Under the pieces are notes generated by a model. It searched no databases, was not told the DNA's origin, and saw only the letters and a list, made by a program, of their open reading frames with translations. A program made the position numbers and the translations under genes. This document shows, in pieces, positions 1-48,945 of a DNA stretch of 48,945 bases. The DNA comes from a virus. Position 1 is the stretch's first letter. Each line of letters starts with the position of its first letter. The DNA is taken from IMG/VR virus record IMGVR_UViG_3300018080_000250, positions 1-48,945 of that record, one strand, 5' to 3'.

Positions 1-28
1 TCCTCGCCGCCCCCACCAAGGAGGAGTC

Positions 29-313
29 ATGAGAGAGGATGGAGGAGCGGCGTTTCCTGGTCCTACACAACCGGAATGGGCAACCCACGAGAGCGGAGAA
101 CGCTACCTCATAGGCACCGGCATGAGCCTCCGTGACTGGTTCGCGGGACGAGCCATGCAGGCCCTTGTTCATCACGCATTCAACCACATTGCCGAGGAGT
201 CCGAAGACGGGGACACGATGACGCCGGAGGCCAGGCGTGTACTCTCCGATATAGGTGAGGTTGCGTACCACATTGCAGGCGCCATGCTCCAGGCCCGGAA
301 GGAGGGCGAGTGA
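29..313 (+). CDS. Hypothetical protein, 94 aa
   Basis: I do not recognise this protein. An ideal ribosome binding site (AAGGAGGAG, 18-26) sits just before the ATG. The N-terminal 30 residues are polar and the C-terminal half looks helical (ARRVLSDIGEVAYHIAGAML), as in many small phage accessory proteins. Its start codon overlaps, as ATGA, the stop that the gene at the right edge would reach if the window ends are joined. It would therefore be the next gene of that same early operon. The following gene starts 1 base after its stop. Confidence 0.7.
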   Translation: MREDGGAAFPGPTQPEWATHESGERYLIGTGMSLRDWFAGRAMQALVHHAFNHIAEESEDGDTMTPEARRVLSDIGEVAYHIAGAMLQARKEGE

Positions 314-314
314 G

Positions 315-542
315 ATGAAGAACACCGACCTATACCAGCATTGGGTCCGTCTGCAAAACGATGCCGACAAGGCACGCCGACAGGTGGAGCGCAAATTATC
401 CAGAACCCGCAACCCCGAGGCTGGACACTTCCTTCAAGACGAGCTTGACGAGGCGCGATTGCTGGAAGAAAAGGCACAACGGGCCTTCCGCGAAATGCTG
501 GCGGCTGAGATGGACAACGTCCGCAACCACAGGGAGGAGTGA
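315..542 (+). CDS. Hypothetical protein, 75 aa, predicted coiled coil
   Basis: Unrecognised small protein beginning MKNTDLYQHW. I chose the ATG at 315, right after the previous stop and preceded by GGAGGGCGAG, over an upstream in-frame ATG that would overlap the previous gene by about 60 bases. Almost the whole chain is charged and helical, with heptad-like spacing (DELDEARLLEEKAQRAFREM), which suggests a short coiled coil. The next gene starts 1 base after its stop. Confidence 0.65.
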   Translation: MKNTDLYQHWVRLQNDADKARRQVERKLSRTRNPEAGHFLQDELDEARLLEEKAQRAFREMLAAEMDNVRNHREE

Positions 543-543
543 G

Positions 544-909
544 ATGGACGCAAGAGAGTGGGAAAGGATACTGGATACCCTGGAGTCTTGGGATGAGAGT
601 TGCAAGCCAACGTTTACCCTGTCTTTACGGGATGTGCGGCAGATTCTCGCCCTCCTCTCCGACGCCCCGGAGCCGGAGCCAACTGTCAACGAACTGTCAC
701 CCGCTGGCAATTTGACAGATCCACCGAGAGGCAAAGATCAATCACCAAACCCCTCCACCGGGGCCGATGCGGCATATATGGCGCAGAGGTGTTGCACGGA
801 CCACGCAACGGGAGCAGGAGAGGCAACGGAGCGGATGGAGTCCAGGGCCGTACAACCACAGGCGCACGATCCGAGCGGTTCGGACGTCTCGGATAGTACG
901 GAGGGTTGA
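544..909 (+). CDS. Hypothetical protein, 121 aa, disordered C-terminus
   Basis: Unrecognised. GGGAGGAG precedes the ATG at 544. Residues 1-45 look folded (WERILDTLESW and LSLRDVRQILALLSDA, two probable helices). Residues 45-121 are rich in S, T, P, G, D and E and look disordered, so only the first third may be structured. The order within the early operon is the only functional hint. Confidence 0.55.
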   Translation: MDAREWERILDTLESWDESCKPTFTLSLRDVRQILALLSDAPEPEPTVNELSPAGNLTDPPRGKDQSPNPSTGADAAYMAQRCCTDHATGAGEATERMESRAVQPQAHDPSGSDVSDSTEG

Positions 910-913
910 GGTG

Positions 914-1024
914 ATGGAGGACTTTTTCCGGGCAGTCGGGTGGGTGTGGATCGGCGCGCTCCTCCTGGTGATGGTGCCTCTGCTCCTCGAGTTCGGGCGC
1001 GACTGGTTCAGGAGGCGGGGGTGA
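914..1024 (+). CDS. Small single-pass membrane protein, 36 aa
   Basis: The product is MEDFFRAVGW, a hydrophobic stretch (VWIGALLLVMVPLLLEF), then a positively charged tail (RDWFRRRG). That gives one predicted transmembrane helix with a basic cytoplasmic end. A GTG one codon upstream (911) is an alternative start. The stop overlaps the next gene's GTG as GTGA. The role is unknown; small early phage membrane proteins often interfere with host envelope functions or superinfection, but nothing here proves that. Confidence 0.55.
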   Translation: MEDFFRAVGWVWIGALLLVMVPLLLEFGRDWFRRRG

Positions 1025-1251
1025 AGACGTCGATCGTCACCGAGTGGGGCACGCTGATCTCGCTCTGGCGGTCGCTCCTGCCGGCCGATGCCTTCCATGT
1101 GGTCGACCCGCCCCCGGGGATCCGGGTGGTGAGGCCGTGGTGGGGTGAGGGCCTGGTGTTCGAGCTCGGGGAGGGAGACCAGCTCATCGTCTTCGCCAGC
1201 CCCTACGGGTTGCAGGTGGATGGGGTGCAGAGGAAACATGAACCTTCATGA
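1021..1251 (+). CDS. Hypothetical protein, 76 aa
   Basis: Unrecognised. The GTG start at 1021 overlaps the preceding stop by 4 bases, the dominant junction style in this operon, and an AGGAGGCGGG site lies just upstream. The chain alternates hydrophobic beta-like segments (FHVVDPPPGIRVVRPWW, GLVFELGEGDQLIVFA) and looks like a small beta-rich domain. It overlaps the next gene by 14 bases in another frame. Confidence 0.6.
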   Translation: MKTSIVTEWGTLISLWRSLLPADAFHVVDPPPGIRVVRPWWGEGLVFELGEGDQLIVFASPYGLQVDGVQRKHEPS

Positions 1252-1588
1252 CGCCTTGGCGCCGGACCACGGCGCTCCCCACCCGGAGGACGAACTCGGT
1301 CCAGGAAAGGCCTGGGCGTTTTTTACCGGCTTGGTGGCGGGCTATGCCGAAGCCATCGGCCGTCGTTTGGCAGTGAGCACCAACGGCCGCACGATGCGGA
1401 TCCACGATCTTGGTGCGAACACCCGGAGCTCGCCGATCCGGCGCCCGGGGCTCAAGACGAAGACTCAGCTTCTGACCGCCTTTCGGGCCCAGATGGATGC
1501 CCGTCCGTTTTGGGGGTCCGAGTCGGACGGCTGGGGGCCGGATCCGTGGGGCCAAGATGACATTATTCGACTGCGGGATGGGGGGTAG
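1238..1588 (+). CDS. Hypothetical protein, 116 aa
   Basis: Unrecognised. The ATG at 1238 lies inside the end of the previous gene, after AGAGGAAAC. The central part (WAFFTGLVAGYAEAIGRRL) is probably an amphipathic helix; the rest is polar and basic, ending in acidic and tryptophan-rich sequence. It ends 5 bases before the replication-initiator-like gene and is probably co-transcribed with it. Confidence 0.6.
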   Translation: MNLHDALAPDHGAPHPEDELGPGKAWAFFTGLVAGYAEAIGRRLAVSTNGRTMRIHDLGANTRSSPIRRPGLKTKTQLLTAFRAQMDARPFWGSESDGWGPDPWGQDDIIRLRDGG

Positions 1589-1593
1589 AGGAC

Positions 1594-2799
1594 ATGGCTT
1601 ATGGGAAGATTCAGGAGACCTTCTGGGACGACCCCACGATCCGGAGCCTGAGCGAGCGAGGCCGACTTCTGATGCTCTACCTCCTCACCTGCCGACACCG
1701 GACCCGGCTGGGCCTCTTTGTTCTGGACCCTGGATATGCCGCTGCCGACCTCCAGTGGGACAGAGAGGAGATGGAAACTTGCCTCCAGGAGCTCGTGGAA
1801 AAAGGGCGAATCGAGTACGACCCAGATCACCGCTGCGTGTTCCTTCCCCGCTTCCTGAAGTACAACACGCTGGAGAATCACAAGGTGGTGACGGGCGCGC
1901 GGGCTGAATTGGGGTCCATTCCCGACACCCCCCTCCTCGTTCCCCTCCTGGATGCGATTGTGGAAAACTCACGCCCCCACTATCTCCCTATCATAGAAGA
2001 ACTTAGAAACCGTATAGCATACCGTTTCCCAAACGGTATCGGTAACGGTATGGCTAACGGTATCGGTAACGGTATAGCATACCGTGGCACCGCCCAAGCC
2101 CTAGCCCTAACCCAAGCCGTAACCCTAACCGGTGGTGGAGAGGACAGGAGTAACTCCGATAGCCAGCAGGACGCTCCGCGGTCGGGTGACCCGGCGCCAC
2201 CACCACCGAGTTGGATGGCTCGGCTGGAGGCTTGGCTCGGGAACTCATCCGACTGCTTGGACGGAGTCGGCGACCTGACGCGAAACCCCGAGCTCTGGGC
2301 CCAGGGCGTGCTCGGCCTCTACGGACCCACGGGCACCGAGGAGAAGCTCATGGCCGGCGTGTCCGAAGAGCACCGACCGAAGGCGTTCGCTACGGCGTTG
2401 CTCCGGTTCAAGGCAGAGGGCCAGGACTGGGACGGAAAGTTCTTCCGCGGTATCCTGGCGAAGGTGATCCAGGAGCGGCAGCCCAAGGCGACTACCCCAG
2501 ACTTCGGCGACGAGACCGAACGGGACGCGAAGCGAAGGCAGGAGGCCCAGCGCAGAAAGCAGCAGGCCGACAGCGCCGAGGCCGAAGCCGAGCGAAGGGC
2601 CGACCAGGAGGCCTGGGCGTGGTACCGGGAACTGGCCGAGGGGGCACGTCGGGCCATCGAGCGAGACGCGGAGCGACGGGTGCGGGCAATCCTGTCCGGC
2701 CTGGACAACGGGGAGCGAACGGAGGTCATGGAGCGAATGGCTTTACTGCAAGCGGTGAGGGACGCGATGGAGGGCTCGGAGGGGGCGAGTGCGGCATGA
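1594..2799 (+). CDS. Putative phage replication initiator / replisome organiser
   Basis: A 401-aa protein. The N-terminal 100 residues (FWDDPTIRSLSERGRLLMLY ... FLPRFLKYNTLENHK) look like the winged-helix domain of phage replisome-organiser and DnaT/DnaD-like proteins. A low-complexity linker follows (about residues 140-205), whose DNA carries tandem 12-bp iterons. A helical region comes next, then a strongly charged coiled coil (about 300-360) that could contact a host helicase or loader. A gene whose own sequence carries the repeats is the arrangement of lambda O and similar initiators. An AGAGGAC site precedes the ATG. It overlaps the next gene by ATGA. The assignment rests on pattern resemblance plus the iterons, not an alignment. 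Confidence 0.65.
   Translation: MAYGKIQETFWDDPTIRSLSERGRLLMLYLLTCRHRTRLGLFVLDPGYAAADLQWDREEMETCLQELVEKGRIEYDPDHRCVFLPRFLKYNTLENHKVVTGARAELGSIPDTPLLVPLLDAIVENSRPHYLPIIEELRNRIAYRFPNGIGNGMANGIGNGIAYRGTAQALALTQAVTLTGGGEDRSNSDSQQDAPRSGDPAPPPPSWMARLEAWLGNSSDCLDGVGDLTRNPELWAQGVLGLYGPTGTEEKLMAGVSEEHRPKAFATALLRFKAEGQDWDGKFFRGILAKVIQERQPKATTPDFGDETERDAKRRQEAQRRKQQADSAEAEAERRADQEAWAWYRELAEGARRAIERDAERRVRAILSGLDNGERTEVMERMALLQAVRDAMEGSEGASAA
2012..2084. repeat. Tandem 12-bp iterons flanked by short dyads; probable origin of replication
   Basis: Four head-to-tail 12-base units begin AACGGTAT: 2032-2043, 2044-2055, 2056-2067 and 2068-2079, differing only in the last four bases. They are bracketed by two copies of the dyad GTATAGCATAC (2012-2022 and 2072-2082). 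The right copy extends to CGGTATAGCATACCG, with inverted CGGTAT/ATACCG arms. The reading frame stays open, so the protein carries a repeating NGIGNG / NGMA pattern. Iterons inside an initiator-like gene fit an initiator binding site. Confidence 0.65.
2095..2129 (+). repeat. Short hexamer-like repeat next to the iterons
   Basis: Directly downstream of the iterons the sequence steps through hexamer variants of CCCTAA (CCCTAG, CCCTAA, CCCAAG, CCGTAA, CCCTAA). In the protein this gives alternating small and hydrophobic residues (AQALALTQAVTLTG). It may be part of the origin or simply slippage-generated linker. Confidence 0.4.
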
Positions 2800-3098
2800 G
2801 CGCCGCCGCGCTGTACTCCGGGTTTTGTTGGATCTGCGGCGAAGAAACCGAGAGCGTGATCAAGGGCGTGGCGCTGCATATGAGCTGCCTGGCCTGTCCA
2901 CGGTGCACCAGCACGATGGTCATGTGGGACCGGCGGTCCGATCCCCTGCTGTTCCGGTGTCTCTGCTGCCTCCAGGGCTGGACCCTGCCTGCGCCCAAGC
3001 GTCTCGGGTTGCCGGCCCGCCCAGATCGACAGCTTGAGCACTTCGCGCATTTCATCCGCCTGACCGATCGGTCGGTGGACGGGGGGGACGAGGACTGA
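2796..3098 (+). CDS. Zinc-ribbon-type protein, 100 aa
   Basis: Starts at 2796 with an ATGA overlap. It has four or more paired cysteines (CWIC near residue 11, CLACPRC near 33, CLCC near 53), so a treble-clef or zinc-ribbon fold is likely. The C-terminus is acidic. Its place just after the replication initiator suggests a DNA- or protein-binding accessory, but the family is not recognised. Confidence 0.6.
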   Translation: MSAAALYSGFCWICGEETESVIKGVALHMSCLACPRCTSTMVMWDRRSDPLLFRCLCCLQGWTLPAPKRLGLPARPDRQLEHFAHFIRLTDRSVDGGDED

Positions 3099-3101
3099 GC
3101 C

Positions 3102-3728
3102 GTGTACGTGAACTTCGAGGCGAAGCTGGCGTTTCTGGCGCACGCCAAGACGGCGAGTCGGGCGACGGCCCAGTATCTGCAGGACCACGCCGGGTTCCGA
3201 CCGACCACCGACCACCACCAGGGCCCGCAAGGACAGGTAACCCGGGACAGCTCTGCCGACCTCGAGCGATGGGAGGCCGAGGATCCAACCAGCTTCACCT
3301 ACGTCTGCACCGTCCGGAATCACTGGGACGTCTGGGCGAGTTGGTACGTGGACGCTGCCAGCCATATCCGATTCCCCCGCTTCGGCGAAGCGTTCCTCGA
3401 GGCCTTCTACGAGCTCCACCCACGGCTGTTCCCTGAGCGCCGTCGGCTCTGGGCGTTCGCCTGGGGGCCGTGGCGCAACTGGGGCCGGCTGAGAGTGCTT
3501 CGGTACGAGCATCTGGAAGAGGCCCTGACCTGTCTGCTTCGAACGTTTGGGTTGATTTCTGGGGGCGACTGTGTAGATCTTCAGGTGATCGGCAAGACCC
3601 ACGCTCGGGCTCCGGACTATCGCATGTACTACGATGCGGAGGGCCGCGCGTTGGTCGCAAACCGCTACGCCGAAGAGATCCAGCGGTTCGGCTACCGGTT
3701 TGAGGGTGGTGGGGAGGACGACGGGTAA
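3102..3728 (+). CDS. Sulfotransferase-fold protein
   Basis: A 208-aa protein starting with GTG. It keeps the layout of PAPS-dependent sulfotransferases: an N-terminal phosphate-binding strand-loop-helix (FLAHAKTASRATAQYL, about residues 10-25, like the PKTGST loop), the 3'-phosphate motif (VCTVRNHWDVWASWY, about 67-81, with R and a later S/W) and the family's usual C-terminal YYD...Y..EI..FGYRF pattern. The reaction would be sulfate transfer from PAPS to a hydroxyl or amine on a glycan, lipid or small molecule. The substrate is unknown. It lies between a zinc-ribbon gene and the candidate small terminase, and overlaps the latter as TAATG. It may alter the host surface or a phage structure; that part is inference. 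Confidence 0.7.
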   Translation: MYVNFEAKLAFLAHAKTASRATAQYLQDHAGFRPTTDHHQGPQGQVTRDSSADLERWEAEDPTSFTYVCTVRNHWDVWASWYVDAASHIRFPRFGEAFLEAFYELHPRLFPERRRLWAFAWGPWRNWGRLRVLRYEHLEEALTCLLRTFGLISGGDCVDLQVIGKTHARAPDYRMYYDAEGRALVANRYAEEIQRFGYRFEGGGEDDG

Positions 3729-4315
3729 TGCCACGTGGACGGAAACCCAAGAAGCCAGGGCGGGGACGGAAGGCGCCGCCAACGGAGCCTCGTACCGCCG
3801 AAAAGGTCGGGATAAGGTCCAACCCGATCGGCAGGCCGAGGAGCCGTGCTGCCGCGCTTGAGACCGCCTACCTGTACCTGCGCGGCGAGGACTTGACCAA
3901 GATCCCGAAACTCGTCGGCATCGGCCTCAGCACGTTCGAGGACTGGCGTAAGTGCGACTGGTGGTGGGACATGGTCTCGGACGAGGCCGACCGTCCATGG
4001 TTCCAGGAGCTCAAGGCTGGCACCAAACGCACGATCACCCTCCAGAGCTTCGACCGGGACCGTGGCGAGGCGTTCAAGGTCCTGGAGCGCATCGACGACC
4101 GGTTCGCCCCCCCGAAGCAGCGCATCGAGCTCACCACGAACTACATGCACCGCGACCAGGTCACGGACATCTTCCGGCGCTTCGCCGAGAAGGTGGTCGA
4201 GCTCCTGGACGACAAGGACAAACGCGACGACCTGCTCGCCTGGGCGGAACGGGAACTGCTCTCACTGGCACAGCCGACCGGCATGAAGGCCCTGCCGGCG
4301 GGAGGGGAGGAGTGA
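3728..4315 (+). CDS. Putative terminase small subunit
   Basis: A 195-aa basic protein. The N-terminal 40 residues are K/R/P-rich; residues 40-80 contain a helix-turn-helix-like segment (AYLYLRGEDLTKIPKLVGIG LSTFEDW); the C-terminal half is helical and charged (FRRFAEKVVELLDDKDKRDD). This size, a DNA-binding N-terminus and an oligomerising helical C-terminus upstream of the large terminase fit a small terminase that recognises packaging sites. About 2.1 kb of small genes separate it from the large subunit, which is unusual and lowers confidence. Another HTH regulator is possible. Confidence 0.55.
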   Translation: MPRGRKPKKPGRGRKAPPTEPRTAEKVGIRSNPIGRPRSRAAALETAYLYLRGEDLTKIPKLVGIGLSTFEDWRKCDWWWDMVSDEADRPWFQELKAGTKRTITLQSFDRDRGEAFKVLERIDDRFAPPKQRIELTTNYMHRDQVTDIFRRFAEKVVELLDDKDKRDDLLAWAERELLSLAQPTGMKALPAGGEE

Positions 4316-4647
4316 TGGCTACGATGACCCGCGCCGGCTTCCTGAAGCGCATGGCCTTCGCGGCGCTGGCGTCCGGGCTGTTGGGGACGGAGCTGCTGGA
4401 GAAAATCGGAAAGGATGCCTGGGCCGACGACGGCGAGAGAGGGCGCTGGCTGGTCGAGCTCCAGGAGCAAGGGCCGGACGGGGTTATCGGCACAGTATTG
4501 GGGCCAGTCGAGGCCACGCTGTCTGGAGGTGGGTCGACGTTCGAGATAAGGGGAGACGAGCCCGGCAAAAGATTCATAGCCACGCTGAGTTACCACTCTC
4601 CGGATGACGTGCCGGAGTTCCTGCGGAACATAGGGGCGGGATCATGA
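4315..4647 (+). CDS. Hypothetical protein, 110 aa, hydrophobic N-terminus
   Basis: Unrecognised. ATG at 4315 with a TGATG overlap and GGAGGGGAGG upstream. The N-terminus (FLKRMAFAALASGLLG) could be a signal peptide or membrane anchor. The remainder is a small soluble beta-rich domain (GTVLGPVEATLSGGGSTFEI). No motif points to a function. Confidence 0.6.
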   Translation: MATMTRAGFLKRMAFAALASGLLGTELLEKIGKDAWADDGERGRWLVELQEQGPDGVIGTVLGPVEATLSGGGSTFEIRGDEPGKRFIATLSYHSPDDVPEFLRNIGAGS

Positions 4648-4976
4648 GCGAAACCAAGCCAGCGATGACGGCGGAGGAGTGGGGGGAGTTCTTCGCCCTT
4701 CGGGAAGCGGGCAGCTCTATCATGCGGCGACTCGGAAAGGGTGGCTGGACGCCACCTGAGAACGCACACAAGCAAGCCGCCCTCTGTCTCCACAACCAGC
4801 CCTTCGGGTTCACGAGGGAGATGGCGGAAGCCGCGAGGTGGCAGCAGGGATACTGGGAGGCTCGGGCCACGGAAACACTAGACGAAGAGGAATCGTTTCG
4901 CTGCAGGGCCAGGGCCGATGCTCAAGGCCAGATCGCCGACCTCATCGAAGCGTTGCTGCCGCCGGAGGCACCATGA
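4644..4976 (+). CDS. Hypothetical protein, 110 aa
   Basis: Unrecognised, mostly helical and acidic (MTAEEWGEFFALREAG ... EMAEAARWQQGYWEARA). It overlaps both neighbours by 4 bases, so it is translationally coupled in the same operon. No metal-binding or membrane motif is visible. Confidence 0.6.
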   Translation: MSETKPAMTAEEWGEFFALREAGSSIMRRLGKGGWTPPENAHKQAALCLHNQPFGFTREMAEAARWQQGYWEARATETLDEEESFRCRARADAQGQIADLIEALLPPEAP

Positions 4977-5335
4977 TCGAAGGCGCTCGCATGAACCTGT
5001 ATCCTGCCGGCCTTGAAGAGGCGGGCATTCCGGCGCCAGTCAACCACCACGTGAACAAAACCGTGGGCGAGTATCCGAGGTATGTGGTGTCCTGGTACTG
5101 GCGGGAGTGGGTACCGAAGCCGTGGCGCTGGTGGTACCGGCTGCTTCCGTGGCGGCCGTTCGAGTACGGCTGGGTGCGGTACGAGCTCCGGGTCGATTAC
5201 TGGGACGAGGCGTGCCTGGAACAGATTCTTCAGGCCCGGCCGGTGATGTGGGTGCAGGTGGAGGAACTCGAGCGCCCGCCGGTTTACGTGAGCACGAAAC
5301 CAACCCCGGCCCAGGAGGGCCGAGAGGTGACATAG
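4973..5335 (+). CDS. Hypothetical protein, 120 aa, W/Y-rich
   Basis: Unrecognised. ATG at 4973 overlaps the previous stop. The middle is very rich in aromatic and arginine residues (WYWREWVPKPWRWWYRLLPW), which may be a membrane-interface or binding surface. An alternative in-frame ATG lies six codons in (MNLYPAG). It ends 44 bases before the next gene in a GA-rich spacer. Confidence 0.6.
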   Translation: MIEGARMNLYPAGLEEAGIPAPVNHHVNKTVGEYPRYVVSWYWREWVPKPWRWWYRLLPWRPFEYGWVRYELRVDYWDEACLEQILQARPVMWVQVEELERPPVYVSTKPTPAQEGREVT

Positions 5336-5379
5336 CAGCCCCGTGAGGGGGACGACGGGGGACGACGAGGAGGGGGACG

Positions 5380-5709
5380 ATGACGGTGGTGAGGCAGGTG
5401 GTGAGGTTGATGCCCGTGACGTCCGGGCGCCAGCGGCTGACGGTGGACGCGACGGTGGGCGGTGTGTCTCTGACGGTGCCGAGCGGGGCGATCGCGGCGT
5501 CGCTCAGGCTGGAGACGGCACAGATCCGGTTCACGCTGGACGGCTCGGCTCCGCAGTCCGGGTCCGGCCGGCTCATGGAGGTCGGCGAGACGCTGGACCT
5601 CGAGTCGAACGAGGAGCTCGACGCCCTCAAGGCGATCCGGACCGGAGGCACGTCGGGCGTGCTCGACGTCGAGTTCTTCCAGGAGACTTCCGGGCCGGAG
5701 GTCCAGTAG
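5380..5709 (+). CDS. Small putative virion protein, 109 aa
   Basis: An all-beta-looking protein (VSLTVPSG, IRFTLDGSAPQSGSG, VLDVEFFQE). The central IRFTLDG...P pattern followed by a C-terminal strand resembles small beta proteins found near capsid genes in other phages, but I cannot name the family. The GA-rich stretch upstream supplies a ribosome binding site (GGAGGGGGACG). It lies directly before another likely structural gene. Confidence 0.6.
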   Translation: MTVVRQVVRLMPVTSGRQRLTVDATVGGVSLTVPSGAIAASLRLETAQIRFTLDGSAPQSGSGRLMEVGETLDLESNEELDALKAIRTGGTSGVLDVEFFQETSGPEVQ

Positions 5710-5711
5710 CC

Positions 5712-6419
5712 ATGAGACACGGGCGCGTGCTGGCTCCGGACTTCGCAGGGATCAGCCTGGATGGCGGCTCCACGGCCATCACCATCCAGCTGGTCAACAA
5801 TTTCCATCTCATCGACACCTTCGACACCGACCTGGCGGACCGGGGCTCGGTGAGCGACCAGGCCAACCAGCGCATCCTCATCGGCCGGACGGGGGTGTAC
5901 GAGGTTTCCCTCGACATGGCCGCCTCGGCGGGTGGCGCGAACAAGGAGTACCAGACCTACGTCTACGAGGTCGCCGCGTCAGGCTCCGCCATCACCGGCG
6001 CCACCCAGGCCGATCCGGTGGTCATCACATCGGCGAGCCACGGCTTCAGCGACGGCGACGAGGTGCTGATCAACTCGGTGGCCGGGATGACCGAGCTGAA
6101 CAACCGGATTTTCAAGGTCGCGGACAAAGCGGCGGACACGTTCGAACTCACCGACGACGGCGGGGCGAGCCCGGCCAACGACATCGACGGCTCGCTGTTC
6201 GCGGCCTATACCTCGGGCGGCGTGGCCTACCTGGCGACAAGGACCCGGGTCGGTGTGCGGCAGAAGTATGCCGTCGGCTCGGACGTCGAGCCTGGCGGGG
6301 ACCGGTCGCTGGTGAGCCTGACGGCAGGTAACTACCTCATGGCGTTCGTGCAGGGCGTCACCGATGACACGGACCTGACGCACTACCACGCGGCGCTGGT
6401 GATGAAGTACATGGGCTGA
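5712..6419 (+). CDS. Putative structural protein with FCCH-like insert
   Basis: A 235-aa protein. Residues 1-75 are beta-rich (SLDGGSTAITIQLVNNFHLI). Residues about 95-140 carry the pattern VVITSASHGFSDGDEVLINS...L.NR.F.V, which resembles the FCCH-like domain common in phage tail and head appendage proteins. The C-terminal part (GDRSLVSLTAGNYLMAFVQG) looks like a virion surface protein. It lies just upstream of the large terminase. A head fibre or decoration role is inferred. Confidence 0.6.
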   Translation: MRHGRVLAPDFAGISLDGGSTAITIQLVNNFHLIDTFDTDLADRGSVSDQANQRILIGRTGVYEVSLDMAASAGGANKEYQTYVYEVAASGSAITGATQADPVVITSASHGFSDGDEVLINSVAGMTELNNRIFKVADKAADTFELTDDGGASPANDIDGSLFAAYTSGGVAYLATRTRVGVRQKYAVGSDVEPGGDRSLVSLTAGNYLMAFVQGVTDDTDLTHYHAALVMKYMG

Positions 6420-6431
6420 GGCGCGGAAACG

Positions 6432-8045
6432 ATGCAGTACGGGGCTGGGGCTGGGGTTGGGGAAGCGGTGCTCGACGTCTTTCGGTCGGTGATCGAGGGG
6501 GCGGGTGGTGAGACGATTCGAGCGCCGTTTCCCGAGTATGCCGAGCGGCCGGTCGACTTCGCCAGAGACAAACTCGGTGTTTCCTACCTGACCGACGAGC
6601 AGATCGAGATCAGCCTGTCGGTGCAAGAGAACCGCGAGACGAACGTGCGGGCCGGCGTCAGCGTGGGAAAGACGTTTGTCGGCGCCATCCTGCTGCTCTG
6701 GTGGGTCTACTGCGTCGGCGGTCGGGTCATCACCACGGCGCCCCGGGACGGCCAGGTCGTGCTCATCTGGGAGGAAGTCTACAACCTCTGGCACCGCAAC
6801 CAGTGGCGTCTCGGCGGGGAGTGCCTGACCCATTCGTTCAAGCTCGGCAACCGGGTCCGAGCCTACGGCTTCGTCGCTGCTCGCTACGCCGAGGAGGGCT
6901 TCGGCGGCCGCCACGACCCGAGCCTCATGGCCATCATCGACGAGGCCAGCGGTATGGGCCAGATCGCCGAGGACGGCATCACGGCGAACCTGACCGACTA
7001 CCGCAACCGGTTGCTCCGGATCGGCAACCCGCTGGCCGGCGGGGCGGTGTTCCAGAAAGCGTGCGAACGCCGCTCCATCAAGGTGCCCATCTGGACCCAC
7101 CCGAACGTCTCCTGGGCCTACCATGGTTCGGGCGACCTCCAGGGCGTGATGCGCGAGGAGGTCGCGGCCAGGATCATGGATTCGGAATCGGGCGAGTTGC
7201 TCCTGCGCTCCGATTGGCCCGAAGACTATCAGAAGCTGGCCGACCGGGTGCCCGGCGGACCTTCGCCGGAAGTCATCGAAGACCGGCGCCGGGACCGACT
7301 CCGGGGCCCGGGCACCTCCTGGTGGACAGCCCGGCACAACGCCGATTTCCCCGAAGACGCTCAGAACGCTCTCGTGCCTCAGAGCTGGTTCAACGCTGCC
7401 CGGATCCGCTACGACGAGAGCCCAGGCCAGTGGGAGGGCAGGGCGAAGCAGTCCACAGCCGTGTTCGGTGTGGACGTGGGAGACGGAGGCGACCCGCATG
7501 CCATCGCCGACCGTCGGGGCCCGGTGCTCAAGGCCCTCGATCTAATCCCCACGGTAGGCGACCGCCGGGACCTGGTCCGCATCAAGGCCGAGGTCGAGCG
7601 GCGCCTGACCTCCATCCCCGGCAGTGTGGCCCAGTTCGACCGGATCGGCGTCGGCTCCGGTCCCCAACAGGAGCTCGCGGCGAAGGGCCTGGCAGCGATC
7701 CCCATCAACGTGGGCGAGACGGCCATCGATTCCGAGATGTTCGCCAACGACAAGGCCGAGCGATTCTGGGCCCTCAGGCTCGCGTTCCAGGAGGGCGCCA
7801 TCGCCATCGCTCCGCTGGAGCCCGCCATCGAAGACCGGCTCAGGGAAGAGCTCTCGGCGATCCGCTACGAGCACACCACGAAGGGCCAGGTCAGGATCGA
7901 GGCGAAGAACAAGACGAAGAAGCGCCTGGGCGGCGAGAGCTACAACTGCGCTGACGCCCTGGCTCTGACGGAAGAAATCATGGAAGCCCCCGAGCCCGAA
8001 GGCTGGGACCACGTCGAAATCCACGAAGAGGGGTTCGTGCTGTGA
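6432..8045 (+). CDS. terL: Terminase large subunit
   Basis: A 537-aa packaging motor protein: an ATPase that pumps DNA into the prohead plus a nuclease that cuts the concatemer. The Walker A loop is at about residues 74-81 (AGVSVGKT) and Walker B at about 165-173 (LMAIIDEAS, D170/E171). A probable coupling motif follows (LLRIGNPLAGG). The RNase H-like nuclease domain shows VFGVDVGDGGDP (about 344-355), AQFDRIGVGSG (about 400-410) and a late YNCADALAL, giving three acidic residues. Length is typical. It is followed by three tiny overlapping genes and then the portal. Confidence 0.93.
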   Translation: MQYGAGAGVGEAVLDVFRSVIEGAGGETIRAPFPEYAERPVDFARDKLGVSYLTDEQIEISLSVQENRETNVRAGVSVGKTFVGAILLLWWVYCVGGRVITTAPRDGQVVLIWEEVYNLWHRNQWRLGGECLTHSFKLGNRVRAYGFVAARYAEEGFGGRHDPSLMAIIDEASGMGQIAEDGITANLTDYRNRLLRIGNPLAGGAVFQKACERRSIKVPIWTHPNVSWAYHGSGDLQGVMREEVAARIMDSESGELLLRSDWPEDYQKLADRVPGGPSPEVIEDRRRDRLRGPGTSWWTARHNADFPEDAQNALVPQSWFNAARIRYDESPGQWEGRAKQSTAVFGVDVGDGGDPHAIADRRGPVLKALDLIPTVGDRRDLVRIKAEVERRLTSIPGSVAQFDRIGVGSGPQQELAAKGLAAIPINVGETAIDSEMFANDKAERFWALRLAFQEGAIAIAPLEPAIEDRLREELSAIRYEHTTKGQVRIEAKNKTKKRLGGESYNCADALALTEEIMEAPEPEGWDHVEIHEEGFVL

Positions 8046-8257
8046 GCCGTTGGAGAGAGAAGCAGCCGAAGACGATCTGTGCCGACTGCGAAGAGGTCGA
8101 CCGGGAGTCGCTGGCGGTCCCGGCCCAGGCCTGGTGTATGGCGCGGCCCGAGGGATGGGATCCGGTTACGGGCAGGAAGCTGCGCCTGCCCAAGGTTCGC
8201 TGCATCGACCGAAATAGTGGCGACTGCCCACACTTCAAGAAACGGAAGGAACCATGA
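8042..8257 (+). CDS. Small cysteine-rich protein, 71 aa
   Basis: Unrecognised. GTG start overlapping the terminase stop by GTGA. Five cysteines, with CADC and later single cysteines ending in CPHFKKRKEP, suggest a zinc-binding knuckle. It overlaps the next gene by ATGA. The location between terminase and portal is typical for small phage proteins of unknown role. Confidence 0.6.
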   Translation: MSRWREKQPKTICADCEEVDRESLAVPAQAWCMARPEGWDPVTGRKLRLPKVRCIDRNSGDCPHFKKRKEP

Positions 8258-8487
8258 GCCTGGACCCGAAGAAGATCCACGAGAGGGAGCAGGACCTCGC
8301 CGAGTTGGCCGAGCAGGTCGGTACGCTGACCAAACTCATCGCGGACTATTTCCACGGCTTGGTCGAGCAGGGCCTCAAGCGAAGCGAGGCGCTTCAGCTG
8401 ACGGGCACATGGATCACCGACACCGCCATGAGCCGTGGGTTCGGAAACAACTCTTCCGGTGAGGACTGGAAGGGGGGGGAGTCGTGA
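8254..8487 (+). CDS. Hypothetical protein, 77 aa
   Basis: Unrecognised helical protein (EREQDLAELAEQVGTLTKLI), possibly a short coiled coil, with a polar glycine-rich end. It overlaps its neighbours by 4 bases on both sides, which implies translational coupling. Confidence 0.6.
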   Translation: MSLDPKKIHEREQDLAELAEQVGTLTKLIADYFHGLVEQGLKRSEALQLTGTWITDTAMSRGFGNNSSGEDWKGGES

Positions 8488-8807
8488 GCCCCGCCACCAA
8501 GCCGAAGAAGAAAGCCGTCTGCGCCTGCCCGAAGTGGGTCACGGGCCGCCTGGCGTTCCAGCTGGAGACCGACGCGGCGGACGAGCGGCCGTTGTTTCTG
8601 CGGGTGCTCGTGCCGTGGCCGGCCAGGACAGCGGTGAGCGAGGGCTACATCCGCCAGATGGAGGAGCGGCTGCCCGGGGCCATGGAGATTCAGAAGCCGT
8701 CGGGCAAGAAGGCCCGGGTCGTGATCCGGGTGAACAACACGTCGGAGATCAGCTACACGATCTTCGGCATCTGTCCCTGCGGCAACCTGCTGCTGGAACG
8801 GAACTAG
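8484..8807 (+). CDS. Hypothetical protein, 107 aa, paired cysteines
   Basis: Unrecognised. GTG start at 8484 in a GTGA overlap after GGGGGGGAG. It has an N-terminal CAC pair and a C-terminal CPC pair that could jointly bind a metal, with a basic N-terminus (KPKKKA) and beta-like segments (FLRVLVPWP, ARVVIRVN). It ends 22 bases before the portal gene. Confidence 0.6.
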   Translation: MSPATKPKKKAVCACPKWVTGRLAFQLETDAADERPLFLRVLVPWPARTAVSEGYIRQMEERLPGAMEIQKPSGKKARVVIRVNNTSEISYTIFGICPCGNLLLERN

Positions 8808-8829
8808 GGGAGGACCGACGGGAGGGGGG

Positions 8830-10407
8830 ATGGGGACGATGAGTGAGGGGAACATCAGAAAGCCCGGCCTGTTTCGGATGGTCGGCACGATGATCCGCCG
8901 GCGGTACTACGAGGAGGAGTCCCGGGAGGCCCAGGCCCGACTCGAAGTAGCGTCGCTTGAGGCCGCCGAGGGCGCTCTCGGCGAAGCTGTCCGGGCCATG
9001 CGCCCGGAGGACGAAGGGCTGGTACCGGTGCTGGGCGGCAGTCCCAGGAAGCCGGGCCCGGAGGAGAACGCGACGCTTCGTCAGCAGGCCCAGCGGGCAG
9101 CGTTTCAGGAGCCGCTCCTCAAGGGCTACCTGCGCACACTGAACCGGTTCGTCATGGGCCGGGGTGTGACGGTCACGGCCGAGATCACCAAGTCGGGCAG
9201 TAAGGACCGGGACGAGGAGCTTGAGGAGCGCGTGAACGCCTGGCTCGACGATTTCCGTGAGGTCAACCAGTGGGAGAAGCTCGAAGACGAGATCCCCAAC
9301 CGGGCCTGGCGGGACGGCGAATCGTTCATCCGGCGGTTCACGCACGAGAAGGACGGGCCCCTGGTGCCGGTGTTCACCCAGCGCCAGCGTCAGCGCCTGA
9401 CCCAGCTCGGCATCGAACGGGACGAATGGGGCGGCCCGTCCGTGCCCCGGGGCATGACCATGCTCCGCATGATCGATCCGGATCAGATTGACGATCCCCT
9501 CGGCATTTTCGAGGAGGGCATCGTCACGTCGGACATCGATGCTCAGCACGTGGTCGGCTACATCTGGAGGCCGGACAAGACGAAGCAGGACGCCGAGTTC
9601 ATCCCCGCCGACGAGATGGAGCACCTCAAGATCGGCGTGGATTCCGACGTACTCAGGGGCCGGACCATCCTGGAGGTGCTGCTCAAGAAGAACCGGCAGT
9701 ACGAGGACTGGCTCCAGGCCCGGATCCTTCTCTCCATCGCCAGGTCCAGCGTCTACCTGTTCAAGAAGATCACCGGAACCAGGGCTCAGGGTCAGAGTCT
9801 CCGCGACCAGGAGGCCAAACAGCTCGACTCCACCAACGACCAGAAGGTGCGCATGCCCAAGCCCGGGAGCTCGGTGCACCATGGCCCCGGCGTCGAGTAC
9901 GAGTTCAAGGCCCCGCAACTCGCAGCCCAGGACGCCCAGCACGACGGCCGTGCGATCCTGCTGAACATGGCCGCTGGTGCCGGTCTGCCCGAGTACATGT
10001 TCACCGCCGACGCGTCGAACGCAAACTTCGCCTCGACGCTGGTGGCCGAAGGCCCCGCGTTCCGCGAGTTCCAAAGCCAGCAAGACGACCTGCAGACCAC
10101 GTTTCGGCGGCTGCACTGGTGGGCCATCGAAGACGCCATGCAGGCCGGGGTCATCCAAGGCCTCACCGAGGAGCGGCTGTCAGATATCACGCTCGTCGTG
10201 CAGTACCCGCACGTCGGCGTCAGGGACCGAAAGTCTGAGGCCGAGGCCAGCGAGATCGAGAACCGCGCCCGAGTGCGGAGCCGCCGGACCTGGGCCGAAA
10301 ACTCGGGCCTCGACTACGACACCGAGCGCGAGCGCATCATGATCGAAGACCAGGAGGACGTCGAGTTCACGGTGCCTTCAGCCGGCGCAGGAGCTGAGGA
10401 GGACTGA
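8830..10407 (+). CDS. Portal protein
   Basis: A 525-aa protein that would form the dodecameric ring at the head vertex through which DNA enters and leaves. Seen: the family's central region (MIDPDQIDDP, FIPADEMEHLK, RGRTILEVLLKKNRQYEDW), the long stem helices, and a C-terminal segment ending in an acidic tail. Its position after the terminase and before the Mu F-like head protein is canonical. An ATG three codons further in (8839) sits at a better distance from GGAGGGGGG and may be the true start. Confidence 0.88.
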   Translation: MGTMSEGNIRKPGLFRMVGTMIRRRYYEEESREAQARLEVASLEAAEGALGEAVRAMRPEDEGLVPVLGGSPRKPGPEENATLRQQAQRAAFQEPLLKGYLRTLNRFVMGRGVTVTAEITKSGSKDRDEELEERVNAWLDDFREVNQWEKLEDEIPNRAWRDGESFIRRFTHEKDGPLVPVFTQRQRQRLTQLGIERDEWGGPSVPRGMTMLRMIDPDQIDDPLGIFEEGIVTSDIDAQHVVGYIWRPDKTKQDAEFIPADEMEHLKIGVDSDVLRGRTILEVLLKKNRQYEDWLQARILLSIARSSVYLFKKITGTRAQGQSLRDQEAKQLDSTNDQKVRMPKPGSSVHHGPGVEYEFKAPQLAAQDAQHDGRAILLNMAAGAGLPEYMFTADASNANFASTLVAEGPAFREFQSQQDDLQTTFRRLHWWAIEDAMQAGVIQGLTEERLSDITLVVQYPHVGVRDRKSEAEASEIENRARVRSRRTWAENSGLDYDTERERIMIEDQEDVEFTVPSAGAGAEED

Positions 10408-10694
10408 TGGCCACCATCTACCCGAGGGGCGAAGGCAACTGCTACCAGGTCAACCGCTACACCTGCGGCGTTCCGGGTTGCGGCGCCCGGGAGACCGTCG
10501 AGTCGGTCATCCCCGCCGGCGAGCATGGCCTTGATGTGGATGAAGGCCCCGAGGGCTGGCGCCTGCTCCATGGGTTGTGGGTGTGTCCGAACCACGAAGT
10601 CATGATCGATGCCGACCTGAACCTGGGCAAAGGGGTTGGCATCGGCCCCATTGAGATTGCCCGTGGCGAGGACTTCTGGAGGCGAAATTCATGA
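10407..10694 (+). CDS. Small protein with possible zinc site, 95 aa
   Basis: Unrecognised. TGATG overlap with the portal gene. CGVPGC, then a W..CPNH pattern about 45 residues later, could form a C-C-C-H metal site. Similar small knuckle proteins recur in this genome, at 2796, 8042, 17983, 36278 and 41438. It overlaps the next gene by 4 bases. Confidence 0.6.
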   Translation: MATIYPRGEGNCYQVNRYTCGVPGCGARETVESVIPAGEHGLDVDEGPEGWRLLHGLWVCPNHEVMIDADLNLGKGVGIGPIEIARGEDFWRRNS

Positions 10695-11101
10695 GCACCA
10701 TGCACGCAAAAGGAGCATCGATCACCATCGATGGAACACGCCTGGACCTCCGGAGCTCGACGATTCATGTCGATGAGGGGCCACCTCCGGTTGAGATACC
10801 CGATGGTGGCGCAATTGGTTTCTCTGCGTCATGGCAACTCGGCAACGGGTTCGTCCAACGGTTTCTGAACGCACAGAGTACATCGTTCTGCCCGTTTGAA
10901 ATCTGGGGGCGTCGGTCCTTGCTGCGCCGCCTATTCTCCCGACCGTGGCGCCCGTGGCTGCCCTGGGAGCGGATTGCGGGCGTTTGGGATGTCTCCGCCA
11001 TCGAGCTGGATCACTGCCGACCCCACGGAACTATCACGCTCTCGTTCTCCCCCTTCTTCGTCCGACGCACCCTTCATCGGAAGGAAGGTTTGGCACCATG
11101 A
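10691..11101 (+). CDS. Hypothetical protein, 136 aa
   Basis: Unrecognised. Beta-rich N-terminal half (SITIDGTRLDLRSSTIHV) and a basic, aromatic segment (RRSLLRRLFSRPWRPWLPW). No catalytic motif. Somewhat lower GC and less regular third-codon bias than its neighbours hint at separate acquisition. It overlaps the next gene by ATGA. Confidence 0.55.
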   Translation: MSTMHAKGASITIDGTRLDLRSSTIHVDEGPPPVEIPDGGAIGFSASWQLGNGFVQRFLNAQSTSFCPFEIWGRRSLLRRLFSRPWRPWLPWERIAGVWDVSAIELDHCRPHGTITLSFSPFFVRRTLHRKEGLAP

Positions 11102-11388
11102 ACAGCGCAGACCACGGCATCATCCCCTTCCCCGCCGACCGGGTGCCACTGGTGGGCCGGAAGAACCCGGTCATGCGGGTGAAGGTCAACGACGACGAAG
11201 TGCTAGAGGTCTTCCCTCCGAAGGCCGATGCCGAAGACGAGCAGTGGGACGCATTCGGTGCCCTGGCCGGAATCATGGTGATGGCCAAGGCCATGCAGGG
11301 CGCCGACCCCTGGGGCGACCTGGTGGCTGTGGCCGCCCGGAAGTACGTAACTCGCTTCCAGCCCATCGTCACGCCGGACTGCGGGTAG
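11098..11388 (+). CDS. Hypothetical protein, 96 aa
   Basis: Unrecognised. An N-terminal beta segment (VMRVKVNDDEVLEVFPP) is followed by a helical region (ALAGIMVMAKAMQGADP). GGAAGG lies upstream. It is placed between portal and the Mu F-like gene and may be a minor head component; there is no sequence proof of that. Confidence 0.55.
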   Translation: MNSADHGIIPFPADRVPLVGRKNPVMRVKVNDDEVLEVFPPKADAEDEQWDAFGALAGIMVMAKAMQGADPWGDLVAVAARKYVTRFQPIVTPDCG

Positions 11389-11398
11389 GAGACCGTCC

Positions 11399-12643
11399 AT
11401 GCCCTACCGGCTGAACCCCGACCGCCCCGTCTGCGTACAGGTCAAGCACGGCGACCGCTGGCAGAAGGCGAAGTGCCACCCGACCCGCAGCCGGGCCCGG
11501 GCCCACCTCACGGCGCTCCGGATCAACGTGCCCGAGAGCGTGCTTGCCGAGTCCGTGTTCAGCTCGAAGACGCCGCCTCGGTCCCGGCGAAAACTCGGCC
11601 GGTCCATCAACGACCGGCTCATGGACGCCAATCTCCGGCACCGCCATGCCTTGCTCATGACCGAGAACGGCATCGCCGCGAAGGTCGCCAAGGCCTACGA
11701 GGAGGCGCTGGAGGAGATCGAGAAGCAGCTGAACCGCATCGCCTCCCGGGAGGACGCGCTGACGAACCTGGGTCGGGTGCGGAGAAACCGGCTGCTCGCG
11801 CTGCAGGCCAGGATCGGAGAGGCGCTTCAGATCGGCGACGCGGCGGCCCAGAAGGCCGTGGCCGATGGCGTGACCGAGATCGCCATGGTTGAGGCCAACT
11901 ACCAAACGGCCCTCATCGCCAGGCTGGCGCCGGCGGGCATCACCCTGGACCTGGTCGGTCCCGACGAGGCCTTGCTCCGCAGAATCCTGGAAGAGCCGCT
12001 GGGCGGCGAGCACTACGCCAACCGGTTCAGGAAGAACCACCGGGGCACGCTGCGGGCGATCCGCCAGGCGCTTGCCGAGACCGTGGCTCTCGGTGAAGGC
12101 GTCGATGCGGCGGCCTACCGCTTGCGCCGTGCCGTGACCAAGCTCTCGAAAAACCGGGCCATCACGATCGTCCGTTCCGAGATCCAGAGGGTGGCGAACC
12201 GCGCCGCCCAGGAAGCTTACGTCGCCAATGCGGGGCCCACCGGCGTCGTCAAGGGCATCGCCGTGGTGGAAACGCTGGACGGCCGGACCTGCCTGGTCTG
12301 CATGGCCAAGGACGGCCAGACGTTCCCGCCCGGGGAGCGGCCGAGCTCGCTGCCGCCCTACCACGCCAACTGCCGGGGCTTCATTACTCCGGTGCTCAAG
12401 AGCTGGGAGGAGCTGGGCATCGATCGCAGAGAGCTCCCGGCCAGCACCCGGGCCAGCATGAACGGCCAAGTGCCGCAGCCCGTGACCTACCCCGATTGGT
12501 TCGCCGACCAGGATGCGGCGTTCCAGCGGGAGGTCCTGGGCGTCACTCGCTACCAGCTCTACCGGAGCGGTGACCTGAAACTCACCGACATGGTCAAGAA
12601 CGGGCGGATCTTGCCGGTCTCGGCATTGCCGTCGCTCAACTGA
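11399..12643 (+). CDS. Minor head morphogenesis protein, Mu F / SPP1 gp7-like
   Basis: A 414-aa protein. The long helical N-terminus is followed by the family signature at about residues 297-330: TCLVCMAKDGQ ... PPYHANCRGFITP, the C-x-x-C and H-x-N-C-R pattern of the phage Mu protein F-like domain. These proteins bind the portal or enter the procapsid and are needed for head assembly and DNA delivery. Portal, then this gene, then protease/scaffold is the usual order. Confidence 0.85.
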   Translation: MPYRLNPDRPVCVQVKHGDRWQKAKCHPTRSRARAHLTALRINVPESVLAESVFSSKTPPRSRRKLGRSINDRLMDANLRHRHALLMTENGIAAKVAKAYEEALEEIEKQLNRIASREDALTNLGRVRRNRLLALQARIGEALQIGDAAAQKAVADGVTEIAMVEANYQTALIARLAPAGITLDLVGPDEALLRRILEEPLGGEHYANRFRKNHRGTLRAIRQALAETVALGEGVDAAAYRLRRAVTKLSKNRAITIVRSEIQRVANRAAQEAYVANAGPTGVVKGIAVVETLDGRTCLVCMAKDGQTFPPGERPSSLPPYHANCRGFITPVLKSWEELGIDRRELPASTRASMNGQVPQPVTYPDWFADQDAAFQREVLGVTRYQLYRSGDLKLTDMVKNGRILPVSALPSLN

Positions 12644-12654
12644 GGGGGGGAAGC

Positions 12655-12834
12655 ATGGACAGGAAGGGCATGTTGGCTCTCGCCGGAATCTTCGTACTCG
12701 GCTGCGTGGCGAGCTGGGCCGTCTTCGGTCTCGGCGGCGCCTGGCGCGTCGGGATCCTGAGCTACCTGAGCGGGGCGCTCACCGTGGTGGCTTTGGCGAC
12801 GTGGTACACGGTGAAGCAGAAGGGGGCTGGGTGA
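12655..12834 (+). CDS. Small two-helix membrane protein, 59 aa
   Basis: The frame runs MDRKGMLALAG to VKQKGAG, with two hydrophobic segments (about residues 6-28 and 31-51) and a basic C-terminus. A GGGGGG site precedes the ATG, and its stop overlaps the next ATG as TGATG, which supports it being real. Two short membrane helices are holin- or antiholin-like, but the lysis cassette is elsewhere (30.2-32.1 kb). The role is unknown. Confidence 0.55.
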   Translation: MDRKGMLALAGIFVLGCVASWAVFGLGGAWRVGILSYLSGALTVVALATWYTVKQKGAG

Positions 12835-13043
12835 TGGCGAAGGGGGGTGCGAATGCCGAGCAGCGACCATCTTCAGTGGTGGTCCAGAACCTCGACGACG
12901 GTCAGGTGATGGTCTGTCTGCCGTCGGAGTTCAACGGCGAAGTGAAGCTGCAGTGTCAGGGGGGGGTGGTGGCCAAGGTACGGGTCGACTCCGTGTCCAG
13001 GCCTCTCGGCTACACGGAACTCACGGAGACACTCCAGGGTTAA
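12834..13043 (+). CDS. Hypothetical protein, 69 aa
   Basis: Unrecognised, a compact beta-rich protein (SSVVVQNLDDGQVMVCLPS, EVKLQCQGGVVAKVRV). The ATG at 12834 overlaps the previous stop. It is the last gene before a 140-base non-coding stretch that carries a promoter and a terminator, so it may end the upstream operon. Confidence 0.6.
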   Translation: MAKGGANAEQRPSSVVVQNLDDGQVMVCLPSEFNGEVKLQCQGGVVAKVRVDSVSRPLGYTELTETLQG

Positions 13044-13048
13044 AGTCC

Positions 13049-13079
13049 TTGACAACGGCCCAGGGTAGGGTTTTACCTT
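13049..13079 (+). promoter_or_regulatory. Candidate sigma-70 promoter upstream of the head operon
   Basis: A perfect -35 hexamer TTGACA (13049-13054) is followed by possible -10 elements TTTTAC (13071-13076, 16-base spacer) or TACCTT (13074-13079, 19-base spacer). The -10 is imperfect and the choice uncertain. It sits at the start of the only sizeable gap in this part of the genome. Confidence 0.5.
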
Positions 13080-13119
13080 CGGGTCAGACATAGCAGTACC
13101 GGGCCACCGGAACGAACCG

Positions 13120-13167
13120 CGCCCGGCCAGCTCTCCATGACGGAGGGCAGGCCGGGCGTTTCTTTTT
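13120..13167 (+). terminator. Rho-independent terminator ahead of the capsid genes
   Basis: A long two-part hairpin: CGCCCGGCC (13120-13128) pairs with GGCCGGGCG (13150-13158), an inner stem CTCTCC/GGAGGG (13131-13136 / 13142-13147) encloses ATGAC, and TTTCTTTTT follows (13159-13167). It is the most convincing + strand terminator in the window, and it lies between a promoter and the genes that promoter would be expected to express. Confidence 0.8.
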
Positions 13168-13185
13168 GCGGGCTGGGGAGGGGAC

Positions 13186-14241
13186 ATGGGAGAGGGTGCG
13201 GCGGTCGTCGAAAGACTGGACCTGCATGAAGTCGTACCGGCCGGGGAATTTCTCCACGAAGCCACCGTCGAAGGCAACATCATCCAGAACGTGAGCCTCC
13301 TCGGATCGGTGAGCAGGAACGGCCGGGTCTATACCCGCGAGGCCATGCAGGACGCCGTGCGCCTCTACAATGGCGTGCAGGTCTTCGCGGACCATCCCAG
13401 CTACAACGACCTCACGGGCACCGGCGGGCGGAAGTTCATGGACCTGGCCGGCAAAATCCTCAACACCCGTCTCTCTGGAGACCGGGTACGTGGGGACGTG
13501 CACCTCATTGCCGGCCATTCGGTCGGGGAAAACCTCAAGACCATCGCAGAACAGATGCCCGACCTGGTGGGCTTCAGCCACCGGGCCAAGGGCGAGAGCG
13601 AGACCGCCGAAGACGGTACGGTGGTAATCAAGCGCCTCACCGAAGTGAAGGCGCTGGAAATCGTCGTGGATCCGGCAACCACCGATGGGCTTTTCGAGTC
13701 CACGATCGAACAACCTGAGGAGCAGGGGGAGGAAGAGATGAAGGATCTCAAGGCCGTGACGATGGAAGAGCTGAAGGCCCAGCGGCCCGATCTCCTTGAG
13801 GGGATCACCGAGGCCGTCAGGAAGGATCTGGAGGCCCAGGCCGATCAGGACACCGAGCTCACCGAGGCCAAGGAGCGGATCACCGAGCTGGAGGCCGAGA
13901 ACAAGGACCTCCAGAGCAAGCTCGACGAGGCCGAGGTGGCGATCGCCACCCGGGAGCGCCAGGACCTCATCGACGAGAAGCTGGCCGAGGCCGAACTGCC
14001 CGACGAGGCCGTGACCGACCGGTTCAAGAAGGACCTGCAGGAGGCCAAGGACGAGGCTGCCGTCGACGAGATCATCGCCGATCGCAAGGCCCTGGTCGAG
14101 AGCCTGCCCAAGAACCTCCGGTCCGGACAGCCGCGTCAGCCGGCTCGGAAGATCGACGACGTGGTCGAGGGCAAGGGGGAGGAACCCAAGCCGGTCACCG
14201 ACGACGTGGTCGGCGACGCCATGCAGAAGGCATTCAGCTAG
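13186..14241 (+). CDS. Head maturation protease fused to scaffold
   Basis: A 351-aa protein. Residues 1-170 resemble a prohead serine protease: NGRVYTREAM, VFADHPS (candidate catalytic H70), LVGFSHRAKG (candidate S131) and EIVVDPAT (acidic residue near 162). Residues 185-351 are highly charged, predicted coiled coil, with a Q/E/K-rich tail, as expected of a scaffold. The protease cleaves scaffold and sometimes capsid during maturation. Both roles in one reading frame, with a strong internal start at codon 185, match the lambda C/Nu3 plan. GGGGAGGGG precedes the ATG. Confidence 0.8.
   Translation: MGEGAAVVERLDLHEVVPAGEFLHEATVEGNIIQNVSLLGSVSRNGRVYTREAMQDAVRLYNGVQVFADHPSYNDLTGTGGRKFMDLAGKILNTRLSGDRVRGDVHLIAGHSVGENLKTIAEQMPDLVGFSHRAKGESETAEDGTVVIKRLTEVKALEIVVDPATTDGLFESTIEQPEEQGEEEMKDLKAVTMEELKAQRPDLLEGITEAVRKDLEAQADQDTELTEAKERITELEAENKDLQSKLDEAEVAIATRERQDLIDEKLAEAELPDEAVTDRFKKDLQEAKDEAAVDEIIADRKALVESLPKNLRSGQPRQPARKIDDVVEGKGEEPKPVTDDVVGDAMQKAFS
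13738..14241 (+). CDS. Internal in-frame scaffold protein, 167 aa
   Basis: Inside the protease-scaffold gene an in-frame ATG (13738) is preceded by GGGGGAGGAAGAG, one of the best ribosome binding sites in the window. The product starts MKDLKAVTMEELKAQ and consists only of the coiled-coil scaffold part. In lambda the scaffold Nu3 is made from such an internal start within the protease gene. Separate expression is inferred from the start site alone. Confidence 0.6.
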   Translation: MKDLKAVTMEELKAQRPDLLEGITEAVRKDLEAQADQDTELTEAKERITELEAENKDLQSKLDEAEVAIATRERQDLIDEKLAEAELPDEAVTDRFKKDLQEAKDEAAVDEIIADRKALVESLPKNLRSGQPRQPARKIDDVVEGKGEEPKPVTDDVVGDAMQKAFS

Positions 14242-14245
14242 GCCA

Positions 14246-14259
14246 GGACCGGCCGGTCC
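14246..14259. repeat. 14-bp perfect palindrome after the scaffold gene
   Basis: GGACCGGCCGGTCC lies 4 bases after the scaffold stop, in a 109-base gap otherwise without genes. It could form a short hairpin that stabilises or separates transcripts. There is no T run, so I do not call it a terminator. Confidence 0.4.
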
Positions 14260-14350
14260 AGGCTGTCAGGAGTCCAGTACGGCGTGCGCCCCTCGGGTGG
14301 CCACGTCGGAACCACGGACAGACGACCCGAAGGGAGAGTGAGGGGAGAGG

Positions 14351-15160
14351 ATGAGCGACCGACAGCTGTATCGGAAGACGGGCAACACCTTCAGAGGGCC
14401 CGTCGACAGTGCCCAGACCATCGAGCTGGGCGACATGGTGTTCCTGAACACCGACGACATCCGGTCCATGGCGCAGTTCACCTACGGCGCCAGCCTGGCG
14501 ATCACCCAGGTCAACGCGGCCGCCAAGTTCCTGGGCGTCGCCATGAACGCCTCGGAATCGGGCGAGGTCAGGGACATCACGATTCGTGGGACCGGCGTGT
14601 TCGAGTTCGACTGCGCGGCCGCCACGTTCGAGATCGGCGACCTGGTGGCGCTGGACGACAACGCCGGCGGCACGGCGCTCTTGCCGCAGCAGGTCATCGC
14701 CTGCGGCGAGAACGGGCACGGCGCCATCGGACGCGTGGCCAAGCGGTACAGTGCGAACACCACGCGGGTCGAGGTCGAGCTGCTCAAGCACCGGCCCGAG
14801 CCGTACCCGGTGATCATCCCGATCTACGAGGGACTCATCACCGCCGGTGCCGACTTCGTCACCGACTGGACGGCCCAGTACCCGTTCAAGCTGGTGGCAA
14901 TCCACACGTTCGTCACCGTGCTCACCGCTGGCGCCCTGACGCTGAGCGTCCACAAGGGAGCCACGGCGCTGGACGACACCGTGACCATCGCGGACGGGAG
15001 CGCCGTCGGCGTCACGGGCCGCACGGCCATGGACGACGCCACCGGCGACGACCTGTTCCTGGCCGGCGACACGCTGAGCCTCGTGGGAGACGGGACGCCG
15101 ACGGCCGGGCAAGCCCTGATCGCCATCGAGATCAAGCCGATGAACATGCAGGTGGCTTAA
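14351..15160 (+). CDS. Putative capsid decoration (cement) protein
   Basis: A 269-aa beta-rich protein between scaffold and major capsid, the usual site of head decoration genes. The N-terminal region (AQTIELGDMVFLNTDD, FLGVAMNASESGEV, FEIGDLVALDDNAGG) repeats the G-D-x-V pattern of capsid cement proteins. The C-terminal half (LTLSVHKGATALDDTVTIAD, GDTLSLVGDGTPTAGQALI) looks like an added beta domain that would project outward. GGGGAGAGG precedes the ATG. The domain calls are from pattern resemblance. Confidence 0.6.
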   Translation: MSDRQLYRKTGNTFRGPVDSAQTIELGDMVFLNTDDIRSMAQFTYGASLAITQVNAAAKFLGVAMNASESGEVRDITIRGTGVFEFDCAAATFEIGDLVALDDNAGGTALLPQQVIACGENGHGAIGRVAKRYSANTTRVEVELLKHRPEPYPVIIPIYEGLITAGADFVTDWTAQYPFKLVAIHTFVTVLTAGALTLSVHKGATALDDTVTIADGSAVGVTGRTAMDDATGDDLFLAGDTLSLVGDGTPTAGQALIAIEIKPMNMQVA

Positions 15161-15215
15161 CGGTCGCCTGACCGTGTCCTCGGCTGCAGGGAGATAGTCG
15201 AAGACCAGGGTTCGG

Positions 15216-15231
15216 GGGTCGGGAACGACCC
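15216..15231 (+). repeat. GNRA-type hairpin in the leader of the capsid gene
   Basis: GGGTCG (15216-15221) and CGACCC (15226-15231) enclose GGAA, a stable GNRA tetraloop. It lies in the 118-base gap before the major capsid gene, whose ribosome binding site (GGGGAGGGGAGG) follows 30 bases later. It may protect or regulate the capsid mRNA; it lacks a T run. Confidence 0.45.
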
Positions 15232-15278
15232 GGCCCCCGGGCCCGACGAGGGGAGAACCTGGGGAGGGGAGGAAGACG

Positions 15279-16559
15279 ATGCTTCGCAGATCGGAGATCC
15301 GCAGCCTGGTCGAGGCGCATGGCGTGCAGGGGTACCTGGAGATCCAGGCCCGCATGCTTGGCCTGTCCAAGGATGGGCGGATGAACAGAGACGAAAACGG
15401 GACGCCCATCCTGGAGAGCCACGTCCAGCTGGACAACGGCCGCAAGCTCCCCAGGAAGCGCCCGGAAGACTTCTCGATCAAGGCGCTGTGGGAGGCGCTG
15501 GTCGGGCCTGTCGAGGAAACGCTCGCCTACAGCCAGCAGCAGTTCGGCTACGTCGAGCATCCCATGGAGTTCCGGGAATCGGAGGGCGGCGGGGTGTCCA
15601 CCGGCGCGTTCCCGAGCGCGGTGGGCCAGCTCATCGCCACCCGGGTGATCGAGGGCTACTCGGGCGCCAGCGGCGTGGGCAACGAGCTGGTGACCGTCAT
15701 GCCGTCCACCCTGCGGGGTGAGAGGGTCGTCGGGTTCACCAGCCTCCAGGGTCCGAAGGAAGTGGCCGAGGGCGAGGAGTACGAGGACTCGACGTTCCGT
15801 GAGAAGTACGTCACCACGATCGAGACCAAGCGGGGCCGCCTGCTCAGCATCACCGAGGAGGCTGTGCACCACGACCAGACGGGCCAGATCCTGCGCCGGG
15901 CCGCCATGCTCGGGCAGAAGGCCGCCGACGACCGTGAGCGGCGCATCATCCGGGGCGTGGCGGACGTGAAGTCCACGGAGCGCGTCTACCGGCCCAGCGG
16001 AACCGGTGAGCAGCTCTACGCCTCGGGCAACACGAACTACATCTCCACGGCGACGCCGCTGGTGGACTGGACCGACATCCAGGAGGTCTTCACCTGGCAC
16101 GCCGGCAACGTGACCGACGACAGGGAGACCGACGACGAGCTCGGCGCCCAGCCCATCGTCTGGAAGCCTACCCACCTGCTCAGCTCGGTCGAGCTCACGG
16201 GTGTGGCCGCTCGGATCTTTGCCGCGACGATCACCACGTCGGGCAACGTGGAGGCCCCGGCCGCCGCGGTGCTGAACGCCCTGAACGCCGGCGGGATCAA
16301 GCCGGTGGCCAGCCCCTACCTGGACGCTGCCGCCGGCAACGCGGCCGACGACCAGTACGACGATGCCAGCGACTGGTTCATCGGGGATTTCCCGAACCAG
16401 TTCGTCTACAAGGAGAACTGGCCGCTCCAGACGTTCCGGGCGCCCATGACCTCGGACTCTCAGTTCCGCAGGGACATCCTCGCCGAGTTCAAGATCCGCG
16501 AGTACGGCGACCTGAACTGCGTCGAGGAGAAGCTGGTCGTGAAGGTCAACGCCGCCTAA
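15279..16559 (+). CDS. Major capsid protein (HK97-type fold, inferred)
   Basis: A 426-aa protein in the canonical position after protease/scaffold and decoration genes. The N-terminal 90 residues are helical and could be a delta domain. The central part has capsid-like features: a long spine helix region (ILRRAAMLGQKAADDRERRI), an E-loop-like beta stretch (YEDSTFREKYVTTIETKRGR) and a C-terminal A-domain-like segment (DWFIGDFPNQFVYKENWPLQ, IREYGDLNCVEEKLVVKV). The strong ribosome binding site and flanking hairpins suit a highly expressed gene. Confidence 0.8.
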   Translation: MLRRSEIRSLVEAHGVQGYLEIQARMLGLSKDGRMNRDENGTPILESHVQLDNGRKLPRKRPEDFSIKALWEALVGPVEETLAYSQQQFGYVEHPMEFRESEGGGVSTGAFPSAVGQLIATRVIEGYSGASGVGNELVTVMPSTLRGERVVGFTSLQGPKEVAEGEEYEDSTFREKYVTTIETKRGRLLSITEEAVHHDQTGQILRRAAMLGQKAADDRERRIIRGVADVKSTERVYRPSGTGEQLYASGNTNYISTATPLVDWTDIQEVFTWHAGNVTDDRETDDELGAQPIVWKPTHLLSSVELTGVAARIFAATITTSGNVEAPAAAVLNALNAGGIKPVASPYLDAAAGNAADDQYDDASDWFIGDFPNQFVYKENWPLQTFRAPMTSDSQFRRDILAEFKIREYGDLNCVEEKLVVKVNAA

Positions 16560-16623
16560 CGGCAGCGCACTGACCTGACCCACCACCAACAGGATCCGGT
16601 GGGGGGGGGTGGGGTGGACGGGA

Positions 16624-16654
16624 CCGGGGTCCGGCCCGCACGGGCCGGCCCCGG
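16624..16654 (+). repeat. Strong GC hairpin after the capsid gene
   Basis: CCGGCCCG (16631-16638) and CGGGCCGG (16641-16648) form a stem, extended past one bulged T by CCGGGG/CCCCGG (16624-16629 / 16649-16654). There is no T run, so it is more likely an RNA-stabilising or partially terminating hairpin than a full terminator. A long G run (16599-16616) sits just upstream. Confidence 0.45.
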
Positions 16655-16692
16655 CGGATCCATCGAACGAAGGAGAGGAGCGAGCGGTACCC

Positions 16693-17178
16693 ATGGAGAC
16701 CAATCCGCACGTCGAGATCCGCTACCTGGACGACAACCGCATCGTCTACGGCCAGGCCGAATGGCTGAGCCAATACGTCGATGCCGGGGAGGCGCTACCC
16801 ACCGAGAAGTACGCCGCCGTCTACCACGCCTGGGCCCGGGCCCGGGGCAAGGTGGTCCCGGAGGTTCCCTCCGAGCCCGAAGAGGACGTCGAGGAGCCGA
16901 AGGCGCAGCACGAGTCCGCAGGGGACGAGGGCAACGATGAGTCGGCCCAGGAGAAGGAAACGGAGTCAGCCGGGCAGGAGAAGGAAGCTGCCGAGAAGGA
17001 GGAGGGGCAGCCGGAGCCCGAGGAGGAGACCCAGGACATCGGCGTCCCTCTCGGCTACGAGGTCCGGCAGTACGGCAAGTGGTACGTCGTCTACGATCCG
17101 GACGACGGGAAGGTCGGCAAGGGGCAGGACACCTACGCCGATGCGGTGAAGCTCGCCCGGGACCACGCGGGCCTGTAG
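16693..17178 (+). CDS. Acidic-linker structural protein, 161 aa
   Basis: Unrecognised. Residues 1-55 and about 115-161 look folded (VEIRYLDDNRIVYGQAEWL; GYEVRQYGKWYVVYDPDDG). They are joined by a 60-residue E/K/Q/P-rich acidic linker that should be disordered. AAGGAGAGGAG lies upstream of the ATG. Placement after the capsid gene suggests a minor head or connector-associated protein. Confidence 0.6.
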   Translation: METNPHVEIRYLDDNRIVYGQAEWLSQYVDAGEALPTEKYAAVYHAWARARGKVVPEVPSEPEEDVEEPKAQHESAGDEGNDESAQEKETESAGQEKEAAEKEEGQPEPEEETQDIGVPLGYEVRQYGKWYVVYDPDDGKVGKGQDTYADAVKLARDHAGL

Positions 17179-17192
17179 GGGGCCGCTGAGCC

Positions 17193-17579
17193 ATGGCGCT
17201 CACCTTCGATGTGACGACGAGTCGGGGCAAGGTCAGGCTGCTGATCCACGACACCGACACGGCGACGGCGGCGAACCAACTGTTCACCGACGCCGAGATC
17301 GACGCGTTCCTGTCGCTGGAGAACCAGGAGGTCTACGCGGCGGCGGCGGCGGCCTGTGAGAGCATCGCCTCCTCGGCGGCCCGAAGCGCCATCCGGGTCC
17401 GCGCCGAGCGCATCTTCGACATCGACCGGCGGGACGTGCCCGGCCACTTCATGAAGCTCGCCAAGACGTTCCGGGCCCGGGCTGTGGAGGGTGAGCCGTG
17501 GGAGATCAACGACTCGGTGGACTACCACATCGACCGCTACGGGCGCGACCTCGGCGAATCCTGGGGTGAGGAGGTTTAG
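17193..17579 (+). CDS. Putative head-tail connector / adaptor protein
   Basis: A 128-aa mostly helical protein (FTDAEIDAFLSLENQEVYAA, AAAACESIASSAARSA). The first part, with VRLLIHDTDT...LFTDAEI, matches the usual opening of phage head-tail adaptor proteins that bind below the portal (gp6 / gp15-like). It follows the capsid block and precedes other connector and tail completion genes. The family call is from resemblance. Confidence 0.65.
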   Translation: MALTFDVTTSRGKVRLLIHDTDTATAANQLFTDAEIDAFLSLENQEVYAAAAAACESIASSAARSAIRVRAERIFDIDRRDVPGHFMKLAKTFRARAVEGEPWEINDSVDYHIDRYGRDLGESWGEEV

Positions 17580-17581
17580 TT

Positions 17582-17983
17582 ATGGCCAACGCTCCGCGCT
17601 CCGATGTCCTGAGTGGCTTCGAGAAGGAGCAGGTCCTGGCCACCGTCCGGGACGTGCTGGACGACACCGACGTGCAGGTCGAGATCACGCTGAAGAGCCT
17701 GACGTCGCAGAGCGTCGACCTGGAGACCGGGGCGGTCACCCGTACCTCGGATGCCGATACGGTCAACGCGCTTCGGCGTGTGGTCATGGCGCCCGAGGTC
17801 ACGGCGAACGGAACGCAGCTCGAGCCCGAAGACCGGGTGTACCTCATCGACCAGGCCGACCTGACGAACACTCAGCTCCAGACCGTGGACCGGATCGTCG
17901 AAGGCACGCTGGTGCTCGGCGTCATCGATTTCGCCGCCGACCCATTCGACATGGTCTGGCAGATCGTTGCGAGGGCTGTGTGA
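17582..17983 (+). CDS. Hypothetical neck or head-closure protein, 133 aa
   Basis: Not firmly recognised. It lies between the adaptor and the gp10-like gene, where head-closure or stopper proteins usually lie. It has beta-rich segments (VQVEITLKSLTSQSVDLETG, DRVYLIDQADL) compatible with a small barrel. Its stop overlaps the next gene by one base (TGATG). Confidence 0.55.
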   Translation: MANAPRSDVLSGFEKEQVLATVRDVLDDTDVQVEITLKSLTSQSVDLETGAVTRTSDADTVNALRRVVMAPEVTANGTQLEPEDRVYLIDQADLTNTQLQTVDRIVEGTLVLGVIDFAADPFDMVWQIVARAV

Positions 17984-18324
17984 TGCTGCTCTACCGCTGC
18001 CCCATCGACCGGAAAGAGTTGTTCAGGGCCGAGGGGCCCGTGGGCGTGCGGATCTCGATTCCGTGCAAGCAGTGCAAGGCGGACGGACGGTCGCCTTACG
18101 TGACGCCCGTGGTCGATGATGGCCCGGTGTTTCAGCGGACCTGCCGGTGCACGAGCTGCAAGCGGACGCAGGTCATCGACTGTCCCGTGGACGACTCCAT
18201 GGTCTGCATGGTCTGCGGCACCCGGACGCTGGTAGTCGTCGAAGAGGTTCGGCCCAGGCCCGAGCACGAGAAGGGCCGAGAGACGGTGGCCATGAAACAA
18301 AGGCAGGCGCCGATGTCGGGATGA
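17983..18324 (+). CDS. Com-like zinc-ribbon protein, 113 aa
   Basis: Two Cys clusters: the first (YRCPIDRKELFRAEG ... IPCKQCK) resembles the Com zinc-binding fold of phage Mu, which controls translation of a modification gene by binding mRNA; the second (CRCTSCKRT ... MVCMVCG) looks like another ribbon. The C-terminus is basic and polar. Com-like genes normally lie next to a DNA-modification gene; none is seen here, so its target is unknown. A purely structural zinc protein is the alternative. Confidence 0.55.
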   Translation: MLLYRCPIDRKELFRAEGPVGVRISIPCKQCKADGRSPYVTPVVDDGPVFQRTCRCTSCKRTQVIDCPVDDSMVCMVCGTRTLVVVEEVRPRPEHEKGRETVAMKQRQAPMSG

Positions 18325-18375
18325 GGTGTGCCGAGTTGGAGCAGAAGGACGAGAGCCCATAGAGGCCCGACGAGA

Positions 18376-18410
18376 GGCCCGAGGCTGAAGAGAGCTTCGG
18401 GCCGTTGTTG
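18376..18410 (+). terminator. Hairpin with weak T-rich tail after the Com-like gene
   Basis: GGCCCGAGGCT (18376-18386) pairs with AGCTTCGGGCC (18393-18403), with one G-T pair and a GAAGAG loop, followed by GTTGTTGTAG. The tail is T-rich but interrupted, so a partial terminator or processing hairpin is possible. The 117-base gap that contains it holds no gene. Confidence 0.45.
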
Positions 18411-18441
18411 TAGCGACGAGAAAGGAACGGGGTGAGACAGC

Positions 18442-19005
18442 GTGGCGAGAAACGAGGACGGCTTCACCATCGACCTGGAGACGGAAGGCTTCCGGGACTG
18501 GACGGAGTCCGTCATCAAGGAGCTTCGGGCCGAGCATGCCCGGCTGTTTCTCAGGAAGACCGCGCTGGAGTTCCTGAAGCGAGTCATCGACCGGACGCCG
18601 GTGGACAAGGGCCGGGCCCGGGCCGGGTGGCAGAGCTTCCTCATCGACCAGGGCGCGGCCTCGCCGATCACAGGCCCGGACGTGGACCCAGCCGCCGTGG
18701 CCGAGGGCCGGTCGCTGTCCAGCTACCAGGAGGGCGGCGGACTGTTCAGCACGGATCACTTCATCGAGATCATCAACGGCGTCAGCTACATGATCTACCT
18801 GGAGTACGGCTCCAGCGACCAGGCACCGGCGGGCATGGTCCGCGTCACGTTCCGCGAAATCCAGCTCGGCCAGGTCATGAGCAAAGCCATGAGCGAGCGG
18901 CTCCAGAAGCTCTACACCCAGGTCAACCGGCGGATGCGCTCGCAACGGCTTTCGTCGCGTGGTCGTGGCTTCGGGGCGCTGTCCGCTGTGGGCTCGGCGG
19001 GATGA
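18442..19005 (+). CDS. Tail completion / neck protein, HK97 gp10-like
   Basis: A 187-aa protein with GTG start. It shows the family features: an N-terminal helix, RTPVDKGRARAGW (about residues 52-64), then NGVSYMIYLEYGSSDQAPAG (about 112-131), the pattern of HK97 gp10-like proteins that join head and tail. The basic C-terminal tail (RRMRSQRLSSRGRG) is an addition. The next gene begins 11 bases later and looks like a tail terminator. Confidence 0.8.
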   Translation: MARNEDGFTIDLETEGFRDWTESVIKELRAEHARLFLRKTALEFLKRVIDRTPVDKGRARAGWQSFLIDQGAASPITGPDVDPAAVAEGRSLSSYQEGGGLFSTDHFIEIINGVSYMIYLEYGSSDQAPAGMVRVTFREIQLGQVMSKAMSERLQKLYTQVNRRMRSQRLSSRGRGFGALSAVGSAG

Positions 19006-19016
19006 GGGGGTGAGCC

Positions 19017-19475
19017 GTGGCCAGGGAGACCGAGAACGTCCAGATCAGCGTGCTGAAGCACTTCAACACCCAGCTCGCCGGCACGTCTTCGATCCACTGG
19101 CCGGGCATGGACTTCGATTCGAAGGCGGTGACCGAGTGGCTCCGGCCCAGGCTGTTCGGGCCGACGCCTCAGCCGTCGAGGAAAAGCGAGCGGAGGGAAA
19201 GCTGGATCCTGGACACGGGCTGCTTCGCCAAGACCGGCGAGACGTCCGCCGGGGTCCAGAAGGAAAACATTCACCGCACGAGAGAGCTGGCCGACGCGGT
19301 GATCGGGGCTTTTGGCCAGCAGGACATCAACCTCCAGGACTGGGGCGCAGGCGGCGATCCGGTCATTGGAATCATGCGGTTCGAGGAAGCGGAAGTGACC
19401 GCTGTGCCCGAGCCGCTGGAGAAGAGCGACCTACAGCAACTGACGGTGCGAGTACCGTTTACGGTGATCCTCTAG
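19017..19475 (+). CDS. Putative tail terminator protein
   Basis: A 152-aa protein with GTG start, between the gp10-like gene and the tail tube gene, the classic location of the gpU-like ring that ends tail polymerisation. The C-terminal beta strand (DLQQLTVRVPFTVIL) suits this fold. The sequence itself gives no decisive motif; the call leans on gene order. Confidence 0.6.
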   Translation: MARETENVQISVLKHFNTQLAGTSSIHWPGMDFDSKAVTEWLRPRLFGPTPQPSRKSERRESWILDTGCFAKTGETSAGVQKENIHRTRELADAVIGAFGQQDINLQDWGAGGDPVIGIMRFEEAEVTAVPEPLEKSDLQQLTVRVPFTVIL

Positions 19476-19511
19476 GGGGCCTAGGGGGCGGACGAGGGGA
19501 GGAAGAGGACG

Positions 19512-19997
19512 ATGCCTGTCAAGAATCTGAGGGATGGGACGATCAAGATCGCGGACTCGGGCGGCACGGGCGGTTCGGACGTGATCACAGTGGCCGTGGA
19601 GGAAGGTGATCTCCAGTGGACCGAGTCGAGTCCGGTGGACATGATCAGCGACCGCGGCACCCTGGACCATGCACGCCAGGGCAACGATGTGCCGGTGGAG
19701 GGCTCGTTCTCGATCCTCTACCAGGACCACCTGGACCCGAACAGCGCCACGATCACGCCCTACGAGGCGGTGACGCAGCAGGGCGCGGCGGCGGGCTGGA
19801 GCTCCGACGCCTCGAACGGCGGTGACGCCTACGCGGTGATCCTGGAGTTCACCATGAGCGATCCCTCCGGCGGCTCCGACGAGGTGGTCACGTTCACCGA
19901 GGCCTACGTCGAGGTTGTCGAGTTCCAGGAGAGCTCTCCGTCGAACAAGATGGCGTTCAACTTCCGGGCTCTCATCACGCGGCCGAGCTACAGCTAA
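19512..19997 (+). CDS. Major tail tube protein
   Basis: A 161-aa beta-rich protein (MPVKNLRDGTIK, GDLQWTES, DHLDPNSATITPYEAV, AVILEFTMSDPSGGSDEVVT) in the usual tail tube position. Repeating hexamers of such proteins stack into the tail. GGGGAGGAAGAGG precedes the ATG. The next gene begins with a clearly related domain, so this is the plain-length copy of a duplicated pair. Confidence 0.8.
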   Translation: MPVKNLRDGTIKIADSGGTGGSDVITVAVEEGDLQWTESSPVDMISDRGTLDHARQGNDVPVEGSFSILYQDHLDPNSATITPYEAVTQQGAAAGWSSDASNGGDAYAVILEFTMSDPSGGSDEVVTFTEAYVEVVEFQESSPSNKMAFNFRALITRPSYS

Positions 19998-20041
19998 CCC
20001 TGCCCCTGACCCCGGGCCGGGGGGAGAGGAGGCTGTAGGCC

Positions 20042-22423
20042 ATGCCGGTCAAGAATCTGAGAGATGGCACCATCAAGGTGCAGGTCGACAACGACGGCGG
20101 CGGCAACGCTGGCGAGGTCGAAGTCACGCTGGAAGAAGGCGACCTCCAGTGGACCGAGTCCCGGCCCGTGCAGATGCACATGGACCGGGGCACCCTGGAC
20201 CACGCCCGCAGGAACGTCCAGGACCAGCTCGTCGAGCTGTCGTTCAGCGTCATGTACACCGACCACCTGGACCCCAACTCGGCGAGCCCCACGCTCTACG
20301 AGGCCCTGACCCAGCAAGGCGCTGCGGCCTCGTGGGTATCGCAGAACTTCGATTCGGACGACTACGCCGTGAATCTGGAGTTCACGGTATCGGACCCGGC
20401 GGGCGGCTCGGACGAAGAGATCAACTTCGACCGGTTCAACATCACCTCCATCGAGTTCAGCGAAGGCGACCCCTACAACAAGCTCCAGATCACCGGCACG
20501 GCCCCGCTGTATTGGGTCGACTTCTGGTGGAAAGCGGGCATGGGCCTGAACCCGCTCATCGGCGAACGGGGCGTCTTCAGCCGGGCCTCGACGGCGACGT
20601 TCGTCGATGACGATGGATACCTTGCCTATGCCCGATCGGGTGAACCCAGGACACGCCATCATCCGAGCATGACCGGCGCGGCGGGGTTGCTCGAAGCTCA
20701 ACGCACGAACCTGCTCACCTACTCCGAAGAGTTCGACAACGCGGCGTGGGCGACGAACAATGTCTCGGTGACGGCGGATCAGAAAGACGCGTTCGACGGA
20801 TACACGACCGCCGACCAACTGACCGACGACGGCACGAACGACTACCACTATATCTCGGACGGGGTGACGGGCACGGCAAACGCGAATTACGCCATGTCCT
20901 GCCATTTCAAGGACGGCGATGCGGGCTTTGGGTACGTGATCGTCAGCCAGAACGGGACGTTCGCAAACCGGGCCATCGCTTACGTCGATCTGTCCGACGG
21001 GACGGTGACGAGCTACGACAACGGCACGGCGTCCGTCGTTCGCGCCTATGTCGAGACGGTGGCGGAAGGCTACCGGCTGATTCTCGTCGCTTCGGTGGGC
21101 AACTCCGCGACGTCCATCGACTGCCACATCGGCGTCAGTGAAGGCGGCGGAAGTCTTGCGACGGGGTCGTATGTTGGTTCCGGCAAGTACATCTATGCCT
21201 GGGGCGCTCAGTTTGAGGACGACGTAGGCTTCGCTTCATCCTACATCCCGACGTCCGTCTACAACCTCGATCCTGACGGCTATCTCGATCTTCCCGGTAC
21301 GGCGGCGAACTACGCTTCAACGCCTGACGCGGCGGCCCTGGACATCACCGGGGATATCGACATTCGGGCCAGGATCGCGGCGGATGATTACACGCCAGGA
21401 AGCGCGGAGACCCTGTTAGCAAAATGGGACACGGCGGGAGACGAGCGGTCCTATCTTTTGCGAATTACGACTTCCGGGGAACTGATTTTGAGTTGGTCTA
21501 CCGATGGCACGGCGGGGAATGTTGTGAACGAAACGTCATCGGTCGCCTTGACAACGACCAACGGCGAAATCACTTGGGTTCGGGCGACGCTCGATGTCTC
21601 GACTGGGAACGTCAATCTCTACACGTCCGACGACGGCGAGAACTGGACCGCTCTCGGAGCGGTTCAGAGTTCCGGCGCGACATCGGTGTATTCGGGTTCC
21701 GCTGTTTTAGCGGTCGGGGCCTATTCTAACGGGACAACGTCTCCGTTCTCTGGCAAAATCTACCGCGCCCAAGTCTACGACGGGATTGGTGGAACACTGG
21801 CGTTCGACGCCGACTTTCAGGACACGGACCAGCACGGCGCAACGCGTAAGACACTCACCGAGAAGTCGAGCAACGGCGCGACCGTCACGATCTATTCGAC
21901 GTCTTCGACAGCGACCAGGGTCGCGGACAACCTGTACTTCCCGCTTCCGGCGGCAATCGCTACGCCGAAGGAGCAGACGTGGCTCGCACGATTCCGCGAG
22001 GCGGGGAGCATCATCGACGCGACGGGCGGTCGAATTGCTCAGATCGGCGGACCATCGGCGGGAAGTGATCCGCGCTGTTGTTTGGCCGATACGGGCGCAG
22101 GCTTGTATTCGTTTGGCCACGACAATGGCACATCAAACGTAATCGCCGCACTTGCAGCGGCTCCGTCGATTCAGGACGAAGTCGAATTGCGCGCCAATTT
22201 GGGGAGCGATGGCGCGGTATTGGTTGGGCAAAGTATAGGCCAGGCGGCGGAAACGAGCGAGGACGACGCAACGGCGAACGCTTTGTCGGGAGCATGGTCC
22301 GCCGAAAAGATATGGATAAATAGTTCCGCCGGGGGTGCGTCTCAAGTCGGGTTTTTGCACATCCGCGAAATGATCGTCGCCCGTCGGACCCGCACTCTCG
22401 AAGAACTTCGGAAGGTAGGTTAG
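20042..22423 (+). CDS. Second tail tube domain fused to adhesin-like domains, 793 aa
   Basis: Residues 1-160 are a paralogue of the preceding tail tube protein (shared MPVKNLRDGTIK, GDLQWTES, DRGTLDHAR, DHLDPNSA, TQQGAAA). Residues about 175-405 resemble a phage fibre or spike carbohydrate-binding module (FSRASTATFVDDDGYL, AQRTNLLTYSEEFDNAAW, AWGAQFEDD...SSYIPTS). Residues about 415-595 look like a concanavalin/LamG-type beta sandwich (YLDLPGTAANYASTPDAAAL, ERSYLLRITTSGELILSW, FSGKIYRAQVYDG). Residues about 640-793 may be a further module ending VARRTRTLEELRKVG. It would place sugar-binding domains along or at one level of the tail. GC falls sharply after the tube domain, suggesting a transferred extension. 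Confidence 0.75.
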   Translation: MPVKNLRDGTIKVQVDNDGGGNAGEVEVTLEEGDLQWTESRPVQMHMDRGTLDHARRNVQDQLVELSFSVMYTDHLDPNSASPTLYEALTQQGAAASWVSQNFDSDDYAVNLEFTVSDPAGGSDEEINFDRFNITSIEFSEGDPYNKLQITGTAPLYWVDFWWKAGMGLNPLIGERGVFSRASTATFVDDDGYLAYARSGEPRTRHHPSMTGAAGLLEAQRTNLLTYSEEFDNAAWATNNVSVTADQKDAFDGYTTADQLTDDGTNDYHYISDGVTGTANANYAMSCHFKDGDAGFGYVIVSQNGTFANRAIAYVDLSDGTVTSYDNGTASVVRAYVETVAEGYRLILVASVGNSATSIDCHIGVSEGGGSLATGSYVGSGKYIYAWGAQFEDDVGFASSYIPTSVYNLDPDGYLDLPGTAANYASTPDAAALDITGDIDIRARIAADDYTPGSAETLLAKWDTAGDERSYLLRITTSGELILSWSTDGTAGNVVNETSSVALTTTNGEITWVRATLDVSTGNVNLYTSDDGENWTALGAVQSSGATSVYSGSAVLAVGAYSNGTTSPFSGKIYRAQVYDGIGGTLAFDADFQDTDQHGATRKTLTEKSSNGATVTIYSTSSTATRVADNLYFPLPAAIATPKEQTWLARFREAGSIIDATGGRIAQIGGPSAGSDPRCCLADTGAGLYSFGHDNGTSNVIAALAAAPSIQDEVELRANLGSDGAVLVGQSIGQAAETSEDDATANALSGAWSAEKIWINSSAGGASQVGFLHIREMIVARRTRTLEELRKVG

Positions 22424-22426
22424 ACC

Positions 22427-22885
22427 ATGCGAACGAAAAGCCATTACCGGCGGATTTCGAAGACGGCGCTGAGTCAGTTCCGGACCAAGGTCAAGGACCC
22501 GGAGGCAACGGCGAAGCCCAGCGAGGAAGCCGCACTCGGCACGATCGGCGCGGTCGTGGTCGGCACGGAACTCGGAGGCTACCGCATTCTGGAAGTCGTC
22601 GGCTCCGACCGGGACGGACTGCCCGGCGAGCTTTGCGCCGAGACGTTTCAGCGACTCACCGGAGCCGCCAGATCGGCGGTCCGCCGGGCGAAGGTCCGCG
22701 AACTGGTCGAAGATCCCGAGACGGGCGAGACGGTCGCGGTCCTGAAATGGCTGCCCGAAAACGCCGTCGACGAAGCGCGGTTCGGCAAGGTGCCGGACCC
22801 GGAAAAGGACGAGGTCGTCGCCAAGTCCCTGGAGGACCAGGAGGCCGTCGTCGAGGTGGGGCACAACCCTCACCGATTCATCTGA
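22427..22885 (+). CDS. Hypothetical tail-region protein, 152 aa
   Basis: Unrecognised. It lies 3 bases after the fusion gene. The N-terminus is basic (MRTKSHYRRISKTAL); the middle alternates strands and helices; the C-terminus is acidic and ends in HNPHRFI. It sits just ahead of the tail assembly chaperone. Confidence 0.55.
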   Translation: MRTKSHYRRISKTALSQFRTKVKDPEATAKPSEEAALGTIGAVVVGTELGGYRILEVVGSDRDGLPGELCAETFQRLTGAARSAVRRAKVRELVEDPETGETVAVLKWLPENAVDEARFGKVPDPEKDEVVAKSLEDQEAVVEVGHNPHRFI

Positions 22886-22949
22886 TGACGAAGCAGGACG
22901 TGACAACCGGAGGCCCGACAGAGGCCCAGGCCAAAGGGAATAGGAGCCC

Positions 22950-23468
22950 ATGCGCCTGAAGAACCACGAAGTACAGAGCATCCGCGAGACCGGGCAGTTC
23001 GTGCTCCGGGACGACGAGGAGCACGGCACGATCGTGCTGGAGATCCAGGCGCTGCCGCCGGACTTCGACGAGGAGACCGAGGAGCAGTTGCCCACGCCGC
23101 AGCCGAAGCGGCTGGGTCCTGAGCGGGACAAGAAGGGCCGGGTCGTGCTCGGCACTGACGGCAAACCGGTGATTCGCTACGACGAGTCGGACTCGGCCTA
23201 CCGGGAGTCCAGGCGCGAGCACACGAAGCTCCAGGCGGTCAAGATTGTGCTCGACGGCGTCCGGCCCGGCCAGATGGAGTTCAGTACCGCCAAGCCCGAA
23301 GGCGGCGACTGGCCGGCCTTTTACCGCGACGCCCTCCTGGAGATGAAGGCGTTCGGGTTCAGTCTCGGAGACATACTGGATCTGGTGAAGGCCATCACGA
23401 ACCTCTCGAACATCGGTGAGGAGGAGGTGAAGCGAGCCGAAGAGGTTTTTTTCGAGGCGGCGAGCTGA
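22950..23468 (+). CDS. Tail assembly chaperone, short form (gpG-like)
   Basis: A 172-aa protein just upstream of the tape measure, where tail assembly chaperones lie. It has a folded N-terminal part with strand-rich sequence and a helical C-terminal part (WPAFYRDALLEMKAFGFSLG, IGEEEVKRAEEVFFEAAS). A T-run slippery site lies near its end, and an open -1 frame continues past its stop, as in lambda G/GT. The chaperone would coat the tape measure during tail assembly. The family is assigned on position and frameshift architecture. Confidence 0.75.
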   Translation: MRLKNHEVQSIRETGQFVLRDDEEHGTIVLEIQALPPDFDEETEEQLPTPQPKRLGPERDKKGRVVLGTDGKPVIRYDESDSAYRESRREHTKLQAVKIVLDGVRPGQMEFSTAKPEGGDWPAFYRDALLEMKAFGFSLGDILDLVKAITNLSNIGEEEVKRAEEVFFEAAS

Positions 23469-23716
23469 CGCTCCGCTACCTCGCGGAGGAAATCTGCGTC
23501 GAGCGCGGATGGGACTACCGCGAGGACTGGTGCCGGAAGACCAAGGCGGAGCGAGCCCAGCTCCTGGCGTTTTACCGGGTGAAGGGCGCGGTGAGGAGCT
23601 ACCTGGCCAACGAGGAGCTGCTCAAGAAGATCGAGGTCGATCAGGAAGACTGGTTGGCGATGAGTGATGACGTGAGGGAGTTCAAGCTGGAAACGGCGAA
23701 AACGCTGAACTCTTGA
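22950..23716 (+). CDS. Tail assembly chaperone, -1 frameshifted long form (gpGT-like)
   Basis: Ribosomes slipping back one base at 23446-23453 leave the short frame and read on from CGA (23453) to TGA (23714-23716). This adds 87 codons for about 255 residues in total. The added part is helical and well formed (LTLRYLAEEICVERGWDYRE, AERAQLLAFYRVKGAV). It has no start codon of its own with a ribosome binding site. In lambda the T part recruits the tail tube protein to the tape measure. Coordinates span both frames; a joined feature is needed. Confidence 0.75.
23446..23453 (+). other. Slippery site for -1 ribosomal frameshift
   Basis: Seven T residues (23446-23452) followed by C. In the incoming frame the codons are GTT TTT TTC, so bases 23447-23453 make the heptamer T TTT TTC, of the X XXY YYZ type. 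Both tRNAs can re-pair one base back as TTT TTT. The zero-frame stop follows 13 bases after the T run. Confidence 0.75.
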
Positions 23717-23752
23717 CGGGTGTGGGTTGGGACGTGAGGAGGGTGTGGGGCG

Positions 23753-26350
23753 GTGGCCAACACAACGATCTCCCAGGGGCTGATCGCCCGACTCGGGGCG
23801 AACCTCAACGCATATGAGCGAGGCCTCCGCTCGGCGGTCCGTAAGGCCCAGGCCGCAGGGCGGGATCTGCAGGGCGCGTTCCGGGGCGCCAGCCGGCGGA
23901 TGCGGTCCCTCGGCAAGTTCGCCGGGGTGGTGGCCCTGGCCATCGGCGGCATCAGTGTCGCCGCCGTCAAGATGGCCTCGGACTTCGAGACAGCCATGGC
24001 CGAGGTCTCGACGCTCCTGGACGACAGCCTCCAGGGGGTGGGCCAACTCACCTCCGCCGTCGAACGCCTGAGTCTCCAGTACGGCGTCAAGCTCACCGAA
24101 CAGGCCCGGGGTCTCTACCAGACGATCAGTGCCGGAGCCACAGAGGCCGCGTCCGCCACCCAGATCCTGGAGGTCGCCAACCGGGCAGCCGTGGCGGGCA
24201 TCACCGATGTGGCCACGTCGGTGGAAGCCATCATGCGGGTGGTCAACGCCTACAGCCTGGAGGCCGACGAGGCCATGCGGGTGAGCGACGGCCTCTTCAC
24301 CGTCGTCAAGAAGGGCGTGACCACGTTCGGCGAGCTGGCGCCGAAGATCGGGCAGGTCGCGGGTACCGCTGCCACGGCAGGCGTCCAGATGGAGGAGCTG
24401 TTCGCCATCATCGCTACGGCGACCAAGGCGCTCCCCATGGAGCAGGTCATCAGCGGCACGAACCAGCTCTTCCTCTCGTTCATCAATCGGGCCGCCGACG
24501 CGGAAAAGGTCGCCAAAGAGCTGAACGTCCAGTTCGACGCCAGCGCCCTGGCGGCCAAAGGTGTACACGGCGTGCTCGGCGAGGTCATCGGTGCCCTGGG
24601 CGTCGGCGTCGATGAGCTCCAGCGGATCGTCGGTGCCGGAGCCAGTACCGAGGCGACCATGGGCCGCCTGGCCAACCGGACCGGACTGGCGGCGGAAGCC
24701 ATCCAGGCGCTGTTCCCCAGCGTCGAGGCGCTTCGGGTCGCGCTGGCCCTGGTCAAGAACGACGGCGCCGACTTCACCAGCCAGCTCCAGGCCCAGGCCG
24801 AGGCCAGCGGAGCCACGGACACGGCCTACCGGAAGATGGCCGCCACGTTCGGGTTCCTGGCCAAGCAGGTGAAGCAGGAGGTCGCGGCGGCGTTCGTGGC
24901 GCTCGGCAACGTGCTCCAGCCGGTGGCCCGGGACGCAGCGTCGGCGGTGGGTACGCTGGCCCGGAAGGTCAGGGAGTGGGTCCAGGCCAACCAGGACCTG
25001 CTCCAACAGAACGTGACCCGGGTCTTCGAAGCGGTGATCCGTGGCGTCGGCACGGCGGTGGAGAAGATCGTCACCGTGGTGGAGTTCTTCAAGAACAACC
25101 CCATCGCCGGCGAGTTCGGCATCGTCGGCCTCGTGTTCCTCGGGCCCGCCGGAGCGGCGGCGTTCACGATGGTGGGCGCGGTTATCGACACCATCATGGG
25201 CAAGATCGTCGGCGCCACCGATGTGGCCGGACGGCTCCAGCAGAACATCGACGAAGCCGCCAGCAGGATGCAGGCGCTCCAGACCGAGAAGGCCATGGGC
25301 AACCTGTCCAAGGAGCGCGTGGAGGAGGTCAACCAGGAGCTCGTGCATCTGTCCGGCGTCATCGAAATGAATCAACGCACGCTGGACTCTCTCGGGAACG
25401 AAGGAAAGTCTGCCTTCGACCAGATTGCCGAAGCCATCCGCAACGCCGCCCAGGCGATGCAGAACTTCAGCCTCGGAAACTTCGAGTCGGGGTTCGGTGG
25501 CGGCGGCGGTGGTGACGAGTCTCCGACCGCACGCATGGCCCGGGACGTGGAGAGCATGCGGTTCAACTTTGAGCCGATTCCGTTCCTGGTCGGTGAGGTC
25601 TCGGCGAACCTCGATACAGCGGCAGGGCGAGCGGCCCGCCTCCGGGCAGAGCTAGAGTACGACATGGCCTCTGCCGTAGAAGATCTCGCTTTCAGTATTA
25701 GCGGCAGCGTCGGCAACGCCCTAACCGACATGCTCACGGGCGTCAGGGATGTTGGGGACGCCGTAGCCAACCTGGCACGGGCCATCCTGCGAGACGTTGT
25801 CGGGGCGCTGATTCGAGCCACGGTTCAGGCCACGATCCTGCGGTCCATCATGAGCGCGTTCGGGCTACCCATTCCTGTCCCCATCCCCACCGGCGCCTCC
25901 GGAGGGATCATTCCTGGACGACCCCACCAGCCGTTTCCGATGGTGGCCCACGGGGGAGAGGTGGTCCTCAACCGTGGCGCCGTAGCGGCGCTGGGCGGGC
26001 CCTCCAGTGCGAACCGTCTCAACCAGCCGGGCGGCCTCAGCTTCCCCAAGCATGCCATGGCGGCACTCGCCAACGCGACTCAGGCGGCTAGGGCGCCTGA
26101 GGAAGTGCGGCTCTCGAAGGACGCCGTAGCGGCGCTCGCGGGCATCGGCCAGCCTGCTCCGGTCGCAAGAGCCTCAAGGCTAGGCCCAGCCGAATCGCCG
26201 TCCATGCCCAGCTCGTTCAGCCTGGTCCTGCCCGATCCTGACCAGCTGCCCAACCCCATCGACTACGGTGTGATCGCATCAAAGCCCGCGATCATCCGCC
26301 TGTTCACCGAAATGTTCCGCCAGGCCCGGCTTGTCGGGGCAGTGCGGTAG
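23753..26350 (+). CDS. Tail tape measure protein
   Basis: An 865-aa protein with GTG start. The N-terminal part matches the TP901-type tape measure core (SDFETAMAEVSTLLDD, VKLTEQARGLYQTISAGATE, VATSVEAIMRVVNAYSLEAD). Long helical stretches with small hydrophobic segments follow, and the end has the typical GGIIPGR...VAHGGEVVLNRGA pattern. The tape measure sets tail length; at the usual ~1.5 A per residue this predicts a tail near 130 nm. It follows the frameshifted chaperone, as expected. Confidence 0.9.
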   Translation: MANTTISQGLIARLGANLNAYERGLRSAVRKAQAAGRDLQGAFRGASRRMRSLGKFAGVVALAIGGISVAAVKMASDFETAMAEVSTLLDDSLQGVGQLTSAVERLSLQYGVKLTEQARGLYQTISAGATEAASATQILEVANRAAVAGITDVATSVEAIMRVVNAYSLEADEAMRVSDGLFTVVKKGVTTFGELAPKIGQVAGTAATAGVQMEELFAIIATATKALPMEQVISGTNQLFLSFINRAADAEKVAKELNVQFDASALAAKGVHGVLGEVIGALGVGVDELQRIVGAGASTEATMGRLANRTGLAAEAIQALFPSVEALRVALALVKNDGADFTSQLQAQAEASGATDTAYRKMAATFGFLAKQVKQEVAAAFVALGNVLQPVARDAASAVGTLARKVREWVQANQDLLQQNVTRVFEAVIRGVGTAVEKIVTVVEFFKNNPIAGEFGIVGLVFLGPAGAAAFTMVGAVIDTIMGKIVGATDVAGRLQQNIDEAASRMQALQTEKAMGNLSKERVEEVNQELVHLSGVIEMNQRTLDSLGNEGKSAFDQIAEAIRNAAQAMQNFSLGNFESGFGGGGGGDESPTARMARDVESMRFNFEPIPFLVGEVSANLDTAAGRAARLRAELEYDMASAVEDLAFSISGSVGNALTDMLTGVRDVGDAVANLARAILRDVVGALIRATVQATILRSIMSAFGLPIPVPIPTGASGGIIPGRPHQPFPMVAHGGEVVLNRGAVAALGGPSSANRLNQPGGLSFPKHAMAALANATQAARAPEEVRLSKDAVAALAGIGQPAPVARASRLGPAESPSMPSSFSLVLPDPDQLPNPIDYGVIASKPAIIRLFTEMFRQARLVGAVR

Positions 26351-26365
26351 GGGAGGAGCTGAGAC

Positions 26366-26779
26366 GTGAGCGCCAGCCGGTTTCAGTGGACGGACGGAGG
26401 GGCTCAGAGCTTCGTCACAGATCTCCACGCCCAGAACCAGGTGCCGGAGAAGGTTTACTCGACCTACGGCAACCGGAGCCTGGACAAGAGCGCCATCGAG
26501 GTGGTCACGGTCGGTAGCGGCGTCCGGGAAATGACCGTCACCATCATGGCCGAGCGAAACGTCAGCTCCCTACGGGCCTTCCAGGCTGCGGCGAAGAGAG
26601 GCCTGTCGTTCACGTACACGCCGGACAATGTGGGCGCTCCCGGCACCACCTACACGGTGACTGCCGTGCCCGGGTCGGTGGGCAAGATCGGCATCGACCC
26701 CAGGGGCCGCCAAGACATGTTCACGCTGACGCTCACCCTGGCCCGCCTCGACGGCGGCGTCTTCCCGCCGGACGTGTAG
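26366..26779 (+). CDS. Putative distal tail protein, 137 aa
   Basis: A GTG-started, beta-rich protein (FQWTDGGAQSFVTDLHA, IEVVTVGSGVREMTVTIMAE, MFTLTLTLARLDGGVFPPDV) immediately after the tape measure, where distal tail or minor tail proteins are found. No motif allows a firmer family call. The next gene starts 4 bases after its stop. Confidence 0.6.
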   Translation: MSASRFQWTDGGAQSFVTDLHAQNQVPEKVYSTYGNRSLDKSAIEVVTVGSGVREMTVTIMAERNVSSLRAFQAAAKRGLSFTYTPDNVGAPGTTYTVTAVPGSVGKIGIDPRGRQDMFTLTLTLARLDGGVFPPDV

Positions 26780-26783
26780 CGCC

Positions 26784-29048
26784 ATGAGTGAGATCACCCG
26801 CGCCTACCAGCTCCGGATCTACGATACCGCGGGCTCGTCCGTCGAGACGACGTTCGACTCCACCGACATCGAAGGACTCCCGTCCTTCGGCTGGACCACG
26901 CCCAGGCCGCTGGAAGGCCGCATCGAGAACGTGCCCAGCGTCGTCACCGTGGCGGACATCGGCGAGCAGGTCACGGCCATCCTGTCGGGAGCGGACGGCA
27001 GGGCGGACCTCATCGGGCGCCTGGCCGACATCCGGATCAACGAGAGCGGGGCGGGCTACGCCGTCGTGCATGCCGGGCGCATTACCGAGATCCGGTTGAA
27101 TGAAGAGGTGGCCGGCTTCAACTTCCACATTGCCGACGAGCGGTGGCTGGAGAAGGGCGCCACGGTCCTCACCTCCGGATCCACCACGCAGATCCTGCCC
27201 TCGGGTACGGTCAGCGCCTTCAAGGACTTTGGCGCCGCTCCGACGATGCGGCTCCAGGTCGTTCGGGTACCAAGCGCGGACCGGCTGGTCCTCTCCCCTG
27301 TCGATTCAGTGATCGTCTCCCGGTCCGTCGTCGAGTGGTTGGAAAACGACCTGACGTTTGAAATTTCCTGGATCACCGGCAACACGCCTTTCGGGTATAC
27401 CAAGCTCCGGGCCAGCGCCGGCGACCGGGACATCCTGAGCTTCACGCGGGAGACCCTTGGCCCGGTGCTGGGCAACCTCCAGGAGCAGTCTCAGGACGGC
27501 GAGCCCCGGGAGCTCCAGTACATCTACGTGAAATGGACCAGCCACGGGTATTCGGTCGGCAACGAGATCTCCGGCTGCTACATCTACGCTCCGAACGCAC
27601 CGCCCTCGGAATGGACACCCATCCATGTCGGGGGCGAGAGCGGGGTCGATTTCTTCAGCTGGGTCAAGGACCAGTACGACACGCTGGGCATCAACTACGA
27701 GAACCCCGGGGCGTTCAGCACCTACAACGCGAGCACGAACCCCAACGGACTCCTTTCCCACCCGAGGATCCCGAAGATCCACATCCGGGCCACCGAGCCG
27801 GTGAATTTGGGGGAGATGGTCGAGAAGGGGTGCAAAATGCTGGCCATCGTGCCCTTTGTGAACTCCGCTGGCGAGGTCGCGCCCCGGTTCGTCACGAACC
27901 TCCAGGACGTCAATCCCGCGACGTTCACCGAGATCACGGCGTCCATCGCCACCGATCCTCATCCCACATGGAGCCAGACGTCGGGCGAGATCGTCACGGT
28001 CATCCAGTCCCGCTACACCAACATGATTCCGGCGGATGATGAGCAAGTCCGGACCGGCAACGATGTACCGGTGGACCGGATCGTTGCAGAGGAGCATCCG
28101 CTGGTTGAGTGGGAGCACGACCGAGTCAGCCAGCTCGGGCGGCACGAGCTGGAGCTCGACATGACACTCATCACGGACGGGATGGCAGCCTACCGGCTCC
28201 TCTTTCAGCAGGGCCGGGAGATCTTCGACCGGTTCGGCGACGGCCCGATTACGGGCAGCGTCCGGGCCATGAGCGGAGCGAAAACCGTGGAGCCCGGCGA
28301 TTACGTGAAGCTCACACTCTCCAGCTTCCCGAATGTCGGCATCCAGGCCCGGGGCGGGACGCGCATCGTCCAGATCATGAGCCGGGAGGTGGAGAGCGGC
28401 TACACGTTCACCTACCTGGATGCGGGCCCCAACAGCGTGGCCCTGTCCGCGCCCGGATGCGCCATCGCCAAGAACGGCACGGACGGGAAGCACGCCGTGG
28501 ACGTGACAATCTCCTCCCTCACGGCGGGTTCCGCCTACGAGATTCAGCTCAAGGTGGGTGCGGGTGGAGACTGGACCACCTACGGGGTCGGGACCGCCAA
28601 TGAGACCGTCACGTTCGGCAACCTGCCGTCCGGGACCACCATCTACGCCCGGGCGCTAGAGACCGCGCCAGGCAGGATCAAGAGCGCCTACAGCTCCGCC
28701 GTCAACGTCACGCTGGACAGCCTTACCGCCCCCTCTGTCGCTACGGTCGACCAGATCGCCGGAGACCGGGCCCGGGGCAAGTGGACGAACGGTGAGACGG
28801 ACTACGACATCGAGGTGCTTTTGGACGGCACAAGGCTGGCCATCCTTGAGGCGGGCTCCACCCGGTACTACCTCACGGGCCTGACGCCCTCCACGACGTA
28901 CAACAGCCCGGGGTTTCAGGTCCGCCACATCGACCGGTTCGGCGGGGTGAGTGCCGCGTCGACGGACACGTTCTCCACCACGGGCACGGCCACAACGCTG
29001 ACCCAGCCGTTCGCCACCAGGGTCCTGGTGGGAGGTGATGCGGCATGA
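26784..29048 (+). CDS. Central tail-tip (hub) protein with fibronectin III-like domains
   Basis: A 754-aa protein. The N-terminal and central parts (about 1-550) look like a tail hub: beta-rich with repeated strands (VVHAGRITEIRLNEEVAGFN, PGDYVKLTLSSFPNVGIQAR). The C-terminal 200 residues carry two fibronectin type III-like modules (AVDVTISSLTAGSAYEIQLK; LTAPSVATVDQIAGDRARG ... YYLTGLTPSTTYN). Hub proteins close the tail tip, and such modules often bind sugars on the cell surface. Its stop overlaps the next gene by ATGA. Confidence 0.7.
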   Translation: MSEITRAYQLRIYDTAGSSVETTFDSTDIEGLPSFGWTTPRPLEGRIENVPSVVTVADIGEQVTAILSGADGRADLIGRLADIRINESGAGYAVVHAGRITEIRLNEEVAGFNFHIADERWLEKGATVLTSGSTTQILPSGTVSAFKDFGAAPTMRLQVVRVPSADRLVLSPVDSVIVSRSVVEWLENDLTFEISWITGNTPFGYTKLRASAGDRDILSFTRETLGPVLGNLQEQSQDGEPRELQYIYVKWTSHGYSVGNEISGCYIYAPNAPPSEWTPIHVGGESGVDFFSWVKDQYDTLGINYENPGAFSTYNASTNPNGLLSHPRIPKIHIRATEPVNLGEMVEKGCKMLAIVPFVNSAGEVAPRFVTNLQDVNPATFTEITASIATDPHPTWSQTSGEIVTVIQSRYTNMIPADDEQVRTGNDVPVDRIVAEEHPLVEWEHDRVSQLGRHELELDMTLITDGMAAYRLLFQQGREIFDRFGDGPITGSVRAMSGAKTVEPGDYVKLTLSSFPNVGIQARGGTRIVQIMSREVESGYTFTYLDAGPNSVALSAPGCAIAKNGTDGKHAVDVTISSLTAGSAYEIQLKVGAGGDWTTYGVGTANETVTFGNLPSGTTIYARALETAPGRIKSAYSSAVNVTLDSLTAPSVATVDQIAGDRARGKWTNGETDYDIEVLLDGTRLAILEAGSTRYYLTGLTPSTTYNSPGFQVRHIDRFGGVSAASTDTFSTTGTATTLTQPFATRVLVGGDAA

Positions 29049-30175
29049 GCTGGTTCAAGGCCATCACCAACACTGTGCGGACCGGCATCGTCGTGGCGCT
29101 CTATCCCTACGACGAGACCTGGACGATCGAAATTCAGCGGGCGCCGGAAAGCGGCGGCGAAGTGGATTCGGCCAACGCCGTCACCATCGGCTTCGCCGGA
29201 CCCGGGCAGTCAAGGTTTCTGGACCTGCTTCCCCTCGACGGCGCGAATCGCTACTACCGCTCGCGGCATGTGGCTGAGAATGCCACGGCGTCGGGATGGA
29301 CGAACTGGTCCAAGCCCAGAACGCCCACCACGGTCCCCGATCCCCTTCCGCCGGTACCGAGTCTTCAGCCGAAGATCGATGTGGTGGCCACCGTCAGCGC
29401 CACCAGCCTGAGCCTGGTTGCAACCGCGACCCTCGGGGAGCTGGAATATGGCAACGTCGAGTTTCAGGACCCCGAGCGTTCGTTTGCTTCTGCGGGCTCC
29501 ATCACCGCGACGGACACGACCCTGACCATTTCCGGCGGCGACCTCACCGACGAAGACGTGGGGAAATATGTTTCCGTGGCCGATGCGGGACCCTCCGGCG
29601 GGCTCCTTAAAAGCCGGATCGCGTCCGTCACGTCAGCGACCGAGTGCGAGCTGGCAGACGCCGCGACGGGCACAGTGGCCAGCAAGACGGTGGTGGTCGG
29701 CGGCGGCTGGTATTCCGACTTCGATTACGACGGGACCGACGAAACCCAGGAGACCAACACTCGGAACCGGCCCGAGTCGGATGCCGACGCCTCCTGGATC
29801 ATGTTCCGGGCGACCGTGGACAACGAGGCGTCCAGTCCCCAGCAAGTGGATCTGCCCATCCAGATCGCGCCGGCATTGCTCAGGGTGGACTGCACCGTTC
29901 ATGACGACGGATCGGACAACGATTACTCCACCTCCTGGCACGTGAACGCCACGGTCACGGATTCGATGTTCATCGAATTCACCTGTTATGAGAACGATGC
30001 CGTGGCTACGACCGCCACAGAGAATGATCCGCTGACGAACAGTTCGAAGACCATTACCGACGTGGGGGCTGGCGACGGCGGGTCGGATACGCATTACGTC
30101 CGGTTCGTCCTGAAGGATGCGTCGGGCAACACGCTGGACACCAAGGAAAGCCGGAGATTCGCGAGCACGACATGA
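29045..30175 (+). CDS. Tail fibre-like protein, 376 aa
   Basis: The N-terminal 100 residues again have a fibronectin III-like look (WTIEIQRAPESGGEV, ANRYYRSRHVAENATASGWT). A proline-rich hinge follows (TTVPDPLPPVPSLQPK), then two beta-rich domains (about 110-225 and 255-376). It overlaps the hub gene by 4 bases and ends the tail block, so a receptor-contacting fibre or hub accessory is likely. No enzymatic motif is seen. Confidence 0.6.
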   Translation: MSWFKAITNTVRTGIVVALYPYDETWTIEIQRAPESGGEVDSANAVTIGFAGPGQSRFLDLLPLDGANRYYRSRHVAENATASGWTNWSKPRTPTTVPDPLPPVPSLQPKIDVVATVSATSLSLVATATLGELEYGNVEFQDPERSFASAGSITATDTTLTISGGDLTDEDVGKYVSVADAGPSGGLLKSRIASVTSATECELADAATGTVASKTVVVGGGWYSDFDYDGTDETQETNTRNRPESDADASWIMFRATVDNEASSPQQVDLPIQIAPALLRVDCTVHDDGSDNDYSTSWHVNATVTDSMFIEFTCYENDAVATTATENDPLTNSSKTITDVGAGDGGSDTHYVRFVLKDASGNTLDTKESRRFASTT

Positions 30176-30203
30176 TCACCTCAGCCATGGCGGAGACGGG
30201 CCG

Positions 30204-30581
30204 ATGAACTGGACGGACATCATGAGTGCGGGGGGTGCCGTGGCGATCCCTTTCAGCCTCGGTATCTGGGCCCTGATCGAGTGGCGAGGCCGGAGAGTGT
30301 GGGCTCCGAAGAAGCTCGAGGAGGATCACGCGGAGACCGCCAGGCTCGCCAACGCGAACGAGGACCGTCTCGCTCTCCTGGAGCAAGCTCAGGTCCACCA
30401 AGCGGAGATGCTCGAGGCCTCGGTTGTGAAGCCCCTGGAGAAGATCTCCGGGCAGATGGACAAAGTCGTGGAAACCCAGGAGACGCATGGCCGGGAGATT
30501 GTGGCCCTGAGCGGAGGCCAGACTTCCCTTGGCCGATCTCTGGACGACCTTCGTGGGCGAATGGACCGGGAGATGCCGTAG
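30204..30581 (+). CDS. Membrane-anchored coiled-coil protein of the lysis cassette, 125 aa
   Basis: One N-terminal transmembrane helix (AGGAVAIPFSLGIWALIEW, about residues 9-27), then a charged helical domain with strong coiled-coil character (DEDHAETARLANANEDRLAL-like pattern, about 45-120). Similar single-span proteins next to holin and endolysin genes act as holin partners (XhlA-like) in other phages. The role is inferred from topology and place. Confidence 0.55.
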   Translation: MNWTDIMSAGGAVAIPFSLGIWALIEWRGRRVWAPKKLEEDHAETARLANANEDRLALLEQAQVHQAEMLEASVVKPLEKISGQMDKVVETQETHGREIVALSGGQTSLGRSLDDLRGRMDREMP

Positions 30582-30583
30582 CC

Positions 30584-30913
30584 ATGAACGACTACCAAGA
30601 CGATCGGCCGAGAGGTTTCCTCCAGGACGAGCAGGGCTCCTGGTCTACCGCCCGGGTTCTTCTGGTGGTGGAGCTCGTCTACCTCTGGGTGCTGGCCCTT
30701 CTGGCCACGTTCCTCCCCGGGACGGAGGTCCCTGGCGAGGTCTGGGCCCTCCACGGCTCGCTGGTGATCGCCCTGATCGCCTGGGCCGGGGGCCCGAGGG
30801 CCATGCAGTATCTGGGGCCGCAGGTTGCCGGCGTGGCTCAGGGGATCGCCGGTGCTGTCAGGGAGCGGCTCCGGGGCACGGACCGGTTCCAGAAGGATGA
30901 CGAACGGGGGTAG
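30584..30913 (+). CDS. Putative holin, 109 aa
   Basis: Two transmembrane segments (STARVLLVVELVYLWVLALL and HGSLVIALIAWAGGPRAMQY, about residues 21-43 and 56-75), a polar N-terminus and a basic, charged C-terminus (RERLRGTDRFQKDDERG). It lies directly before the amidase. Holins time lysis by opening the inner membrane to let the endolysin out. Size and topology fit a two-helix holin. Confidence 0.65.
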   Translation: MNDYQDDRPRGFLQDEQGSWSTARVLLVVELVYLWVLALLATFLPGTEVPGEVWALHGSLVIALIAWAGGPRAMQYLGPQVAGVAQGIAGAVRERLRGTDRFQKDDERG

Positions 30914-30914
30914 C

Positions 30915-31463
30915 GTGATCGCCCAGCTGCAGTGGGTTCCCTCCCTGGTGAGGGAGATCCCGAACGGGCACTACAACTCGAAGCTCCGTGACGAGCGCCT
31001 CGGGGTCATGCTGCACTACGATGGGAGTGTTTCGGACCGCGGCGCCGTCTCGTGGTTCGAGCACCCCGACTGCCGGGTCTCCTATCAGCTGCTGGTCCTG
31101 GATGACGGCTCCTACGTCAGGATCGCCCCGGACACTGCCCGGGCCTGGCACGCGGGCGTCTGCCGGCCCTCTTCCGAGGAGCTCCCCTACACCGACGCGA
31201 ACTCCGCCTTCTACGGCGTCTCGGTGGCCACCAACGACCGGGTGGACGTGACCCCGCTCCAGGCGCTCACCGCCGCCTGGCTGGTCCGGCGGTACTTCGA
31301 GGCTCACGGCTGGCCGGTCACCGACCTCTGGAGAATCGTCGGCCATGAGACCGAGGCCTGGCCCCGGGGCAGGAAGACCGACCCCTCCGGAGGGGTCGGC
31401 TCCAACCCCATCCTTACTGTGGAGGACATCCGGTCCCTCGTGGGCCGGGTCGTGATGCCATGA
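30915..31463 (+). CDS. Endolysin, N-acetylmuramoyl-L-alanine amidase
   Basis: About 182 aa, amidase_2 family. Zinc-ligand and catalytic residues are visible: MLHYDGS (H33), AWHAG (H78), IVGHETEAW (H143) and RKTDPSG (K153, D155). It cleaves the bond between muramic acid and the peptide stem. The GTG at 30915 lies 4 bases after GGGGG; an upstream ATG at 30897 overlaps the holin gene and would add MTNGGS. No signal peptide is visible, so export depends on the holin. Confidence 0.88.
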   Translation: MIAQLQWVPSLVREIPNGHYNSKLRDERLGVMLHYDGSVSDRGAVSWFEHPDCRVSYQLLVLDDGSYVRIAPDTARAWHAGVCRPSSEELPYTDANSAFYGVSVATNDRVDVTPLQALTAAWLVRRYFEAHGWPVTDLWRIVGHETEAWPRGRKTDPSGGVGSNPILTVEDIRSLVGRVVMP

Positions 31464-32149
31464 AGAAGGACGCGAGAGACTACATCATCCTGGCCCTGGT
31501 CGTCGGAGGGGCCTGGCTCTGGATCGGGAAGGGATGTGCGGAGGACCGGGCGGAGCGGGAAGCGGCCGAGGTCGCCACGCTCCGGACAAACCTGCTCCAG
31601 GCCCGGGCCGACTCTGCCGGCTGGGAGACGCGCCTCACGGCCGCAACGAAGAACCTCCATGCCGCCCTCTTGAAGGAGGCCATGGGGAAGGACTCAGCGA
31701 AGGCCGAAGCGGCCGGCCTCCTCCAGGAGCTCGAGGTCGCCGGCGCCCGGATCCTGACGCTCACCAACCTGGTGGCGGAGGCCAGCGGCCACATTACCGA
31801 CACGGTGGAGGTCTTCGTCGGGGACAATGCCTGCCTGGCCGACTCCGTGACGGCCGAGGTGGACGACGGCCTCCTAGACCTCTCCTGGGTCTATTTCCCG
31901 CCCACGTCCCTCTTCGAGGTGGACTACACCGTCTCCCCTCCCCTGCAGATCGTCCAGACGCTGGCTGCGGACAACCGGCTCCTCACCGGGGTCCGGTCTC
32001 CGGATCCCCGGGTGACTCCCCGTGTCCAGGAGGTGTACTTCCAGCTTCCTCCCCGGGAGCAGTACTGCTCGTGGGGGACTCGGCTGAAGTGGGGAGCGGG
32101 AGGGACGGTCTTCGACGAGCTCCTGCGACTCCTTCTGGGCGGCGGCTGA
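31460..32149 (+). CDS. Putative inner-membrane spanin (Rz-like), 229 aa
   Basis: The topology is a type II membrane protein: KKDARDY, a hydrophobic segment (IILALVVGGAWLWIG, residues 9-23), then a long charged coiled coil (about 25-115), then a C-terminal domain. This is the layout of Rz-type i-spanins, which join inner and outer membranes in the final step of lysis in Gram-negative hosts. It overlaps the endolysin gene by ATGA. I find no lipoprotein (Rz1) gene inside or after it. The C-terminus ends in a hydrophobic FDELLRLLLGG. Confidence 0.55.
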   Translation: MKKDARDYIILALVVGGAWLWIGKGCAEDRAEREAAEVATLRTNLLQARADSAGWETRLTAATKNLHAALLKEAMGKDSAKAEAAGLLQELEVAGARILTLTNLVAEASGHITDTVEVFVGDNACLADSVTAEVDDGLLDLSWVYFPPTSLFEVDYTVSPPLQIVQTLAADNRLLTGVRSPDPRVTPRVQEVYFQLPPREQYCSWGTRLKWGAGGTVFDELLRLLLGGG

Positions 32150-32253
32150 GTAGGCCCCGGGGCAGCGGCGTGTGAGATCCGGTCGAGCTCCAGCAGGCAA
32201 TCCCCATCAATCTCCCTCCATTGTCAGTGTCCACTCATAGATGGACAGCGAAA

Positions 32254-32281
32254 CGGCCACCCTCCATGATGGGGGTGGCCG
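32254..32281. terminator. Bidirectional-type hairpin terminator between late operon and cargo genes
   Basis: CGGCCACCCTC (32254-32264) pairs with GGGGGTGGCCG (32271-32281), with one T-G pair and a CATGAT loop. Read on the minus strand it is followed by TTTCGCTG, a modest T-rich tail that would end the leftward cargo operon. For the rightward late operon the tail is poor, but the hairpin may still act. It lies between the converging transcripts. The rest of the gap (32150-32326) shows nothing coding. Confidence 0.6.
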
Positions 32282-32326
32282 CTCGGTATGGGGATGGTTG
32301 GATGGGATGGGGTCAGAGTTTGTCTG

Positions 32327-32614
32327 TCACCCGTGCCCCCACCACGCTCCAATTCTGGCAGAGACGAAGACCAGGAATCCGATGGTGCCCATGATTACGC
32401 CGAGCATCACCGTATCGTCGCTTCCAGAGTCAGCCCCAACAACGCAGGGTCCGATGCTGAGGATCCAGAGCACTGCGCCCAAGGCCTGAAGCCCCTTCCA
32501 TTTTTTCCCGGTTGCTTCGATGGTCTGGGCCTGTACGGGGTACCCACATCCGGGGCAAGCTGTGGCGTTGGTGGATACTTCTCGTCCACAGTCTGGGCAG
32601 GTTGTTAGCGCCAT
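32327..32614 (-). CDS. Zinc-ribbon membrane protein, 95 aa
   Basis: The product starts MALTTCPDCG at 32614, after GGGGGTCC. It has a classical zinc ribbon (CPDCG...CPGCG, residues 6-23), a short basic linker and two transmembrane helices (LQALGAVLWILSIGPCVVG and VMLGVIMGTIGFLVFVSARI). Such proteins are common in bacteria and of unknown role. It is the last gene of a leftward three-gene cargo unit. It could take part in superinfection exclusion or envelope change in the lysogen; that is inference. Confidence 0.65.
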   Translation of the reverse strand: MALTTCPDCGREVSTNATACPGCGYPVQAQTIEATGKKWKGLQALGAVLWILSIGPCVVGADSGSDDTVMLGVIMGTIGFLVFVSARIGAWWGHG

Positions 32615-32633
32615 GACGGACCCCCATAGAATG

Positions 32634-33029
32634 TCAGTAGATGACGACCACACGGTAATACCAGAAAGGCATTGATCCAGTGATCCCGACCACGAGATTC
32701 GTCCCGTTCCAGCTGATCCCCCATGAGCCCGTCGTGCTCGATCCGGAAACAGCGAGCCACGCCAGAGAGCTCGTGGATCCGGCCACAAAGCAGGTGATCG
32801 CGGGCGGGTCGCCCAAAGTGCCCGCTTGCGGCGGTAGAGAGAGGCTTCCCGTTCCTCGTTCGTCGAGTTGCCCCTCGAGCACGATCCGGGTGCCTGGGCC
32901 TGGCGGACCTTGAGTACCTGGCAGACCCTGCGGGCCCTCGGGGCCCATGGGGCCCTCGCAGGCGGACATCAGTGAGATCGCGATTAGGACCAAGAAGGAG
33001 GCCGCCCTGGGCGAAGGTTTCTTCCTCAT
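32634..33029 (-). CDS. Lipoprotein with collagen-like repeats, 131 aa
   Basis: The signal peptide is KKPSPRAASFLVLIAISLMS with lipobox LMSAC; C24 becomes the lipidated residue. Seven Gly-X-Y triplets follow (GPMGPEGPQGLPGTQGPPGP, residues 26-46), then an 85-residue domain (RIVLEGQLDERGTG ... FWYYRVVVIY). The start at 33029 gives a 4-base overlap with the upstream cargo gene. Lipoproteins with a short collagen-like stalk and a globular end are, from memory, frequent in Gemmatimonadota. It would sit on the outer membrane, possibly displayed on the surface. Confidence 0.75.
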   Translation of the reverse strand: MRKKPSPRAASFLVLIAISLMSACEGPMGPEGPQGLPGTQGPPGPGTRIVLEGQLDERGTGSLSLPPQAGTLGDPPAITCFVAGSTSSLAWLAVSGSSTTGSWGISWNGTNLVVGITGSMPFWYYRVVVIY

Positions 33030-34117
33030 CGCCCCACCAACTTCGCCGGCGTCATCCCCCACCAGTTCTCGCCGAGAGCGATGCCCGGCCTGCACCAGTT
33101 ACCGCCGATCCAGCTCGGCCGCTCGCCCTCCTGGAGCAACGCCGTCCCCTTTCCGTCAGCCCAGACAATCCGGCCCGGGTACTGCGTGCTCTCGTCCGTC
33201 CGGTTAAAGCTGTCGGTATCCTCTCGACCATCGTCCCAATATTTCCGCATCGTTCCCTGGATCTCCAGCGTGACGCCATGGGACCCGCCACTATCCGCAA
33301 CGTCCCCATAGTATCCCGAGACCGTTACGATCGCGGTGAACGCCAGGCTGTCCGGAGTGCTCCCCGTGGGAGTCACCGCGTCCCAGCATGAGAACTCCAA
33401 CCTCCACGAGTTCTGGCTCAGGTCCGTGAGCCAATTGGCGATAAAAAAATCGGACGCCGTCTGAATCGTTCCGGCGATCACGCCAAACGTGTCCGCCACC
33501 TCGGTGACTACCCGAAGCGTGTCCACGTTCACGTTGACACTCTCCCGGGTGTTCATGGGTATGGCGGTGTGGCCGGTGAGCGTGTTTCCCAGCCGGTCTT
33601 CCACCGTGATCCAGTCCCGGAGCACAATGGGCTGCCCGACCCATGCCGTAGCGGGGATCGGTGTCTGCACGACGTGAGGCGCACCGGGGAGGACGGTGGC
33701 TTTGGCGGTAGAATACACAACGGGCGTCCCGTCGGACGTGACAGCCCGAGCCTCCATCGTGCATTCGCCGGTGCGGGTGCCGAGCGCCCACACCTCGGCT
33801 GCGGTGCCCTCGGCATCGGTGAGGGCGCTACCGGCGAACGGCTGGCCGCAGCCTTCCTCCAGGACCACGAAGTTGATGAGAGCCCCCTGGATCGGCCGAG
33901 CCTCCTCACCGGTGGTTTGGAGTCGCACGGTCACGGGCTGAGGCAGCGTCGCCTCAATCGTGTCCGACTGGGCATCGCCCGCCACCACGGCGAAGGAGAC
34001 GGGGCCCGCCAGAAGGGCGTCCACCTCGGGGCCAGTGGAGTCGCTACAGGAAAGGAAAAGAACGGGGAGGGCCAACGCGAGGCCGCCCCCCAGTGCGGAT
34101 GCTCTTCGAATGTTCAT
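33026..34117 (-). CDS. Lipoprotein with Ig-like domain, 363 aa
   Basis: Starts MNIRRASALG at 34117, after AAGGACGAG. The signal peptide ends in lipobox LFLSC (C24), and the mature chain begins CSDSTGPE, a start style I associate with Gemmatimonadota lipoproteins. Residues about 40-140 resemble a bacterial Ig-like domain (SFAVVAGDAQSDTIEATLPQ, GALINFVVLEEGC, GTAAEVWALGTRTGECT). The rest is beta-rich and ends in a W- and G-rich region. First gene of a leftward unit with its own promoter, so likely made in the lysogen and placed on the outer membrane. Confidence 0.75.
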   Translation of the reverse strand: MNIRRASALGGGLALALPVLFLSCSDSTGPEVDALLAGPVSFAVVAGDAQSDTIEATLPQPVTVRLQTTGEEARPIQGALINFVVLEEGCGQPFAGSALTDAEGTAAEVWALGTRTGECTMEARAVTSDGTPVVYSTAKATVLPGAPHVVQTPIPATAWVGQPIVLRDWITVEDRLGNTLTGHTAIPMNTRESVNVNVDTLRVVTEVADTFGVIAGTIQTASDFFIANWLTDLSQNSWRLEFSCWDAVTPTGSTPDSLAFTAIVTVSGYYGDVADSGGSHGVTLEIQGTMRKYWDDGREDTDSFNRTDESTQYPGRIVWADGKGTALLQEGERPSWIGGNWCRPGIALGENWWGMTPAKLVGR

Positions 34118-34209
34118 GATGTTCTCGTCCTTCGTTGCCTTGCCGGGCCGCTGGGGGGCGTAACAGCTGACGGCATGTCCTGGCGGAACCCAGGAGTCCT
34201 TTCCGTTGT

Positions 34210-34238
34210 ATGATAAAGTCCGGCGAGTACGCTGTAAA
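34210..34238 (-). promoter_or_regulatory. Leftward sigma-70-type promoter of the cargo lipoprotein unit
   Basis: On the minus strand, -35 TTTACA (34238-34233), a 17-base spacer and -10 TATCAT (34215-34210), very close to consensus with ideal spacing. Transcription would start near 34203, about 85 bases before the first lipoprotein ATG. No overlap with the repressor operators is visible, which suggests expression in the prophage state. Confidence 0.7.
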
Positions 34239-34301
34239 CCAAATCGTTCTTGCCCCACCGGCCGGCATGCCCCCTCCCGGCGTGTCAGGGGCTCCTACCT
34301 C

Positions 34302-34598
34302 ATGGAGCCCGACGTGGACCCGATCATCGTGAAAGCCACCCATCACATTCCGCACTGGGGGGTTCGCAGTGGAAATCTCATTTCCTATTCCCCGTGGTCA
34401 CGGCAAGCCCCGTTTGTGGAGAGTCACCGTCTCCCGGCCCTAACCGAACATGACATACTTCGGGAACTCATCCAGCATCGTCTTCTTCGCTCCCCTCCTC
34501 GCCCGCTGCTGGAGGCACTTCTTTGTCGTCATGGGATACCGCCAACCTGCCTGTCTCCACGGTTGCAGAAGGATCTGGGTCTTCGACTGATCCGGTAA
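34302..34598 (+). CDS. Doubtful small ORF converging on the repressor, 98 aa
   Basis: A + strand frame starting MEPDVDPIIVKATHHIPHWG and continuing with RSGNLISYSPWSRQAPFVES, which reads like a genuine folded domain. It runs tail-to-tail into the repressor gene, sharing 131 bases with its low-complexity end. The ribosome binding site is weak (AGGGG, 10 bases away). It may be a small conserved protein or chance. The remainder of 34118-34467 holds the leftward promoter and a short hairpin (GGGCTCC 34289-34295 with GGAGCCC 34304-34310). Confidence 0.3.
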   Translation: MEPDVDPIIVKATHHIPHWGVRSGNLISYSPWSRQAPFVESHRLPALTEHDILRELIQHRLLRSPPRPLLEALLCRHGIPPTCLSPRLQKDLGLRLIR

Positions 34599-34851
34599 TT
34601 TTTCCATCAAGGACAGCTTGGACCAACGCCAGCTTGCCGTGAGCCGCTGACTCCTCACCCATTACGAGCCATGCGGCATCCTCGCCAGACTCCTTGGCCA
34701 ACCATCGCACGTAGTCAACCGGCGGGACCTTACCAGACTCATATCTGGCGACGCTTCTTTCTGATTTCCCAGCGCCCTTGCCCGCCTCTTCCTGAGATAG
34801 CCCCGCTTTTTTTCGTGCCGCGATAAGCCGCTCCGAAAGTGTTGTCTTCAC
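34468..34851 (-). CDS. Repressor-like HTH protein (Cro/CI, Xre family), 127 aa
   Basis: GTG start at 34851, preceded on its strand by GGCGGG. Residues 1-55 form an Xre-type helix-turn-helix (SERLIAARKKAGLSQEEAGK, RSVARYESGKVPPVDYVRWL). The rest is short and acidic with no peptidase domain, unlike full-length CI repressors. It lies opposite the rightward promoter, so it is probably the lysogeny repressor or a Cro-type regulator. Lower GC than most of the genome, as common in immunity regions. An inverted repeat, TGTTGT-CTTC-ACAACA (34840-34855), overlaps its start. Confidence 0.8.
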   Translation of the reverse strand: MKTTLSERLIAARKKAGLSQEEAGKGAGKSERSVARYESGKVPPVDYVRWLAKESGEDAAWLVMGEESAAHGKLALVQAVLDGKITGSVEDPDPSATVETGRLAVSHDDKEVPPAAGEEGSEEDDAG

Positions 34852-34859
34852 AACAACCC

Positions 34860-34903
34860 GCCATATCCGGCAGCTTTTTCTTGACAGCCTGCCATTTCTG
34901 TCT
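34860..34903. promoter_or_regulatory. Candidate operator pair of the immunity region
   Basis: Two related 13-base sites, GCCATATCCGGCA (34860-34872) and GCCATTTCTGTCT (34891-34903), lie as direct repeats 31 bases apart, three helical turns. The second falls in the spacer of the rightward promoter, so a repressor bound there would block it. They match at 9 of 13 positions. Binding is untested. Confidence 0.35.
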
Positions 34904-34910
34904 GCATACT
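34881..34910 (+). promoter_or_regulatory. Rightward early promoter (PR-like)
   Basis: A -35 TTGACA (34881-34886), an 18-base spacer and -10 CATACT (34905-34910). Transcription would begin near 34917, just ahead of the excisionase-like gene, and could run through the early operon. It is divergent from the repressor gene, as in lambda-type switches. Confidence 0.7.
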
Positions 34911-34946
34911 ACAGCGTGCCAACGATTACCTATCGGGATGATACGC

Positions 34947-35177
34947 ATGGCAGACGAGTCGGACAACGAGAAAGAGTCGTTCATCGATATCGAGAAAGCG
35001 GCTGAGGTGACTGGGCTTTCTGTCCACACCCTTCGGAAGTACGCCCACCAGCGCAGGGTCCCATTCTACCAAACCCAACCGGGGGCCCCCCTTCAGTTCA
35101 AGGAACCGGAGTTGGTGGAATGGAACCGCCGTAGGACGGAGCCGAAGCAGGTGGTGTCTCTGGACGACGTAGCCTGA
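34947..35177 (+). CDS. Excisionase-like / MerR-type HTH protein, 76 aa
   Basis: MADESDNEKESF, then a winged-helix excisionase-type domain: FIDIEKAAEVTGLSVHTLRK, YAHQRRVPFYQTQPG, FKEPELVEWNRRR. Proteins of this size bind DNA to steer excision or act as early regulators (Cox/Cro-like). An in-frame ATG at 34938 is an alternative start; neither has a strong ribosome binding site. First gene from the rightward promoter. The 101 bases after it hold no gene, only the palindrome ATGGGCCCAT (35202-35211). Confidence 0.75.
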   Translation: MADESDNEKESFIDIEKAAEVTGLSVHTLRKYAHQRRVPFYQTQPGAPLQFKEPELVEWNRRRTEPKQVVSLDDVA

Positions 35178-35278
35178 CCTGGTGGAGCCCGTGGCATGTC
35201 CATGGGCCCATCGATAACGCCAAAACCGGTGTTCGTCCCGCAAGAAGAAGCGAGACCTCTTTAGCAGGAGCCAGCCCT

Positions 35279-35848
35279 ATGGGAGAACGACTCACCACCG
35301 CAGCCGACCGCCAGCGATATGCTGACGGGCTGAACCGGGTGGCGGGCTGGAGCCTGAAAAAGGCCGCCAGGTCCCAAAAGGTTCTCGCGATAGCCCTCGG
35401 CCTATCCGAAGGGCGAATTAGCCACGTTGTCCACGGGGACCCGACGGGTGCCGTGCAACGGTTCTACCAGGACGTGATCCGCCCCCTCACCCAACGCATG
35501 GGCGACCTGAAAACCAACCCCGGGCGGATCATCGGCGACGTTATCGTCGAAGCCCAGGACGCCCTCAGCGCCTTTCTCCTCCAGGATGTCCGTGCCCTGT
35601 ACTACCAGGAGCTCGCCGCAGAGACCGAAGCGCAAGCCCGGGAGGACGTGTCTGAGCAGCGCGTCGCCCGGCTGCTCGGCGAGTGGCAGGCAGGGCACGG
35701 CTCCCCCGCCTTACTGAGGGATTTGTGTGACGCGCTGGACGAGCACAACGAGGCCACCGCCGACGAGATGGGCCGGATGATCAACAAGCTGATCCTCGGC
35801 CGGGAGATCCGGCGGCGGGTGGCCGAGCAGGCCAAGGAGAAATCATGA
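35279..35848 (+). CDS. HTH regulatory protein, 189 aa
   Basis: The N-terminal third contains a helix-turn-helix (SQKVLAIALGLSEGRISHVV, about residues 32-51). The rest is a long helical, charged domain (FLLQDVRALYYQELAAETEA, LLRDLCDALDEHNEATADEM). Its place after the excisionase-like gene suits a CII-like activator or a replication-associated regulator. AGGAG precedes the ATG at good spacing. It overlaps the next gene by ATGA. Confidence 0.65.
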   Translation: MGERLTTAADRQRYADGLNRVAGWSLKKAARSQKVLAIALGLSEGRISHVVHGDPTGAVQRFYQDVIRPLTQRMGDLKTNPGRIIGDVIVEAQDALSAFLLQDVRALYYQELAAETEAQAREDVSEQRVARLLGEWQAGHGSPALLRDLCDALDEHNEATADEMGRMINKLILGREIRRRVAEQAKEKS

Positions 35849-36126
35849 AGCACACGCCAACGCCGTGGGAGGTCGATCTGGTCTACGAGGACGGCCACCT
35901 GATCCGCGCCGACATCATGCACGACGGGCGGCGGATCGGCTCAGCGACGGTCCGGCCGGACCTGCCGGCCGAGGCCAACGCCCGGCTCTTCAGGGCGGCG
36001 CCGAAGCTGCTGGAGGCGGAAAAGCTGGCTTTGGAGATAATCGAGGACCCTTACGTCGATCGCGCCGACATCTTCGGGCGAGACGAGATCCGCTCCGCCA
36101 TCGCCAAGGCCGAGGTGGACGCATGA
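35845..36126 (+). CDS. Hypothetical phage protein, 93 aa
   Basis: Starts with the common phage opening MKHTPTPWEV and contains EANARLFRAAPKLLEA, the typical signature of a widespread but uncharacterised family of small early phage proteins. The end is helical and acidic. No known function. It overlaps its neighbours by 4 bases on both sides. Confidence 0.7.
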   Translation: MKHTPTPWEVDLVYEDGHLIRADIMHDGRRIGSATVRPDLPAEANARLFRAAPKLLEAEKLALEIIEDPYVDRADIFGRDEIRSAIAKAEVDA

Positions 36127-36281
36127 ACGCGCCCCTCCCCGCACTCCAACCCGAAGGCGCCTACCGACAACAGCAGTGCCAGGCATCGGCCCGCCCGCCC
36201 AGAAGGAAGGGAGTCGTGTGGGCCGCCGGGTGGATGAAGGGGCGGGTCGTTGTCTGGCATCCGAAGGGAGCCAAGCCGTGA
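36123..36281 (+). CDS. Small basic protein, 52 aa
   Basis: The product begins MNAPLPALQP and ends in a basic, tryptophan-containing stretch (RRKGVVWAAGWMKGRVVVWH). It overlaps the previous stop (ATGA) and the next GTG start, which supports expression despite the small size. Unknown role; a DNA-binding accessory is possible. Confidence 0.5.
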   Translation: MNAPLPALQPEGAYRQQQCQASARPPRRKGVVWAAGWMKGRVVVWHPKGAKP

Positions 36282-36640
36282 TCACCAAACGCTGCCCCAC
36301 CTGTTTGGGCGACGGCGAGGTCACCCGCCGCATCGGCTACCGCCACCCCCGGGGCGGGAATCCCGAGCCTCGTGAGGTCGATATCTCCTGCCCGAACCCT
36401 GAATGCGAGGACGGACGCGTGCCCGATGACGAGTGGGAGGCGTACAACGCCGTGCTCGCGACCCACGAGCGCACCTGCCCGTGTGGCCACCGGGGGCCTT
36501 TGGATGACCTGATCTGGTGGGACGACTGCACGGGATTCCTGGGCAACTGCCAGGAGTGCGGCGATTCCATGCTGGTTCCTCTGGACGTGGCCGACGATCT
36601 GCTTCACGCCGAGACACTACGGAAGGAGTCCGCCGCATGA
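36278..36640 (+). CDS. DnaJ-type zinc-finger protein, 120 aa
   Basis: GTG start in a GTGA overlap. CPTCLGDG and CPNPECEDG follow the CxxCxGxG-like pattern of DnaJ zinc fingers, with more cysteine pairs (CPCG and CQECG) later, so it may hold two zinc ions. Such proteins in phages are of unknown role, perhaps acting as adaptors. The C-terminus is acidic. It overlaps the nuclease gene by 4 bases. Confidence 0.65.
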   Translation: MITKRCPTCLGDGEVTRRIGYRHPRGGNPEPREVDISCPNPECEDGRVPDDEWEAYNAVLATHERTCPCGHRGPLDDLIWWDDCTGFLGNCQECGDSMLVPLDVADDLLHAETLRKESAA

Positions 36641-37572
36641 TCACCGAACTGCTCCCCTGCCCCGAGCCGGGCGTCTACGAAGACGTACCCATGGAGGTGT
36701 ACCTGCGCTGGGACGCCATCTCGAACACCGGCCTCGGCTACATGCTGCGGTCGCCGGCGCACTATCAGGCGTACCTCCACGAGCCCAGCGGCGATTCCGA
36801 AGCTCAACTCATCGGACGCGCCGCGCACATGGCAATCCTGGAGCCCCCCCGCTTCGAGCAAACGTTCTACCGGATCCCGAAGCCGGACCCGCACCTGTTC
36901 ACGAACAAGGACGGCTCGCCGTCGAAGAATCCGGCGAATACGTCCGCCTACAAGGAGGCCGTCCGGGCGATGGCCGACGAGAACCCGGACAAGGTCGGGC
37001 TCAAGGACGAGCTCTGGGAAGATGTGCTCCGGATGCGCCGGTCCGCTCTGCTGCATCCCCGGCTCCGGAAGGTCATCGAGAGCACGGGCCGGGCCGAGTT
37101 GTCCATCGTCTGGCGGGACCCAAAGACCGGTGCCCTCTGCAAGTGCCGCCTGGACTGGCACACCCCGACCTACGCCGGCGGGGCCATCGTGGACCTGAAA
37201 ACCACGCCCGATGCCGCCCCGTGGGCCTTCGGCGGTTCGGCCAACAAGTGGGGCTACTACCGCCAGGGGGCCATGCACTCCCAGGGGACCCGCGAGGCCG
37301 GGCTTCCCGTGGCGCATTTCACGTTCGCGGCCATCGAGAAGAAGCCCGCCGTTCTCGTCGGCGACGAGGTCATGCACGGTGTCGTGCTCTACCGGCTCCG
37401 GGACGAGGACCTGTCGCTCGGCAACGAGCAGGTGGACTACGCCCTGGCCCTCTACGCCGAGTGCAAGCGGACGGGCGAATGGCCAGGCTACCCCACCGAC
37501 GTGCTGGACCTGACGCTCCCGGCATGGGCCGGGCAGGACATCGAACGCAACGCTGAGGAGCTGGTGGCATGA
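36637..37572 (+). CDS. PD-(D/E)XK exonuclease, RecE-like
   Basis: A 311-aa protein. It has the elements of exonuclease VIII-type nucleases: a conserved N-terminal ISNTGLGYMLRSPAHYQAYL, GRAAHMAILEP (about residues 61-71), LCKCRLDW (about 167-174) and IVDLKTTPDA (about 184-193), giving the D...DLK catalytic core. It degrades one strand of double-stranded DNA to give a 3' overhang for an annealing protein. A RecT-like gene follows one gene later, so the two form a phage recombination pair. Confidence 0.8.
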   Translation: MITELLPCPEPGVYEDVPMEVYLRWDAISNTGLGYMLRSPAHYQAYLHEPSGDSEAQLIGRAAHMAILEPPRFEQTFYRIPKPDPHLFTNKDGSPSKNPANTSAYKEAVRAMADENPDKVGLKDELWEDVLRMRRSALLHPRLRKVIESTGRAELSIVWRDPKTGALCKCRLDWHTPTYAGGAIVDLKTTPDAAPWAFGGSANKWGYYRQGAMHSQGTREAGLPVAHFTFAAIEKKPAVLVGDEVMHGVVLYRLRDEDLSLGNEQVDYALALYAECKRTGEWPGYPTDVLDLTLPAWAGQDIERNAEELVA

Positions 37573-37796
37573 CTTCGCCCAGGCCAAAGCAACGCCAGCG
37601 TTTGTCCAGGGGAAAGCGGATTTACGGCCTCTCGGAACTCGATGAGGTGCTTCAGACCGAACCGTCGATTTGGTGGAGCGGCCGGGCCAGGGCGTCCGCC
37701 TTTTTCCTCGGCTGGCCCTTTCGGACGATCATTCAAGACCTCCGGAACAAACACGGAGGCTTCTACCGCGTGAAACGCGAGGACAAGGACGAATGA
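37569..37796 (+). CDS. Hypothetical protein, 75 aa
   Basis: Unrecognised basic protein (SPRPKQRQRLSRGKRIYGL), with a central W-rich helix (WWSGRARASAFFLGWPF) and a charged end. It lies between the exonuclease and RecT-like genes and overlaps both by 4 bases, so a role as a small recombination accessory is possible. Confidence 0.55.
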   Translation: MTSPRPKQRQRLSRGKRIYGLSELDEVLQTEPSIWWSGRARASAFFLGWPFRTIIQDLRNKHGGFYRVKREDKDE

Positions 37797-38692
37797 GCAA
37801 CGACCAAGAGACCGCTCTCGTCGAGCGGAAGGACCAGCCGGAGCGGGCGCTGAGCGCGTTCAGTTCCAGCGAGAACTTCCAGACGGCCCAGCGCATGGCC
37901 AAGGCGCTGATCGCCTCCAGTCTCGTACCCGAGGAGTACCGAGGCGAGAAGGGCGTCGCCAACACACTGATCGCCATGGAACTCGCCAACCGGATCGGCG
38001 CGAGCCCTCTCATGGTGATGCAGAACCTAGACGTGATCTACGAACGCCCGGCATGGAGGTCCACCTTCCTGATCGCCACGGTCAACGCCAGCGGCCGATT
38101 CGGGCCGCTCCGTTTCAGGTTCGAGGGCGAGCCGGGCACGGACGAATGGGGTTGCCGGGCTTACGCCAAAGACCTGGAGACCGAGGAGGAATGTGAGGGA
38201 ACCCTTATCACGATTCAAATGGCGAAGGATGAGGGGTGGTACGAGAAGAAGGGGTCCAAATGGAAGACCATGCCTGAGCAGATGCTCCGCTACCGGGCTG
38301 CCGCGTTCTGGTCGCGGACCTACGCCCCGGAACTCTCCCTCGGGATGTATACCACCGATGAGGTGGCGGACTTCGAGGGCGCGGGAACAGGAAGGTCTAC
38401 CGGGGCCAACTCTTTGAACGAAGCCCTCGAAACGGAAGGTGTCCAGATCGCCGAGGTGGTGGACGAATCCACCGGGGAGATTCTGGACGAAGACGACGGC
38501 TCCCCCCCCACGAAGTCCCAGGTCGACCAGCTCCGCGAGCTCATGGACAAGGCCGACGTCGGCTTCGATGAGGCGGGCGAGCTGGAGAAGTCCATCAAGG
38601 CCGAGGACGGGCCGGCGGTTCGCCAGGCCATCCGCGACCTGAACAAGCGCCTCCTCGGAGGCCAGGGCGACCTACTCGGAGAGGAGGGCTGA
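37793..38692 (+). CDS. RecT-like single-strand annealing protein
   Basis: A 299-aa protein. The core resembles RecT-type recombinases: FQTAQRMAKALIASSLVPEE, NTLIAMELANRIGASPLMVM, RPAWRSTFLIATVNASGRFG and KWKTMPEQMLRYRAAAFWSR. It would coat the ssDNA left by the RecE-like nuclease and anneal it. The C-terminal 90 residues are acidic with a helical domain that could bind a host SSB or other partner. Start at 37793 overlaps the upstream stop. Confidence 0.8.
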   Translation: MSNDQETALVERKDQPERALSAFSSSENFQTAQRMAKALIASSLVPEEYRGEKGVANTLIAMELANRIGASPLMVMQNLDVIYERPAWRSTFLIATVNASGRFGPLRFRFEGEPGTDEWGCRAYAKDLETEEECEGTLITIQMAKDEGWYEKKGSKWKTMPEQMLRYRAAAFWSRTYAPELSLGMYTTDEVADFEGAGTGRSTGANSLNEALETEGVQIAEVVDESTGEILDEDDGSPPTKSQVDQLRELMDKADVGFDEAGELEKSIKAEDGPAVRQAIRDLNKRLLGGQGDLLGEEG

Positions 38693-38695
38693 GTC

Positions 38696-40033
38696 ATGTC
38701 GAGTACCAACGGAAAGGGCGTCACCATCGTCCGGGTCGACGTGGAGAACTTCCACCGGCTCCGGTTGGCCGAGGCCGGAATCGAGAAGCCGACGGGCCTC
38801 ATCCGGATCACCGGGAACAAGGGGCAAGGCAAGAGCTCGCTCCTTCGGGCGGTGAAGGCCGCGCTGGGAGGGGCGGGCGAAGTCCTGCCCCGGGCGGTGA
38901 ACGACGAGTCCGAAGACGGCTCCGGCCAGGTGAGGATCGAACTCACCAACGGGATCACCGTCACCCGTCGCTTCACCGAGAAGGCTCCCAAGGGCTACCT
39001 GACCGTCGAAGCGAAGGACGGGGCCCGCTATCCCCAGGCGAAGCTCAACGAGATCCTGGGCCCCCTCTCCTTCGATCCGTTGGCGTTTTTCGATCTCAAG
39101 CCGGACCGCCAGCGGGAGATCCTGTTCTCTCTGGGCACCGACCCCGACCTGCCGAAGAAGCTGGAGGAAGTCAAGGCAGAGCGTAAGCGGGCCTATGACG
39201 AGCGCACCCCCTGGATCAGCCAGCAGCGCCGGGCCTCCCAGGTGAGCCGTCCCGAGGGCGAGCGGCCCGAGCCCGTCGACGTGAGTGCGGAGATGGAACG
39301 ACTCCGCGTGCTCCGCCTGAAGGTGGACAGCATCCAAGTCACCCGGGACGAGATCGCCGAACTGGACCGCCAAGCGTCCGCCCACGAGGCACGAATCGAC
39401 GCCATCGAGGAGGAAATCCAGCGACTCCAGAAGGAGCGGGAGGAGCGGAAGTCCCAATGGAAGCTGGCCCAGGACGCCATGAAGAAGAAAGAGGCGGACC
39501 TGGACGGACTGGGCGATCCCACGGAGGAGATCGCTGGCATTGAGGCCCGCATCTCCGAGGCCGACGCCGTCAACGAAGCCCTGGAGCCCTGGAAGACCTA
39601 CGGCCGGGCTCGGGAATCGGAGAAGGAAGCGAAGGCGAAGGTCGAGGAGTTGACGAACGAGATCGGCTCGCTGGACGTGCGGGAGCGGGACCTCCTGACC
39701 AAAGCCGGAATCCCGATCCCGGGCCTCACCTTCGATACCGATGGATCGCCTCTCCTCAACGGCCGGCCCCTGGAGATCGCCTCCGGCGGGGAGCGGATCG
39801 AGCTGGCCGTCGCGGTGGCCTTGGCCGCCGATCCCGACCTCCGCATCTGCCTGGTGGACGAGGCCAACGACCTCGACCTGGAAAGCCTGGAGGCCCTGAA
39901 CGCGCTGGCCGAAGAGCACGGCTTTCAGATCTGGGCCTGTCGTATCGGCCTCGAAGGCCCCGGCGAGATCGTGGTGGAGGACGGGGAGGCTCGGTCCGCT
40001 CCCCAGGAGGAGACCGCGGGGGCCGTCTCATGA
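38696..40033 (+). CDS. SMC/Rad50/RecF-like ATPase, 445 aa
   Basis: Walker A is GNKGQGKSS (residues 40-48), the ABC signature ASGGERIEL (about 361-370), Walker B LRICLVDEAND (about 381-391). A coiled coil of about 150 residues (155-310) lies between, much shorter than in Rad50. The N-terminal VRVDVENFHRLR is typical of RecF/SbcC-like proteins. It would use ATP to bridge or process DNA ends. It follows the RecT-like gene and overlaps the exonuclease gene, so these may work as a unit. Confidence 0.8.
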   Translation: MSSTNGKGVTIVRVDVENFHRLRLAEAGIEKPTGLIRITGNKGQGKSSLLRAVKAALGGAGEVLPRAVNDESEDGSGQVRIELTNGITVTRRFTEKAPKGYLTVEAKDGARYPQAKLNEILGPLSFDPLAFFDLKPDRQREILFSLGTDPDLPKKLEEVKAERKRAYDERTPWISQQRRASQVSRPEGERPEPVDVSAEMERLRVLRLKVDSIQVTRDEIAELDRQASAHEARIDAIEEEIQRLQKEREERKSQWKLAQDAMKKKEADLDGLGDPTEEIAGIEARISEADAVNEALEPWKTYGRARESEKEAKAKVEELTNEIGSLDVRERDLLTKAGIPIPGLTFDTDGSPLLNGRPLEIASGGERIELAVAVALAADPDLRICLVDEANDLDLESLEALNALAEEHGFQIWACRIGLEGPGEIVVEDGEARSAPQEETAGAVS

Positions 40034-40860
40034 CTGCCCCAGGACCAGCGGCTGCCAACCAACTGTACCGCGCCGCCGAACACCTTACCGCCCTCCTGGA
40101 CCGGCCGCTGGCGTTCTTCGACCTGGAGACCACCGGCACCTCCGTGACCTCCGACCGTATCGTGGAGCTCGGCTGGGTCATCCTGCACCCATCCGGCGAC
40201 CGGGTGGCCGACACCATGCGCTTCGATCCCGGGGTGCCGATTCCCGCCGAAGCCACGGCCGTCCACGGGATCACCGACGAGGACGTCGCGGGACGGCCGC
40301 TCTTCGGGGAGATGGCGTCCGGCGTCCACAAGCTCTTCGTCGACTGCGACCTGGCTGGGTTCAACATCCGGCGCTTCGACCTGCCCCTTCTCCTGGAGGA
40401 ACTGAAGCGGGCCGGGTACGAGTTGCCCGTCGGTAAGCGCCGGATCATTGACCTGCTCACAATCTTCCACCGCGAGAACCCCCGGGACCTGGAAGCCGCC
40501 GTCGAGCGGTATCTCCACCGTCCCCACAGGGGCGCCCACGCGGCGCTGGCCGACACGGAAGCATGCGTCGAACTCCTGGTCGCCCAGATGGAGGCCCACG
40601 GACTGCCCCGGTCTGTCGAAGGACTCCACGCCTACTGCGACGAGACATCCCCGTTTGAGACCGAAGTCGAAAAGTGGTTCGACGTGAGCGGGCCGGTGCC
40701 GGTGTTCCGGCGGGGGAAATACTCCGGCAGGAAGGTCACGGAGCTTTTGACCGACGGGCGCGGCCGGGGCTACCTGGACTGGATGATCACGAAGGCCGAG
40801 GACATGGCCGCCGAGGTCAAGCAGGTCGCTATCGATGCGCTGAACGGAGGATACCGGTGA
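40030..40860 (+). CDS. DEDDh 3'-5' exonuclease with C-terminal DUF3820-like domain
   Basis: A 276-aa protein. DnaQ-type motifs: FFDLETTG (D31, E33), FNIRRFDLPLL (D117) and RGAHAALADTEA (H170, D175), so the two-metal site is complete. Residues about 225-275 (FRRGKYSGRKVTELL, GRGYLDWMITKAED) resemble the short DUF3820 domain found fused to such exonucleases. It may proofread, trim recombination ends or degrade DNA. The ATG overlaps the upstream gene as ATGA. Confidence 0.85.
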   Translation: MTAPGPAAANQLYRAAEHLTALLDRPLAFFDLETTGTSVTSDRIVELGWVILHPSGDRVADTMRFDPGVPIPAEATAVHGITDEDVAGRPLFGEMASGVHKLFVDCDLAGFNIRRFDLPLLLEELKRAGYELPVGKRRIIDLLTIFHRENPRDLEAAVERYLHRPHRGAHAALADTEACVELLVAQMEAHGLPRSVEGLHAYCDETSPFETEVEKWFDVSGPVPVFRRGKYSGRKVTELLTDGRGRGYLDWMITKAEDMAAEVKQVAIDALNGGYR

Positions 40861-41441
40861 AGGCTCCCGTGACCGAGATCGACCTGGGCGCCCACCTCGC
40901 CCGGTGGGACGGGCGTCAGTGGGCCGTGGGCCGGAAGCGGCCGTCTGATCCGAGCAAGATCGAACGGCCGCGCTATTTCGGTTCTACGACCTACACGAAA
41001 GCGACGGAGAGGCTGCGGACGTGGGCGCAGGACCGCGCTCGGCTCGATGCAGGTCTTGTCCTGCCCCCGCACTGGCAACGCGATTCTGAGACCGATCTGG
41101 ACGCAGGCCCGGACCTGTTCAGCCAGCCCTCCGAAGAGGCGGAAAAAGAGCGCGTCCTGGGGGACCTGGCCGAGCTCCGCGCCGATTACCTGGAGCGCAT
41201 CCGCGAGGAGGTGCGACGACGGGCTGAGATGGGGATGCGGGTCACGCCCGATGACGCCCGCGACTACTTCGAATCACTGAACCCGCCACCGCCGGAGGAG
41301 CTGTCCAGAAACTTCCTGGCGGCGGTGTTTCGGACGCGGGAATGGGAAGTCGTCGGCACCTACAAGAGCACCACGCCGGGGAGCCACGCGAACCGGCTGA
41401 ACGAGTACGGACTCAGGTCGAACAGCGCGGAGGCGGCATGA
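40857..41441 (+). CDS. Hypothetical protein, 194 aa
   Basis: Unrecognised. GTG start in a GTGA overlap. The N-terminus is beta-like (APVTEIDLGAHLARWDGRQW), the middle helical (LGDLAELRADYLERIREEVR). The end shares the style of DNA-handling accessory proteins (FRTREWEVVGTYKSTTPGSH). No catalytic motif can be named. It lies between exonuclease and zinc-ribbon genes. Confidence 0.55.
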   Translation: MKAPVTEIDLGAHLARWDGRQWAVGRKRPSDPSKIERPRYFGSTTYTKATERLRTWAQDRARLDAGLVLPPHWQRDSETDLDAGPDLFSQPSEEAEKERVLGDLAELRADYLERIREEVRRRAEMGMRVTPDDARDYFESLNPPPPEELSRNFLAAVFRTREWEVVGTYKSTTPGSHANRLNEYGLRSNSAEAA

Positions 41442-41809
41442 GCGACGCCCCTCCCTGTTACTGCGGTTCCCCGACCCGGCTTCGTCATTCGAAGTACGGA
41501 CCCTTCTACTCCTGTACCCGGTGGCCCGAGTGCGACGGCACGGTCGGATGCCATCCCGGGACCACGACCCCCCTCGGGACGCCCGCAAACAAGGCGACCC
41601 GTCAGGCTCGGATGGATGCCCACAATGCCTTCGATGCCCTCTGGAAGCCCATGGACGGACAGCGAAAGCGATACCGGAGCGCAGCCTACACCTGGCTTGC
41701 GCACGAACTCGGCCAATCCGAAGTCCACATGGGCGAGATGAGCGCGGAGGAGTGCGGGCGCGTCATTGAACTCTGCGACGGAATGGGGCCGGAAGACCTA
41801 GAAGACTAG
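41438..41809 (+). CDS. Zinc-ribbon protein (DUF3268-like), 123 aa
   Basis: CYCGSPTRLRHS...FYSCTRWPECDGTVG (residues 7-37) matches the topoisomerase-type zinc ribbon of a small phage family. PLGTPANKATRQARMDAHNA follows, also typical. The C-terminal half is helical. Probably binds DNA or a DNA enzyme. It is the last gene before the only long gap in the early operon. Confidence 0.7.
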   Translation: MSDAPPCYCGSPTRLRHSKYGPFYSCTRWPECDGTVGCHPGTTTPLGTPANKATRQARMDAHNAFDALWKPMDGQRKRYRSAAYTWLAHELGQSEVHMGEMSAEECGRVIELCDGMGPEDLED

Positions 41810-41825
41810 CTGGAATCATGAATAC

Positions 41826-41928
41826 CCCCCGGCGGGCACCGGCGAACCCTCAACGAGGAGACGGCCAGCCCGGACAAAAGAGCGTGGAAGGGCAATGGGC
41901 GCGGGAGAGACCCGCAGCCCGCCGGGGG
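41826..41928 (+). ncRNA. Candidate structured RNA element between early genes
   Basis: Twelve perfectly complementary bases, CCCCCGGCGGGC (41826-41837) and GCCCGCCGGGGG (41917-41928), would close a ~100-base domain. Inside, GCGGG-AGAGA-CCCGC (41901-41915) forms a perfect hairpin ending one base before the closing stem, and CCTC-AAC-GAGG, with an outer GGC/GCC, may form another. That gives a possible three-way junction. It fills most of a 145-base gap in an operon whose genes otherwise nearly all overlap. No T run follows. It could be a non-coding RNA, a leader element or a protein site. Confidence 0.4.
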
Positions 41929-41954
41929 CCACGACTTCGACGGAGGACCGATCG

Positions 41955-42287
41955 ATGAACCGAGTCATCATGATTTTGACTGCCATCGCGTCGCATATCG
42001 AGGCGACGGTCCGCCGGGTGCAAATGCACCGAATCTACGTCGCCCATGATTCCGATGGGCGCCGATACAACGGCCCCGACCGCAGGCGGAATCCGCGCTA
42101 CTGCCCGACCTGCGGCGGCCCGATGCGGCCCGACAAGCGCCCGCCCCGAGACGTTAGGTCACACGACGGCAAGATCCGCCGGGTGCCCGAGGAGACGCTG
42201 GAATGGTTTGCCTGCACCCGCTGTCACCGGAGCCTGATCGGGGTCCCGCTTCACAAGCTCCAGAACGGATGGAGGCCAGCGGCATGA
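41955..42287 (+). CDS. Zinc-binding-type protein, 110 aa
   Basis: An ATG at 41955 follows GGAGG. The N-terminal 20 residues are hydrophobic and helical (MNRVIMILTAIASHIEATVR). CPTCGGPM and, about 40 residues later, CTRCHRSL give a four-cysteine zinc site. Otherwise unrecognised. It overlaps the next gene by 4 bases. Confidence 0.6.
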   Translation: MNRVIMILTAIASHIEATVRRVQMHRIYVAHDSDGRRYNGPDRRRNPRYCPTCGGPMRPDKRPPRDVRSHDGKIRRVPEETLEWFACTRCHRSLIGVPLHKLQNGWRPAA

Positions 42288-42526
42288 TTGAGGGATTCCA
42301 CGGCGCCAGCTTTGCGTTGGGGCTCGCCATCGGAGGTGGGATGGGATTCGTCCTGGCCATCGGCTGGGGCCTCATGGGTGCCGCGTCCACGGCTGACGAC
42401 CAGTCCGAGCGGGCCCGCCGCAGGCTTCGCCTAGTGCGGGACGAGGAGGCCGAGATCGTAGAGTTGGCGGAATGGGCCGAGCACAACGGCCGCCCGTTCC
42501 CCCGGCAATCACGCCCCACGGGGTAG
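42284..42526 (+). CDS. Small membrane protein, 80 aa
   Basis: One glycine-rich transmembrane stretch (FALGLAIGGGMGFVLAIGWG, about residues 10-30) followed by a charged helical cytoplasmic part (RARRRLRLVRDEEAEIVELA). Unknown function; early phage membrane proteins of this type are often host takeover or exclusion factors, but no evidence here decides. Confidence 0.55.
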   Translation: MIEGFHGASFALGLAIGGGMGFVLAIGWGLMGAASTADDQSERARRRLRLVRDEEAEIVELAEWAEHNGRPFPRQSRPTG

Positions 42527-42542
42527 AGGGAGAGAGGAACCG

Positions 42543-43388
42543 ATGCAGCAAGCAGTCGCGGAACCGGAGGCCCAGGAGGTCTCCACCACAGAGCCAGCCC
42601 GGGACTCGAAGAAGGCGGACGGCCAGTGCAACGAAATCGGGGAGCCGATGATCGGTCCCGAGCTGGGCGTCCAGCCCGGGGACCAGGGGTCGGCCACCGA
42701 CGACGCGGAAACGGTCGCCGATGAGGCCGACAAGTACGTCCCGCCGGAGCCCACGCCCGACGAGGTAAAGACGGCCGAGGAGGTCTTCACTGAGCTCCAG
42801 CAACAGGGGCCCCGCCAGATCGGAGCCGAACGCACCATCGAGGCTCTGCTCCAGATCGTGGACCGCCGCCCGCAGTTCGTGTGCCCGATGGACTGGATGG
42901 GCGAGGAGGACGAGGAGTACCGGGAGGCCCCGCTCGTGGAGCGGATCGGTGGGCTCCTCCTCCAGGCCTGCCCGAAGCTGGAGATCAGCCAGCGGAAGGT
43001 GATCTACCTCTGGAGGAACAAGGAGAAATGGACCTCGAAGGGCGTCACCGTCCGCTCGAAGGCCAACGGCCTCAGCAAGCGGGTCCAGTTCCTCGCCGAG
43101 GACGCCTACGCTGTGGTGGAGGTGAACTTCCATGTCTTCAAGCACATGAACCCGCTGCAGAAGGTGGCCACCATCTACCACGCGCTGCGGGCCCTGGACA
43201 CTGACGGCAAGCAGCGGCCCAACGACTTCGAGGGCTTCTTCGACGAGCTGGAGCTCTTCGGCGTGGGCACCTTCCGGGAAATGGTCACCATGGCCAACGC
43301 CCTGGAGCGCGGAAAGAGCGTGGACCACCCGCACCAGCTCTCCCTCCTGGACGAGGTAGAGGAGAGCGAGGAGGACGCCGCCGCCTGA
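42543..43388 (+). CDS. Phage metallopeptidase-like protein with lost active site
   Basis: A 281-aa protein. The first 80 residues are an acidic, probably disordered tail. Residues about 185-245 resemble the phage putative metallopeptidase family, where HELxH and a downstream HD usually bind zinc. Here the matching positions read H213-A-L-R-A and N227-D, so two of three zinc ligands and the catalytic glutamate appear missing. The segment DFEGFFDELELFG fits the family helix after the third ligand. Likely a non-catalytic binding protein, or a mistaken relation. The start follows GAGGAAC. Confidence 0.5.
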   Translation: MQQAVAEPEAQEVSTTEPARDSKKADGQCNEIGEPMIGPELGVQPGDQGSATDDAETVADEADKYVPPEPTPDEVKTAEEVFTELQQQGPRQIGAERTIEALLQIVDRRPQFVCPMDWMGEEDEEYREAPLVERIGGLLLQACPKLEISQRKVIYLWRNKEKWTSKGVTVRSKANGLSKRVQFLAEDAYAVVEVNFHVFKHMNPLQKVATIYHALRALDTDGKQRPNDFEGFFDELELFGVGTFREMVTMANALERGKSVDHPHQLSLLDEVEESEEDAAA

Positions 43389-43924
43389 TGAAGATCCTGG
43401 CCATGGATCCGAGTCTGACCAGTTTCGGCTGGGCCCTTTGGGAGGACGGGGAGGCCGCCGCCGGCGTGATCTGTCCGTCCTCCCGGGGCCAGCCCCGGGT
43501 CCACGAGATCCTGAAGCGGGTCGGGGGCCACTGCGAGGGGCTCACCCTGGCCCTGATGGAGGGCTACTCCTTCGGCTCCAAGGGCCGGGGCCAGTACGAC
43601 GGCGCCGAGATGAGAGGCGTGGTGAAGTTCTATCTCTGGCAGTACGGAATCCCCCTGGTGGAGGTGCCCCCGTCAACGCTGAAGATGTACGCCACCGGCA
43701 GGGGGAACGCCCCGAAGAACGCCGTCCTGGTCCAGGCCGTGAAGCGGCTCGAGTACCAGGGCACATCGGACGACGTGGCCGACGCGAAGTGGATCCTGCA
43801 ACTCGCGCTGGCCCACTACGGGCTGCCGGGGGCCGTTGACCTCCCGAAGACCCACACCCGGGCGCTGGAAAAGATCAAGTGGCCGGAGCTGGAGATACCT
43901 GAAGAGCTGAGGAGGGTGGCGTGA
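43388..43924 (+). CDS. RuvC-like Holliday junction resolvase
   Basis: A 178-aa protein with the RNase H fold of RuvC-type nucleases: KILAMDPSLTSFGWAL (D7), ALMEGYSFGSKG (E58), KMYATGRGNAPKN and a late DDVADAKWILQLA with acidic residues. These give the usual D-E-D-D site. It would resolve branched DNA from recombination or replication before packaging. Its ATG overlaps the preceding stop by 1 base. Confidence 0.85.
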   Translation: MKILAMDPSLTSFGWALWEDGEAAAGVICPSSRGQPRVHEILKRVGGHCEGLTLALMEGYSFGSKGRGQYDGAEMRGVVKFYLWQYGIPLVEVPPSTLKMYATGRGNAPKNAVLVQAVKRLEYQGTSDDVADAKWILQLALAHYGLPGAVDLPKTHTRALEKIKWPELEIPEELRRVA

Positions 43925-44247
43925 GCATCGCATCGGAGCGGAAGAGAGAGAGGGACACCCTGGCCGGGTACTCGCTGATGACCCTCCAGGAGTTCGCCGC
44001 GTTCCTGGGGGTGGACGAGGATACGGCCAAGAAGAAGCTCCTGGCCGGCCACCTGCCCTGGGTGAACCGGGGAGGGTCCAGCGACCGACCTCTCTACGGG
44101 GTGGATCCCATCGACGCGGCTGTGTTCGTTCTCGCCGAGCGGGAGGGGCTTTCCTTCGCCGACTACTGGAAGGAGCACGGCGAGGAAACGGTCACTCATG
44201 CCAAGCGATACATCATTCGGATTCGCAGGGTCCAGGCTGCCGCCTGA
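43921..44247 (+). CDS. Excisionase-type HTH protein upstream of integrase, 108 aa
   Basis: GTG start in a GTGA overlap. YSLMTLQEFAAFLGVDEDTA KKKL is an excisionase-like helix-turn-helix (about residues 17-40). The rest (AVFVLAEREGLSFADYWKEH) is helical. It lies directly before and overlaps the integrase gene by one base, a typical place for a recombination directionality factor. The genome has a second such protein at 34.9 kb. Confidence 0.65.
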   Translation: MSIASERKRERDTLAGYSLMTLQEFAAFLGVDEDTAKKKLLAGHLPWVNRGGSSDRPLYGVDPIDAAVFVLAEREGLSFADYWKEHGEETVTHAKRYIIRIRRVQAAA

Positions 44248-45428
44248 TGGATTTCCGGAACCGCTCCTCCCGGGTACCCCTCAACCTTTTCCCGGGCGGC
44301 GACTGTCGGATCTACCTCGGCGATCCGAAGGACCGGGCCGAGGAGCGCCTGCTGGCGGCGAGGAGGGGGGTCCTCAAGGACTTGGCGCAGCGGGGAGAGT
44401 GGGATGTGCTGGCGGCAATCCGAGACAGCCGGTGGACGGTGGAGGAGGTCGTCAGGCTGGTGGAGGAGCACGGGCTCAGGCACTACCGGGAGCACCTCCC
44501 CAGGCCATCGGACACCATGACGATCGAGGGTGCGGTGGAGGAGTTTCTGGACACCGTGAAGAACCAGAACACCCGAAAGGTCTATGGCTGGCACCTGCGC
44601 CGACTGGTGGAGCTCGTGGGAAACGACACTCCCCTGGAGCGGTTGGGTGAGGACCAGGTGGACGACATTGTGGTGGACATGGACCGGTCGGGCCTGGCCA
44701 GGAACACTCAAGCGAAGTTTCTGACAGCCGGTTCGGCCCTCTACACCTTCTGGATTGGACGGGAAACCTCAAGGGCGCGGAGGGAAAAACGGAAGCCGTG
44801 GATTACCCACAACCCCTTCCGAGCGGCAAAGAAGGTCACCACCCGCCCCACGCGCCAGCGGTTCCTCCTCTGGGAAGAGTATCAACGCCTGCTCGATGTT
44901 GTCGGGCCTCCTCTGGTGGCGCAGTACGCCTCCTGCGTTTGGCTGGCCCTTCGGCCGGACGAGTTCATCACCCTCCCGCCGGAACACGTGGTGCTTCCCA
45001 CCCACGTCTCCATTCAGCCGTTTGGAGACTGGACTCCGAAAGGGTACCCGAGATCGGAACGGAGCGTCGGGGACGTTCCGGTCCACCAGAAGCATCTTTG
45101 CCCCCTCCTAAAGGAGTACCAGGAGAAGTGGGCTGGAGACAAAACCTTCTTCGTGAATCCGAGGACCGGGGAGCCTTGGACCTACCGCCCCTGGCGGGAT
45201 CAGGTGAAGCGGGACGTGAAGAAGGCGGGGATGATCTACGGGCGGAAGCATCACCAGGGAATCACGCCCCACACCTTCCGCCACACCGTCCCGAGCTGGA
45301 TGGCCCAGCGAGACGTGCAGATCCTCAAGATCGCCAAGTTCATCCGGAACACCCCGGTCGTGGCCCAGGCCTACTACGCCCACCTCCTGCCGGGAGACGT
45401 GGACGACACCCTCAACCGCCTGTTTTGA
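44247..45428 (+). CDS. int: Tyrosine recombinase / integrase
   Basis: A 393-aa protein. The arm-binding or core-binding N-terminus (about 90-175, TIEGAVEEFLDTVKNQNTRK) precedes the catalytic domain with R236 (WLALRPDEF), K265 (TPKGYPR), H342 and R345 (PHTFRHT), and nucleophile Y377 (AYYAH). The usual second histidine/tryptophan position (normally LGH) reads IRN, so N368 replaces it. It catalyses site-specific insertion and excision of the phage. The attachment site is probably nearby, after the gene. Confidence 0.9.
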   Translation: MDFRNRSSRVPLNLFPGGDCRIYLGDPKDRAEERLLAARRGVLKDLAQRGEWDVLAAIRDSRWTVEEVVRLVEEHGLRHYREHLPRPSDTMTIEGAVEEFLDTVKNQNTRKVYGWHLRRLVELVGNDTPLERLGEDQVDDIVVDMDRSGLARNTQAKFLTAGSALYTFWIGRETSRARREKRKPWITHNPFRAAKKVTTRPTRQRFLLWEEYQRLLDVVGPPLVAQYASCVWLALRPDEFITLPPEHVVLPTHVSIQPFGDWTPKGYPRSERSVGDVPVHQKHLCPLLKEYQEKWAGDKTFFVNPRTGEPWTYRPWRDQVKRDVKKAGMIYGRKHHQGITPHTFRHTVPSWMAQRDVQILKIAKFIRNTPVVAQAYYAHLLPGDVDDTLNRLF

Positions 45429-45600
45429 ACGATGAGTGGACGAGAATTGACCGACAAAACGGAAGGCATACGGAGAATGTCCAATAACGGCGGGACCGCT
45501 CAATACTTGGCAAGGTCTACAAAGCCGAGGATCAACGAACCCACCGAAGCGAAAGAACCCGCAAGAAACCTGAAGGTTTCCGGGTCGGGGGATGCCGGGG
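45429..45600. other. Candidate attP / integrase 3' region
   Basis: Lower GC than the surroundings and adjacent to the integrase gene, as phage attachment sites often are. It holds a hairpin: ACCCG (45557-45561) with CGGGT (45581-45585), bulged around the perfect stem GAAACC-TGAA-GGTTTC (45565-45580). I see no tRNA 3' end. An open frame crosses the region, so the start of the next gene is also uncertain. Confidence 0.35.
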
Positions 45601-45947
45601 AGTTCGGACCCAGGGGGGCAGAACGGGGGGGCACTGACCGTATCAGTGACCGAAGCCCGTCGCTGCATCCCCCCGTCCCCTACTCCCCCGGCCTCACGGT
45701 CCGCCCTGAGCTTCTCTCCTTCGTTCGGATGATGGAGGTGAGGCGGATCCTCCTGGAGGAAGAGGAGCAGGCCCACCCCCAGACCTTCCCGTTCTCCCCC
45801 TGCCAGCTCCTCTCCCGACTGAACGAACCCCGCGCCCAGCTGGTGGACCTGGTGGGGGCAGACGAGTGGGACCCGACCGCGATTCGGGACGCGGCTGCCG
45901 GCGTGGCCATGTACGCCCAGCTGATCTCCAGGAGGGTGAAGCCGTGA
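45477..45947 (+). CDS. MazG-like nucleotide hydrolase relative with altered acidic residues, 156 aa
   Basis: Residues about 77-150 follow a familiar phage MazG-like pattern: RPELLSFVRMMEVRR, then CQLLSRLNEPRAQL (normally LLRRLREEVDEL), then AIRDAAAGVAMYAQLI (normally EEAADVANFAMMI). The E...E and E..D residues that bind Mg in active MazG-type enzymes are largely replaced. The first ~75 residues are low complexity. Start is uncertain (45432, 45477 after CGGAGA, or 45729). It may be a non-catalytic remnant. Confidence 0.5.
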   Translation: MSNNGGTAQYLARSTKPRINEPTEAKEPARNLKVSGSGDAGEFGPRGAERGGTDRISDRSPSLHPPVPYSPGLTVRPELLSFVRMMEVRRILLEEEEQAHPQTFPFSPCQLLSRLNEPRAQLVDLVGADEWDPTAIRDAAAGVAMYAQLISRRVKP

Positions 45948-46570
45948 GGGAGCACCCGATCCTGTTCTCGGACGAGATGGTCCGGGCCATCCTAGAGGGC
46001 CGGAAGACCCAGACGCGGCGAGTGGTCAAGCCGCAGCCGGAGTGGAACGGCGCCCGGTGGGTGTGGCCGATCCCGAAGCGAGCCCAGCGCCCCAGCTGTG
46101 CGACCAAGGCCGTTTCGGCCTCTCGTGAATGGCACGCTTATCTCCCCCCGAATTGCTGCCCCTACGGCTCCCCCGGGGACCGGCTCTGGGTGAGGGAGTG
46201 CTGGTGCCCAAGAGGGGACGGGCAACTGGCCGTGGAGAAGATCCAGCGTCCGTTCTACCGAGCCACCGATGGTGAGGGGGATACGAAGAAGCCCGCCTCG
46301 TGGCGCTGGCGCCCCTCCATCCACATGCCCCGCTGGGCCTGCCGGCTCCTCCTAGAGGTGACTGACGTGAGGGTGGAGCGGGTGCAGGAGATCGGTGAAG
46401 AGGACTGCTACGCGGAGGGTCGTTCGCTGGATCTGGAGATGGACCCGGTAAGTCGCCCCGCTGCCAAGTGGTTCCGTGATTTATGGGACTCCATCAACGC
46501 GAAGCGCGGTCACTCCTGGGAGAGCGACCCTTGGGTATGGGTCGTGAGCTTCAGGAGGGTGGAGCCATGA
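45944..46570 (+). CDS. ASCH-domain phage protein, 208 aa
   Basis: GTG start overlapping the previous stop. PILFSDEMVRAILEGRKTQT RR, CPYGSPGDRLWVRE, SIHMPRWACRLLLEVTDVRV, FRDLWDSINAKRG and PWVWVVSFRRVEP are hallmarks of a widespread phage family with an ASCH domain, a fold thought to bind RNA or modified bases. It directly precedes a second, different ASCH protein. Function in phages is unproven. Confidence 0.8.
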   Translation: MREHPILFSDEMVRAILEGRKTQTRRVVKPQPEWNGARWVWPIPKRAQRPSCATKAVSASREWHAYLPPNCCPYGSPGDRLWVRECWCPRGDGQLAVEKIQRPFYRATDGEGDTKKPASWRWRPSIHMPRWACRLLLEVTDVRVERVQEIGEEDCYAEGRSLDLEMDPVSRPAAKWFRDLWDSINAKRGHSWESDPWVWVVSFRRVEP

Positions 46571-47052
46571 AAGCCCTCACCGTCTGGCAACCCTGGGCAT
46601 CCCTACTGGTCCTTCCTCTGGATCACTGCCGGCGCCCCAAGACGTTCGAGACCCGCCCATGGGACACCCGGTACCGGGGCCCCCTGGCCATCCATGCTGC
46701 GAAAACCGAACCAGCCTGGGTCCGGGACGCTTGGATGTCGGAGCCCCGCCTCCGCTCCGTTCTCACCACCTATTTAACGGAATGGGCATCCCCGCCGGAG
46801 GTGATCTTCGACGAGCTCCCCAGAGGCGCGATCGTGGGCCGGCTCACGCTGGACGCGGTCCTCCCGGCGTCCTGCAACCCTCCGGATCCCATGGATGCCC
46901 TCCTGGGAGACTTCTCCCCGGGCCAGTATGCCTGGTCTACCTCCCACCCCCACCGCTTAGTCATTCCGGTCCCCTACCGGGGAAGCCAGGGCCTCTGGGG
47001 AATTCCCGACGACCTCCTGGTGGGCCAGGAGTGGGAGGCCTGCGACTCATGA
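46567..47052 (+). CDS. Second ASCH-domain protein, 161 aa
   Basis: MKALTVWQPWASLLVLPLDH, KTFETRPWDTRYRGPLAIHA and AIVGRLTLDAV match the classic ASCH opening (MKAL.v.qPwA..i..G.K..E.R.w.t.yRG.l.IhA). The usual G-K is changed to a PLDHCRRPK stretch. It ends with WGIPDDLLVG. ASCH domains belong to the PUA-like superfamily of RNA binders, and some cleave modified nucleosides. It overlaps both neighbours by 4 bases. Confidence 0.8.
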   Translation: MKALTVWQPWASLLVLPLDHCRRPKTFETRPWDTRYRGPLAIHAAKTEPAWVRDAWMSEPRLRSVLTTYLTEWASPPEVIFDELPRGAIVGRLTLDAVLPASCNPPDPMDALLGDFSPGQYAWSTSHPHRLVIPVPYRGSQGLWGIPDDLLVGQEWEACDS

Positions 47053-47720
47053 AGGTCGGAACGAAATCGGTCCTTTTTGGGGCCCATGCGTGGTGGCTCC
47101 ATCCCTGGTTCGTGGCCCTGGCCTGGTGGAGGCTGTACGGCTTCCCCTGGGACCCCCGCCTCTGGGTGGCCTTCTTCGTCCACGACCTGGGCTACTGGGG
47201 GAAGCCGAACATGGACGGGGAGGAGGGAGAGCAGCACCCGGCCTTCGGGGCCTGGATCATGGCCTGGCTCTTCGACGCCCAGGAGCGGAAGCGGTGCATC
47301 CCCTTCCCCATGACGCCGGAGCCGGTGGACGACGGGGGGCACGTTCTGAGGGCCACCCGCTACCTGATGCTGGGCCCGTGGGGGAAGCTTGTCCTCTTCC
47401 ACTCCCGGTTTCTCTGCAAGCGGTTCGGAGAGCAGCCTTCCCGCCTGTGTTTCGCCGACAAGATGGCCATCTGCCTCACCCCCTGGTGGATCTACCGCTG
47501 GACCGCTGGACTCACCGGAGAGATCAGGGAGTACCGCCAGAAGGCCGCTGCTCGGAGCGAAGGCGACCACGAAGATCCACGGCTCTCCGATCGGGAGTGG
47601 TACGTGGGGATGCAGGCCTACATGGGCCGCTGGGTGGAGGAGCACAAGGACGGAAAGCCGGACACCTGGACCCCTCCCTCGAGGCTGGCCCGGGACGAGA
47701 GCGGGGTGTGGCATGGCTGA
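47049..47720 (+). CDS. HD-domain-like hydrolase, 223 aa
   Basis: H13, H18, FFVHDLGYWG (H45, D46), LVLFHSRFL (H118) and CFADKMAICL (D137) give the H...HD...H...D layout of HD phosphohydrolases, metal-dependent enzymes acting on nucleotides or phosphodiesters. The opening MKVGTKSVLFGAH and the LTPWWIYR segment are shared, to my recollection, by a family found in phages and plasmids. Substrate unknown. It sits after two ASCH proteins, possibly in one functional unit on nucleotide or RNA metabolism. Confidence 0.7.
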   Translation: MKVGTKSVLFGAHAWWLHPWFVALAWWRLYGFPWDPRLWVAFFVHDLGYWGKPNMDGEEGEQHPAFGAWIMAWLFDAQERKRCIPFPMTPEPVDDGGHVLRATRYLMLGPWGKLVLFHSRFLCKRFGEQPSRLCFADKMAICLTPWWIYRWTAGLTGEIREYRQKAAARSEGDHEDPRLSDREWYVGMQAYMGRWVEEHKDGKPDTWTPPSRLARDESGVWHG

Positions 47721-48207
47721 CAGCGCCAAGCGCCTCGCCCGGATCCAGCCCCGCCAGCGTGGGAAACCGAACGCCCGCCCCGGCCCGAGTCTCCTGAAGA
47801 CGGAAGCCCCCCAGGGCCAACGCGAGTGCGGCCTCTGCCACCTCTGTGAGGAGATCGAGGAACTCAGCCGGCCGGCTCCCGTGAGGCACGGCGTCGTCCA
47901 CCTAGAGCTCCCCCCGGACCCGCGGATCGTGGGCCTGGGCGCCCTCCGTGAGCGTGGAGGCTGTCTCTGGGCCCGGGGCCTCTGGGGATACGGCATGGAG
48001 ACGCGGCCGGACCGGACGGGAGTGGTCCCGTGGGCGGGAAGAGTTCCGAATTCGATCCGCCTCCTGGTGCATCCCACCTACCCGACCGCCTGGAGGAGGA
48101 ACGCGGTTTGCCGGCTCGTGCGGGTAGTCCTGGACCGGGGGCAGAGGGTGTTCGTGAACGTGGGGCCGGGCCCGGAGCTGGTGGTGAGGGGAGCGGGTAA
48201 TGGTTGA
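47713..48207 (+). CDS. Hypothetical protein, 164 aa
   Basis: ATG at 47713, overlapping the HD gene by 8 bases. The N-terminus is basic and disordered. CGLCHLCEEIEE (about residues 39-50) could bind a metal. The C-terminal part is beta-rich (NSIRLLVHPTYPT, VCRLVRVVLDRGQRVFVNVG). No family recognised. Confidence 0.55.
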   Translation: MADSAKRLARIQPRQRGKPNARPGPSLLKTEAPQGQRECGLCHLCEEIEELSRPAPVRHGVVHLELPPDPRIVGLGALRERGGCLWARGLWGYGMETRPDRTGVVPWAGRVPNSIRLLVHPTYPTAWRRNAVCRLVRVVLDRGQRVFVNVGPGPELVVRGAGNG

Positions 48208-48445
48208 GACCCGCTGCACCCGCCCAGCCGAGGTCTATCTCCACCCGCCGGGAGGGGACCACCCTACGAGCCGGCTCTGCGAGCTCCATGCTCGGCAGAC
48301 GGTGGAGGAGTACCGAGCGGTGCTGGGCCAGGTGTGGACCACGACGCCCCTGCCCTCCTACCCACCACCCACCGCCTGCGAACATTGGGAGGATGTTCGC
48401 GTGCGAACATCAGGCGCCAGGGAGGAGGCCAGCGATGCCGCGTAA
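48200..48445 (+). CDS. Small Cys/His protein, 81 aa
   Basis: ETRCTRPAEVYLHPPGGDHP followed by SRLCELHARQTVEEY resembles the short C-H-C-H zinc knuckle found in many phage and actinobacterial proteins. The last 30 residues are polar and probably disordered. It overlaps its neighbours by 8 and 11 bases. Confidence 0.55.
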   Translation: MVETRCTRPAEVYLHPPGGDHPTSRLCELHARQTVEEYRAVLGQVWTTTPLPSYPPPTACEHWEDVRVRTSGAREEASDAA

Positions 48446-48945
48446 CCGTAGACACGGCCTGTCTCAAACTCCAGAGTACCGCGCCTGGCAACAGATGGTG
48501 AGGCGGTGCACGGTCTCGGACCACCCCGCATATCCGGACTACGGCGGTCGCGGGATCACGGTTTGCGACCGATGGCTCAATTCGGTGGAGGCCTTCGTGG
48601 GGGACATGGGCCGGCGCCCGTCCCCGAAACACGAGCTGGACCGAATCGACAACGACGGTCCTTACTCGCCCGACAACTGCCGATGGGTCACCCGCAAGAA
48701 GAACTGTCGGAACCGCAGGAGCAATAGGATCCTCACCTATCGCGGCGAGTCGAAGACACTCGCCGAATGGTGTGAGCTCCTGGACCTTCCCCGGGACACG
48801 GTCAGAAAGCGCCTGGTGGCTGGGTGGCCGATAGGGCGGGCCCTGGAAACGCCGGTAAGGGCCAAGGCCCCCAATCGCGCCAGGTCACCAAATCCTACTG
48901 AGACCTGCGTGGTTTGCGGCGGAACGGCGCCGGTCCACCGGCTCA
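48435..48945 (+). CDS. Partial HNH-type endonuclease / DNA-binding protein
   Basis: The frame starts at 48435 (MPRNRRHGLS) and is open to the right edge, giving 170 residues. YGGRGITVCDRWL (about 36-48), DMGRRP, ELDRIDNDGPYSPDNCRWV (about 68-86) and RKKNCRNRRSNR are the landmark pattern of phage HNH-type endonucleases. A helical DNA-binding segment follows (KTLAEWCELLDLPRDTVRKR). A late CVVCGG suggests an added zinc knuckle. If the window is circular it continues for ten codons and stops at bases 30-32. Such genes are often mobile. Confidence 0.75.
   Translation, partial: MPRNRRHGLSQTPEYRAWQQMVRRCTVSDHPAYPDYGGRGITVCDRWLNSVEAFVGDMGRRPSPKHELDRIDNDGPYSPDNCRWVTRKKNCRNRRSNRILTYRGESKTLAEWCELLDLPRDTVRKRLVAGWPIGRALETPVRAKAPNRARSPNPTETCVVCGGTAPVHRL

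Follow-up and report, generated by a model that had tools for sequence, protein, structure and literature searches.

In the tail of SPP1, the tube protein gp17.1 is mixed with its frameshift-extended form gp17.1* at a ratio of ca. 3:1 (PMC8718954). Lactococcal 936 phages likewise mix MTP and MTP-TpeX by frameshift, with TpeX containing a carbohydrate-binding module (PMC6669499, PMC4759559) and binding specifically to host cells (PMC6669499). MTP-TpeX subunits of this group reach 470-530 residues (PMC6669499, PMC4759559), and in PhiC0139 immunogold labeling traces a spiral along the tail (PMC4759559). Two major tail proteins have also been annotated in actinophages of several clusters (PMC11080557, PMC12859696). 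In the case of RcGTA, the head spike fibre Rcc01080 attaches the particle to the polysaccharide capsule of R. capsulatus (PMC7296036), and tagged Rcc01080 binds cells better with capsule present (PMC10218006). Here, we analyze a locus in which a domain of the latter type is fused to a paralogue of a tail-tube protein.

The window, i.e. the whole stretch of DNA analyzed, is a 48,945-base record of an uncultured virus of bacteria. Its tail genes are arranged in the order neck, terminator, tube, tube/adhesin, two small genes and tape measure. The neck protein gene (18442-19005, phrog_169) is followed on the + strand by a putative tail terminator gene (152 aa, 19017..19475), assigned by synteny as it lies between the neck protein and tube genes like its counterparts in relatives; no family match of its own above E 0.01 was found in Pfam or PHROGs. 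Next come the gene for a plain tail-tube protein (161 aa, 19512..19997, + strand), a member of the tube HMM family and syntenic with the tube genes of relatives, and the gene for a 793-aa protein (20042..22423, + strand), an open reading frame recognized by the same HMM in which a tube paralogue is fused to an adhesin-like C-terminal extension. Both open reading frames are present at these positions and each is preceded by its own Shine-Dalgarno-like or purine-rich ribosome site, which for the fused gene reads directly as AGGAGG (20027..20032, + strand), 9 nt 5' of the ATG at 20042. Downstream, a putative tail assembly chaperone gene (172 aa, 22950..23468, + strand) was assigned by eye from its position and its similarity in sequence style to the post-tube gene of relatives, no family match being found in PHROGs. 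The tape measure protein (865 aa, 23753..26350, + strand) matches PF10145 (1.4e-21) and phrog_991 (4.5e-53). Both tube genes thus lie where a tube-protein gene is expected, after the terminator and before the chaperone and tape measure genes, with terminator and chaperone placed by synteny. Elsewhere in the window, upstream of the terminase, the product of the gene at 5343-6419 has matches to phrog_584 (major tail protein; residues 205-270) and to Pfam E1_FCCH (residues 228-295).

As the original prediction stated, the two adjacent genes share a tube domain. The 161-aa protein and residues 1-148 of the 793-aa protein are identical at 89 of 149 positions (60%, E = 1e-58), and the quoted words GDLQWTES, DHLDPNSA and TQQGAAA are all present. 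Sequence likeness of this degree rules out chance. Codon identity between the copies is 65%, with a dN/dS of ~0.37, a rough value as dS is near 1, which indicates two diverged coding copies and not an assembly repeat. Independent evidence comes from L022, a contig of 11,589 bp from a different metagenome; it is 99.95% identical to window positions 8485-20073 and includes the plain tube gene and the 5'-terminal 32 bases of the second gene. It stops 5' of the tube/adhesin junction, which is covered by one contig only. In a tree of the family the two copies are sisters (support 100/99) and more diverged than most decorated pairs. The fused tube domain retains 23 of 51 family-conserved columns (80% level) compared with 21 of 51 for the plain copy, and its branch is shorter (0.59 vs 0.94); at the sequence level, the tube domain of the decorated copy is therefore not decayed. 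The fused protein does differ at one place: a linker (residues ~161-177, 20522..20572, + strand, delimited by alignment and a survey of C-termini) stands where the usual tube C-terminus, ending near T-x-x-R, would be. In plain tube proteins this stretch is near-constant across the family, and its exchange for the linker could hinder incorporation of the fused subunit.

Structure prediction bears out the proposed tail-tube fold of the extended copy. The AlphaFold2 model of residues 1-162 (26 sequences, pLDDT 84.3, pTM 0.76) has a tail-tube fold, a beta-sandwich with flanking helix, and the top Foldseek match in the PDB for the tube domain (residues 1 to ~160, 20042..20521, + strand) is the tail of HFTV1 (Haloferax tailed virus 1; 9fkb, E 2.8e-4, prob 1.00). 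The remaining Foldseek rows are nearly all tail tubes, Hcp, Dit, terminators or baseplate adaptors, and VIA gave Z values of 6.5-7.9 over the tube/Hcp/Dit set, which are modest. Fold alone cannot separate a tube protein from Dit or a terminator, and because of the modest Z values and these similar folds, we base the identity of the tube protein on fold, paralogy and gene position together.

The tube family itself is widespread in IMG/VR. The plain tube protein has no match in Pfam, PHROGs or NCBIfam, and tblastn against 50,697 phage records yielded chance-level matches only, both for the window protein and with two relatives as queries. Single-protein scans with the tube returned a near-identical contig as the only match in IMG/VR and nothing in GTDB genomes. 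Relatives were found by using a DNA pattern based on the conserved core (W/Y-T..P-V....DRG.LD), followed by two profile scans of IMG/VR which gave 281 and 174 relatives, the best 80 of each being used. Eleven pattern matches in GTDB genomes were rejected as they read as chance frames or unrelated proteins. The relatives align across the whole tube domain, and their genes are flanked by those for terminator and chaperone, with the tape measure gene further downstream. The tube HMM covers residues 2-163 of the stop-to-stop frame, leaving an extension of 631 residues beyond it, in line with the ~630 residues originally given.

Since a joint alignment of the full protein wrongly placed adhesin-only relatives on the tube, the domains were modelled apart. 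The original prediction had described a spike-type carbohydrate module, a LamG-like module and a third module; three modules are indeed discernible, and the LamG-like label of the second is unconfirmed. Module 1 (residues 178-405, 20573..21256, + strand) is a sugar-binding domain of the GTA head-spike-fibre type. It matches NCBIfam NF048003 'GTA_spike_fiber' over residues 216-405 with 107 bits (cut-off 36, E 1.6e-30) and phrog_5939, a family of phage tail proteins (1.9e-37). A single-protein phmmer search matched PDB 6tb9, the RcGTA head spike fibre Rcc01080, at 3.6e-15; with a module 1 profile, which is helped by a near-identical RcapMu phage protein, the value was 2.9e-74. Searched as a whole against PDB sequences, the 793-aa protein has Rcc01080 as its only credible match. 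By sequence, module 1 is the domain of the capsule-polysaccharide binder Rcc01080, and the 793-aa protein would thus be expected to bind sugars. The usual carriers of this type of module are tail-fibre or J-like proteins encoded 3' of the tape measure gene. Locus L004 (7911-11701) contains it three times, in neighbouring adhesin genes that are paralogues of one another.

Module 2 (residues ~412-594, 21275..21823, + strand) belongs to a type found in tail-region proteins of Streptomyces and other phages. It matches phrog_5313 (3e-23) and, by tblastn, gp16 of Streptomyces phage Dubu (1e-14) and gp38 of phiSASD1 (4e-12), both encoded downstream of the tape measure; these relatives form the start of large proteins that come after the tape measure in Streptomyces phages. 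No LamG or lectin family match was found for it in Pfam or by PDB sequence search, and it shows no profile match to the C-terminal domains of the L004 adhesins. Module 3 (residues ~618-793, 21893..22423, + strand) is without known relative: searches of PHROGs, Pfam and phages (tblastn, E<1) gave no match, those of the PDB nothing credible, and no cellular adhesin family was found. The AlphaFold2 model of the extension, built from four sequences, reached a pLDDT of only 39 and was not used. GC3 is 0.90 in the tube domain and drops with each successive module (module 1, 0.79; module 2, 0.69; module 3, 0.56), which fits acquisition of the extension.

Dual tube genes with one longer copy recur among relatives. 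Two or three tube genes are present in 27 of ca. 120 distinct viruses of the tube family, the window included, these viruses being a sample of best-scoring loci and not a census. At least 16 pairs combine cores of 85-100% identity with a length difference of 60-200 residues between the copies, and the longer copy has its surplus in a loop near the N-terminus (lengths taken stop-to-stop, leaving out the L063 pair, which is cut by the contig end). Most pairs group by virus in the tree and not decorated with decorated, suggesting that the cores are apparently kept matched, either by recent duplication or by gene conversion. Such grouping is expected if both cores must fit one tube. Two loci, L130 and L182, bear a C-terminal extension of 111-123 aa on one of two diverged tube copies, and in both (L130 5965-7833, L182 4672-6489) the gene for the extended paralogue lies upstream of a terminator-like gene and the plain tube gene downstream. 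Among the members sampled, no other C-terminal extension comes near 631 residues. Other forms of decoration were observed as well. The sole tube gene of L163 (3615-5303) encodes 563 residues, including an insert in which one module is repeated several times; this module is also seen in major tail and sheath proteins of other phages (phrog_10909, phrog_2839). In L023 (872-1597 and 3255-4637, both - strand), a tube insert of ~80 residues is 42% identical over 77 residues to the repeated module of a neighbour gene (E 3e-13); this neighbour looks like a major capsid protein, and one module seems to decorate both head and tail.

A similar arrangement is found in Microbacterium phage DizzyRudy (L190, MK814756 8000-28000), where gp17, gp19 and gp20 are three tandem phrog_2645 paralogues. 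As in the window, one of the tandem tube paralogues has a large C-terminal extension: gp19 has a tube domain, which shares 46-51% identity with its neighbours, followed by 367 residues (gp19 of Camille is 410 aa). phrog_2645 paralogues occur at 480 places in 243 phage records, about two per genome. The DizzyRudy extension is of an unassigned type, and its tube family has no detectable sequence relation to that of the window, which implies that duplication of a tube gene with enlargement of one copy arose at least twice. The original prediction had also set the window protein apart by size, taking known tube decorations to be about 90 residues. Given the size of MTP-TpeX and of the DizzyRudy gp19 extension, this argument fails. 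The earlier interpretation is thus partly supported: it holds in outline but errs on how large known decorations can be.

Taken together, we consider it probable that the 793-aa protein serves as a minor subunit of the tail tube, giving the shaft capsule-binding arms. The 161-aa plain subunit would build most of the hexameric rings of the tube, with the first ~160 residues of the 793-aa protein occupying some ring positions. Its C-terminal ~630 residues would then project from the shaft as an arm whose module 1 may bind capsule or envelope polysaccharide, and repeated weak contacts of such arms would keep the virion within the capsule or close to the surface of the cell until the tail-tip proteins engage. 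Such an arrangement would have evolved by duplication of the tube gene in this lineage, after which one copy gained a tail-fibre or head-spike adhesin at its C-terminus. As a general rule, tape measure proteins account for ~1.5 A of tail length per residue. With a ring spacing in the tail tube of 38-43 A (PMC9022992), the 865-residue tape measure would correspond to roughly 30 rings and 190 subunits, so that tens of arms would result even if only a minor fraction of the subunits were of the fused type. Paralogy, tube fold, gene position, the identity of module 1 and the recurrence of paired tube genes of unequal length are shown by the present analysis; co-assembly of the two proteins, their copy ratio, the outward orientation of the arms and sugar binding by the 793-aa protein are inferred.

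The main rival to a minor subunit dispersed in the tube, to which we assign a distinctly smaller probability, is that the fused paralogue forms one special ring of about six copies at a tube end, e.g. next to the terminator and neck, as an adhesin collar. The 60% identity of the window copies, compared with 85-100% in most decorated pairs, is compatible with such a specialised position no less than with a mixed tube, and together with the loss of the plain C-terminus this divergence suggests non-equivalent ring contacts. The position of the extended gene in L130 and L182, apart from the plain tube gene and upstream of the terminator gene, points in the same direction, as do the neck passage structures of 936 phages, which carry CBMs (PMC6669499). 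On the other hand, most relatives that have a longer copy show nearly identical cores, which argues for interchangeable subunits, and the tube genes of the window are adjacent to each other and downstream of the terminator. The fold would also permit a Dit-like or baseplate-adaptor role, making the 793-aa protein an ordinary tail-tip adhesin. Foldseek and VIA both list Dit and baseplate adaptors, and the usual context of module 1 is downstream of the tape measure. We nevertheless regard this as improbable given the 60% identity to the plain tube protein, the location of the gene between tube and chaperone genes, and the presence of separate tail-tip candidates downstream (26784-29048, with a weak phrog_31 match).

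Two further explanations appear very unlikely. The gene might be an assembly chimera of a tube copy and an unrelated fibre gene, as the junction lies in a single contig, with L022 ending just before it, and GC3 shifts along the gene. Against this, the continuous 793-codon frame ends 3 nt before the next start codon, the likely ribosome site of the next gene lies within the last codons of the fused gene, and module 1 joins the tube end via a short linker, with similar architectures in L130, L182 and DizzyRudy. Least likely of all, the second copy could mainly be a diverged tube variant that evades a tube-sensing host defence such as DSR2, with the extension being incidental. DSR2 is known to recognize tail-tube proteins (PMC10981675, PMC11087589), but in relatives the cores are near-identical and only the decoration differs, the opposite of escape by divergence. 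The choice between extended subunits mixed through the shaft, which we favor, and extended subunits confined to one ring has become a testable question.

More generally, and with less confidence than for the window protein itself, we suggest that many uncultured siphoviruses might build mixed tubes from two genes, with recent duplication or gene conversion keeping the cores alike and one copy carrying exchangeable host-binding modules. The window would then be an extreme case, with a ~630-residue capsule-binding arm on the minor subunit. For annotation, this means that a gene called a tail fibre from its adhesin half may in fact encode a tube subunit.

In comparison with known systems, the window represents an unusually large version of a known design which has arisen independently in other phages. 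SPP1 gp17.1 and gp17.1* are likewise plain and C-terminally extended tube subunits, but are made by frameshift and differ by one FN3 domain. MTP-TpeX of PhiC0139 and Phi2R06A shares with the window protein a tube core of ~165 residues and a large C-terminal extension, present on a fraction of subunits there and presumably also here. It differs in arising from one gene by a programmed +1 frameshift, and its CBM is of the BppA type. The window has two complete genes, the fused 793-aa product being encoded in one continuous frame with its own start, and the module identified in this product is of the GTA-spike-fibre type. Lambda gpV and T5 pb6 also place a C-terminal domain outside the tube, but in these phages there is a single gene product, each copy of which bears one Ig-like domain. 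RcGTA Rcc01080 (GhsB, 6tb9) has the same domain as module 1 and is a capsule binder mounted on the particle body, but it sits on the head via a separate base protein (PMC7296036), while the window module is fused to a tube subunit. The interesting aspect is that the two kinds of subunit are encoded by separate genes and that this design recurs. SPP1 and lactococcal 936 phages rely on ribosomal frameshifting, whereas here two genes would set the dose of decorated subunits. This makes gene duplication a second route to a controlled supply of large host-binding modules along the shaft, and at least two unrelated tube families have taken it independently of each other.
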